Under the pieces are notes generated by a model, which had not been told where the DNA came from, ran no database searches, and was given only the letters and a program-made list of their open reading frames with translations. Below, piece by piece: positions 1-64,000 of a stretch of 64,000 bases of DNA. The stretch comes from Axinella damicornis (lineage: Eukaryota > Porifera > Demospongiae > Axinellida > Axinellidae). Where the stretch lies: NCBI GenBank assembly GCA_963931865.1, contig OZ007508.1:19800201-19864200 (forward strand), written 5' to 3'. The translations under genes were made by a program, and so were the position numbers. Every line of letters begins with the position of its first letter. Positions within the stretch are counted from its first letter, which is position 1.

Positions 1-715
1 TTTAATCTACTTTGCCTATTGTTCCCTGTGTTTCTTTTTATAGTATTCCTGTTTTCTAACTACTACATGAATATCATAGAGTCGGTAACTCTACACATAG
101 GGATAGCACGTACCAAGCCAAATGAAAAAAATCATTTTCTTCAGACGGTGTAGTAGACTAGCTTGAGCTCAGGCTGAGAAGAGAATCTGCATTGAGTATT
201 GCATTATTGTTACAAAGGCATTTATATTTGGTAGACTCTATAATAGCTACTCTAATTAACACTACATGTACCTACTACTGCAAACAGCTCATGATCAGAA
301 GCAGAAGAGAGTGTACCAAGTATTAACACCTCATAATGATATTAAACCTCCTATAGTAAAGGCTTATGGGTATTCCCCAGGCTCATTTGGTTTATGGGTG
401 TTCTCGGGTCAGGCTCATTATTTGGCTGTTAGAGGGTGCATTGGGTTTTCAATTGCTGCATTGACATCGAAACACTGGAATGCAGTTACAAAGACATAAT
501 TTTGAACATTCCGGTGCATAGGTACAATCACCTGATGGCCTGATCATGAACTCGGCATAAGATATATACAGGAAGTGATACTAATATGGAGTATTGAACT
601 GGTGATAAAATGCTGTGGTATAAACAGAAGTGGTTCAACGCAATGAGATAACTGAAATAAAAAAAAGCTAACGGAATGAGATAATGGGAAAGAAGAATAT
701 GTTCAGTTGCTGTAC
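1..715. other. Left-flank AT-rich DNA, no gene recognised
   Basis: No exon with recognisable protein similarity was found. One 77-codon open frame (266-499, +) has no familiar motif and I do not call it. The stretch is the downstream flank of the oxygenase gene that ends at 716 and probably holds its 3' UTR. Confidence 0.5.
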
Positions 716-3034
716 CTATGATGATGTGAGATCGACCACAGCTACTCCAGGGTGATCAGTGTCAGCTGCAGCACCCGGCAGTGCACGGAGCTGTGCCAGC
801 GTCTGGAGGTCTCTCTTGCGCTGCTCCTTCTGACGTTCGACCATAGTGCGTGTCTTGGTCACCACAAGCGTCTGGGGACTGCCAATACGCTCCGTGACAT
901 ACCTGGCGTCCATACCATGCAACTTCTGCTCCAGATGCCTTCGACGTGCGTAGGCCATCTTGAATCGGTAAACCTGCTGTACAGGATTGATCAGAAAAGT
1001 GGCCAGTAACTGGCAGTCGGCACAGCATTGGGAGAATGGGACCTTCATTGCCCATGTGGTTGGCTCCGAGAGACTCAGGCGGGTTTTTGTTGCGTAGGCT
1101 GCAATGCATAATTCCAGGAGTTCCACAAACGGGCCACAGTCTTCTGCCTTCGGTCCCAGCCAACTGCTCAGCTCCCTCACAGCTGGAGTCAGAGATGACA
1201 CAACCTGGTTCACGTATTTCGTTTTGAAGTGAGCGACTGCCTCCTTCAGTAGCTGAGGCTGGTTGACAACAAACAGTGTTTTGAAGAGCGACATCACTGG
1301 AACAACCTGTGCAGGATTTGCAATCACGGCAGAATGAACTACAGTAGCAAGCTCCATGCACGTGCGTAGCTGCTGTTGATCACTGAAGACACCCGGCGCT
1401 CCTTCAGCTTGACAGAATTGGACCATAAAAGAAACACATTCTTTCAGTAGCTTGTTCACATTGTGCTGCAGCATGGCACACAAGCTGTCATGCAATGCCA
1501 CCCAACCGAAATGCTCACAGCCGAGCAGAAGGCTTTCGGCAATCGCAGCACCAAACCCTTTCCTGGTGACCACTGCGAGGTATTCGATGTAAAGTTGGAG
1601 GTCATCACAGCTCTGGACAACTGTAAGCATGCTGGCAACACAGTATCCGTACCCTCCACAGTAGTACGATGCATTGGAATGTTTTTCAAGGTGCTTCACA
1701 AGAAGACGAACCATCTTGTGGCACTCCTGCATCTCTGTGCTTCCAGAAGTACACGCTGTGATGTTTGCTTGCAGCTTCCTCACAGCGCTACTAATGCCCG
1801 ACTGGAGAAGTGCCTCAAACTCGATGTTCACTGATTTCGCATGCGGCCAAAATACCAGTGCTGCCAGATGGTACCATCGCTCCATGGTGGCACCCTCGTT
1901 CCCAGAACATTCCTCCACTTCCACATTGTCTGGCTCCACACTGTCAAAGGGGTCGTCTTCCTGCAGTACCTCGTCCTCCACATCAGCATCCATCTTCCCA
2001 AATTCCTTGTGCTCATCATTCAACCCAACCCAGTTGCCCAGTGTCACACTGCTGCCAATCACATCGCACATGGACCAGTCATCAGGGTCTTCCGATTCAG
2101 AATCATACCCCCACCGCCCCCTCTTGTAGTAGCCGCACCCACCTTCAGCAGAGCCAGACTCATTTTTGGTGACGATGGCAAGGTAGACCTTCAGATCGGC
2201 CTCCTGGGCAACCTGGCGGAGCGCATCAGCGACAGCTCTGTCCCTGTTCTTGAGGCCACTGAAGGACAGCCCAGCCTCTGTGTACTCATGATGTAGGACA
2301 TAGATGAGCTTTGATGGAGCATTCGGATCAGCATCCCAGTTCCTTATTGCTTGCACAATACGGGACACAGCCTGGCTGTGGTCAGCTGGGGAGGGAGCTG
2401 GTGCACTGTTCGTGTGTACCAGGTTGTAAATGAGACACAGGCGGAGGCCACTGGTGACAGGACGTAGCTCGTGCCTGCAATCTGCAAAGAATGCAGCATA
2501 GAAGATCTTAGAGGCACTGTCATCAGCAAAATCAAATATTTTCTTCGCGCGGTTGTGCTGCACAACCAGCTGGCCTCCGGTGTGTTCTGCCGGCAGCTGA
2601 ATGACCAGCGTGCCAAACATTCCGTGCACCTTCTCCGTATCACGGTGGGGAAGGAAGAAACCGCCTGCCTCGTACAACACCAGCTTGTACGGTCGAGCAG
2701 TAATCGTGACTCTATCACACCCCAGCTCGGTTGCCAAGGACGGGATCAACGAGGCAACCACCTCCTTCACATTGGAACCGATCTTCAGTTTGGAGGCATC
2801 GAGTTGCAACGCGTTCCGGACACTCGTGTCGACAATGGTCTCTTCCCTGCGCCCGAACGGAGCCTGTTCGCACTGACTCTTCAACTCCATCGCCTGGGCA
2901 TGGCACAGCGGCAGGCCTATCCTGCCTACGTTGTCCACCTGGAGGTCGGGGAAGAACGGGGACACCACGCCGCTGGTGGCAAAAGTACCGGGCCGCTTTA
3001 CAGACTCGAGAGTCTCGAAAAGTATGCGGTTCAT
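716..3034 (-). CDS. 2-oxoglutarate/Fe(II)-dependent oxygenase, prolyl 4-hydroxylase-like, intronless, 772 aa
   Basis: A single uninterrupted reading frame encodes 772 residues. The N-terminal third carries the double-stranded beta-helix signature of 2OG-Fe(II) dioxygenases. The facial triad is H130-x-D132 (context LPHRDTEK) and H188 (DCRHELRP). R198, ten residues after the distal His, is placed to bind the 2-oxoglutarate carboxylate. Segments such as YEAGGFFLPHRD and GTLVIQLP match the P4H-like core. The remaining roughly 550 residues, with an acidic stretch around residues 350-390, have no domain I recognise. Enzymes of this fold hydroxylate proteins or small molecules using O2 and 2-oxoglutarate; the substrate here cannot be read. 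Every other gene in the window except this one has introns, so retroposition or lateral acquisition is possible. The ATG chosen begins MNRILFETLE, directly downstream of a GC-rich promoter-like region. Confidence 0.85.
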   Translation of the reverse strand: MNRILFETLESVKRPGTFATSGVVSPFFPDLQVDNVGRIGLPLCHAQAMELKSQCEQAPFGRREETIVDTSVRNALQLDASKLKIGSNVKEVVASLIPSLATELGCDRVTITARPYKLVLYEAGGFFLPHRDTEKVHGMFGTLVIQLPAEHTGGQLVVQHNRAKKIFDFADDSASKIFYAAFFADCRHELRPVTSGLRLCLIYNLVHTNSAPAPSPADHSQAVSRIVQAIRNWDADPNAPSKLIYVLHHEYTEAGLSFSGLKNRDRAVADALRQVAQEADLKVYLAIVTKNESGSAEGGCGYYKRGRWGYDSESEDPDDWSMCDVIGSSVTLGNWVGLNDEHKEFGKMDADVEDEVLQEDDPFDSVEPDNVEVEECSGNEGATMERWYHLAALVFWPHAKSVNIEFEALLQSGISSAVRKLQANITACTSGSTEMQECHKMVRLLVKHLEKHSNASYYCGGYGYCVASMLTVVQSCDDLQLYIEYLAVVTRKGFGAAIAESLLLGCEHFGWVALHDSLCAMLQHNVNKLLKECVSFMVQFCQAEGAPGVFSDQQQLRTCMELATVVHSAVIANPAQVVPVMSLFKTLFVVNQPQLLKEAVAHFKTKYVNQVVSSLTPAVRELSSWLGPKAEDCGPFVELLELCIAAYATKTRLSLSEPTTWAMKVPFSQCCADCQLLATFLINPVQQVYRFKMAYARRRHLEQKLHGMDARYVTERIGSPQTLVVTKTRTMVERQKEQRKRDLQTLAQLRALPGAAADTDHPGVAVVDLTSS

Positions 3035-3300
3035 GGTGTTGCGCCTTTTCCAGCAGAAGACTCGCGTAACTTGGTTGCAGTCTCGAATTTGCGCTGGTAG
3101 GTATGCTCATAGATATATATATCGTCTAGGTCTGCAAAGTTGGCGCCAAAAACACGTGGTCTTCCTCGCGGCGCGGCGCGGAACACGTACACGTACGTGT
3201 CGTGCACGTGGCCGGCCTGGGCGCCGGCGCCGCCTAGTGCTCAACCAATCAGATTCTTGGTACAGTGACGTCCTATGAATAATCTAAGGTTGGAGCAAAG
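3035..3300 (-). promoter_or_regulatory. Promoter region of the oxygenase gene with E2F-like site, E-box and CCAAT box
   Basis: Upstream of the oxygenase start there is a near-palindromic TTTTGGCGCCAA (E2F consensus-like) at about 3140-3151, then an overlapping CACGTG E-box (3153-3158) and a GC-rich, CpG-rich stretch up to about 3235. A CCAAT element follows at about 3245. The elements are seen; their use as a promoter is inferred from position. Confidence 0.45.
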
Positions 3301-3365
3301 TTACCCCCATTCACAATTTCAATTTTGAAAGTGTTGCACTGTTCGTTCCCACCACACAAAAAAAA

Positions 3366-6300
3366 TTATGATGTCATAAAATGCGGTTTTCCGTCCATTT
3401 CAGTTCTGATGGTGAGTATCTCACAGCCAGTCTCTGTCACAAGCAATGTGTGCTCAAACTGGGCTGAGCGCTTTCCATCCTGCAACAGAACACAAGAAGA
3501 TCTCACACTTCTCCTCTACCATAGATGCATGCACATACACTTGACTTACAATTGTAACCGCAGTCCAGTCGTCTGGCCACGTGTCATCACGCCAAGTACC
3601 TGCACACACATCATGCATACTATAAATAGCATCATGAACCACACATAAATAGCAGGAAAAAGGACTAAGACATGCACAGCTCTTGTCTAGACCTCAGATG
3701 TCTTGAGGCTTTGGCAGAAGGAAAGACTGGAAACATGCTGATGATTGATAGTGCCACCATGACATCATATCTACTGCATCATATCTACTGCAACGATGCA
3801 ATAGAATTGTCATCATTGTCAGCTGGGGAACCAGGAAGACGCCATCAGGGAGGACACACAGAGCTACCTAAGGTTCCAGTGATGTCACGGTGGCACGAGT
3901 TGTCAAAGTTGCAGGACAAATTCTGGGATGGAAAGTCCGCATATGTGGCTAGTTCTCACCTGCACTGATCATGGGCTCAATCGTGAATGTGTGTCCCGCT
4001 TTCATCACACCAACAGCCTTATTCTCTGGGGGGGGGGGGGGGGGGGGGGGGGTGAAACAGTGTAGCAATCATTCTGAGACTACCGGTACGAGAGAGAGCC
4101 AGGGAATGGGGCGAGGCACTTACTAGCATAGTGGGGAACGTTTGGTACTGTGTGAAATAACCTACAGACAAAAGGAGAAGATAATATTATAGGCTATACA
4201 CTCAGAGTCTCATGACAGATTGGCATAATAAGCAACTGGCACAGATAATAGGGTTGCTTGAGCCTTCGGTAGGTTATGTATTCCCAGGCCGCGTCCTGGG
4301 AATGAGGCTAGTTTTGTATCAACTTTTGAAGGTGTAAAGTGGCCTCTGAACCTTTGGCACACAATCTCCACTTAGCAAGGTGTGAATAGACTTAATTGGG
4401 CTATTGTCCAAAAACTTGAGCAAAATAAAAGGAAAACATAGATTGTGAAGGTTTTGTAACGAAAGTTCAAGGGAGAAAACCAGGTTCATTTCTGTCTCTT
4501 CACTGGTCATAGGCAGTCACGGTGGGAGCACACATGTGCATGATGCTACACACACACACACATGCATCCACGCACACACACACAGGCTCACTGGTTGATG
4601 CCATGCCCGCAGTAGGTTTTCACAACAGAGAAGCCATTGCTCTGAGCGTGCCTCTGAATTTCATTGCCCACGTTTCTGTATCGCTCACCAGGACGTACTG
4701 TAGTGCATGCGTAGGTAGGAAGGGAGAGAGGTTGCATAGGATGTATATGCGCAGTGCCATCAGATACCAAGTGTCACTGCTACAGCACTTGCAGTAGATT
4801 CTCTAGATTCTCTATCTGCCACACCCTCTACCAACGATCACCCACTAGTGTTCTCACCATGGCAACCATGGCAACATGCCACACCCACCCACTGTGTTCT
4901 CACCATGGCAACATGCCACACCCACCCACTGTGTTCTCACCACGGCAGCATGCCACACCCACCTATGTCAATTCCCTTCATCATGCACTCGTATGCCGTC
5001 TGTACCAGCTTCTTGCTGGCATCGTCCACCCGACCCACAAAGAATGTCTCATTCAGGTCACCATGGAAACCATCATGGTACACTGTCACATCAACTGCAG
5101 GGAATACAGCATATATGCAGATGTTTGAATGATAAGTAGCCTGCCTGCCCAAAAATACTCATTTGAGGATTGAATTGTGTTAAGTGATAATAATGTCCTA
5201 ATAGTTAGTTACCTGTATGTTGTGCTAGCGTACGACATACGGCACACAGGCGCTCACATGTACAGTGTGTGCATGCATACAAAGTCCATTGGTCACACAA
5301 GCACTCTCCATATGGGCTAGTTCGTGGTCAGAAGACCGTCGTGAAGTGTGGTGACTCATCACTTGGACAACCACAAAGCACCTCCTCCCTTCTCCCCTCC
5401 TCTTCCTCTTCCTCCCCCTCCCTCCCTACCCTTAACCTTTTGCTGCTTGCAACACACAACGGAGACCAGGCAACATGGCCGCCAGCAGTCACTGACCATT
5501 ACAGATATCTCCCTCCTCCAGCTCCCTTGTGTCTGGGATACCATGGCAGATCACCTCATTCACAGACCTGGACAACAATGACATCATGATTAGTAGTCAC
5601 CAATGCCTCTATCCTATGCCCCTAGGGGTGGTCACTCCTGTAAGAGGTTAATCAAATTCCTGTGAGGCAAGAAAGGTCTAGCTTGACAAACTTCATTGAC
5701 AGGTACAGCCTCATTCCCAGGTCAACAGAGAGTGGTCTGGGAATGAGGCTACGGCCACAGCCACGACCTATGACCCGCCTGCGATCATGCGACCATGCTA
5801 GACATGGGACACCACGGTCAGGGAACAAGCTACACAGGTGAGCTTACGTGCAGCAGGATTTTGGAAAGTTGATATAGTTGAGTGGAGAGGGGTAGCAGTC
5901 CCGCTCTAAGCAGGCCTGAAACAAAGTGAATGATTCGTCATTACGACTTGTACGATACTGATTCAATACACACACACACATCCACGAGCACACTACCATG
6001 ACTTTAGACTTCTTTTGTGCACAGGAAGTTGTGGGTGGGGTCAGTTAAGTTGCTTCACCCACAACACTCTGTGCAGCAAGAGAATGGTCTAGCTCAACAG
6101 ACTAACGTTACCTCATGCACAATTCTGTCTATCTCATCAGTGGTGACTCCCGGCCTGATTGCACGTGCGGACGCATCCAGAACCTCTCGTCCGAGCTACA
6201 CACAAAAACGAAAACAAGGTGGTCAAAAATGTGTGTTCATGAAGATCACCTGAAGTTGACGCTAGGAAGTAGGAACGTAGGAACTAGGTAAGAGGCTGGA

Positions 6301-7866
6301 TGAGGCTAGTTCAAGAGTGGACCTACCCTGCCAGCTAATCTCATTCCTTTGATCTCCTCCGGGTTCAGCTGCTGGATCACACATGCCCGCTTTGCCTCGC
6401 GCTCACTTTCGGGAATGCCTGGCAGAAACAGAAGTTCATGCATGAACAAATTTAACCAATGAGCTGGAAAATGATGGATATTCTATGTTCACATGCCAAA
6501 CTGGCACAATTTGATCTACGCTTTGATCTGGCACAATTTGATCTACCAATTAATTTTGCCAAATTGGCAGAAACAGCTTGCCCGTTCTATTTTCAAATAT
6601 GGAACAACGAATCCAAGTGGCAGAAATGGCACTCCAGGAGAGCAACAGATCCTCAAGCTCACCGAGGATACACAGTGAAGCCAGCAAGATAAAGTCTTGT
6701 CTTCAAAGCTCTGTTTCCTGCTTGTACACTGGGAGGGCATCCTGGGACATGCATAGCTTCGTTCCCTGGCCTTTTATACCTCCATCACTTACAGAATGGA
6801 AAAATACTGTAATCAAAACTGGCAGTGTAGAAGGTTGGGAACAAGGCCATGCGTGCAGCTATTAGCACAGTTTTATACTATGCTCGGTATCTTGGGCTAG
6901 GAACAAGATACGAGGCTGGGATTTGCACCATTGTGATCAACATGAATCAAGCTTTCAAATGATGTCCATTTTGCTGTAGGTTGAATTTTGACCCCAAATC
7001 CTGAAAAACCATGGATTATAGCCTTTGTTTGAGCGCGAATTTTGGCAAAAATTTGACCAATATTGAAAGTCACATTTTGGACATCAGTTGAAGGTTCTTT
7101 TCATGCTGATCACAATGGTGCAACCCCCAGCCTCATATCTCATCCCTAGCCCAAGATACCTAGTGGTAGAGAATAGTTTCCATAATGAGCCAATTTTGGC
7201 ACAAAAACATACCTTGCTAAATTGCTAGTTATTAGCTACTGAATGATTAACTGACCGTCTCACCTGACTCAGCATAGTCCGGGCGTGGAATGTGATCCGG
7301 AACAGAGCGCCTGGGGGTCTAAGGGAAAGCCCCAGCTAATTAATTATCCCTGTTGCACTAATCCTAATGACCACACACTCACCACTGGGTAGGGTCTGAG
7401 TTTCCCTGTGAACTGGAAATCTGGCCATGGGTGGTAAGATGAAGCTGCATTCGGCTTTGTGGCTGTGGAATAGGCAGCAGAGCTTCTAGCATACATACCA
7501 GTGACCGTGTCACCAGTGATCAGGAATTCAAGACTGGACATTTAATACATGCACCAGTACCTGTTCCCGTCTTCTTATGAACCGCTTTGTGCTCCTTCCA
7601 AAACCCTTTAAAACACTCCTGCAGGAACACACAGATTCCTCCTTTAACAAACTATTCTATTTTGGTTAGCCAGCTCAACAAGAAACTGGCTAATTTCAAA
7701 TTCATGAAATTGCCCGGTCTGGTGTACCTACCTGTGAACAGAAGAAGCTCCCTTGGATCCCCAGCTTCAGGCAGGTGGGACACTGCAGAGACGCTGTCTT
7801 TGAACAGCCAGTAGTCAAGCAAGCTTGCTTAGTATCCGGATCCACTACAGCCGACGAATCAGCCAT
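3366..7866 (-). CDS. METAP1: Methionine aminopeptidase type 1 (METAP1), 14 exons, 382 aa
   Basis: Removes the initiator methionine from nascent proteins at the ribosome. Coding exons, 5' to 3': 7732-7866, 7561-7618, 7383-7462, 7264-7318, 6327-6418, 6112-6195, 5848-5915, 5497-5567, 4963-5094, 4592-4697, 4124-4161, 3960-4025, 3550-3599, 3366-3479. All junctions are GT-AG and phases agree, giving 382 residues (human METAP1 is about 386). The N-terminus is the cytosolic METAP1 zinc-finger module: C16, C21, C29, C32, C43, C47, H55, H59. The pita-bread catalytic domain has all five metal ligands: D216 and D227 ([19 protein letters not shown]), H290 (YCGHGIN), E323 (TIEPM) and E354 (QFEHT). The start [10 protein letters not shown] lies just inside a promoter shared with RPL34. 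The exon 12 acceptor lies directly beside a poly(C) run (sense strand). Intron 4 holds a TIR element at 6883-7163. Confidence 0.97.
3751..3896. mobile_element. Short TIR element, family 1, copy 1 (METAP1 intron)
   Basis: The ends form a terminal inverted repeat: GTGCCACCATGACATCA at the left and TGATGTCACGGTGGCAC at the right. The interior matches, with divergence, a second copy at 16395-16560, including CAGCTGGGGAACCAGGAAG-like sequence. There is no coding capacity, so it is a MITE-like non-autonomous element. Confidence 0.6.
4855..4975. repeat. Short tandem repeat at the METAP1 exon 9 donor
   Basis: About three copies of a roughly 36-bp unit containing TGTTCTCACCATGGCAACATG and CCACACCCACC lie immediately downstream (sense) of METAP1 exon 9. 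The edge overlaps the splice donor itself (acceptor-side plus-strand sequence ACCCAC at 4957-4962). Confidence 0.6.
6883..7163. mobile_element. MITE with about 57-bp terminal inverted repeats, family 2, copy 1
   Basis: The left end (GGTATCTTGGGCTAGG, then GAGGCTGGGATTTGCACCA and TTGTGATCA) is matched in reverse complement at the right end (CCTAGCCCAAGATACC) over about 57 bp. The element lies in METAP1 intron 4. A second copy is at 63017-63280. There is no open frame of note. An associated upstream segment with TTGGCAGAAACAGC motifs (about 6490-6700) also recurs near copy 2, so the mobile or repeated unit may be larger. Confidence 0.65.
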
Positions 7867-8052
7867 GGTGAGGCTGATTCTATTTAGTACCCACCAACCT
7901 TGCTAACACTACGCATGCGCAGTAGTGCTGTCTTCCTAAGCGCACCTTTTGTGTGCAGTCGAGGTATGTCCATGTGGCAAGTATTCCAACTCAATCTGCC
8001 TTCCGTGTGAGTGTACAATGGCTATTGACTGCGTGTTTACGTCCTCCTGTAG
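7867..8052. promoter_or_regulatory. Bidirectional promoter METAP1 / RPL34 with NRF-1-like site
   Basis: The start codons of METAP1 (-) and RPL34 (+) are 186 bp apart. The interval has ACGCATGCGCAG at 7911-7922, which matches the NRF-1 palindrome with one difference. A pyrimidine-rich TCTTCCT (about 7930) could serve as the 5' TOP start for the ribosomal gene. A likely non-coding RPL34 exon 1 ends at a GTATGT donor near 7962-7966; the intron then runs to the acceptor directly before the ATG at 8053. Confidence 0.6.
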
Positions 8053-9369
8053 ATGGTCAACAGGTTAAAGTACCGGAGACGTCTCTCCTACAACACCCAG
8101 TCCAACAGGAAGAGGGTGTAAGTTGGTCCTCTTTCCAATGGTCAAGTGGCACTGATGGCCTCTGTAAGGGCGGTAGTGTTTATTCTAGAAGCCTTGCTGC
8201 CTGTTCAGGAGAGCTTTAGAAAACTTGTAGTGATGAGAGTGGAGTATACGCAGTGTTGTCTTGGAGGATCGAGTCGAAAGAGTGTCACCGGAAGTCATTG
8301 TCTGTATTAGGATGTATACAGACGAGGGCAGGTACTAAGGTGCCAGTCTTTCCACTTGATCCCACCGAGAGCCTTGCCCACAAGATAACTTGCAGCATGT
8401 CGATATGTTGCTAGTACCTCCTGTAATGGACGTGCTCTCAATACACTAAACACACATGCATTGCAGATCAAAAACCCCAGGGGGTCGACTAGTATACCTG
8501 TATACTAAGAAGAGAGGTTCAGTCCCAAAATGTGGCGACTGTGGCAGTAAACTTCGTGGGGTAAGTTGTATTCCAGCATGTTCCTCGAGTGACTTCAACA
8601 GCCAATCTGCTGCAGTTACAGGATTTGTACTCAGTGGTGCCTGTAGAGAGTAGTAGTAACCCGGGCAAAGCTCGTGCAGGTGTAGCATACCTGCGTATCG
8701 GTTTCCTAGAGCGACTTCAACAGCTAATCTGCTGCAGTTACAGTAGTACTCCCTGAAGAACTTTCGTATGCTTAGAGATGAATTTTAGAGCCTTCTGATG
8801 CAGGTCATCTCTGCCTTTTGGGCAAAAAGGACAGGAGGTTGCTATGTTACATTTTGTTCTAACCCAGTGCCCTTCACAAGTCTACCACGTTTATTTCATG
8901 CATGGAGCTCCGGTTTAGTGATCACGTGATGGAGAATATTATATGCAGAGATGCCCTGGTAGGCCCGACCCTGCAGGTGCCACTGTTCAATTAAGATTGA
9001 CTTGCAAGACTATGTATTTTAGAACTAGCTCAGTTTCCTATAGCTATCACCTAGCTGGCTATAGGATTGCAAATGATCGTATGTCCCTCCTGCCTATATT
9101 CCCTCCCTGTCCGGTGTTCTAGCTCCCAGCAGTCAGACCAATAAAACTAAAGAAACTCTCTAAGCCAAAGAAGACGATATCAAGAGCATATGGAGGATCC
9201 AGATGTCATCACTGCTTGAGGCAAAGGTAAACAAGCGAAGTATGTTTTGCATTATTGCATACTTGAATTGCTTGTGGCTTTCATCTGCTCTTGCAGGATT
9301 GTCAGAGCGTTTCTAATTGAGGAGCAGAAGATTGTAGTAAGGGCACTGAAGGCACAGCAAAAGAAGTGA
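8053..9369 (+). CDS. RPL34: Large-subunit ribosomal protein eL34 (RPL34), 111 aa
   Basis: Structural protein of the 60S ribosomal subunit. Coding exons: 8053-8117, 8467-8560, 9123-9226, 9297-9369; the sum is 112 codons including stop. Residues begin [19 protein letters not shown], which is the eL34 N-terminus, and continue with [15 protein letters not shown] and a C-x2-C pair ([12 protein letters not shown]). After that come [16 protein letters not shown], with a second Cys pair, and the C-terminus [21 protein letters not shown]. Length fits the family (human 117). The first coding exon begins exactly at the ATG, so an upstream non-coding exon is expected and a donor is visible near 7962. Introns 2 and 3 are large for this gene and contain structured or repeated sequence (about 8310-8420 and 8570-8760) that could host small RNAs. 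Confidence 0.96.
8570..8765. repeat. Two-copy direct repeat in the third RPL34 intron
   Basis: The motif GACTTCAACAGC, followed by AATCTGCTGCAGTTACAG, occurs at about 8590-8622 and again at about 8711-8743 with few differences. I see no open frame or known element around it. Confidence 0.5.
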
Positions 9370-9413
9370 ACTCCTGTACATTTAATTTCAATTTTACTTG
9401 GAAGCTTGAATTG

Positions 9414-9461
9414 TACGCATGCGCTGTCTAGTTGCTACGGTTACGGTTGAACCTATCAAGG
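9414..9461 (+). promoter_or_regulatory. DYDC promoter: NRF-1-like motif and X-box-like sequence
   Basis: Between the RPL34 stop and the DYDC start there is TACGCATGCGC (9414-9424), then GTTGCTACGGTTAC (about 9431-9444). The latter resembles the imperfect inverted repeat bound by RFX factors at ciliary genes, with one mismatch to the RYYNYY/RRNRAC consensus. Spacing suggests a very short 5' UTR. Confidence 0.35.
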
Positions 9462-10090
9462 ATGGAGGCGGAGTACCTGAAGCGAATTGTTGGAGGATGC
9501 TTGGCGGAGGGTCTAGCAGAGGTTTCTGCTATGAGGCCCAGTGACCCCATCGAGTACCTCGCACTGTGGATCCTGAAACACAAGCAGAACCTAGGCCAAG
9601 CGGTATGCAGCCATCTATTATCTATGATGCAGCCCACAGATTCGTGCAGATGGTAGATCACATGCATGTATCTGCTGTGTTGCATGATCACTGCAGGATG
9701 TAACCAGAGTGGGGAAGCTAGAGTATTCTCAGTCCCGAGAGGATGGGATGGCGGTTGGTACGGAGGGGGAGCAGCAGGCCAAACCACCATCCACAGCAGC
9801 AGCCAGTGATGAGCTCCAAGGGGCTGGCCAGACACCAGGTGAGGGATCCGAGTCCGGACTCTCAGATCCAGCACCCACCATTCTGGTGGAGGTGCCAGAG
9901 AGGACGACCTCTGGCAAGCTAAGCAGGATTGAGGAGGAGAAGGAGGAGGAGCTGGCAAGGTTAGCAGCCCACTCATGATGTCTACAAAGCTGCATCTATG
10001 AGGTTATACACCCTACCATTGTGTTCCTATAGGGAAAGGGACGATACAGTTGAACCCCCAAACCAAGGACAGCCACCTGATCAAACATAA
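9462..10090 (+). CDS. DYDC: Dpy-30-motif protein, DYDC1/2-like, 153 aa
   Basis: Exons 9462-9602, 9697-9959 and 10033-10090 splice in frame to 153 residues. The N-terminus contains a Dpy-30 dimerisation helix: [17 protein letters not shown], then [19 protein letters not shown]. This is the pattern of DYDC1/DYDC2, small proteins linked to cilia and sperm; the motif normally docks on amphipathic helices of partner proteins. The rest is acidic and low complexity, ending [18 protein letters not shown]. If the second intron is retained, the frame instead stops at 9978 after RLAAHS (140 residues). I favour the spliced form because donor and acceptor are good and the phase fits. It starts only 92 bp after the RPL34 stop, on the same strand. 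Confidence 0.85.
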
Positions 10091-10315
10091 ACACATAAAA
10101 TGTAACAACAGTTTCTACATGTACACCGAGCGCATTCTTCACATGACACAAACATTATTCAAAACAGCGTATCACTTTGTTTTACAAAAGTCAAAAGTGG
10201 GAAATAAATTGTTACACAGAGCAGAATCGCTACTACTGTATTGGTCCTCGCTGCCTGCACAAAACAACTACTACGTCATCCTACGCCACATCCAGTAAGT
10301 GTTTAAGCTTGACAC

Positions 10316-11982
10316 TCAGCTGCTGAGCAAACTAGCAGTGCATTGAGCACAGTGAACCTCAAGGTCTGTTTGGGTACGGAAGTCGGCCTTGTTACAGATG
10401 GGACAGGCCATGGAGGGTGGTTTCTCATTGACCACGTCACCAGGTGCTACCCACGGACCACCACCACCTCCTCCAAACATGCCCAGATCGTCGCGTGGGG
10501 CTGGAGCCGGCTGGAGTGGGTCCCGCCTTGGCATGGCTGGCAGTTGGATCCCTCCCATCATGCCTGGTTGTCCACGGATCCCTCCCATCACACCTGGTTG
10601 TCCTCCCATCATCCCTGGTTGTCCTCCCATCATCCCTGGTTGTCCTCCCATCATCCCTGGTTGTCCTCCCATCACACCTGGTTGTCCTCCCATCACACCT
10701 GGTTGTCCACGGATCCCTTCTGGTTGTGCTCGAAGTATTGGCAATTCGCGAGATTGCTGATTTTGAATGGGAGGTGGCCCATGCATCCCTCCCACACCAG
10801 GTTGTGCTCGAGGGATTGGTGGGTGTGGTTGAGTGTGACGTAGCTGTGAGAGGGAATGGAATTTTAGGCTCTATAAAAGAGACCGATTGTCTTCAGACAA
10901 AAGGTGCAAGCCATTGAGTGTGTGTGACCATTAACTACAACCTCACCTGGTTCAATGGCCGGTCCTGAGCCCCAAAGGTGCCTGATCCCGCAGCATTCTG
11001 CTCAGGTGCCCATGCTCTGTGGTGAAATGGTGTTCTCATCAATGCCATGCTACCAGAGGAGGCCCAACGCATTCACGTCATAGTCATTTGCGCATAACAT
11101 TCTAAAAGCAAAAAGCATGAAATATGGGCAACACAAGTGTTCCAAGGATGGGACTGCAATATGCTCAACCATGCTTGTATCTGGCTGTCAAAACTGCCAC
11201 CAGACGATCTAATAACCTTCAACAGGCAGATTTACGGTCATTGAATGCCAGTCGAGCAATGAGTGGTACTTTGACAAGCTAGATAGCTTCAACATGGTTG
11301 GAAACAACCCTGAAACCCTTGCCGTTCCATCCCTGAAGCGCTTCTGTTACCCGCATTTCCTAGTTTCTGGCTTTGGGATGCACAAATGAACAGTGACATT
11401 GTCGTGTTGTATCCAGCAGGCTGGCTACACCACCACTCAGTATGAGATTACAATAGAGTAAACATGTTGATTAAACTCTGGACTTCATTTCTAATACCTA
11501 CCTACTCAAAATACCGCTCAGAAATCTTTGTTTGACTATAATGTGCTAACCAACTAAGTTGATTGAGTACTTGCACATTGTTCGCCTATGTGAGTAATCC
11601 GGTGCCGGACAGCTCTCTGTGCAGAGCTGCTACTCCCCGATTGTGTCCACTTCAGCTGCTGCTCCCCGATTGCATTGATCCGCTTCAACTGCTGCTCCCC
11701 GTTTGTGTCCGCTTCAACTGCTGCCCCCAAATTGCGTTCGCTTTGGCTGCTACTCCCTGATTGCGTCCGCTTCAACTGCTGCGGACGGATTGCGTCAGCT
11801 TCAACTGCTGCTCCCCGATTGCGTCAGCTTCAACTGCTGCTCCCAGATTGCATGCTTGTAGCTGTCCCAGCTCATGCCCAATGTTCTCAAACATTCTTCA
11901 CGGAGTTCGAGGTTCAGTAAATTGAAGTACGAAGGTCACGCGTCACTAGTCTAGTCCCGCCCCACGACCATCCCACTTCCGT

Positions 11983-12015
<33 letters not shown>

Positions 12016-15000
12016 GGTTAAAAATGTATTGACAGTGAATGTAAATACCACGTACCTCACTGGCTGAGGTGGCGGAGGCCGGTTGAATGCATCAGGAGGC
12101 TCGTACCGTCGAGTAGGCGGGAGTCGATCATGAGGATGAGGCTGCTGATGAGGAGGCTCAAATGGTGGATCTTGCTGAGGACGAGAGCGTTGGTGGAGCT
12201 CTTGATCACCTGGAGGCAAATGACCCATCCCCATTCCTCCTCCTCCTCCTCCTCCGCCTCCTCCCAGTGGTGCTGTGAATGGAGAACTCCTCCCTCCATC
12301 TCCACCGAGCTGGGGCGGGTCATCCCACTCATCCTTGAGCTGCAGGAGAAACAAGGGGTCAAATGCTTCCAACCTTAATGGTGTCTGTGTGAGTGGAGTA
12401 ACAGAAGTCAAGTGGTTCGGTGGGTGGACTAGACTTGTACAGTGCGTGACCTTCGTACTTACCTTGAGCTTGCATTAATGTATTGATAAGATGCCACTAT
12501 GTCTGGACTTCACTACTGCACAAGGCTGTCAGAGTAATGAGCTACTCCGACACAGATAGGGAGGCGAGAGCTTGTGTGACCTCTGAAGAGAGGAACTGTT
12601 GTAATGCAAATGCCACGATGGAGGTGAAAGATCGCCAGACCTCTGCACAGAGAGCTACCCAGCATTGGATTAATGACAATAGCTGAAAGAAACAAGCGAA
12701 CCTATAACTCCTCGGCAACCTATTACATTTTGTGCGGAGAGGCTGGATCTCAAATAGCATGCTGGCCTCCTAGAACTTCACGATCAGCTTACACACACGC
12801 AACTTTGTTCCTGGCACGCCATCAGCTTTTCATTGCAGTAAAGTAAACAGGGGAAAACCCAGGCAGAGTCAAGTGAACAGGGGAAACCCCAGGCAGAGTC
12901 AAGTGAACAGGGGAAACCCCAGGCAGAGTCAAGTGAACAGGGGAAACCCCAGGCAGAGTCAAGCGAACAATAACAATAGCTTGCATGTACTGTAGCAGCC
13001 CGGGAGCTACTGGCCCAGCATCAGACTTGTAACTATAAGTTGTTCATTGAATATTGCTACGTCCACACTACGCAATGTAAAATCACACGATGAAAGGCAG
13101 TAGTAGGCTCTGTCCCCCGCACTGCATGTTGGTGGATATGAGGGTGCCCATGATGTGCACAGACAGCACACGATATCTGAAGGTACTATTAATGTACATT
13201 AGTGTTGTGAACCTGTAGCCAATAATTGGTTATTGACCAGTTATTTACACTGCCAATCAATTATTGGCTTACTGCCAGTTATTGTCTGTACTGGAACCAT
13301 GGTCTGTTTTGTACATTTTGAATCACCATTGTCATCATTACATGCATTTCTGAAGTTCTGTACTAGATAGGTGGGGTCTCTCAAGGATGTGATTGAATTA
13401 GGACACTCTCTCTATGCCAATCACCTCCTTCAGAGTCCAACCTGCAAAGGTCTGTAAGGCTGCAAGCTGTACTAACAAGTTCACTATTGATGAGTTGACT
13501 TAGAATACCACTTTGCCAATTAACCGGTCAATATCCAATATGAGGCTTCCAATAACCGGTTAGTGTAAAGAGGACAAGGTTCACAACACTAATGTACATA
13601 CCTGCTGCTTAGCATGTACGTTCAGTAGCTGCCTCAGGCTGGTAAGCTCTCTTTCTTTCTTCACGCTCTGCTCTTCAACGATGTTCTTCACCTTCACCGC
13701 CTCCTCTCTGGCAGTGCGCTCACGGTCAAAGTCTTCCGTGTACTGCTTCAGCTGATGTGGAGAATGAGAGGAAAGAGAGGAGATTAGTATCGCCACTTGG
13801 TACAGCCACCATCTTAGATCCCTTCATTTGAATGGTGGCCACTCACCTGGAAGCTCATGTGCTCGTTCCTCTCGGTCGCCTCCTTGCGCTGCTGCTCCAG
13901 CTGCTTGATCCTCTCCGCCCTCTGGGCGAGCTCCCTCAGCGCCGTCTCATACTGGTTCTTGTACTTGTCTCGCTCTGACTCAGTCTCGTGAAGTCGATCA
14001 GCCGACCCCTGGTAGTCGGTCATCAGAGCTTCACACTCGTTACGGAACTCTCGCACGGTTCCTTCCAGCTCTTTGTTCTCCGTCCGCACCTTCTGCACCT
14101 CAGCTTCCAGCCGTTGTTGAGAGTGCTGTCTCTGGCCCACACTGGCAGACAGTGATTGTATCTCCAGCTGTGAACTGTCCACCTGCTGCCGTAAGTCGTC
14201 ATTCGCCAATCGTAGGTTATCAATTTCAGACCGTAGTTGTTCAATTTCAACCAATTTCTGGTCGTAGTGGGCCTGAAGGCTTTGATGCTTCTCCTCATAC
14301 TTTTGTCTGTGAGAAAAAGAACACAATTACTACCAATTCTGGCTGTTGTCAATGAAAGTGAAAAGGAAAGAATAAACAACAAACAACACACATAGCCCGT
14401 AGTGATAACCAATGTGGCACACTAGCAAACAAAGTGTGTAGACATACTTCATTCATAGCTGTGTACAAACTTGAGTCCGAGTCCAGCAGTCATTCCCAGG
14501 CCGCTCCAGTGGCCTGGGAACGAGGCTAGTACTAATCTTGAATTCAACATAGCCTCGTTCTCAGGCCACGTGGGAGGAGAGAGAAAGTACTTTCTCTCTC
14601 CTCCCACGCGGCCTGGGAACGAGGCTAAAGTCAACGCTACTGTACCAGCTACCAGTCAAGACACACGTTCCTAGCATAGCACCTCTTGTCTGTGAGAGTC
14701 TTACAACACTCTAATCATGTGATGCAAAGATTCCACAAAAGCCTGCAGCGTGTGGCTCACATTCTAGAGTGTTTGTCCTGCAGGTCTGTGTCCAACTGTC
14801 CCTGGTACTGCTGATAGTCGGACAACTGGCGCTCTAACTCCTCCTTCTCTCCTCTCAACTCTCCCAACTGGACCTCAAAAGCTTCTCTCTGCTCCCTCAA
14901 GTCCTTCACCTGGCGCTCATAGTCACCTTTGTGAGTAAGATCCTGACGGAGTCGGTCAATCTGCGTCCGATACTGCCCTTTTTCGGCCACAGCCGTATTG

Positions 15001-18000
15001 AGTTCATCTCTCAGTGACCGGATCTCCTCTTGAAGGGCCTGGATCTTCTCTTGAAGGGCCTGACCCTCCTGTAAGGCCAAGTGTAATTCAGTGTTGGGTT
15101 AGGTTTATGCTTTAGTTTTTCAAAACTTGCACTATCATTTAGAAAAGACATAATCCAAATTTCAAAGGCACCTAAATAAGTCTAAACACTGGCCGAGCGG
15201 AGTTGTCTCGTGCGTCTAGAGTCTTGACTAGCAGCGGAGCGCTCAAACCCAGCCGGCTGGATGATGAACTGATCCAGGACCTGCTGAACCCACTATGGGC
15301 CCCAGCCCAGGCTACGAGCCTGATTCCCATGAGCAAGGATATGAAACTCACTCCCAGGCCCGAGGCTACGAACCTCAGTCCCAGGCCCGAGGGTACAAAC
15401 CTCAGTCCCCGGCCCGAGGCTACGAGCCTGATTCCCATGAGCAAGGATATGAAACTCACTCCCAGGCCCGAGGGTACGAGCCTCAGTCCCAGGCCCGAGG
15501 CTACGAACCTCAGTCCCAGGCCTGAGACTATAAAACTGCCTCTGTAGGGTCCCAAAGCGTCCCGCACGTACAACAGGGAGCCCTCATTATAACAGGAGAC
15601 ATCCGACCGAAACCAAACAGGTAAGATTGTAGGTGGTCAGTGAAGTAGCATCAGATATTTGAGTACATGAGACGAAATCTGGATCATTTGGGTACCAAAT
15701 CGGCAGTGGTATAACTCATGAGAGCACATCGTAGCTGGTCGGTAGTACTACACACTGGCCTTGTCTGCATTGAAGATCAAATGCTGCGTTTAGTTTAGCA
15801 CGTACCTAGCTAGCTGTGCACTGTACAACTGCTCATGGCTTCACGCTTGCGCACAAGGCTATGAATCCAGTAACCAACTCACACTCTTGGCTCGTTGCAG
15901 TTCCTCCTGTTCAATTCGGGCCTTCTCCTGCATATAAACATATTATGTTAGAAATTGTGCTCTAAATAATGCACATCAACAGCAGTGCAACAGCAAATCT
16001 TCATGCAATCCTACATCATACATGTACTTCATAACTGCAGTCAGATTAGTGTGCGTCTGCATGCAAAAACTACCCACTATTCCTCACGCACCTCTTTTAT
16101 CTGCTGGAAGGACTGGTAAAGCTGCGAGAGGGAAGGAAATCACTCACTCATGAAGGGACTTTTCAATGGACAACTAGCTGTCAGTTCTCTGGGTATGGAG
16201 TCTTTCTTGCATGCAAATATTACATAACGCAACGTCTTGCTTTTTCAGGTAAGATTCTGTGATGCCTTACACGTAAGATCTGTTTAAATAGTTTAGTTAA
16301 CTGGGCGGGGGCTTGTTAGTTGAAGTGATGTATTCCATTCGCATATCCCCCTATACCCAGGCTTTCTATCCCTGATTTTGTCTAATGTGATACCGTGCTA
16401 CCGTGACATCATATCTACCGGATGCAAAGGAATGACGCCACGGAATGCTGATCACAGTCAGCATGAGCTGGGGAGCCAGGAAGGTGCAAGATCGGGATGA
16501 TTCACCATCGAGGACTCACAGAACAAGCTACTAAGCTTCCAGTGAAGTCAACGGCAGCACTGTATCATGACATAACATGTGAAATTCTCCAAAGCTGTGG
16601 CATCAAATCTGAGTAGGAAACCCTGTCTAATTTGGTATCAGACATACCTGATCCGATTCTCGGCGTACATGATCGTGCTTCTGCTTCTCCTGAGATTAAA
16701 GCAAAGGAAACAGATGATCGTGTCCAACAAGAGACTCAGAGGACCGTGCAACTCACCTGCTGTAGTTCCTTCAGAATGCTGTCATTTTCATCCTTCAGCA
16801 CCTTCTTCTCCTGTCATTACACAGTTCATGAGCAAGAGTACATGTGTATTGTACGCACGGTTTTACCATTTATACACTTTATACACTGGGTACACTTTAA
16901 TATATAGCTTAATATAGCCTCGTTCCAAGGACGTGTCCCGCTCTACTTTCAGCCACATACGTGACCTTTGAACCACCTGTATGGAGCAGGAGACGGACTG
17001 GGAACGAGGCTACACTCTATACAGGGTAGGACTCCTGGCTCACTTGTGCTTGGAACATACCGTAGGAATGGTTTCGATCACGAGAATTAGTTTTTGAGTG
17101 TGCAAAAATTTGAATGCTATGCATTATGCATTACGTTATGCACGCACATGTTGCTACAAAATACACGATTTGCGTGCATTTACTAGCCAATCAAAACCAG
17201 TCCTGCGGTATTTCCTGCTGTTGTTGAGTGAGTGTTTGCGCACTGTATAAAGACAGCTGACTTACTTCTTCCAGGTTCTCGTTCCTCTGTGGAGAGAGAA
17301 AGACATGACATCATCACACAGCCGAATTGTGAATAATTAGAACACACAAACCTTCTCCAGTTCTTTCTGTAGGCCCAACGCTTCACTCAGCCGAAGAGCC
17401 AGTTTTGCCTCTGGGTTGAAACGTCCAGCAGCTGGCTTCTTGGCTTTCTCTAGCTCTTGGAATTGTGTCACCGATCCTTCCAGCTCTGCATTCTTTCTCC
17501 GAAGTGAGGACAGTTCCTCTTCCTTTTGGGTTCTCTCTCGTCGCAGCGACGACAATTCAGACTCCAACTCATTCTTTTGTGCTCTCTCTCTCCTCATTTC
17601 AAATTGTAGTTCAGCCGTTTGCGCTCTCTCGCTTCTGAGTGACTGCACTTCCACCTCCAGCTCCAACTTAATGCCCAGATCCCTCTCCAGAGCGGCAACT
17701 CTGTTCTGCAGTTCAGACTTCACCCGACCCAGGTGCTGGATAGTTGCATCTTGTTCCTGCTGCTGCCTGAGCTGGCCAGGGGAAGGAGCATCCTTCAGCT
17801 GCAACTCCAACCTCCGATTCTCCTGCTCCAACCTTCGAACCTGTTCACCTTGGCTGGAGAGCACACTGTCCCTCTCCCGTAGCCTCCGTATCTCTTCCTC
17901 CAACCTTCGGACCTGTTCACCTTGGCCAGAGAGCATGCCATCCTTCTCCTGCTCGCTTTGCTTCAGCCTGATGTTCTCCTCGATCATCTGCTGTACTCTT

Positions 18001-21000
18001 GTGGTGGAATGGCGAAGTTCTGATTCCGCTGTATCACGAAGTTTGCTCACCCGCTGCAGTTGATCGGACAATACGGACTTTTCTCTCTCTAAGTCAGACT
18101 TCTGCCTTTCGAGCTGCTCCATTTGCAAAGTGGAGACTGGCTGCAAATTAGTACGAGGTTTGGGAATGGGAGCCGTTTTAATCTTAACAGGTGTGGGCGG
18201 AGATCCAGGGGGCGTGGTTGTAGCCAACGTGACTGGGCCAGAGTGCTGGCGTAGCTTCTGGCCAAAAGTATCGTTCATTTGCTTCAGCTCGTTGACCTTC
18301 TCCAGCAGCGCCGTGTTCCTTGTCTTCACCGACTCAAGCTCCCCCTTGAGCGTGATGTTCTCAGCCTGGTTTAAGCCGAGCTCAGCAGTTAGCTGTGATA
18401 TTCTGGACTGGGAATCTTGCAAGTTTGTCCTGAGCTGGGACACTTCGGAGCTTGCCTGGTAGAACTGGACAGAAGAACACAATGTGCGAATGAAAACTAT
18501 TTTATGTTGCCTAGCAACCACAACCCTGGAATACATAACGGCCAAGAATTACAAATCTAGAAGGCAGCTGGTCCGGGGGGCAGCTGGTCCGTTGGGGCAG
18601 CTGGTCCGTTGGGGCAGCTGGTCCGTGGGGCAGCTGGTCCAATGGGACAGCTGGTCCGTGGGGCAGCTGGTCCATTGGGACAGCTGGTCCGTGGGGCAGC
18701 TGGTCCATTGGGACAGCTGGTCCGGGGGGAGCTGGTCCATTGGGACAGCTGGTCCATATTGGGACAGCTGGTCCATGGAGCAGCTGGTCTGTAACGTATA
18801 CAGTGGCAATAACAACAATTACGGTTTCATTCAATTTATGTTAGGGTGGGAGGGGAATTTCATAGGTTATTGAAACTGCACTCCTGGTAACCAGAGCAAA
18901 CTCTTATGAACTGGCACCATGGAAACCTGTTTCTGAAGACAATTGGCACCATAGGAGGCTGCTCCCTTTCAACGTAGTAGTTGACTTAAAACTATCTTCC
19001 TGGATGGTTTTTCTGTTGCAACATTCTGAGCCAGACAAAATAGCATTCACATTCGTGTACTAGACCATCTGAGTGTGTGTGAATTGTAGCCATAGATTAG
19101 CACAGCCATTTGATATCCACTCTAACGCCTGCACACACTTGCCCACCTGCTGCTGCTTGGTAGCCATCAGCTCGTTCTGAAGGCTGTCGATGTTCCTCTG
19201 CATCTCAACCTGCTGCTGCCCCAGCTGGTTCCGGAGCGCCCCGTTCTCCTGCTGGAAGGACCACACACGCTGCTGCAGCTCCGTGGCACTGGCCTTGATG
19301 CGCTGGATCTCATCCTTATCCAGATTACGCTTGTCCTGTAGGCCCGTGATGTCTTTCTGAAGCTCGTCAATCACAGCTGTCATATTGAGCTCCAGGGATC
19401 CCTTGTCTTGCTTCAGTTTGCTCAGCTGCCTACGAAGCTCCTGAGTATGGGACAAAAGGCAGGTAGTGAGTCTCAACCACATTACGATTTCTCCATGTCA
19501 GGTGTACCAGACGGCTATTGCTGCAGCAATGCGGTGAGTCTGAGTAATCAAACTACACACACAGTGAGGGCCCCACTCACACTCACCCCAACCACATGAT
19601 TCTACAAACGCTTACTTCGACAGCGTGGTCGACCTCTTTGATCCCCCCATTCTGCAACCGTCCCAGGAGATCCTGCTTCTCTATTTGCAACTGCTGGTTC
19701 TCCCTCTTCAGAGCGTCCAACTCCTGCAGGGTGGTGCCGACTGGAGCAGCTGCTCCGGCCCCGGAGGATTGCTGCATGGGACGAGGCAACTAAGCATGGA
19801 AAATAGCACCCTCCAAAACTTCTTATTCTAATGCTACCCAAGATCCAACTGAAATTGTGACACTAATCTGCACAAGCTGACCACTAATTAGCTCTTGCTG
19901 CACAAAGCCCTAACAACTCTGAAACTACTTGTGGTTCTTCCTGAGGTAGTTCCAGGAAAAGGTCTTGAAGTTTCCTCTACTAACAATTCACTGGAAACCA
20001 GCCCACCTGTCATGCAGATCACAGCTTACCACTCCACTGTTCTTCCTGGCAATCTCCGCCCTGAGGCCCTCCACCTCTCCCTGCAGCTGCATCTGCCGGC
20101 TCTTGAACCCCATCACGGCCACACGAGCTTCGAAGAACTTCTGAGTAGCTTCAGACGCATTTGTTACAACTTCTGCATGGAACCAATCCCCACATCTAAC
20201 CCAACTTCTACACAACTACTACACAGCTGTCACAGTCGAGTGGATATTCATTGGCTCATCTTTGTAATTCAATTGTACTACTCCATTAGAGTTTGAAATG
20301 GCCAGAGTAGTAAAGCATTCAGAGCTCGAACCCAAGTCCCAGGTTCACTCAACAACTATTCATAGGTGAGGTGTTGCTTGCTAAAATGTTTTCTGAGGAA
20401 CTTGACTTGGATTTACTTATACAAATATTCTAGTGCCTGGTGACAAGCCTAGTTGCACACATGATGCTTGCAACATATACAGGTCAATATAGCATCACAT
20501 TCACAGCGACGAATCAGTCCTAACATACCCAAGTAAGGCATGCAACACTGCAGCTGCACTAGACTACGTACAGTACTTTACGACTAAGATGCAAGTGCAA
20601 TTTACCCTGTCTTTCTTTCTCCTTTTCTTCCACTGTCTTCTCCATACCTTTAGAAGACAGAGACACGATGTGACACAAGAATGTCCCAGAGCTATAGCTA
20701 GTTCAGAGGTGGGCACTAATTAGAAAATTAACGTACGCACACACTTCAGCTGCAGCTACTAGGCCATGTTGAGATCTCAGTGGAAGCAAATAGGATCTGT
20801 TTGAGTCCCTGCAGCCTGAGCCAATCGCTCTCATACATGTACATGTCAAGGGGACTGTAGCTGCTTAATTAATCGTCAGAGGTATTATCCATGTGCCCAC
20901 ACAGATACATAATGACAAAACCAATAAGGTCTATAAACCCAACAACTAGAACATATATCCCATACTACAGTAACTTATCATGGGTGTTCTTAATCACAGG

Positions 21001-21685
21001 AGCAACAAGCAACTCACTCCAAGGACAAAAGTGATCAGCAACAAATGGCTGCATGCAAACTCACGCTGGTTCTCGGTCTCTTTCTGGCGAAGAAGAGATT
21101 CAATTTCTTGCAGCTTGCGGTCGAGGACCTCATTGTTATACTCCAGTCGCTCCCGCAAACGAAGGTTTTCACTGGCAGCAAAGTCCAGCTGCCTCACAAC
21201 CTCTGACACGGGGACACCTGTTTCGATTGAGTGTCCAGGATGGGTCACGCCCCCTCCCGTGTGGGCGTGGCCACCAGCACCCACTGTGACGGATGGGGGC
21301 TGGAGAGGGGGCATGGATGTACGAGGGGCAGGCCGGGGAGGTTGTGCAGGCACACTAGGGGAAGAGAGAGGGGGGTATAGCACCACACCACAGCACAGGA
21401 GCACCTCCTCCACACACACACACTCACACACCGATACTCCTGTGGGTACTCAGACTGCTTGTAGCTCGGGGGTAGCTTCACGTTTGAGGGCAGGTTCATG
21501 TAAGGATGGAACTGTTCCGTCGACTCTGGTACTGCCATGTGTCCACCATTTGAGCCATACCCCCCACCTTGATCGCGGTGGTACTGGCTCTCTGAGATGA
21601 GCTCAAAGCTACCCAGACTGGGCCGTGCACTGGACCCAGAAGATGAGTAGGGATCCAAGGTGGAGTTAGAGGGAGGTTGCGTCAT
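10316..21685 (-). CDS. Giant NEMO/optineurin-like scaffold: long coiled coil, UBAN motif, C-terminal CCHC zinc finger, 1402 aa
   Basis: Exons, 5' to 3': 21432-21685, 21065-21354, 20606-20647, 20030-20172, 19616-19771, 19147-19440, 17352-18464, 17266-17286, 16757-16810, 16648-16689, 16092-16121, 15883-15927, 14761-15068, 13847-14306, 13602-13751, 12061-12339, 10316-10843. Every phase agrees. Residues 1-130 are Ser/Pro/Gly-rich, with FELI at 27-30 (LIR-like). A first coil (ENLRLRERLEYNNEVLDRK, around residues 148-170) resembles the kinase-binding coil of NEMO and OPTN. EARVAVMGFK follows in exon 4. Long coiled coils fill residues 240-1130, with a Pro-rich break containing PIPKPR. The UBAN motif LKQYTEDFDRERTARE (exon 15, about residue 1085) matches the ubiquitin-binding core of NEMO/OPTN/TNIP. 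A Pro/Gly-rich stretch with QPG(V/M)MGG repeats leads to a finger with C1374, C1377, H1391, C1395. The start ATG is chosen because it aligns with start ATGs in the two downstream kinase paralogues. It is far longer than NEMO (about 419) or OPTN (about 577). Confidence 0.85.
10555..10735 (-). repeat. In-frame minisatellite encoding QPG(V/M)MGG repeats in the scaffold's last exon
   Basis: A 21-bp unit (sense GGTTGTCCTCCCATCATCCC in reverse complement) repeats about eight times with a few variants. It keeps the reading frame, giving heptads QPGMMGG, QPGVMGG and variants GIRGQPG. It lies between the UBAN exon and the zinc finger and probably forms a flexible linker. Confidence 0.85.
11600..11860. 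repeat. Intronic tandem repeat (scaffold intron 16)
   Basis: Units of about 27-30 bp containing CTTCAACTGCTGCTCCCCGA and TTGCGTC are repeated about eight times with variants. They lie in the intron between exons 16 and 17. Open frames across it are by-products of the periodicity. Confidence 0.8.
12838..12967. repeat. 30-bp tandem repeat, four copies (scaffold intron 15)
   Basis: The unit GTGAACAGGGGAAACCCCAG followed by GCAGAGTCAA is repeated four times almost identically. GGGGAAACCCC is itself a short palindrome. Confidence 0.85.
14491..14627. repeat. Two adjacent GCCTCGTTCCCAGGC-type fold-back repeats
   Basis: At 14491-14529 CATTCCCAGGCCGCTCCAGT faces GGCCTGGGAACGAGGCTAG. At 14550-14627 TAGCCTCGTTCTCAGGCCACG faces CGGCCTGGGAACGAGGCTA across a GAGAGAAAG/CTTTCTCTC stem. 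They are members of the dispersed palindrome family described in the findings. Confidence 0.8.
15290..15535. repeat. Degenerate tandem repeat in scaffold intron 12
   Basis: Repeats of TCCCAGGCCCGAGGCTACGA and CCTGATTCCCATGAGCAAGG alternate. They appear to derive from amplified arms of the GCCTCGTTCCCAGG element family. No coding role is supported. Confidence 0.65.
16395..16560. mobile_element. Short TIR element, family 1, copy 2
   Basis: GTGCTACCGTGACATCATAT at the left faces a right end GAAGTCAACGGCAGCAC. The interior aligns with the copy at 3751-3896. It lies in scaffold intron 10. Confidence 0.5.
18565..18790. repeat. Minisatellite CAGCTGGTCC in scaffold intron 6
   Basis: About twelve units of 15-18 bp (GGCAGCTGGTCCGTTGGG, GACAGCTGGTCCATTGG) alternate. 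No splice signals or coding similarity are found inside it. Confidence 0.85.
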
Positions 21686-22059
21686 CACACCTGACTCTGA
21701 TTGAGAACCACTACAACGAAAATTTGATTAGGAGCATCCAGAGTGGGTGTGGGCCTACATGGGAGCACGATGCTACACGTGATGCCGTACACACGGTTCA
21801 AGATGAGTTATCCAACTTACTGTATATCGGGGAATCAGGCAGCAGATCGATGTCAAGTTTAATAGTTGTAAACTGCAGAAACCTGACTCACCGTGCACAC
21901 GTCCGAACCTGAAGAAAGTTAGACTTAGGGATTCCCCCCTAGTACTATACTCGTACATAACATGACGTAAAAAGTCGCATTGCGCATGCGTACTAATCTT
22001 GCATGACTGGGCGATGGCCTGGGAACGAGGCTAGTGTTGGCCTGGGAACAAGCAAGCTG

Positions 22060-22106
22060 CAAGAGCGCATAAGTAGGTCGGGGCGCGACCTACTTATGCG
22101 CTCTTG
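22060..22106. repeat. Perfect palindrome CAAGAGCGCATAAGTAGGTC, family member 1
   Basis: CAAGAGCGCATAAGTAGGTC and its exact reverse complement are separated by a few GC-rich bases. A second copy lies at 45545-45612. The sequence would form a stable hairpin. Confidence 0.8.
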
Positions 22107-22807
22107 GAACAAGGCAAGGCTGGTAGAAAAACACTGTACTGGCTAGCCTCGTTCCCAGGAACAAGGCTGAAATACTGTGCTTCTCGGAAGATACGTATAG
22201 TGTATACATTTTAGCATTGATCGTTCCCAGCCTCTCCCACATGCAAATAATTAAACAAGTGAGTCTTTAAAAGACTTGATGTGTCTCGGCACGACTTGGT
22301 ATCAGCTAGAATCATGCAGAGGACATGGCAGCTGCTTAACCCTTTATTATGACTGCAAAACCTGTTAGCTACGAGACTTTCAGCTCAAGTGAGCGTCAAT
22401 ATCCTTGGAGGTTCTGTGTGAGCAAGGGGTGGGTCAGGAATGTTCACCCAAAGGGTGAAAGCAGTCTGGGCTTGATGTGTAGTCAACACCTTGGCCAATT
22501 CTTTCAGCACTTATCTATAGGCCTATAGCTAGCTAGCTAGAGCTGAGTGAGCTTTAGTATGCACTTGGGATGGCTGAGTGCAGCACACTGGATGGGCCAG
22601 TGAGTATTCATTGTCCTGAATTCATTGTCCTGAATTAAGTATTAGAGCTACGTAGCAGCAGTCTTGGTAAGAGGATTCATGAGCAGCCATTCAAACCCAT
22701 AATCAATTTTGAAGATCTACTTGCAGGCTATAAATACGTTTGACACCCTATTAAGGGTGTAGAGCATGCATGCAGCACTTGCGCGGGCGCATTGCGAAAA
22801 GCGACGT

Positions 22808-22858
22808 ACCACGTACGTACGTACGTACGTACGTACGCACGTACGTACGTACGTACCT
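22808..22858. repeat. (ACGT)n microsatellite
   Basis: Tandem ACGT units run for about 50 bp with one interruption (GCACGTACG). Every unit is self-complementary, so the tract can extrude as a cruciform. It lies in the scaffold-kinase intergenic region. Confidence 0.85.
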
Positions 22859-23069
22859 ACGCATCCAGCACTGTGTCTCGGCACTTCGGTGCCGAGACAA
22901 AAATTGGACTGTAAAGTAGGGCAGAGGCCTGGGAACAAGGCTACCTTCAGGATTATGTGATATGAACCTTGAACTTCACATGATTATGTGCCTAGTCCCA
23001 GTAGTCCATGTATCGGCAATGTACATGCGTACATCTACATGTACAGTCCTATAATTGTAATCATATGCA

Positions 23070-26000
23070 TCAGTGTCTCTCGAAATGTTCCAGAACCTGA
23101 CTCATACTTGGTCTCATGTGAGGGTCACACTCCAAGCAATATTGTATTAGTGTCCTCAACGGAGTTTGTTGCATCCGATGCAGGCTCACTTCTCGCTCCT
23201 CGACACCTAGTGGAATCCTTTGAGAGAACATCTCTAAGAGCAGCACCCCGTAGCTGAACACGTCCATTTTGGGGGAATGGAGCTTGGGAGCACCAGCTTC
23301 AGGGGCAGCGTAGGCCAGGTTGCCTGGACCAGCTGTTTTTGGATGCTGAAGATAGTTGACTGAACCGTAGTCCGACACTTTGGCCCTCCACCCGTTACTT
23401 GGCAGACGGTCCAGGAGAACATTGGCACTCGAGACATCACGATGGATGAGGGGGTCAGGGTGCATCAGGTGGAGGTAGTTCAGGGCTCTAGCCACATCAA
23501 TACTGATTGAAGTTATCTGTGCTGCATTAAGAGGTCCACGTTCTAGGGTGGTTCGCAAACTAGAATGCATCAATTCGGTCAGGATGATGGGCTCTTCTTC
23601 AATGGTGGCCCCTATAAACTGAACAAGGTTAGGATGTCGTATACTGGAGGCAATGTTCATCTCCCTAACAAAGAGATGTCGATTGTACTGTGAGAGATGG
23701 AGGCACTTGGCCGCCACGGGGAGACCCCGAAACTTTGCAACCTGGACCACGCCCCATCCTCCTCTGCCAACCTCTTGAGACATTAGGTGGATCTCATCCC
23801 TCCTCACCACCCACAGGTGCTGCTGTTCATTTCGTGTGGAGGGAGGCTGGAGGGAACAAGGCAGTGGTCATACTGAAGGTCACATGACAAAACATGAAGG
23901 TGGTTCAACAGCAATATTACTGGATGGAGATGGACTAGGAAGAAGACCTCAGGTCATGTGATTTTAAAGCATAGTCACATGACCTCAATCAAAGAACCAT
24001 TTCCAGTTGTGAGGAAGTTTAAATTTCACTCACAATGATTATGGTTCACAAAAGAATTTTGGGATTACGAATCAATGTCGCAAAACTAACACCTCTTCGA
24101 CCTGTTGGTGTTGCTGCCGGCTCTTCAGTGCTGCATTCTCCTGCTGTAACTCCCTCACAGCCTCCTGCATACTCTGGATGTCCGTCTGAAGTGTGTCAAT
24201 CACAACTTGCAGACTTTTCTGCTCGTTATCTTGAGCAATCCTTTCTGCTTTCATCTTTTCCTGAAGTTCCGGCATCAAGAAATACGTACGTATCAGCAAA
24301 AAAGCAGATATGTGACTCTAACCACAACCCCCAATTAAGTTGCAATCAAGTCTCCCAGGAAATGCCAACCTGCCATAGCTAAAAAACGGGCCATGGAGGC
24401 ATGGACACTGGAAATGGAGGCCCTACAAGGCAAGACAACTTGTTTCTGAGTCCATTTTATCCTTGAACCCAGGCTACAGCTAGACCCAGACATGGCCACT
24501 GTTCGCACCCTTTGGGTGCACCCACCCACCTCCCCCTGCCCCGCTCTTTCGGCTCACGCAGAACCTAAGTCCCAAGAACATTGCCAGATGTGACATAATG
24601 AAGCTGAAAGTCTCACGGCAGATATATCCACTTTTAGACCAAAGAGGTTTAACTTAAATTAAGGGTTTCTCGATCATTTCTTCCCATGTTCTATGTATAT
24701 AGTAACCAGTATTCATATTCGTATCCATGGAGACAGCTGCAACTACTTACAGTCTCACTGGGTTTATCGACCATCCCTCGGAGGTGTTCCACCTCTCCCT
24801 GCAGCTGCATTTGACGGCATTTGAACCCCATCACTGCCACACGAGCCTCAAAGTACTTCCGCACAAACTCCTCCTGCATAGCTAGTTCAGTTAGGGGGTG
24901 AAGGATTCAACAGCTTTACTATGGCTGCTGTGACTTCCCCTGAAATAAGTGTAGCAACCCAAGTATGAAATTCTGAGAAACGACCCTGGTCGTATTCCTA
25001 AGTAAAACTTGAACGACATTCACAAGGTCTGTGGCTCTAGTGGGAACAGTGGAACATGTCTATAGCGGTCACCTGGGACCATGCAGTATTTTTGCCCACC
25101 ATAGACAGGTGGCTGCTTTAAGTAAGAATTTGTAGCAAATGGGACCAGCTGTATGACCTTAATAGAGAGATGGCTGCCTTGAACAGAGACCACTATGGAC
25201 AGGTTCCACTGTAATTTCACAAACTACAATGTTAAACAATTCACTCCAGAAGAAATATCTGATGCCAGCTGCTGTGTCATAAAGGGTGCTCTTTCCTACC
25301 TACCTTCTGTATCCTTCTCTTGTGCTTTTGTTTCTTTGTCACGCAGTTCTTGCTCCAGTTGTGCGATCTTCTCCTGAAGGCGTACGTTTTCTGACACCAA
25401 GTTCGGCTGAATGAGGTGTCCAGGTGGCTGTTGCATCCCACCACCACGTGGCACACGTGCACGTGGCACCGGCTGGGGAGGAAGCCTGTGTGTGTGTGTG
25501 TGTGATCACGAATGCTTGTGAAGGTGCTTTAACCTCTAATGGAGGGCATGCAAATATGTCACTTTTCGGTATAGACCCAATGTATAGCGTCATTTTTCAC
25601 GACATTTCCATACACTAAAAGCTTGTGCCGGCCGCCATCTTGGTGCGCCATAATACATCGACAGCATATGCAGTATTGATTGAAACGAGCCCTCCATCAC
25701 TGGAAAGTGTTTGCATACCTTATTTAGCCTACAGAGCAATGGCATTTCGTTCAGTTCAACTCAGAGTTCCTGCTCATCATCGAGAGGGCCTCGATACAGG
25801 TCTCGCGGATGTGAGTTGGCTCCCCCCCCAAGTTCCACACCTACACACACACACACACTCATACAGAAGCAATTTTTGGGATCGCCTACATGCAAGCTTC
25901 TATCTCGAGGTGCACCAACATGGCGGCTGTTTTCGTTTTTTGTTTGTGCTTTTCTCAAAGTGATGATGTCACCTGCAGTGGGTCTATTTGCTGCTGCCAA

Positions 26001-26378
26001 CTTGGAAAGTAGAGCCAAAACCCTCACAGACTAGCTGCCAACGAGAAAGCAATGGAGGGGTGTGTCAATTACGCAGGGACGTGACAAGATTAAGAGTGCA
26101 TCAGTAGACCACACCCCCCAACAGGGAGTTTGTGTCCCCCCGGGCCCCATACTAGGTTATATCATATGATTAGCTATGAATCAGAACAGTACAGTCATAT
26201 CGTACCGATACTGATCGTGTGCTACCGGTATAGGTACCGGTATGTCTTCGGGATTGTATATGGGCGCGGGTAGACCAGAGGGGGAGAAGGATGGTGAACG
26301 CCTAAGGTCACCGGCACCGCCCACACCAGCGGGGGAGCTGGGCGTCTGTGGATACCCGCGCGGACGAGGAGCTGCCAT
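23070..26378 (-). CDS. Scaffold-kinase fusion protein 1: NEMO-like-paralogue N-terminus plus TKL-like kinase, 473 aa
   Basis: Exons: 26206-26378, 25304-25485, 24751-24881, 24102-24260, 23070-23846; phases agree. Residues 1-58 are Pro-rich (MAAPRPRG start). Exon 2 ends in a coil (SENVRLQEKIAQLEQEL) and exon 3 carries EARVAVMGFKCRQMQLQGEV. These match exons 1, 2 and 4 of the scaffold gene in sequence and splice phase. Exon 4 is a short coil. The last exon is a complete kinase domain: glycine loop G242-R-G-G-W-G247, Lys262, Glu277, catalytic H350-R-D352 with N357, then D374-Y-G376 in place of DFG, and APE-like YAAPEA. Catalytic residues are intact, so activity is likely; substrate unknown. The style (HRDVSSANVLL) is that of TKL-like kinases. 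There is no UBAN motif or zinc finger. Exon 4 appears to use a shifted acceptor (see findings). The exon 1 start is inferred from alignment with its paralogues. Confidence 0.85.
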
Positions 26379-26707
26379 CAAGCCCAGACTGGCGAGAGAA
26401 CATACACGGTCGGGGTACGGTCCAGACTCACAGCTAAGCTAAGCACGCCAATTTACTTAGGGGAACTCCCACATGGCCGATCTCGCGCACGTGCGCGCCG
26501 ATATGAATTCAATTATGTACAAATGACCAATCACATTTAGGTGGCGCAATACCAATGAGATGACTATTCTTGGGTGCACACTAGTCTCATTCCCAGACCC
26601 TGAACGCACACCTGAGCTGCGAAAAAGGATGCACGTTCGGGGTCTGGGAACGAGACTAGTGTGCACACACATTAAAGGTTTAATTACAGCAGAAACAGAT
26701 GTCTACG
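26379..26707. promoter_or_regulatory. Short intergenic region between the two kinase genes
   Basis: The 329 bp between the end of kinase gene 2 and the start of kinase gene 1 must hold the terminator of one and the promoter of the other. Seen here are a palindromic GCGCACGTGCGC at about 26483-26500 and a fold-back repeat at 26579-26661 (ACTAGTCTCATTCCCAGACC facing GGTCTGGGAACGAGACTAGT). Confidence 0.45.
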
Positions 26708-29700
26708 CTAGTACAGTAGTTTATTCAAATGTTCCAGAATCTTATTCATCGTTGGTCTCCTTTGAGGTTCGTGCTCCAAGCACTGTTGTATAAGGGCTAG
26801 CATGGCTGGTTCCTGGACACGCTGCAGGAATTCTTCTCGTTCTTCAGCACTCGGAAACTTACGGGAGCACATCTCTAAGAGCAGCACTCCGTAGCTGAAC
26901 ACATCCATTTTGGGGGACTGGAGCTTGGGAGCATCAGCTTCAGGGGCAGCGTAGGTTGGGTTGCCTGGACCAACTGTTTTCAGGTGCTGAAGATAGTTAA
27001 CTGAACCGTAGTCCGCCACTTTGGCCCTCCACCCCTTATTCTGAAGACGGTCCAGGAGAACATTGGCACTCGAGACGTCACGATGGATTAGGGGGTCAGG
27101 GTGCATGAGGTGGAGGTAGTTCAGAGCTCTAGCCACATCAATACTGATTGAAGTTATCTGTGCTGGATTCAGGGGTCTGCTTTCCAGGATGGTTCGCAAG
27201 CAAGACTCCATCAATTCAGTCAGGATGATGGGTTGTCCTTCAATGGTGGCCCCTATAAACTGAACAAGGTTAGGATGTCGTAAACTGGAGGCAATGTTCA
27301 TCTCCCTAACAAAGAGATGTCGATTGTACGATGAGATAATGGCGTGATGGAGGCACTTGGCCGCCACCTGGAGGCCTCGAAATTCTGCAACCTGGACAAC
27401 AGCCCATCCTCCTCTACCCAGCTCACGTGGCGTGAGGTGGATCTCCTCCCTCCTCACCACCCACAGGTGCCGCTGCTCATCTCGAGTGGAGGGAGGCTGG
27501 AGGGAACAAGGCAGTGGTCATAGCTACTCTGGCTGCATACTATGTCCTTCAACTATTGCCTGTTCACATCTACACGTAGCTTTAATTCTATTGAAGTGAA
27601 TGGAGAGGGTCTGGGAGTGAGACCAGTTGAATAGCTACAATATGTTGCAGGGCATTCTGACAACAGAGTAATATACTACTACACAAAAAATCAAATCTTG
27701 TATCTCAGCTCTAGTCCTCAACCTGTTGCCGTCGACTCTTCAGTGCTGCGTTCTCCTGCTGTAGCTCCCTCACAACCTGCTGCAGTCGCTGCATTTCACT
27801 GCGATCCTGGCCATGCATCCCCTCCAGACTCTGGATGTCCGTCTGAAGTGTGCCAATCACAGTGAGCAGATTTCTTTGCTCTCTGTCTTGAGCAATCTTT
27901 TCAGTTGCCATTTTCTCCGACTGTGCCTGAAGTTCCTGCATCCAGAAACAGAATATGCTCTCTGAAGCCTGTGGCAGAGTAGAGGCTAAATACTGCATGT
28001 AAAGTCGAGAGCTGCAACAATATTGTGTTTTGCTGTTACGATATGTATGTATTGATACATTGACAACATGTATAGCAGGCTTAATGTTAATACTTCACTG
28101 AGAAAAATATAAGGTCAGAGCTTCCTTGGTAGTAGTGTTCATTACGTAATATGAACACTACTACCAACTCTACCTGCTGTTGGTGTTCCTGCCGGCTCTT
28201 CAGTGCTGCGTTCTCCTGCTGTAGCTCCCACACAACCTGCTGCAGTCGCTGCATTTCACTGCGATCCTGGCCACGCATCCCCTCCATGTCCTCCTTAAGC
28301 TTATCGATCACACTGAGCAGATTTTCCCGGTCATGGTCGTGAGTGATTTTCTCAATTTTCATTTTCTCCAACTGTATCTGAAGCTCCTGCATCCACAAAA
28401 CATCAGTGGGAGAACAATCTGAGGCCCATGACAGATCAGCATATACTACTTACAGTCTCACTGGGTTTATTGACCATCCCCCGGAGATGTTCCACCTCTC
28501 CCTGCAGCTGCATTTGACGGCATTTGAACCCCATCACTGCCACACGAGCCTCATAAGACTTCTGCACATCTGGTCCAGATGAAGGAACAGTATTGTACGG
28601 CTGATGCGACATTCCATGATAATATGACCAAGCCAGACCCAGCATGGATAGTTACAGGTGCAATTGCAAGACTACGGTGAAGGCTGCCATTGGCCCCTTT
28701 ACGGAGGACATTTAGACATATCACAAGAGGTTGTGATTCTACCAGGAACCAGGTACATGCAGAGTCAATATCCTCCTGATGTCAGCTACGTATTGTATGT
28801 AGTCAAATAGCAAATATGTGCGTCAGTTAACAAGGAGTTTCTACCTACATTTCTCCTGCTTCACTTGTGCTTTCTCAAGCTGTTGCTGCAGCTGTGAGAT
28901 CTGCTCCCGAAGGCGTGCGTTCTCTGATGTCGTTTCCTGCTGAATGGGGTGTCCAGATGGCGGTGGCATCACACGTGAACGTGGCACTGGTTTCGGAGGA
29001 CGCCTGTGTGTATGTGCACGTTGTGTATGCATGTTGAGGGATGAGCTACACTTCCTAATACAGTAGAGAAGATGTACAAAACTAATCCTGTCACTCCCTT
29101 CATGTTGCTGCTTAGCCTCGTTCCCAGGCTCCTCCCTAGTACAGTATGCAACAAAAAGCTGGGGAGGAGCCTGGGAACGAGGCTAGTTGCTGCTGGCAAC
29201 TGAGGGGTGTGTCGTTGCCCTTTAGCAATATCACAATGTACACGTGAGCTATGTTGTAACCGCCAAATGAACCAGCCTCTTTCCTTTGCCTGAGGCTATG
29301 AACATATTGAAACTGTCTCTCCACTGCACCTCCAATGGATTCCAGGACGGGGAACCCTTGACAACGAGGCATCATCTTCATTGAAACCATGTGAGGCTGT
29401 GGAATCACTGGAATCTTGTGTGTGATGCAAGAACGATTTGGTTGGTTGCTAACATGAGAATGACGCTTCAATCATGTGGATGCCTAAAGCAAGAACACTT
29501 GGCGTAACCACTTAGCAGGGAGAATTAGAGGGTGACCAATGCCATGGTAATTAGGTCATTACATTTTACTTAGGGTGGTGTCAGGGTCGAAAACAAAAGT
29601 GTTATACGTATGAGCATCTAGAATCAGTAGCAAGGATGAGACTGTGGGTCTAGCTCTGGCCCAACTGCGGATTATTTCATTGTGCACTCCGTCCTACCCC

Positions 29701-30094
29701 AAAAATAAAGAAGACCAGGCTGCTGTGTGCCCTTCGGAGGGGGCATTAAGCTGTCAGTAATACTCAGTATACATGACGGGACCTGGGCTCTGCCTTCTCC
29801 AGGTCCTTGTTGGCCACCATCGCTCAAAATCAGAACAAGCATTTCATACCAATGCTGGTCATCCGGTGGTGGTGCGACATCAGCATCGGGATGGTAGATT
29901 GGAAGGGGCAGATCAGACAAGGAGAAGGAAAGTGATGTCGGGTCTGAGGACTCAGGGTCTGGGGATGTAGATCTAGACGACTTCCTGCGTCTGACCAAAC
30001 CAGGTGGGGGAGAGAGAGAGCGAGGTGGGGGAGAGAGAGAGCGAGGTGGGGGAGACCAACGTATCTCGGCCCCACGCTGAGGAGGACGTGACAT
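26708..30094 (-). CDS. Scaffold-kinase fusion protein 2: NEMO-like-paralogue N-terminus, duplicated coil exon, TKL-like kinase, 576 aa
   Basis: Exons: 29850-30094, 28849-29003, 28454-28569, 28174-28386, 27723-27935, 26708-27496; phases agree. Exon 1 encodes MSRPPQRG and a Ser/Pro-rich region with SPPPRSL repeats. Exon 2 encodes RPPKPVPRSRVM and a coil (SENARLREQISQLQQQL). Exon 3 encodes EARVAVMGFKCRQMQLQGEV. Exons 4 and 5 are both 213 bp and encode similar 71-residue coils ending ELQQENAALKSR, an internal exon duplication. The kinase exon has the loop G341-R-G-G-W-A346 (third Gly replaced by Ala), Lys361, Glu379, HRD 452-454 and DYG 476-478. It is about 80 percent alike to the neighbouring kinase by eye. 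It lies 329 bp upstream of its tandem paralogue and is head to head with ACSL. It is likely an active kinase; a role with the scaffold gene is inferred from shared modules only. Confidence 0.85.
29113..29186. repeat. GCCTCGTTCCCAGGC-type fold-back repeat (kinase gene 2 intron 1)
   Basis: TAGCCTCGTTCCCAGGCTCC faces GGAGCCTGGGAACGAGGCTA around a loop containing AACAAAAAGCTGGGG. This is one of the cleanest full-length copies of the family. Confidence 0.85.
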
Positions 30095-30296
30095 CAAGCC
30101 TATTTCCCTGGTGAAAGGATACACACGAGGCAAACAGGCAATTATCAAATTGATACAACATGTACAACTAGCTAGAGTGTCTTCTTACCCATTTAATCAC
30201 GGTATTACAATGTACATTGTAGTGGGAGTGGTTACGGTATGGCCCTTACGCATGCGCAGAGAATCGAACCGCCGTCCTATAGATCCTGCAGAAATC
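30095..30296. promoter_or_regulatory. Bidirectional promoter: kinase gene 2 / ACSL, with NRF-1-like site
   Basis: About 200 bp separates the start codons. ACGCATGCGCA lies at 30248-30258, about 40 bp upstream of the ACSL ATG. The kinase side has an acceptor directly before its first coding exon (CTTTCACCAG in sense), so an upstream non-coding exon probably starts inside this interval. Confidence 0.5.
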
Positions 30297-33200
30297 ATGG
30301 CTGCGAATCGTGAAGATGTCCCTGACAGTAGCTCTGCGCTTGCGCTCATGAGCTTTCTATCGGACCCGGCCACGCTGGTCAGCTTGGGCGTCATCGCAGG
30401 AGGTACGGCGTACTATCTCCTCACAAGGCCCCCGCCAGTAAAGCCACCAATTCCGCTGGACAACCAGAGCCTTGAGCTACCGGTGAGTAACTTGAGGATG
30501 TGGGGGTTGGCTGCTCTCATTTGAATTGCCTCCCTGAAGATGACAATGCTCAAAAAGAGCGGTGATAGTACTGTATTGTCACTGCTGCAAGTATGTATAG
30601 TACTATGTTATTGTTCTCATTCCCAAACCAGCTCTGTGAGACTTGGAATGGGACTAGGAGGTTGATCACAAGCTGGTATAGTATAACATAATCCACCCCC
30701 TCCTCTCTCCCCCCCACCCATCCCCATATGTGCACATACAGGGAGGTGATCATGTCCGTGTGTCTCACCTGTCCAAGAACAACGAGCTGACCCACTACCG
30801 GTTTGAAGACGCCAAGACCCTCTATGAATGCTTCCAGAGGGGGAAGAGAGTATCGAGTGAGCAGTACCAGTTCTATTCCACAGTGGAAGCAGCCTAGGGC
30901 AGTAAATTGATTGGTCCGTTAGTTTTCATACCTGACAAGCGACATGCAAACTTCTGCTGGGTCACTAGGGGGGGTTGTGGTTCTTGATTGTACCATTGTA
31001 CCAGGGTAAACAATGGCTTCCCCTACAGGCAATGGTGCTTGTCTTGGCTGGCGCCCAGGTCCCAAGGCCCCCTACCAGTGGATGACGTATGAGGAGGTGT
31101 GTACACGCAGCTGCTCTCACCCTAGCCTCGTTCCCAGCCTGCATGCCTGGGAACGAGGCTGCTCTTACCCCTGTGGTGCAGTCTCAGTGGTTGTCCACAT
31201 CTGCATACCGAGGTCGTATGACAAATGTGCCTAGCCTCATTCCCAGGACCCACGCAGCTTTTCGTTGCTTGCTGTGCAAGGGCCTGGGAACGAGGCTAGG
31301 TTCTGGTCACACTGGTTGGCTTCTCTAACACCACTTAGGTACTTTATTGTGTAACTGCAGTTCAGGTTATCAGTTACCAGTTCACCAGCTCGTATGGCTG
31401 GCTCTGCCTACACTGATTGAGCCTGACCCCACCACCTTGTGTGTAGCTGCACTTTAGAACATGATCAGTTGCATTCCACAGGTGTTTGTCACCAGCTCAT
31501 GGAATTGTTTCCTACAACAGTCACACTCTTGTCTTCTAGCATACATTCCTTTGTTGCTGTCATTGTGTGTTGCTAACATGCCCTCCTGCTCCCTCCATCT
31601 CTCCTTCCTCTCCCTCCCTCTCCACCCCTCTCCTCCCTCTCCCTTCCTCTCCTCCCTCTCCCTTCCTCTCCTCCCTCTCCACCCCTCTCCTCCCCCTCCC
31701 TCCCTCTCCTCCCTCTCCTCCCTCTCCACCCCTCTCCACCCTCTCCCTCCCTCTCCACCCCTCTCCACCCCTCTCCTCCCTCTCCCTCCCCTCTTCCCAA
31801 GGTGGAAGAGCGTGCTATGGCGTTTGGCTCCGGTCTGGTTCAACTCGGGGTGGAGCCTGGACAAGACAGTTTTGTTGGTGTCTACAGCCAAAATACAGTG
31901 GATGTAAGTGTCCGAGTTACATGGCATACCTAACCATTTATGGATGAAAGTTGAAGTGGTGTCTTCGTCGAGGAATAGAGGAAGTATGATTATGCCACAG
32001 TAAGGGGCTCATGGGGATGTTGTAGCAATTCACCTCCACCGGGGCTCATAGGGACGTTGTGGCGTACACTGCATGCGTGACCGTGATGCTTCTTGTCTGC
32101 AGTGGATCGTGGTGGAGCAATCCTGTAACAATTTCTCACGGGTCCTTGTGCCGCTGTACGACACTCTGGGCCCTGAGGCTGTGTCCTACATCATTAACCA
32201 AGGTGGGCGACTTCTTCTCCCTCCTCCACACACACCACGCACACCTGCACTCCTCACATGTACGTCCTTGGCCCCAGGATGGTGATGACATCATCACTGA
32301 ACTCACTTGAGTTACCATAAATAGCGTTCCTCACGCCTGTTTTTCTGGAAGGGCAAAGGTTGTTTTTTTCTTCTGAGGTACACCACTCTTCAACAGAAAA
32401 TCCAAGGGCTTTGGTAGGATTTGAACCGTTGACTCAGCCTGGGTTGAGCGCTGGAGACTTTCACTCTACCAGTGCACCACCGCACACCCAATCCACCATA
32501 TGGGATTACATCATGATGACATCTTTCTGTTATCCCTCCCAGCGTGCATTACCGTGGTCGCGTGCAATGCTTCGAAGGTTGCCCTCCTGTTCAAACAGGC
32601 TGAGAGCTGTCCTTCTCTGCGTCTCATTATTAAGCTGGGTGGAGCCGTTAGTGAGGAGGAGAAGGAGAAGGCAGCCCAGATTGGCATCTCTATCCATTCC
32701 ATACAGGAGGTGGAGGTGAGGAGGGAGGGAGTGAGGATGGGAGGAGGGAGGGATGGGGGGGGGGAGGGAGGGATGGGGGGGGGGGGGGAGGTCGGACGGA
32801 CAAACAGGTGGGCAGATGGACCTTTGGTTCCCCTGCTTTGAACTAGCCACAAGACATGTTGATAGAGAGAGCAACAGATTGTTGTTACAAGATAAAGCAA
32901 ACCTACACATTGCCTTTTATGGTGTGTTGTGGGTTGTGTGGACTTCTGAACTCTTGATCCTCTCACAGGATATGGGCAGGGAAAACCCAGCAGATAGAGT
33001 GGTGAGTTGAACCAGAGACTTCTTAATTTTGATGTTTATACTGCCTCACTACTTCCCCCTCCCTCCCTCTCCCTCCTTCCCTCCCTCACCCCTCCCTCTC
33101 CCCTCCTCCCTCCTCCCTCCCTCCTTCCCTCTCTCCCTCCCACCCTTCCTCCATCCCTCCCTCACCCCCTCACCCTCCCTCCCTCCTTCCCTCCCTCCCT

Positions 33201-34363
33201 CCCTCCCTCGCTCCCTCGCTCACCCCCTCCCTCCTTCCCTCCCTCTCCCCCTCCCTCCCCCTCCCTCCCCCTCCCTCCTTCCGTCTGTTCCCTCCCTCTC
33301 CCCCTCCCTCCCCCCTCCCTCCCTCCCTCCTTCCCTCTCTCCCTCTCTTGCCCCCTTCCTCGCTCCCTCCCTTCCTCCCTCCGTTCCTCACTCCCCCTCA
33401 AGTTACCTACGTGTGATGATACAGCTACAATCTGCTATACCAGTGGCACTACAGGTATGTCGCACTCCAGACCAGTTCTATTGCTATGGCAACAACACAT
33501 TTTATGTCCATTCACTGCATGTACACGCGCAGGAAATCCCAAAGGTGTTATCATCACCCACAGCAACGTCGTCTCAAACTTGGCTGGAGCTTACTTTCAG
33601 CTGGTGAGTCCTTGTGGCAGATCATTGGAATTGTGTTCCAGTTTGCATAACCACCCTATGTTTGACAACATTGTGTTCTCACATTTCCTCAGGAGCAAAT
33701 GTTTGAGTCCACACCTGATGATATCCATATTTCCTACCTCCCTCTTGCACACATGTTCGAGAGGGTTTGTGTGGTACGTGCTCATGTGGTGCTGTGTGTC
33801 CTGTTCCCATGTTGAGGTAGAATGGATTTGGGAAATGTAGTTGCATGTATTGCTCCCTTCTGTCCTTCTTGCTCCCTTCTGTCCCTCCTCCTCCCCCCAC
33901 CCTTCACGCAGGCCATGATGTTCATGTGTGGAGCCAAGGTTGGGTTCTTCCAGGGTGATATCAAGCTGCTGATCGAAGACATTAAAGAGCTCCGACCCAC
34001 AATATTTGTCACCGTCCCACGGCTGCTCAACAGGGTGTACGATCGGGTAAGCAGGACAGGTACTTGAGAAACTATAGAGCAGTATTCATAGTGATGTAAT
34101 TACCCCTCACTGGGTATCCATCGAGAAATGTATTCTCATACTAACCCCAGCTCCTGGTCTCCCGCTAGGTCATTAACGGAGTGTCGGCCTCGGCAATGAA
34201 GAAGTTCCTGTTTGACAGAGCTATGGCATCAAAGCTCGCCGAACTCAGGCAGTACGTTTGCGTTCCCATACCAGCTAGGGTGTAGAAGAGAGGGTCTGGT
34301 GACAGTTGGTTCCACTCTTTATTGAAGAAAGCCAACACACAAATGCCAAATACCCCCCCCCCC

Positions 34364-34398
<35 letters not shown>

Positions 34399-36784
34399 CC
34401 ACACGCATTCAGAGGCATAGTGCGGCGTGACTCAATTTGGGACTGGCTGGTATTTCGGCGTGTGCAGCAATCAATGGGAGGGCGTGTCCGTTTCATCATC
34501 ACTGGCTCCGCCCCCATCTCCAGCAAGGTCATGGACTTCATGAGGGTCGCCTTCGGGTGTCAGGTATGGCAATGGCTATAGTACTGATGAGGGAGAGGAG
34601 GATGTTAGCAGAGTAGGGGGTGTTGCAGGCTCCCTAAGAGAGGAGCGCTGTTGGGGGACTACGTCATGTAGATCACCAGTTCTCTCTCTTACCGGGCAGG
34701 TGTTTGAGGGGTATGGACAGACAGAGTGCACAGCAGGAGCCACGATGACACTCCCCGGAGATTGTGTGGCAGGGCACGTCGGTGCCCCCCTCCCGTGCAA
34801 CCGGGTGAAACTGGTGGACGTGAAGGAAATGAACTACTTCGCAGAGAACGGCGAGGGAGAGGTGAGTTCATCTCCCCTCCTCCTCCACCCTCACTCTAAC
34901 CTTCCTTCCTCCCTCAGGTGTGCTACTATGGCCCCAACGTCTTCAAGGGGTACCTGAAGGACCCTACTAAGACTGCGGAGGCTCTGGACGCGGACGGATG
35001 GCTGCATTCAGGGGACATTGGGCGGTGGCTGCCCAATGGATCACTGAAGATCATCGACCGCAAGAAACACATCTTCAAACTTGCTCAGGTATGCACACAG
35101 ATGGGCATTAACCTCAGAGTGTACTGGGAGACATCACACAGATGGGCAGGATCCTCAGAGTGTGATGTCCTGCTGCTGTGTTGACTAGCTGCTTGTGTTT
35201 CTGGTAGTACTGTAATGCTACACATGTTGTGAATGTTCCTTTTAGCAAGTGTTGGGTGAAATTACTTGCTTGGGTGATTGTATACCTCCCCCCCATGGAT
35301 GGGAGCTGAACATGGGGAATTAGGACAAAGATATTTCTTCTTGCTTTGGTGATCTGTTTGCGTCCCCCCCCCCCCCCCCCCCAGGGAGAGTACATTGCAC
35401 CTGAAAAGGTAGAGAACATCTACACAAGATCCTTGTACGTATCTCAGGCGTACGTCTACGGGGACAGCCTGAAGTCTGCCTGTGTTGCCATCATCGTGCC
35501 CGATGAACAGATGCTCGTGCAGTGGGCCAAGGACAACAGCATTGCTGGCAACTTTGCTGAGCTCTGCAAGAATAAGGTGGGGCCCTTCTAGAGTGAATTG
35601 GTCTTGTGCAGTCTGTTTTGGTTGTGTAGTTAATATACTGTAGCCGCTTGTTATTAGGCAGAGCTCACGTGGGCACAGGTTAGACTCTCGTCTCAGCTAC
35701 TCTCTATTAAGCGCTGAAGTCTTCTTCCAGAAACAGAGTGAGAAGGCTATAATTCAAAATGAAGTATACAGAGGAATGTCGTTCACAATCATACGCTAAA
35801 TGCAATTATACCCAAATGCAGAATTAAGTAATGTCACATGATTAAAAGGTTTTTACTCACAGTCAACCACGGTAGCATATAATAACTCGCGAGGAAACCT
35901 GTCATTAGCCCGTGAACTTCTAGCATGTTGCCATATCCGCATGAAATCATGTCCACGTATGTCATGATTGTGTCCACCTTGCCTTTGATGACGTAAGAGT
36001 GGTACCAGGCTTCTCCCGCTTTTCTGATGGGGGGTTCAAAGGTCGCGTATGCGGCTAAAAATGGAGCGGGAGACAGCCTGTTAATGAGGCTACCTCCATA
36101 GTTAGTGTTATGCTTCTGCTTCCAAGTGTTCAGAAGAAAACATGGCCAATAAGTCAATTTCGCGATCGAGGCAATGGATGACCAACTTGGCTTCTGGCGT
36201 GTACTACGCTCCCCTTTGAAAGCTTCGAGACCAAATGCTCATATAAGGAGGGAGGGCCCCTACCTAACCACAGACCGGATACAAATGGCTGTAGTTAAAG
36301 CTTTGCCGTAGCATATGTAATCAGTTAAGCACATCTCTTTTATAGATATTTCCTCCTGTGGAGATATATAGGCACATGCACCTAATAGCGAGTAAATACA
36401 GTAGTATGAGATTGATACACATTACGGATGAACATTAAGAATGTCTGTGTTCTCTCAACAGGTTGTAAACCAGATGGTCCTGTTTGACATCACACAGCTG
36501 GGCAAGGACAATGGCCTACACTCATTTGAACAGGTGCGTGTGTGTGTGTTTGTATGTGTATGTGTGTTTGTGTCTATGTGTGTATCACATCAGGGCTAGG
36601 TAACTATCCCCCCCCCCCCCCCCCCCATACACACACACTCTAGGCAAAGGCCATCATGTTGTATGCAGAGCCCTTCACTGTAGAGAATGGTTTCCTCACT
36701 CCTACCTTCAAACTGAAGCGGCCAGCTACCAAGAGCCATTTCATGGAAACCTTTGTGCAGCTGTACAGCCAGCTGCCCTCCTAG
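30297..36784 (+). CDS. ACSL: Long-chain acyl-CoA synthetase (ACSL1/5/6-like), 18 exons, 695 aa
   Basis: Activates long-chain fatty acids to acyl-CoA with ATP (AMP-forming). Exons: 30297-30482, 30742-30856, 31029-31096, 31802-31903, 32103-32202, 32543-32715, 32969-33001, 33403-33454, 33533-33603, 33693-33773, 33912-34046, 34169-34251, 34413-34563, 34700-34861, 34918-35088, 35385-35576, 36462-36533, 36644-36784. All phases agree; 695 residues fits the family (about 698). A hydrophobic anchor at about residues 26-43 ([17 protein letters not shown]) suggests outer mitochondrial or ER membrane attachment. The adenylate-forming P-loop YTSGTTGNPKG is at 271-281. Also present are [47 protein letters not shown] and [21 protein letters not shown]. 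Exon 10 most likely ends at GTACGT (33774), since the upstream GTTTGT choice would remove three residues conserved in the family. Pyrimidine minisatellites or poly(C) runs precede exons 4, 8, 13, 16 and 18. Confidence 0.97.
31121..31299. repeat. Two GCCTCGTTCCCAGG-type fold-back repeats in ACSL intron 3
   Basis: 31121-31161: TAGCCTCGTTCCCAGCCTGC faces GCCTGGGAACGAGGCT. 31231-31299: TAGCCTCATTCCCAGGACCC faces GGGCCTGGGAACGAGGCTAG, with CAGCTTTTCGTTGCTTGC in the loop. Confidence 0.8.
31575..31800 (+). repeat. Pyrimidine minisatellite before ACSL exon 4
   Basis: (CTCTCCTCCCTCTCCA)n-like sequence of about 220 bp runs directly into the CTCTTCCCAAG acceptor of exon 4. Open frames on either strand (Ser/Pro/Leu or Gly/Glu/Arg) are artefacts of the repeat. 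Confidence 0.9.
32402..32489 (-). mobile_element. tRNA-derived SINE-like sequence in ACSL intron 5
   Basis: Read on the minus strand, GGTGGTGCACTGGTAGAG resembles a pol III A box. GGTTCAAATCCTACC about 45 bases later is a near-perfect B box. The intervening bases do not give a clear tRNA anticodon arm, so I call it a tRNA-derived repeat rather than a gene. Confidence 0.5.
32740..32795 (+). repeat. G-rich tract just after the ACSL exon 6 donor
   Basis: GGGAGGGAGGGATGGGGGGG repeats follow the exon 6 donor by about 25 bases. Several G-runs of three or more in close spacing could fold as a quadruplex in the pre-mRNA. Confidence 0.7.
33055..33400 (+). repeat. (CCCT)n minisatellite before ACSL exon 8
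   Basis: About 350 bp of CCTCCCTCCCTCCTTCCC-type sequence occupies almost the whole of intron 7, right up to the acceptor at 33401-33402. Confidence 0.9.
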
Positions 36785-38319
36785 ATGAACTGCCTACGGA
36801 CTTGCATGTGTAGCGCTAGCGTCTCCTAACTTGAGTTAATTGATTTTCTGTTTCGGCATTCCATTGGCACAGCTATGTAGTCCATATCATTAATGACTTT
36901 CACATTCTCTGTTGCTAATTTCCTGGCGAGGGGCTTACTTTCTACAAATGTTCTTTCAGGAAGTGTGCTACATTCGCCCACACACATTGCTACCACCAAA
37001 CTGCAGTATGTTCATAATGTCCCATAGTGATTTCAAGACTAAGTGTGAGTGTATTCGTTGGAGGGGGGAAAAAACCTAGCTAGCATGGTAGCTTCCATTA
37101 CATGAACAAAAAAAAATGGTGAAAGCCTCTACAGTAGCACATTGTAGTTTGGTCAAAAGAGAATAAAAAGAATGAATGGGGGGAGAGAAAAAAACAACCT
37201 AGCAACAACCCACCACATTGTAGTTTGGTCAAAAGAGAATAAAAAGAATGAATGGGGTGAGAAAAAAAAGAAGAAAAAAAAACAACCTAGCAACAACCCA
37301 CCCCTCCGTGACAGGTCAGACACCGAAGTGTAAGCCTCAGGAGCGCTGGATAGGCGGCGGTGACTGGAATCACAGGGGGCTAACCTGCTTTCAACCAGAA
37401 CACCTTTCTTTAGCTTCGGTGGTCAGATGGGAACCGGCGTACTCAAGCTGCTAGGCGGGGAAGTCAGGAACCGGTGTGTACGGAGTGGCCCAGACTCGTA
37501 CTCGGTTATTGGGGAGACGAACACTCAACCCCCAGGCTGTAAAGCAAGTGCTTAGCGAGTGTGCCATCCCGACTTCCCGCCAAAACTTGTTACAAATTCA
37601 GTATTTCAACCGACTGCTTCCGGTTGGCGCGCAAAGGTTGCGAATACGGCTATGAACGGAGGGACACGGCCTGGGAACGGGCTGAGAATGCATGAGGTTT
37701 CTTCGCTGTTTTATGTACCTGTGGGCTTTCTTTAGTGGGCCGGCTCTAATTGACCTTGGCTGTATACCTGGCTCAGTATAAGGGATTGAGTGCTTTAACG
37801 AAACAGGTAACATGTTGAGCCCCTGCATATGCTTGGCTGACAGGTGTTAACAGCAAAGATACTGAGCTTACCATCTTAGTAAATTTGAATCTGACAAAGC
37901 AACTTTTGAACTCTAATAGCAGAACAGCGAAAAGGAAACAAGGTAGGGATGGTAGCATAAAGCAGTTCAGTGTAACAGTATACTGTCGATTATCCTTGTC
38001 CCTAGCCTCACCACGTGTAGCTGGGGAAATAGTCTCCAGACCTAATGCTAGTCAATCTCAATGTCACCATCATGCAGTCCGAATACACACTGATGCAGCA
38101 TAATTGTAAAGTACTGAAGTGACTGGTGTATCCAATACAAAATATATTATGGAGAAACATTGGTATCGGTTATGTTACAAGAGGATTCTCCAATGTGTTG
38201 CAGTGAAAAATGAAATAAATATGTAGTCATGTACACTATACAATTTCCAGATCATAAAATAAGAATCTCCTATACAAAATATGACATAAATATACATAAT
38301 CTACAATGATGGTGATGTG
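36785..38319. other. Intergenic region ACSL - IFRD (tail to tail)
   Basis: It holds the 3' flanks of ACSL (+) and IFRD (-). A direct duplication of about 75 bp lies at 37139-37302 (CATTGTAGTTTGGTCAAAAG, then AGAATAAAAAGAATGAATGG). A GC-rich repeat-like block lies at 37320-37580. The latter contains, on the minus strand, GTTCGTCTCC and TGGCACACTCGCTAAGC, which loosely resemble pol III boxes. No gene is recognised. Confidence 0.5.
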
Positions 38320-41300
38320 CTATAAAACTGCCCTTTTGTCACGCTGTTTGCCACGTGACTGAGTTCTGTGTTTCGCCAGAGCAGCATTGTAGTATTTCTG
38401 AAAGAAGATGACAACCCACGAGCTCACAGAGTCATTCATGGCTGGTCTAATGCATCCACATCACACACAGACATGCCAACTCTCAGGATAACACAGGCGC
38501 TACCACCTTGTCAAACTGCAAAATGTTGGGTGGTGGAGCCTTCTGCTAAGGACAAAAGCAATTGATGAAGCAACAGCAACTGGAATGAACTGCTGTGCGC
38601 ACTCTTGAGCTGTTACAGTAGCATGCCTCACACATTCTAGCACCATCTCACGCATTTCCACAGGACATTTCACTTATTTATTTGCTGAGTAGTTGGCATC
38701 TCTGCACACAGTTAGCCATTTCAACCTAACATCATAGTAACGTGTGACTTAGTTGGAGCAGCTCTTACTCTTTCTTGGCGGGCAGCCTTGGACTCCACCG
38801 TGGGAACAGGAGGGGGGCCCAGCTGAAACACCTCCCTCAGCAACTCATTGCCCTGCATAGGGAGAACACCAAGGGGGAGGAGGCACTTTGCATCAAGACA
38901 TCTGTGTGTTACGAATTGAGAATACATTCAAGTTGCCGGCTTTTAGGTCATGAATCAGTTCCTAACACACGTCCGTTATGTAAAATGTGTTGACAAACAA
39001 CACGCAACTGATTCACACACACAACCGCACCCAGGCCACACCGCTCCCATCAGGGACCCACACTGGGGCCACACTGCTCCCATCAGGGACCCACACCGCT
39101 CTCATCAGGGACCACTCGTGTGTACCCACACTGGGGCCACACTGCTCCCATCAGGGACCACTCGTGTGTACCCACACTGGGGCCACACTGCTCTCATCAG
39201 GGACCACTCGTGTGTACCCACACTGGGGCCACACTGCACTCATCAGGGACCACTCGTGTGTACCCACACTGGGGCCACACTGCTCTCATCAGGGACCACT
39301 CGTGCGTACCCACACTGGGGCCACACTGCTCCCATCAGTGACCCTTGTGTGTACCTGAAGGTACTCAGACTGGGGCTACACTGCTCTCATCAGTGACCCT
39401 TGTGTGTACCTGAAGGTACTCACACTGGGGCCACACTGCTCTCATCAGTGACCACTCGTGTGTACCTGAAGGTACCCACACTGGGGCCACACTGCTCTCA
39501 TCAGTGACCCTTGTGTGTACCTGAAGGTACTCACACACCAGGGTACCCATCAGTGACCACCCTTGTGTATCCGAAGGTAGGTCCCATCAGGGACCACCCG
39601 TGTGTACCTGAAGGTGTCCTACCTGCAAGTGTGTGTTCATCCCCGATCCTAGCAAGTCTCTGAACGCACTGTACTGTACCAATCTGTGAGGAGATATACT
39701 CACACCGTAACACAAGGGAACTGCATACATCTTAGTTTGATTCAACACCACATAGGCTGTAACTGGGTAGCTATGGCAACCACCTGCCCAGTGAGGTGTA
39801 CTGGCAGTGCACTGAATGTGACTGTCTTACCTCGCCCAGCTGTCAAGCAGGAGAACCTCTTTTCCCAACTTCACTCCTCTCTCAGGAACACTGCCATCCT
39901 GCATATGTGGACATTGCACTATGATATTACTTCTGTATCCAAGACCTGAATAATGACTGAGGAGCTAGGCAGCAATATGAATACATGTACAACATACAGG
40001 TAGACAGGAGATCGTTATATAATGTATAGCCCATTTATAGGCAAGATTCAGCTAGGATTTATCCAATCAGAGGGGCCCATTCAGTATCCAAACCAGAAGA
40101 CACGAGCTCTTCAATCGCTAGTGATCAGCATCTATTGAAGGAGTTAGGAGTTAGGTACCGCAACCACAAATACATGTAGAAAGCCATGTAGAGCACTCCC
40201 CCCTCCCCCCCCCCCCTCCCCCTCCCTCTCTCCTTCAAGCCCACAGTGTGACCAAACATCACATACCTGGAGGGTTTGTAGGAAGTCCCTGAAGCAGGCT
40301 CTTTGCTGGTTGCGGTCCTTCCTGGCAGTGTAGCGGTTGCTCTCTGTGGCTAGCTGCTGGATGAGGTCATAGGCCACTGCACTGTCACTGCTGTCCAGTA
40401 GCTGAAGTGGGGAGGTGGAGCGTGTTGAGGGGGGGGGGGGAAGGATACAGGTGTGTGTGTGTGTGTGTGTGTGTGTACATGCATTATTGGTGGATGAGTG
40501 CAAGTGTGTATGTGCCAGAGTAAAGAGTTCACATTACATGCAGTTCCTGTTTACCAGAGCATGCACTTCCTGGGTCATTGCAGGTGAGGGTGGAAGTGAT
40601 GCAACCAGCCTGGAATGTGAACTCTGCATACCTTACTGACCAGGTCACCAACACTAGCTGCACATGACTGAGGTAGCTGTCTCCCGGCCTAGCTCAAACA
40701 CTAGCTGAGGTGGCTAATACTCACGTCTTCATCTGTCTCCCGGCCTAGCTCAAACACTAGCTGAGGTGGCTAATACTCACGTCTTCATCTGTCTCCCGGC
40801 CTAGCTCAAACAGAAGGGCCAGCGCCTGGCCCACTGCGATACGCACACTCGTCTCTGTTCTCTCTAATAGACCATTCAGCACTGGAAGAAGGCTGGTTGG
40901 ACGGAGGGAGACAAAGCAATAATTCGCTGCAGTAGCAAATCTGACTGAAAGTACTTGCTACAGTACTGTACCTCAACATGAGTGGAGGGATGGAGGTGTT
41001 GGGGGCGATGGAAAGGAGGAGGGTCCAGCTCCCGATAGCGGCAGCTAACACCGTTTCTAGCTTGCACTTCCGGAACACCTCTTCACAATCGTGCATCACA
41101 CTCTCTACTGCCTGCGTGCGTGTATGTCAAGCATGAACTAGTGACGACGGTGAGTGAAGGAGAAAGGTGGAGGGAGGGAGGGAGGAGGTGGAGGGAGGAG
41201 GTGAAGGGAGGGAAGGAGGGAGGAGGTGGCGGGAGGGAGAGAGATGGAGGGGGACTGTGAGTGGGTAACTCACGTACCATGAGGTCTGGGGCCTGTATGA

Positions 41301-43881
41301 ATGTGCACATTCCTAGTGCTGAGATGCTCTGTACAGGGAAAACAATGATCGGTTCAGCGCTTCCTCTCTTGCACAACAAACAGTGCCATTGTGCAACCAC
41401 AACAGGAGGCATGATATGAACAAGAGGGGCATACTCACTCCCTTAACCTACCCACGTACCATGCCTCTCTCCTGAGCAGATACGCTGGAGTCGAGGGACA
41501 CCTGCAACAGCAGCGGCTTCACGGCTGTCAGCAGCTCAGGTTGACCATCTCCCAGCTGCACGGCAAGCAGCATGACTAGCTGGAGTAGCGCACACCGCTC
41601 ACTGCCCCGGACTGCAGACAGGGAGCAGGCATACACATGCTGACACTAGACTAGTTCTACACTGAGCATTTGAAGCCCACCAGTGACTATTGCACACTGC
41701 AAGTGTCTTGCAAGGGGGAAAGCAGATTGCCCAAACCACAATATCTTCTACGACACTTTAGGCCAGAAGCCTCCCATAAAATGAATAGATTCATAGGGGA
41801 TAATTATATTGTGGTTTTGAGCAATCGTGCAATCTGCTGTACCTCCTACACTTAGCCTCGTTCCCAGGCCTCTACGCCCAGCTTTTGGCTAACCAATTGG
41901 GCTGCACCCATTCCTGTACCCGGAGCTCAAACCGTTGTCCAATCTCCCCCCCCTCTCACTACAGCTACCAATAGTCAAGACCCCACTTCCACTGTGGGTT
42001 TGCTTTCATTCTCCCTTTGTTGGCCATGGCAACCATCAAAATCCACTTCCTGTTATGCAGGATGTGAATCCGAGGCAAATGTCTCAGCATCGAGTCTGTG
42101 GACACAACCATAATACTCACTACCAAACATAGTCTCACCTTTCTTCAGTCCTCGGACAAGGGTGTCAATAAGAGTCTCCTTCCTGGTGGGAGAAATCACG
42201 TTAAATGAGTGAAACGATCAAATCATGACTACAGCGTACTACAGGGACCTACGTTCCCATTAGGTGCTGCAGGACAAGCTTCTGGCACAGGACTTTGTTG
42301 ATGAAGGTCAACGCCTCCAGCCTCGTGCGGGAGCTGAACGAGACGGGGTAAGGATAATACTGCTTAACATTTCTCCTTGACAGTGAATATACCTCCACCA
42401 ACACTTTATCCACAATTCGGGCTTCTAGAAATAACATTGTCAGCATGTACATGTATGCACGTACTTTAGGCAGCCAATGTCCAACTTCCCGACCTTTGGA
42501 GAGTGCACTGGCAACCTTGTCAATGGGTAGCCTCGTTCCCAGGCCTTCACACCCCAGCGTTTGTCGCTTGCAGTTCTAACGCGGGGGAAGGCCTTGGAAC
42601 GAGGCTAGTCAATGGGGGACACAGGCATGTCATAGTTTACACCCTCTGAAATCAATCCTGCTATATGATAACAGTGCAAGGTACAGTAACCCCCTTGTTA
42701 AGATTTTCTGTGGCTGTGAGGGGGTAGTCAGACATTGCTCACGCCACCTGAACACAACAACACTCCTCTCATTACAGTCACTGAAGCGAGTATAGTGAGT
42801 GAATGTAGGACCTCTTTTCACTTTGCGTGACCATATACAGCACTTAGTACATACATGTACTAGGAATACGTATCCACATAATTGCCTCGCGCACATGCCA
42901 CGGCCGCATGCGCAGCCTGGCCACGTGCTTACAAGTATGATAGCTAAGTGTGAATTTGCGAGTATGGAGCTGAGATAAAACATGTCGATTACACTCACTG
43001 TTCGACTCCACATGTAGCTGCTCTAGCTCTGCAAGCCCTGAAGGCCCTGCTCGTTTGTACCCTAGCCTGGCTACACAAGATTATTGTGGAGTTGCAGTAT
43101 AAACACAGACTGCTTAACTCCATATGTAGCTGCTCCAGTCCTGGAGCACTGCGCGCTTGTCCACTGATCAGTTTCTCAAGGTTGTAATTCTCGCACCGTC
43201 GAGCCCGCAACATTCCTATCAACATTCCTGAGCGTGACATATTCCGACATATTCGGCTCGGTTCGAACGCTCCACAGCTAGTCAAGAGCGACCTACACAA
43301 CTTCGATGGCCAGTTTTTAAACTTATTTGTGGTTGGGCCCCACCCCCTACGTCCACCTGACATCAATCACATGATAATACCGTTTTTTACTCTTCCGCAT
43401 CCGTGTATTATTGTCAACGCAAACCGAAGAACATGCAGAAAGGGGGTAGGCCTGGGAACGAGGCTAGGCTGACAGATAATGCTACTGTTTATGCCATAAT
43501 ACCTCATATGAGACATTAGTGGCTACACAACATGATAGGTAGGTTTGCAGCACTGAACTGACTCATAGCGCACTCTGTACAGCAATTGACCCAGTTGACC
43601 CAACCCCGCCCCTGCAGGCATGGCCTGCACTGAACTCCATCCACAGCTCCACCGCACACACACACAGACACACCACAAACTTTGTAGTATAAACTCACCT
43701 CTTGTCACCCAACCGGTCAATGCGTTCCGACAGCTGGAACTGTAGATCTTCCTCCGCCTCCTCCTCTCCCCCTCCCAGCCCTCCCTCCTCACTGTACTGA
43801 CTGCCATCCAGTGAGCTACTCACACTCTCACTGTCCTCATCAGGGGAGACGGACTGGGTGGAGTCTGGGTGTGTTGGGGGC

Positions 43882-43929
<48 letters not shown>

Positions 43930-44014
43930 ATTCAAGGTACAGTAGCTAACAAAAATTGAGTCACCAACCTGGGATGGCTTTCTCTCTTCTTCTCTTCGAT
44001 TTTCCTTTCGGCAT
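38320..44014 (-). CDS. IFRD: Interferon-related developmental regulator (IFRD1/2-like), 13 exons, 405 aa
   Basis: HEAT/armadillo-type co-regulator family; the mammalian members act in transcription control and, for IFRD2, on idle ribosomes. Exons: 43969-44014, 43699-43864, 42253-42333, 42139-42182, 41460-41611, 41278-41328, 40972-41111, 40781-40892, 40267-40401, 39831-39898, 39623-39683, 38769-38852, 38320-38397; phases agree throughout. The start MPKGKSKRRREKAIP is typical, followed by an acidic Ser-rich stretch. Helical repeats follow: SSRTRLEALTFINKVL, TKETLIDTLVRGLKK, AVQLGDGQPELLTAVKPLL, SISALGMCTF, GSWTLLLSIAPN, SVRIAVGQALALLFELG and ATESNRYTARKDRNQQRACF. The C-terminal box follows with FRDLLGSGMNTHLQGNELL, YYNAALAKHRTQ and KQRDKRAVL, matching the IFRD ending. 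The exon 8 acceptor was chosen at the distal AG (40893) because that restores LLPVLNGLLERT and the phase. The exon 8 donor is duplicated (see findings). Confidence 0.95.
39035..39545. repeat. About 45-bp minisatellite in IFRD intron 11
   Basis: Units containing CACTGGGGCCACACTGCTC, CATCAGGGACCACTCGTGTG and TACCCA are repeated about ten times with variants (TCAGTGACCCTTGTG, GTACCTGAAGG). Confidence 0.85.
42526..42607. repeat. GCCTCGTTCCCAGG-type fold-back repeat in IFRD intron 2
   Basis: GTAGCCTCGTTCCCAGGCC faces AAGGCCTTGGAACGAGGCTAG, with CCAGCGTTTGTCGCTTGCAG in the loop, a segment shared with other copies. Confidence 0.75.
43877..43928 (-). repeat. Poly(G) on + / poly(C) in IFRD sense, beside the exon 2 acceptor
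   Basis: An uninterrupted G run of about 45 bp lies 10-15 bp upstream (sense) of the IFRD exon 2 acceptor. It acts on the transcript as a poly(C) pyrimidine tract. Confidence 0.85.
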
Positions 44015-44221
44015 CTTTCACCTTGTTTCCCGGTTTTGTCCTCGCGACAAAGCCTTCGCTATAATAACATCGTTTGAGTTGCACGGTCTTCAGAGTGGAT
44101 TGCGCAATACCCGCGCTGGCGCCAACGCAATGTGTGGCACGTGGTCATTACTGCATGTGACTTTCACGTGGCCGCGAACGTTAACTTCCCAGCCACGCCC
44201 ACAAAGCAAGCGAAATAAATT
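44015..44221. promoter_or_regulatory. Bidirectional promoter IFRD / GCAT
   Basis: The ATGs are 207 bp apart in divergent orientation. Visible are TTGCGCAATA, CGCTGGCGCCAACGC (E2F-like GGCGCC core), CACGTGG E-box-like sites at about 44138 and 44167, and CCACGCCC. There is no obvious TATA box. Confidence 0.5.
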
Positions 44222-45302
44222 ATGGCTGTGCTGCTGGCTCGCCTTTCCCTTTCCTCCGCCCCTGCAGGCGTACGTGTGAGGGCTACCTCGACAATCTCTT
44301 CGCTGAGAGAAGTCCTACGCACCGAACTGGACAGTATTCGGGCTGCGGGGACGTGGAAGAGTGAACGCGTGATCGTCTCTCCCCAGGCAGCCTCTATCCG
44401 TGTACAAGGACGATCCGGGGAGATCCTGAACTTCTGCGCCAACAACTACCTTGGGCTGTCGGTAAACTATAAATCGAGCTAGCTAGCTATAGACGTAGAG
44501 TTCTAGTCGAGGCGCGCGCAGGGGGCGTGGCCTCTACCGAGCCCCTCCCACTTCAGTGCATCCCAATGCAGGTTTTTCATGCCGGGGTGGTGATATGACA
44601 TTATCACTGAACTCCTTGAGTTACGCATTGCTAGCCTCGTTCCCAGTCCCACGCTTGCAGCGACAAAAAGCTGGGAATGAGGCTAATGAAGGGCAAGGGC
44701 AAAGGTGAAGCCACCCTATAACAGAAAAACCACACTTCAGTAATGAGCTACCTGTTATTTCCACACAGTCACATCCAGAGGTGATTGCAGCAGCGCAGGA
44801 AGCCCTCAGCAAGTATGGTGCAGGGCTGAGTTCCGTGAGGTTCATATGTGGAACTCAGGTTAGTAGAATAATAGTTGCTCTCTGAGGATTGCAGGGTTTC
44901 ATTTTGGGGAGGGGGGGCAAGGCAATGAAGCATGATGCACTTTACATGTTTTGGTGTTGAACTACAAAGCCAGGGTAAAATGTTTCAATGAAGGAACTGT
45001 TAATTGGAGGTGGAGCAGAAAATCATGTGAGGCGAGATAGATAGGAACGTTCCATCAGCACGTGGCCGGTTCTTCCTGACAGTCAGTCCCAGCTGTCAAC
45101 TGCAAATGAATCCCACCTTCCAAAGGATATATATTAATTAAGCCCATTTCACCGACATGCCTGGCCAAGGTAGGTACTAATGTTTACAGCAAAAAAGGTG
45201 TATAAACGATTGATCTAGCCTCCTCCGTTTTCGGTTTGTATTGACAGTAATACACCAAGTAGAAGAGCGGCGAAAATGGGGAAGGCCTGGAATGCTTCTC
45301 AT

Positions 45303-45337
<35 letters not shown>

Positions 45338-45384
45338 CTCATCTCAGCACTCCTTCACCTGCCTGCAGCAGCCTGGGAGACACT

Positions 45385-45425
<41 letters not shown>

Positions 45426-48400
45426 GGGGGGGTGGGGGGGTGACCACCTGGGGGGGTTTGTGGGTTCGTCTCAGCACTCCTTCACCTGCCTGCAGCAGCC
45501 TGGGAGACACTCAAAGTTCATAATAATTCTGTTCATGCCTAAAAGCAAGAGCGCATAATTAGGTCGTGCGGAGTACTCCGGGGGGGGGCGCGACCTACTT
45601 ATGCACTCTTGCTAAAAGTTGTACAGGTGCTTACAACTGCAAAATTGTGCGCTACATAGCAAGCATTTACATATGGGGGCATTATGGGCCAACCCTTCTG
45701 AACAGCGTGGGACTTACTCCGATACAATGGCTGCTGTGGCTTAGTTAGGACTATACACCAGTTCTCATCTCCCTACCTGGGAGTACACGAGGACGAAGGA
45801 GAGAAACAGAGTCAGCATATGAGTGATATTCTCTCTGTCTATCTCAGAACATCCACAAGGAGCTAGAGGAGAAGATAGCCAGGTTCCATAACCGTGAAGA
45901 CGCCATCCTCTACGCCAGTTGCTTTGATGCCAATGCAGGGCTGTTTGAAGCCATGCTAGCTCCTGAGGATGCCCTCATCAGTGACCAGCTCAACCACGCC
46001 AGTATCATCGACGGAATACGATTGTGCAAGGCTCAGAAGTACAGGTACAAGAACACTGGTGAGTCTGTTCACTACAGTACACCTATATGTCCTCTCTGCT
46101 CCCTTCCTCCTCCCTTCCTTCCCCTTCCTCTCATTTCACACTTCTTCCTCCCTTCTTGCCCCCTTCTCTCTTTCCTTGCTTCCTTCCCCTCTTCCTCCCT
46201 ACCTGGCCTCTCTCTCCCTCCCTCCCTCCCTCCCTCCCTCCCTCCCTCCCTCCCTCCCTCCCTCCTTGCACCTCCTCCCTCCCTCCCTCCCTCCCTCCCT
46301 CCTTGCACCTCCTCCCTCCCTCCCTCCACCTCCTCCCCCCCTCTCTCTCTCTCTCTCTCCCTCCCTCCCTCCCTCCTTCCACCTCCTCCCTCCCCCACCT
46401 TTCCTCATCCTCCTCGTCTTCCCCTCCAGACATGGAAGATCTAGAGACTCAGCTGCAGCAAGCCAAGAATGCCCGCATCAAGCTCATTGTCTCGGATGGT
46501 GCCTTCAGCATGGACGGCAAGATCACTCCACTCAAGTGAGCAATCAGACTCCAGCGACAATTTTTTTGTTGAGAGCGTTGATACAAGCCAAAAGCCTATA
46601 TATATATATGACTAGAAACAAAAAATTTTCTTACAAAAATTACAAACGATTTAGTGATGGCCACGCCGATCGACTCCCGAAAAAGCAGACAAACAAGGAA
46701 TGCCATTAACCAGCCTCAGTCCCATCCCATTTAAAAATGTAGGATTTAGGGATGGGATGGGACTGAGGCTGGTTAATGGCACTCCTTGTTTGTCTGCTTT
46801 TTCGGGAGTCGATTGGGGTGGCCATCACTAAATCGTTTGTAATTTTGTAAGAAAATTTTTTGTTTCTAGTTTGGGAGGTTTTTTGAGCGCATGGAATGCG
46901 TAAGTTTCTAACGATAGGGGTAATGTATCAGAGATGGATGTATAACCAAAATGTTTGATTGAACAATCTCTAGCTATGTCATCACCGTGCAAAGGAGAGC
47001 TGCCTTGATGCGTTCTATGATACAGGGTTAGGTTGCTATGAAAGCTGCTTCCACATGAATAGCCCAGTTTGTGGACACTATAGGCCATACTCTAGTTAAT
47101 GAAGCTGCACTCTAATGCTGTGGCCCCTTCTCAATGTAATATCCTTGGATACTAAGTTTTGGGAGGAACTATGGGTGAATTGGCTGCATATAAACATGGT
47201 ATTCACTAGTTCATTTCCATGCACTGTTATTCCACAGGCCAATGTGTGAGTTGGCGGAGAAATACAATGCTCTAGTGTTCCTGGACGACTGCCATGCTAC
47301 TGGTTTCCTGGGCAAAACAGGAAGGTATGATATCCACATCTTAGTGATGTCATCACAAATGCAGCAGGCATGCTGCACATGTTAATTACATGGATATGAC
47401 ATCATTGATTTTCATTGCCATCATTGTCAGTGACATCATTGACAACGACATCATTGACAGTGACATCTTGTAGCAGTGATGTCATCCGATGGGATGGCAT
47501 TGTGAGAATGCAAATGGTTAAGTTGTTATGTAAGTGGTGGTGATATAGGGCATGCTGTGACGTCATCGGAAAGTGTGTGTCCATGTCTAATTGTTCAAAT
47601 GAACGATGAATGAGGCTTCCTTATTTTATGACTGTGTAAGGATGATATATGTATGTAAGATATGCTGAGACACCTTCTGAACGTGTGTCCATGTAATTGT
47701 CCAAATGAATTATGCTTATTTTGTGACTGTGTAAGGAAGGTGTTGCGGTAGCCGGGATCCTTGCGCTTGTGTAGCCCAATGAAGCCTCCTTATTTTATGG
47801 CTATGTGAGGTATGTACGTCTGTATGTAAAATATTCTGAGACACGATCAGAACGTGTGCCTATTAATTGTCCAACTGAGTGAGGCTTCCTATAAACCATT
47901 CTTTTATGACCATATATGGTGTCGCATAGCTGAGAGTGCCACAAACAATCTAGACTGAGTTCCGCACAGTGTGGGCAGTGTGATGCGCATTGCACGCATA
48001 GTGGACCTCTAGAGGTTAAATTTTGTTTTGTGTTAAGAACTGCACTCAAAACTCTCTGGGCCTCCTCTGGAGCCATTGAGGCTCAGATACGTTTGCCTAG
48101 AACATTTAGTGATTGTGCTATTAATGTTAATTGGATAAATATACTAGCGCTATAATCTGATTGGATAATAAGCAGACAGTGTGCCAGTCTAGTGGACTCT
48201 CCTTTTTATGTACATAACTACATCTCCCACCATACCCACTCCCTCTCTCTCTTCCCATCACACCCCTCCCCTCTCCAACCTCTCCCTCTCCCTCTCCCTC
48301 CTCCCACCACACCCACTCCCCTCTCCAACCTCTCCCACTCCCTCCTCCCACCACACCCACTCCCCTCTCCCTCCCTTCACCACCCACAGAGGCACAGAGG

Positions 48401-50222
48401 AGTACTACGGCATGTCAGGCAAGGTAGACATCATCAACTCCACGCTGGGCAAGGCCCTGGGCGGGGCATCCGGGGGTTACACCACCGGACCCAGGGAGCT
48501 GATTGACCTGCTGCGACAGCGTTCCAGACCCTACCTCTTCTCCAACACTCTTCCTCCCCCAGTAGTCGCCGGAGCCAGCAAGGTACGGTAGTGTGCTCTC
48601 AATCCCACAGCCAGTTCAGATGCAAGCAGTTTGGGGGGGACTATATGTAGTCTGTTGTAGCAGTGGAAGTCCTGCAGACATGCTGTGTGTAACACACAGT
48701 AATCTCTAGTAATCTCTAATGCATGCGATCAAAACATACATCCGATCCTCCCATGTGGTGGTGTTAATGCCCATCATTAATATTTGGGAGTACGAAATTA
48801 GGCAGTAATCTATAGTAATTTCTAGTAATCTCTAGAGCACATATGATCAAGACGTACACCCAATTCTGCATATGGTGTTGGTGCCCATCATGTTGATATC
48901 CTGACATCATAATGACATCATAATGACATCATAATGACATCAAATGCTGCTCGTCCCATCAGGTGCTAGACCTCCTGATGGACGGCTCTGACCTCGTTGT
49001 GAAACTGATGGAGAATACGAGGCGCTTCAGACAAGGCATGAAGGATGCTGGCTTCACTCTCAAGGTGTGCACACAGCTAGGGAGGTCATGCTCATGAAAA
49101 TCATTACCCCCCCCCCCCCCCCCCCCCACTCCCTCACACACACACATACACACACACACACACGCACATAATACTTTTTCTGTGCAAGTACTGAATGTCC
49201 TTCGACCTTTCCAGGGCGAGGACCACCCCATCGTCCCGGTGATGTTGGAGGATGCCAGGCTAGCAACTGAGTTTGCTGATGACATGCTGGAGAAGGGGAT
49301 CTACGTCATCGGGTTCAGCTTCCCGGTCGTGCCGAAAGGTATACAAAGACTAGTCTTGGCCCCAGACCCAAACCAACCCCAGCACGGATCACTTCCAGTA
49401 TCCCACGCATGATATTGGAAGCAATCCGCGCTGGGGATGGTTTGGGCCTGGGTCTGAGACTACACAATTAAGGACCAGCCAGTACACTAACATTAATTTT
49501 ATATTGCAAGACCCTTCCCATATGTTGTTGCCATGGCAATGATTTCCTGTATCCATTGGTTACCGTGCATAGCATCTACAAATTGGGTTTGGTGTGAATT
49601 GGGTGCTCATGCATGAGTTAGTTTCTGCATTGAATCCTGAGGTGATATACTTAGAGACTATAGCTACGTAGAATGTGACTATAAAACACAAAGTCACCAT
49701 CTCCTAGTGAGCAAGACGATTAAGGTAGCTGCTAGTCAATAGTTGTGAATCTATATACATTTCATCGTCTTGACCAAACTGGGACTGATTGGATTACTGA
49801 TAGTTAGTCTCTGATCTGAGCCATTTAGTGGCTAATATGACGTGATCTGCTTTTAATTCTGTAAGATGCAGCTGATGTTGTTGTCAAATTTGTTGTTAGT
49901 TAAATGTGATAATTCTGTTTGTCTGAACCCAGTCATGAGCTAAGTACCACACCTGCATTACGTTACCACATTACTGTAATAGATACCCTGCAGTACACAA
50001 GTAAACATTCTACCTCAGCATTCCTTCCTCTACTCCTCTGTCGCTTGTCCCTCCCTCCCTCCCTCCCTCCCTCCCTCCCTCCCTCCCTCCCTCCTCCCTT
50101 TCTCTTTCACAGGAGAGGCTCGCATTCGAGTGCAGATCTCAGCTGTCCATAGCCCTCAAGACATAGACAAGTGTTTGGAAGCATTTATAGACATTGGCAA
50201 GAAAAAGGGAGTCATCTCGTGA
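44222..50222 (+). CDS. GCAT: Glycine C-acetyltransferase (2-amino-3-ketobutyrate CoA ligase), mitochondrial, 420 aa
   Basis: PLP enzyme that splits 2-amino-3-ketobutyrate with CoA into glycine and acetyl-CoA, the second step of threonine degradation via threonine dehydrogenase. Exons: 44222-44461, 44769-44858, 45848-46058, 46430-46535, 47238-47324, 48390-48582, 48963-49064, 49215-49338, 50113-50222; phases agree and 420 residues matches human (419). The N-terminus (about 25 residues, Arg/Ser/Ala-rich, no acids) looks like a mitochondrial targeting peptide. Family blocks are [64 protein letters not shown], the cofactor-binding LDDCHATG (D232-H235) and [13 protein letters not shown] with the Schiff-base Lys266. 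The C-terminal small domain has [11 protein letters not shown]. Introns 3, 5 and 8 end in pyrimidine minisatellites; intron 4 contains a 260-bp fold-back element. Confidence 0.97.
45304..45512. repeat. Duplicated block with two long poly(G) runs in GCAT intron 2
   Basis: G runs at about 45304-45338 and 45386-45440 are followed by two copies of a roughly 42-bp sequence (TCTCAGCACTCCTTCACCTG then CCTGCAGCAGCCTGGGAGAC) at about 45342-45385 and 45471-45512. Here the sense strand is poly(G), unlike most tracts in the window. Confidence 0.8.
45545..45612. repeat. Palindrome CAAGAGCGCATAA, family member 2
   Basis: GCAAGAGCGCATAATTAGGTCG faces CGACCTACTTATGCACTCTTGC around a GGAGTACTCC centre. It is related to the palindrome at 22060-22106 with a longer loop. 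Confidence 0.75.
46085..46425 (+). repeat. (CCCT)n pyrimidine minisatellite before GCAT exon 4
   Basis: About 340 bp of CCTCCCTCCCTCC, CACCTCCTCCCTCC and CTCTCTCTC ends in the CTTCCCCTCCAG acceptor of exon 4. Confidence 0.9.
46611..46870. mobile_element. 260-bp fold-back (long inverted repeat) element in GCAT intron 4
   Basis: ACTAGAAACAAAAAATTTTC at the left and its reverse complement at the right begin arms of about 115 bp that are nearly identical throughout (TTAGTGATGGCCAC, GACTCCCGAAAAAGCAGAC, CCATTAACCAGCCTCAGTCC). They meet at a spacer of about 25 bp. There is no open frame. It would form a very stable hairpin and looks like a young MITE. Confidence 0.85.
49105..49165 (+). repeat. Poly(C) plus (CA)n tract in GCAT intron 7
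   Basis: A C run of about 20 bp followed by CACACACA lies 50-110 bp upstream of the exon 8 acceptor. Confidence 0.85.
49345..49460. repeat. Fold-back sequence in GCAT intron 8
   Basis: AGTCTTGGCCCCAGACCCAA, then CCCCAGCACGGAT, faces ATCCGCGCTGGGGATGG, then TTTGGGCCTGGGTCTGAGACT. Arms are about 45 bp, imperfect, with no coding content. Confidence 0.6.
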
Positions 50223-50426
50223 ATGAGTTATCATGACAGCTACCTACCCAGCTTTTCACTGTAGGTGTCTGCCATTCATTCACTAATACGCCTACAGGAA
50301 TTTCATTGTACACGTATGTGTTTCTGTGTGGCAAATCAGTATGAACTGCTATGCCGATGCTAGTCAGTCCTTCACTAGCTGCACTCCTGGGGCACCACTC
50401 ACTCTCTTCTGCTGAGACACCACGCA

Positions 50427-50936
50427 CACCATCCAGGTAGTATGGTGGCCGGGAGACACCATCCAGGTGGTATGGTGGCCGGGAGACACCATCCAGGTGG
50501 TATGGTGGCCGGGAGACACCATCCAGGTGGTATGGTGGCCGGGAGACACCATCCAGGTGGTATGGTGGCCGGGAGACACCATCCAGGTGGTATGGTGGCT
50601 GGGAGACACCATCCAGGTGGTATGGTGACTGGGAGACACCATCCAGGTGGTATGGTGGCTGGGAGACACCATCCAGGTGGTATGGTGGCCGGGAGACACC
50701 ATCCAGGTGGTATGGTGGCTGGGAGACACCATCCAGGTGGTATGGTGGCCGGGAGACACCATCCAGGTGGTATGGTGGCTGGGAGACACCATCCAGGTGG
50801 TATGGTGGCCGGGAGACACCATCCAGGTGGTATGGTGGCCGGGAGACACCATCCAGGTGGTATGGTGGCTGGGAGACACCATCCAGGTGGTATGGTGGCC
50901 GGGAGACACCATCCAGGTGGTATGGTGGCCGGGAGG
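50427..50936. repeat. 30-bp minisatellite, about 17 near-identical copies
   Basis: The unit ACACCATCCAGGTGGTATGG followed by TGGCCGGGAG repeats every 30 bp. Nearly all differences are C/T at one site (GGCCGGGAG or GGCTGGGAG) plus one GTGACTGGG. Because 30 is a multiple of three, all six frames stay open across it; none is supported as coding. It begins about 200 bp after the GCAT stop. Confidence 0.95.
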
Positions 50937-51469
50937 TGGGCACCATTTGTCTTACTACCAGGCCTCATTAGCTGCGCTCTGGTGGTACCACTGCTAGTGG
51001 TGGGACTATAGAGGCTGGTCTTGTTCCCAGGTCCCCGTGGCGGGAGGGAAGTTGGGCAGGGATCTTAGGAACAAAAATTCTTTATACAGTATAAACCGAG
51101 GCGAGGTATGGGAGCTGTAATTTTGTACCTATAGTCAGTATGTGACCATGGGTGTACATTACCTCCTGCCCACACCCCCACCATTAATCTCTTTACCCCA
51201 AAATTAATTTAGTGGTTGATCATAAAGTGATCAATACCCACTCCCAGACCTTGATTGCCTGGGAAAGGTGTGGGGTCGGCGTGTCAACATTCCAGCCCTC
51301 GATGTTTTGACAGCCGTTTCAGCTGCGCTCCATGTATGCATGCATGTGCAGGAGCTTGCAGATCGAATCGAATCAAAAGCTAGACTCAACCATGCCAGTG
51401 TCACGTGATACTGTACAATGAACATGGGGTTCAATGGGTCTGGCTTGCAGCACAGTCAGATATGTGACG

Positions 51470-51634
51470 GTGAGATAATAGTTGACAGTCTGATTGCACA
51501 AACTTCATCATAAACAAATGCAGCGATGTTTCAATCCCGAGAGACCTTCTTACTTGCCTGAAGGAGATATTCTTTGCGATTGGAACATCACTGCATCGTT
51601 TGACGATGAAGTTTGTGCTGTCAACTATTCTCAC
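51470..51634. mobile_element. Fold-back element with about 60-bp imperfect inverted arms
   Basis: The left arm GTGAGATAATAGTTGACAG with GCACAAACTTCATC pairs with the right arm GATGAAGTTTGTGC and CTGTCAACTATTCTCAC. The centre is GAGAGACCTTCTTACTTGCC. It is non-coding and MITE-like. Confidence 0.65.
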
Positions 51635-52716
51635 TAATAGTTTTCTCACAGACACACAGTTCTGGCAGTGATGATCTGGACTAATAAAACTTGACAGTCA
51701 GATGTGAGTAAAACCCTATTCCCTTACAAAGAGGCCACAAGTTTATACTCTGGTGGTTGTGGCACATAACAGAGCACTTGTAGTCTGGAACCCCCAAGCA
51801 CTAGTGTGGTTTCCCCAACCCAAGAGTGCACCATTGGACAGCTGTATGTGGCTGTCTTGAGGTGCTTCTTACCTCAGGGTCAAGCTAGATCATACTATGC
51901 TAGTTCTGTTGTCCACCAAGCTGCAGGGGACAAGAAGCTGGTTGGAGAGTCAGTGATCTAGCTAGAGAAAAACATGCGTTGGTGACTGTGCATAGGGAAC
52001 ACCCACCAATGTCCTGCAGAGCTCCTACCAATGCCCTGGCTGTAATCACCAGAACATCCCTCCACAATTGTATTAACTGCAGCCTGGAAACTGCACAGCT
52101 GGGATAGATGCAGGAATCGAAGCCTCTAAAATGTTACAGTTTCAAACAATGGGTGTCTTCCTCTGTCCTGGCTCACATTGTTTGACGGGGGAGGGATGAC
52201 GGAGAGGGAGCATGGGAATGACAGCAAAACTGTGCATGAGTGTTTAGATCTCTGGATCCACTCCCACAGATGTGGGGGGTGGGCTGATTCATACAGGAAG
52301 CCATGCATGCACGCCATGTGTAATTCATTAGGCAGTATTGCCTCACTGTTTGTTGACATTCCCCGACTACAAAGCATGCCCCCGAGGCTACTTGCCGCCG
52401 GCACCCTGGTTCAGTAAATCTGCAGACTTTAATGGTAAGAGTGGATACGCAATTCGATTAAATGTCATCCCCTAGCTAGATTTGGTGTGGGATTGGAATG
52501 ATGTAATCCCATAAAGTAACTCTATTTCCAAACAATCATTTTAGGCTCACATAACATAATTATTAGTAGAGGTTTGCAGAAGGCAGTGTTGACATTAATG
52601 GTGCATACATGTACATGTGTGGCTTGCAAAGCCATAGCATTGAACAAGGGAGCCAAGCATGTTAGTGGAGGCCACAGCAGAGGACAGATATTTGTAAAAC
52701 TCTGGTCCTCAGTAGA

Positions 52717-52757
<41 letters not shown>

Positions 52758-52909
52758 ACAGTAAACGTATCCCAATTGAACACGATGAAAACACATTTGT
52801 TTCCTAATTGGTGAGAAACTTAATTAAATGACATGTGTCCTAAACAAGAACAAGCTGTTCGATGTTACGAAACAAGCTGCACATGTCCTTGACAGTTTGG
52901 GCTCTTCCT

Positions 52910-53150
52910 TAGCCTCATTCCCAGGCCCCGCCCAGCTTTAATCTCCTGCAGTACGACGAAAAGCTGGGCGGGGCCAAAGCTGGGCGGGGCCTGGGAATGA
53001 GGCTGGGCGGGGCCTGGGAATGAGGCTACTGCTTATAATTATTTCCTGGAATTCAAAGTTTTGCAACCCATGGGAGGAGTGCCCTTTGTTTGTTGTATAC
53101 TGGAGGTGCTCTCTGTAGCCCCATTCCCAGGCCATGTGGGAATGAGGCTA
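52910..53150. repeat. Cluster of GCCTCATTCCCAGGCC fold-back repeats
   Basis: TAGCCTCATTCCCAGGCCCC with CGCCCAGCTTTAATC is followed by three partial reverse arms (AAAGCTGGGCGGGGCC, then GGGCGGGGCCTGGGAATGAG twice). A further small copy lies at 53117-53150. It shows local amplification of one arm. Confidence 0.75.
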
Positions 53151-53982
53151 GTAGTCGCTTGACAGATTATTGTTGGACTCTATTTGAGTACAGTCCCTTT
53201 AATGAAACGTGCCGCTAGGGAATTTCTGTAACAATTGTAAGACATAATTATTTATAGTTCAATGTTTGGACATGTCCTGCAATCCATTGCTTTTCATTAT
53301 TAATGGGGCCAGCCGCTAGAAGCTCATTAGTAAGCAGCTCATGAATAGCGCTGCAGAGCAACATGCATGAGCATAGCTCTCTGGATGATGTTTGCTCAAT
53401 GCTATTATGTACAAAATAGTCCCACGGTGACTGCTATAGACTGTATTCTTACTCTCAGACTTGATAAAAGACTTCTTTATACATGCTATTTTAAGCAGAT
53501 TCCTATATATAGGTCAGGTAGAGAGTGAGTTCAGAGGTCATCCTGCCACTAGCTTGCTGCATACATAGCGGGATTGCCGTTTGCGGCTGATGACAGACAC
53601 CATAATTGCATGGTTGACTTGGTAGAGTTAATTAGAACTGTCAGTTGAACTGCATGTAGTATGGGATATGGGCATACTGGCAACGCCTTAACAACACACA
53701 CATGCTTCTGCAACAGAAGCCAGAGATCTTCAAATGCCAAGAGAGTACAGTGCATGGGGGAAATTGATTAAATAGTGGTTAAATGACAAAGGGAAAAGGC
53801 ATAAAAATAATATTATGATGCAGAGTTGACAGATGTTTGATCAAGTATATGTGATTTGGGGGTATGTTTATGATTACGTCAGAGACGGCGACTTGCGGAG
53901 ATGATGAAATTTGTAAAGTTTGCTGAAAAATTGAGCAGAAGACATTGCAATAAAATTAAAAAACAGGACAGGGTGTGTACTT

Positions 53983-54530
53983 TTAGCTGCAAGGTGTGCA
54001 GCTGCATCCCGTGGCAGTGACAACAAAATGACTGATCGTACGATTGATATTATTGGGGCACGTCAATGGCACCGAGACATTCCCCATAAACCTTCTCGTC
54101 ACAGTGCAGCAAGTGCAACCGTGAAATGTATCGGTAGAAGCGCTACCACTGTGTGTGTGTGTGACAGAGAGAGCGAGAGAAAGAGATATAGATTGGATGG
54201 AAGTATCACGCAGTGGTCAGAACTAGAGATCACGGCCCCACCCTATTAAACCTTTAGTGTACTCCGCCCGGCTCTCAAGACAAAGTGTTTAACGCCCACG
54301 GGAGTGACTTACCGAAACAAATGTACTTTCGGTATACTCATGGAGGAGCATCTCCCAGCGCAAGAAAACACCGCCAAACTCCCGTTACAGCCCTCGTGTT
54401 CAATGGGATAGTAGTGCGGGAAGAAATCGCAATCGTGGTTGTAGACAGAGTCCGGTGGTTCCAGCTGTCCGCGGCATGTGATTGCCACCAACACTAACAA
54501 CAGCGCAAACAGCGGGAGGGAAACGTTCAT
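53983..54530 (-). CDS. Small secreted cystine-knot protein, bursicon/CTCK-like, 127 aa
   Basis: Two exons, 54313-54530 and 53983-54148, join in phase to 127 residues. The first 21 residues (MNVSLPLFALLLVLVAITCRG) have a strongly hydrophobic core and are a clear signal peptide. The mature part has eleven cysteines: 34, 48, 57, 61, 84, 86, 87, 103, 121, 123, 126. C57-A-G-R-C61 and C121-S-C123 are the CxGxC and CxC rings of a C-terminal cystine-knot fold. The arrangement GC..FSCAGRCSS..CTCC..VSVPLTCP..TGCSCTPC follows bursicon closely (family pattern C.GRC, CMCC, V.L.CP, C.C.PC). Sequons for N-glycosylation are at N49, N96 and N108. It is thus likely an extracellular ligand or BMP antagonist. 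The receptor is unknown, and orthology to bursicon, glycoprotein hormone or DAN proteins cannot be settled by eye. The exon 2 acceptor lies in a (CA)n tract. Confidence 0.85.
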
Positions 54531-55113
54531 CCTGGCAAGAGAATCGACCGATCAAGACCTTGGGTTGATCTATGAATGCACAAGACTGGTCTCGCCGGCG
54601 CCCACGCGCGCTTAAGTACCACGAGCGTGATTGGTGGAGCGTGATTGGAGGGGGAATTCCCACAATGGACGTGGAATGAGCTGTGCACACTACTAGCAGT
54701 GCACTCATCCTGACAAACATGCAGGTCTGGCAGCCAAAGGGGAACACTAGTATCATGAAACGAATTAAGAAAGCATATGAATGTTGTATAGATGTAACAC
54801 ACAAACATAATTTGCTAACACGCAGTGGCCTGTTGCACAACCGTACCAGACAATGCCTCCTTTGTAGATCGACGGCACAACTTCTGAATAGAAAAATTGC
54901 AAATTGACACAAAACGGTTTTGACACCGGCCTTGCATTCTACACTCTCTGATAGTCATAACATTCTATGGTGGGTAAGATATATGCCTGATGCATATGGC
55001 TGACTCAGACTACCAATAGTACTGTATCCTGGCTACCTATAAATACACTGAAAAACACAGTGCACAACAGATTGAAGATCGCACAGTATAGTCTCTGTTG
55101 CACAGCCTCCCTG
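54531..55113. other. Upstream region of the cystine-knot gene
   Basis: Two ATTGG (inverted CCAAT) boxes lie at about 54628-54648 with a GCGCGC stretch, a plausible promoter for the minus-strand gene. The rest, to the end of the Ser-rich gene at 55114, shows no exon or repeat that I can support. Confidence 0.4.
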
Positions 55114-56249
55114 CTATGCAACATGTCCAGCACTCTGCGTGGATCCTCTCCCCTCCATCTCCTCCTCAGGTGGAACTGCGCCCATCACAAGGTTGCTGTC
55201 TCGCAACACAAGCTCTTGCCTGAAGCAGACAGAGAGCACAGCATGACATATCAAATGCATTCGCTACAAACGATTGCAGCATAAGAACAACAACCAGGTC
55301 TATGGACATAAACAGTGAAGTGTTATACACAGTGTTCAAGCTCCAAGAATCCTGTCAAAGAGATTGATACAATTTTTTTGCCTCTTGTGGACTCCTCTTT
55401 CCCCTCCCACTCACTCACTTACTCACACCATGATGGCATCCATCATATACTGTAGCACTAACTTTATGAGGTCTCTCCTCACAGCTTCAGCCTTCAGCTC
55501 AGCAGTGGAAACACGTGACCTTCTCTCACCATCTCCCTGATCATGAAGCTCATTAGCCGGGGACCCTGCAGACGATGACCCCAGCCTGCGCTGGCTCTGT
55601 GCTGAACTTGCAGCGCTGGATCCGGGAGCAGTTGATGGTCTCGGAGTTGGTTGCTTGGACGATCTTGTGCTTTCAGTGGCTCCTCCTCCCTCTGATGTCA
55701 CTCCTCCTGGTGCTGAACCTTCTGCTTGGGAGTTTGGAGGAGACGCTTGCCTGGAATGATTACCTGTGCCTGAGGACACCCTAGAATGCTCAGGTGATAC
55801 ACTTTTTGACTTCTTGGCTGCTGATGCCCTGGAGTGGCCTGTCTCAGCAGTAGAGGGCCTGGAATGACCCGTTTCAGCTGTAGAGGCCCTGGAGTGACCC
55901 GTTTCAGCTGTAGAGGCCCTGGAGTGACCCGTGTCGACTGTAGAGGCCCTGGAGTGGGCAGGAGTTGTATGCCTTGAGCCTGGAGAGCTGCCCTCGCTCT
56001 TCCTTGAAGTGCTGCTATGTGCACTGGACCCCCTTGAGCTAGCAGGGCCGGATTCCTTCGGTTTCTCTGGTGATCTTTCCTACAAGGAGGAACCACAACT
56101 AGCTGTGCTGCAGCCGAGCCCCACCCATCTATACTCAACCTGCTCTTCTGATTCTCTCTCACCTTTTCTTCTAACTTCAGCGTAGCCGCTGTTCTTCTGT
56201 CAATTATCCTTTGTCTCCTGAGCGCTTCGAGGTGATAAGCCGTCGCCAT
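55114..56249 (-). CDS. Unrecognised Ser/Thr-rich protein with GHSRASTAET repeats, 281 aa
   Basis: Exons 56163-56249, 55427-56079 and 55114-55219 join in phase to 281 residues. The N-terminus (MATAYHLEALRRQRIIDRR, then TAATLKLEEK) is a basic amphipathic helix. The middle 190 residues are Ser/Thr/Pro-rich, with four to five copies of a ten-residue unit GHSRASTAET (about 55830-55955). The C-terminal part (ELKAEAVRRDLIKLVLQYMM, then DAIMVQELVLRDSNLV) is again helical, hydrophobic and acidic, and may be the folded partner-binding segment. If the last donor is not used, the protein ends two residues later at DAIMV; I prefer the spliced form because a GTGAGT donor and a good acceptor (GCTTCAG) keep an open, plausible frame. 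I do not recognise the family. It is head to head with RASGEF1. Confidence 0.7.
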
Positions 56250-56390
56250 CTCCCTGGCCTGCTGCTGCCAAGCTCTCGGTGCTTAGCAACTGGTGGGGAA
56301 AAGTGGGCGTGGCTGCCAAGTACCACTTCAAATACGCATCAACAATACTTTTTGCAAGCTGCGAGGGTGAAAGAGGCGCGAACTGCAAAC
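56250..56390. promoter_or_regulatory. Bidirectional promoter Ser-rich gene / RASGEF1
   Basis: There are 141 bp between divergent ATGs. TTGCTAAGCACCGAG-like and GTGGGCGTGGC (Sp/KLF-like GC box, about 56304) sequences are visible, with no TATA box. Open frames across it on the minus strand lack support. Confidence 0.45.

Positions 56391-64000
<7,610 letters not shown>

Follow-up and report, generated by a model that had tools for sequence, protein, structure and literature searches.

A predicted ubiquitin-reading scaffold gene and two adjoining scaffold-kinase genes in Axinella damicornis

Vertebrates divide ubiquitin reading and kinase activity between different proteins. The locus described here, in a 64,000-nucleotide stretch of Axinella damicornis DNA (the window), raises the question of whether parts of a ubiquitin-reading scaffold have been joined to kinases, beside a gene for the scaffold itself. 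Scaffold-kinase joins would couple ubiquitin sensing to kinase signalling. Natural fusions of this kind would hint at which partners act together, would offer a simple system for testing whether ubiquitin clustering alone activates a kinase and, if found in an early-branching animal, would point to a pathway built by exon shuffling.

Three genes and their common exons

Three consecutive genes were modelled on the minus strand by in silico splicing of genomic DNA and re-translation: gene A (21685..10316; 18 coding exons, 1427 aa), gene B (26378..23070; 5 coding exons, 473 aa) and gene C (30094..26708; 6 coding exons, 576 aa). All introns are GT-AG, the frames are closed and there are no internal stops, as expected of the three spliced models in the first-pass annotation; the splice phases 2, 1 and 0 that it placed at the module ends were also seen in A, B and C. 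The predicted product of A has a Pro-rich N-terminus, the shared coil exons, long coils, a UBAN motif, a Pro/Gly-rich tail and a CCHC finger. Its exon 1 (21432..21685) ends in phase 2; exon 2 (21065..21354) has a Pro-rich lead followed by a SEN.RL coil and ends in phase 1; exon 4 (20030..20172) carries the EARVAVMGFK module and ends in phase 0; and exon 6 (19147..19440) is a coil. Exon 3 (20606..20647; 42 nt) and exon 5 (19616..19771; coil) are without counterparts in B and C. In B, exons 1 (26206..26378) and 2 (25304..25485) are followed by the EARVAVMGFK module in exon 3 (24751..24881), a coil in exon 4 (24102..24260), with an acceptor that differs in position from the others, and the kinase domain with the stop codon in exon 5 (23070..23846). 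In C, the corresponding exons are 1 (29850..30094), 2 (28849..29003), 3 (28454..28569; EARVAVMGFK) and 6 (26708..27496; kinase domain and stop); the coil exons number two, exon 4 (28174..28386) and its tandem duplicate, exon 5 (27723..27935), which agree in 168 of 203 aligned bases with 9 gaps.

Peptide alignments between exons, each scored against 500 shuffles, identify exons 2, 3 and 4 of B and C as homologues of exons 2, 4 and 6 of A, with equal phases. No shuffle reached the scores of A2-B2, A2-C2, A4-B3, A4-C3, A6-C4 or A6-C5, and four did so for A6-B4; exon 4 of C is also the best non-self match of A exon 6 in the whole genome. In the best local alignments of DNA, 64 of 72 bases are identical for A4-B3, 66 of 73 (2 gaps) for A4-C3, 110 of 114 (2 gaps) for B3-C3 and 654 of 759 (16 gaps) for the kinase exons of B and C. 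The EARVAVMGFK exon has three matches at E<=0.01 in the 226 Mb genome, namely the copies in A, B and C. The exon-2 coil is shorter in B and C than in A. Common descent with A is thus shown at the sequence level for exons 2-4 of B and C. The first exons tell a different story: A exon 1 aligned with B1 and C1 no better than shuffles (455 and 317 of 500 scoring as high; 7 of 500 for B1-C1), and the three are alike only in place, end phase and Pro/Ser-rich make-up. The shuffle test did not find homology between A exon 1 and its namesakes, which the earlier annotation had counted among the shared modules. Nor does the A5 peptide resemble B4 or C4 in the shuffle-tested alignments. Of the common 5' half that had been proposed, at least exons 2, 4 and 6 of A are supported, as is the cluster of a predicted scaffold gene side by side with two scaffold-kinase genes.

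The UBAN motif, the zinc finger and the N-terminus

The UBAN motif claimed for A lies in exon 15 (13602..13751; YTEDFDRERTARE). Taken as a single sequence, the evidence for it is weak: the exon matches Pfam CC2-LZ at E 1.8e-4 with 22.3 bits, under the curated cut-off of 35.3; a longer segment of A matches 17 families, with CC2-LZ in seventh place; a PDB search with an A segment lists keratins (E 0.011), DNA polymerase beta (0.031) and NEMO (0.053); and the exon ranks 13th of 21 genome matches (E 0.098). A paralogue on C8 aligns over the exon 14-15 junction of A (60% across 209 columns, with gaps). Ten UBAN loci were translated, L039 alone being without an open core. The core residues D, F, E, R and R are invariant in 10 of 10 rows from this genome, an invariance that is partly built in because nine of the rows come from loci picked by the Pfam CC2-LZ profile. 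The profile evidence bears the claim out. When the 10-UBAN profile, A included, was searched against PDB, the first 20 matches were all UBAN chains of TNIP2, NEMO, OPTN and TNIP1 (E 4e-7 to 4.4e-4), followed by a match at E 0.17. With A and a close paralogue removed, the 8-row profile gave the A exon the best score of any frame in the window (E 0.0022, against 1.2 for the runner-up). Of the full-length sequences of A, B and C, which were also targets, this profile listed none at E<=50, the A exon frame alone being listed; coil bias correction may be the reason. Gene A is thus probably a scaffold, with ubiquitin binding predicted through UBAN.

The last exon of A, exon 18 (10316..10843), contains QPGMMGG repeats and the CCHC finger claimed earlier, here a putative UBZ-like finger at the C-terminus, with ligands read from the sequence as C-x2-C-x13-H-x3-C. 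Its PDB matches include HKR3 zinc fingers (E 0.0042, no single stretch significant) and the FAAP20 UBZ (E 0.021); the Pfam match is UBZ_FAAP20 (E 0.23), and neither the NEMO nor the OPTN finger is among its 15 PDB matches.

The shared N-terminus had also been assigned to the NEMO/OPTN/TNIP family, and this assignment was not borne out. PF11577, the kinase-binding N-terminal coil, is absent from the Pfam hits in A, and its best match in the genome (E 0.74) is located outside A, B and C. In the PDB, the shared N-terminus came closest to the optineurin N-terminus (E 0.24), a match that was rejected as proof of kinship since a reversed-sequence control reached 0.31. Searches of the protein collection returned none of 750 candidates at E<=0.01 for C residues 60-250 and none of 7999 scored at E<=0.001 for A residues 120-400, a null result that is weak evidence in a collection that probably misses most exon-split genes. 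The UBAN of A sits in the other half of the protein from the exons common with B and C. No CC2-LZ match was found in B at E<=0.1 (Pfam), and the 8-row profile scored no better than E 1.5 on the frames of B and C; in the absence of a detected UBAN, B and C would therefore not read ubiquitin alone.

The kinase exons and UBAN-kinase joins elsewhere

The TKL-like kinase exon claimed for B and C matches Pfam Pkinase (E 3.5e-35 and 4.3e-35), and the predicted domain is complete with catalytic residues, the motifs GxGxxG, VAAK, HRD, DYG and APE being legible in both. The TKL-type label is taken from the best matches rather than from a kinome tree: the exon of B resembles TKL kinases (TAK1/MLK and others), its best PDB match being TAK1 (E 9.1e-27), not IKK or TBK1, and it differs from TKL kinases in the catalytic loop HRDVSSAN and in DYG where DFG is expected. 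Between B and C, dN/dS is 0.40 for the kinase exon and 0.47 for exons 1-4.

Relatives of this kinase are numerous. The genome gives 146 scored matches at E<=1e-20, of which 34 share at least 50% identity (self counted), and 3174 of the 8000 proteins scored in the database match at E<=1e-5, among which other kinase families will be present. The coil-kinase proteins of the database (P0001-P0120, one named Porites lobata) have kinases up to 73% identical; in the ten that were read, a coil lies N-terminal of the kinase as in B and C, but the coils are other ones. The best 120 of the 3174 contain neither an EARV-like nor a UBAN pattern. A tree was obtained by a quick search, with several weak deep forks, from 23 of 30 loci (L004-L033), with two UBAN kinases as outgroup; L019, L022, L024, L026, L028, L031 and L032 were left out (stops in L022 and L032; L028 and L031 partial; the others for brevity), and five of 12 chosen database proteins were included, the other seven lacking the anchor needed for cutting.

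Outside the 64-kb window, UBAN and kinase occur within one predicted polypeptide, a stronger version of the proposed fusion, on C8 (11681355..11678211) and C9 (about 3438834..3437051). In these two of five loci examined, a UBAN exon lies upstream of a kinase exon and is joined in frame, phase 0-0, by a GT-AG intron. L047 is a broken copy; at C8:11662 the kinase gene seemingly has its own first coding exon, next to a degenerate UBAN-like exon; and C8:11752 was assigned neither a join nor a separation. The idea that a UBAN and a kinase lying close together on C8 always form one gene was consequently rejected. No UBAN-kinase or scaffold-kinase fusion was found in the literature searched, among the titles and abstract openings of the matches listed. 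The genome also contains Rel homology and HOIP-type RBR domains. The PF11577 kinase-docking domain went undetected in the same genome that holds the UBAN-kinase joins.

Origin and possible function of the joined genes

The reading with about an even chance of being correct is that exon shuffling tethered kinases to a ubiquitin-reading coil, the A-type N-terminus serving as an assembly module, which would be the most likely mechanism. At least exons 2, 4 and 6 of A's 5' half would have been copied and fused to a kinase exon, in phase 0, from a large coil-kinase family, and this fusion would later have been duplicated to give B and C. B and C might co-assemble with A and with each other through the SEN.RL, EARVAVMGFK and coil segment; A would carry the assembly to ubiquitin chains by its UBAN, perhaps by its finger too, and clustering might activate the kinases by trans-phosphorylation, possibly with an NF-kB output. 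The joins at C8 and C9 and the Rel homology and HOIP-type RBR domains of the genome speak for this reading; the undetected UBAN in B and C, the low single-sequence scores of the UBAN in A and the shorter exon-2 coil of B and C speak against it. The scaffold-kinase module that had been claimed is thus upheld in its adjoining genes, exons 2-4, UBAN signature and kinase motifs, and not in its NEMO-family N-terminus.

It is quite possible, on the other hand, that the shuffling was neutral, so that B and C would be kinases that dimerise through a generic coil and are functionally unconnected with A or ubiquitin. A coil-kinase family that is large and turns over fast could take up nearby phase-0 coil exons, and the A-type coil may be merely another dimeriser, since the ten family members read have other N-terminal coils. 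The abundance of kinase relatives, the phase 0 of every modelled kinase join and an exon 1 that A does not share with B and C all agree with this. However, A, B and C agree in 20 of the 21 columns between E78 and E98, and dN/dS of the exon that contains them is 0.26 for A-B (43 codons; dS 1.4) and 0.18 for A-C (38 codons; dS 1.7), values of dS near saturation; this conservation exceeds what a generic coil needs, and a UBAN is again found joined to a kinase at C8 and at C9.

It is improbable that the models are wrong, with the kinase exons as separate genes and the upstream exons as truncated scaffold transcripts. B does have an in-frame ATG directly before the glycine loop (HLMSQEVGRGG), and C8:11662 suggests that neighbours do not always form one gene; yet the open frame of C lacks an ATG ahead of the loop, the same phase-0 acceptor opens both kinase exons, the identical join is made in two genes, and neither half of B and C has a dN/dS as high as 1. 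Least probable of all are decoys or negative regulators that compete for A's N-terminal partners and damp ubiquitin signalling, which would suit N-terminal exons shared with A and a missing UBAN, but for which intact kinase motifs and the dN/dS of the kinase exon are more than a decoy requires.

Returning to ubiquitin-tethered kinases as the preferred reading, the C8 and C9 genes resemble B and C in that a kinase exon from the same superfamily is joined in frame, there to a UBAN exon; they differ in having the UBAN itself aboard, and the kinase at C8 shares 44% identity with those of B and C. A broader proposal, which must be considered rather unlikely, is that fusions of ubiquitin-reading scaffolds with TKL-type kinases arose several times in this lineage, in the window with A as the partner that reads ubiquitin and at C8 and C9 within single polypeptides, giving kinases activated by ubiquitin chains in which the work of NEMO plus IKK/RIP would be done by one or two proteins. 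Gene A itself differs from NEMO, optineurin and TNIP (ABIN) in its length of 1427 aa, in the undetected PF11577 and in its finger spacing (x13; x12 in NEMO), and it is like them in its long coils, its UBAN core D-F-x-x-E-R-x-x-R and its putative C-terminal CCHC finger.

Gene models and descent of the N-terminal exons

The genome searched comprised 226,483,885 bases in 120 contigs, the window lying at C4:19800201-19864200. Spliced in silico, the UBAN (ubiquitin-binding coil) scaffold gene A (21685..10316) yields 18 coding exons and 1427 aa, and the two genes that join A-type N-terminal exons to a TKL-type kinase exon, B (26378..23070) and C (30094..26708), yield five exons and 473 aa, and six exons and 576 aa, respectively; all three consecutive minus-strand genes have GT-AG junctions and no internal stops. 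The splice phases 2, 1, 0 that the first-pass annotation reported at the ends of three modules were seen in A, B and C. Two exons of A, exon 3 (42 nt) and exon 5, are absent from B and C, and the coil exon of C is doubled (copies identical at 168 of 203 aligned bases, plus nine gaps). An A-like locus on contig C8 can be aligned over the exon 14-15 junction of A. Short tandem repeats occur within A, both coding (QPGMMGG, exon 18, 10580-10720) and intronic (GACCAGCTG-type array, 18540-18820).

Exon-by-exon alignments were each scored against 500 shuffles. None equalled the scores of A exon 2 with exon 2 of B or of C, of A exon 4 with exon 3 of B or of C (the EARVAVMGFK module), or of A exon 6 with C exons 4 and 5, and four equalled that of A exon 6 with B exon 4; common descent is therefore shown for A exons 2, 4 and 6. 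Exon 1 of A did not match exon 1 of B or C (455 and 317 of 500 shuffles as high), nor did A exon 5 match exon 4 of B or C (187 and 247). Of the three modules aligned in the earlier annotation, those in A exons 2 and 4 hold as homology, whereas at exon 1 only place, phase and composition are shared. Queried with the EARVAVMGFK exon of B, the genome returned three places, namely B, C and A (E 1.7e-22, 1.2e-16 and 1e-9). For A exon 6 the best non-self match genome-wide was C exon 4 (E 4.4e-4), with C exon 5 third (E 0.049) after a C9 match (E 0.031), and B exon 4 absent at E<=1. Because intron phases are common to A, B and C, duplication of genomic DNA is favoured over retrocopying. B and C are a fairly recent pair; their kinase exons differ with dS 0.32 and dN/dS 0.40, and their exons 1-4 with dN/dS 0.47.

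Elsewhere in the window are a 796-aa open frame (719-3106, minus strand) that weakly matches 2OG-Fe(II) oxygenases, just under cut-off (E 4.2e-5); an aminotransferase class I/II match (45827-46444, plus strand, E 7e-13), perhaps a glycine C-acetyltransferase; a minisatellite with several open frames (50364-50964, HHTTWMVSPG / PPYHLDGVS repeats); a long pyrimidine-rich tract (58810-60000; GC skew -0.56 over 58001-60000); and intronic and intergenic AGCCTCGTTCCCAGGC-type interspersed repeats, often in inverted pairs (e.g. 14520-14630, 16930-17010, 22020-22180, 29120-29180).

Scaffold domains of A

The proposed placement of the shared N-terminus in the NEMO/OPTN/TNIP family is not shown: PF11577, the NEMO/OPTN N-terminal kinase-binding coil, was not among the Pfam matches in A and reached only E 0.74 over the genome, and the top PDB match, the optineurin N-terminus (E 0.24), was approached by a reversed-sequence control (0.31). 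The A-type N-terminus may be a diverged kinase-binding or self-binding coil.

Exon 15 of A matched Pfam CC2-LZ at E 1.8e-4, under the curated cut-off, and a longer segment at E 6.3e-4, seventh among 17 families; in a single-sequence PDB search keratins (E 0.011) and DNA polymerase beta (0.031) outranked NEMO (0.053). Over the genome, 21 places matched the CC2-LZ profile at E<=10, all of them under cut-off, with A 13th (E 0.098); the same search yields below-cut-off matches in two of 14 control genomes. An open DF..ER..R core was found in nine of ten UBAN-like loci fetched, and D, F, E, R and R are invariant across these nine and A, partly by construction as the loci were picked by the Pfam profile; we take them to be counterparts of the residues through which NEMO contacts ubiquitin. 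When a profile was built from these ten rows, TNIP2, NEMO, OPTN and TNIP1 filled the first 20 places of its PDB list (E 4e-7 to 4.4e-4; next 0.17), and an eight-row profile that included neither A nor its close C8 paralogue placed A's exon first among window frames (E 0.0022; next 1.2). With the CC2-LZ matches, the invariant core and both own-genome profiles taken together, the predicted UBAN of A is accepted as real. Relatives of the coil-UBAN region lie at three C8 places. For the putative C-terminal finger of A, the PDB list was headed by HKR3 (E 0.0042) and the FAAP20 UBZ (E 0.021), and no other genome match fell under E 0.69.

Kinases and their predicted joins to UBANs

The kinase exon of B and C encodes a full Pfam domain in which the glycine loop, the lysine, HRD and APE are all found and DYG stands instead of DFG; the nearest PDB relative of the B kinase is TAK1. 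Relatives of this kinase are numerous: at E<=1e-20 the genome gave 146 scored matches (34 of them with >=50% identity, self included), and at E<=1e-5 it was matched by 3174 of the 8000 database proteins scored. Among the best 120 of these 3174 neither an EARV-like nor a UBAN pattern was found, and all ten database proteins read carry coils other than A-type. A quick tree built from 30 kinases groups B and C as sisters (SH-aLRT 99), with four database proteins nearest to them by path length, ahead of the genome's other sampled kinases; acquisition of A-type exons by this kinase lineage here would fit, but the deep forks are weak.

On C8, UBAN, coil and kinase exons follow one another inside 3.2 kb (phase 0, GT-AG junctions), and on C9 a kinase exon directly follows a UBAN exon in phase 0; in Pfam scans each of the two joined proteins showed both domains, with CC2-LZ under cut-off (E 1.9e-4 and 0.0087). 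At three more C8 loci a join is unproven: one copy is broken, in a second the kinase seems to start separately, and a third shows no clear join. Predicted UBAN-kinase fusion is supported at the DNA level at two of the five loci examined, and the genome appears to join UBANs to kinases beyond the window too.

Fourteen of the 21 CC2-LZ matches, all sub-threshold, lie within C8:11.40-11.94 Mb (L034-L045, L047-L049), clustered with nine near-full-length TKL-type kinase exons, two of which contain a stop; one in-frame UBAN-kinase gene was modelled there, besides broken copies. The second in-frame gene is L046 (C9:3436951-3442950), where an upstream ORF may resemble a neuralized-type (NHR) domain.

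Pathway setting

The core of the first-pass reading stands, in that a UBAN scaffold adjoins two kinases bearing its front-half exons, and judged from sequence the A-B-C arrangement is more than a chance likeness of coils. A ubiquitin-driven kinase module goes further, as an inference, and we would give about even chances that A, B and C act in this way. Exons for a Rel homology domain lie at C4:7.96 Mb in the genome, and a HOIP-type RBR domain is encoded at C11:1.88 Mb. A review published in 2026 on NF-kB in early animals mentions IKK, and its main text does not contain the word NEMO (PMC13042239); NEMO and optineurin are treated together elsewhere (PMC10694592; see also PMC6723221).
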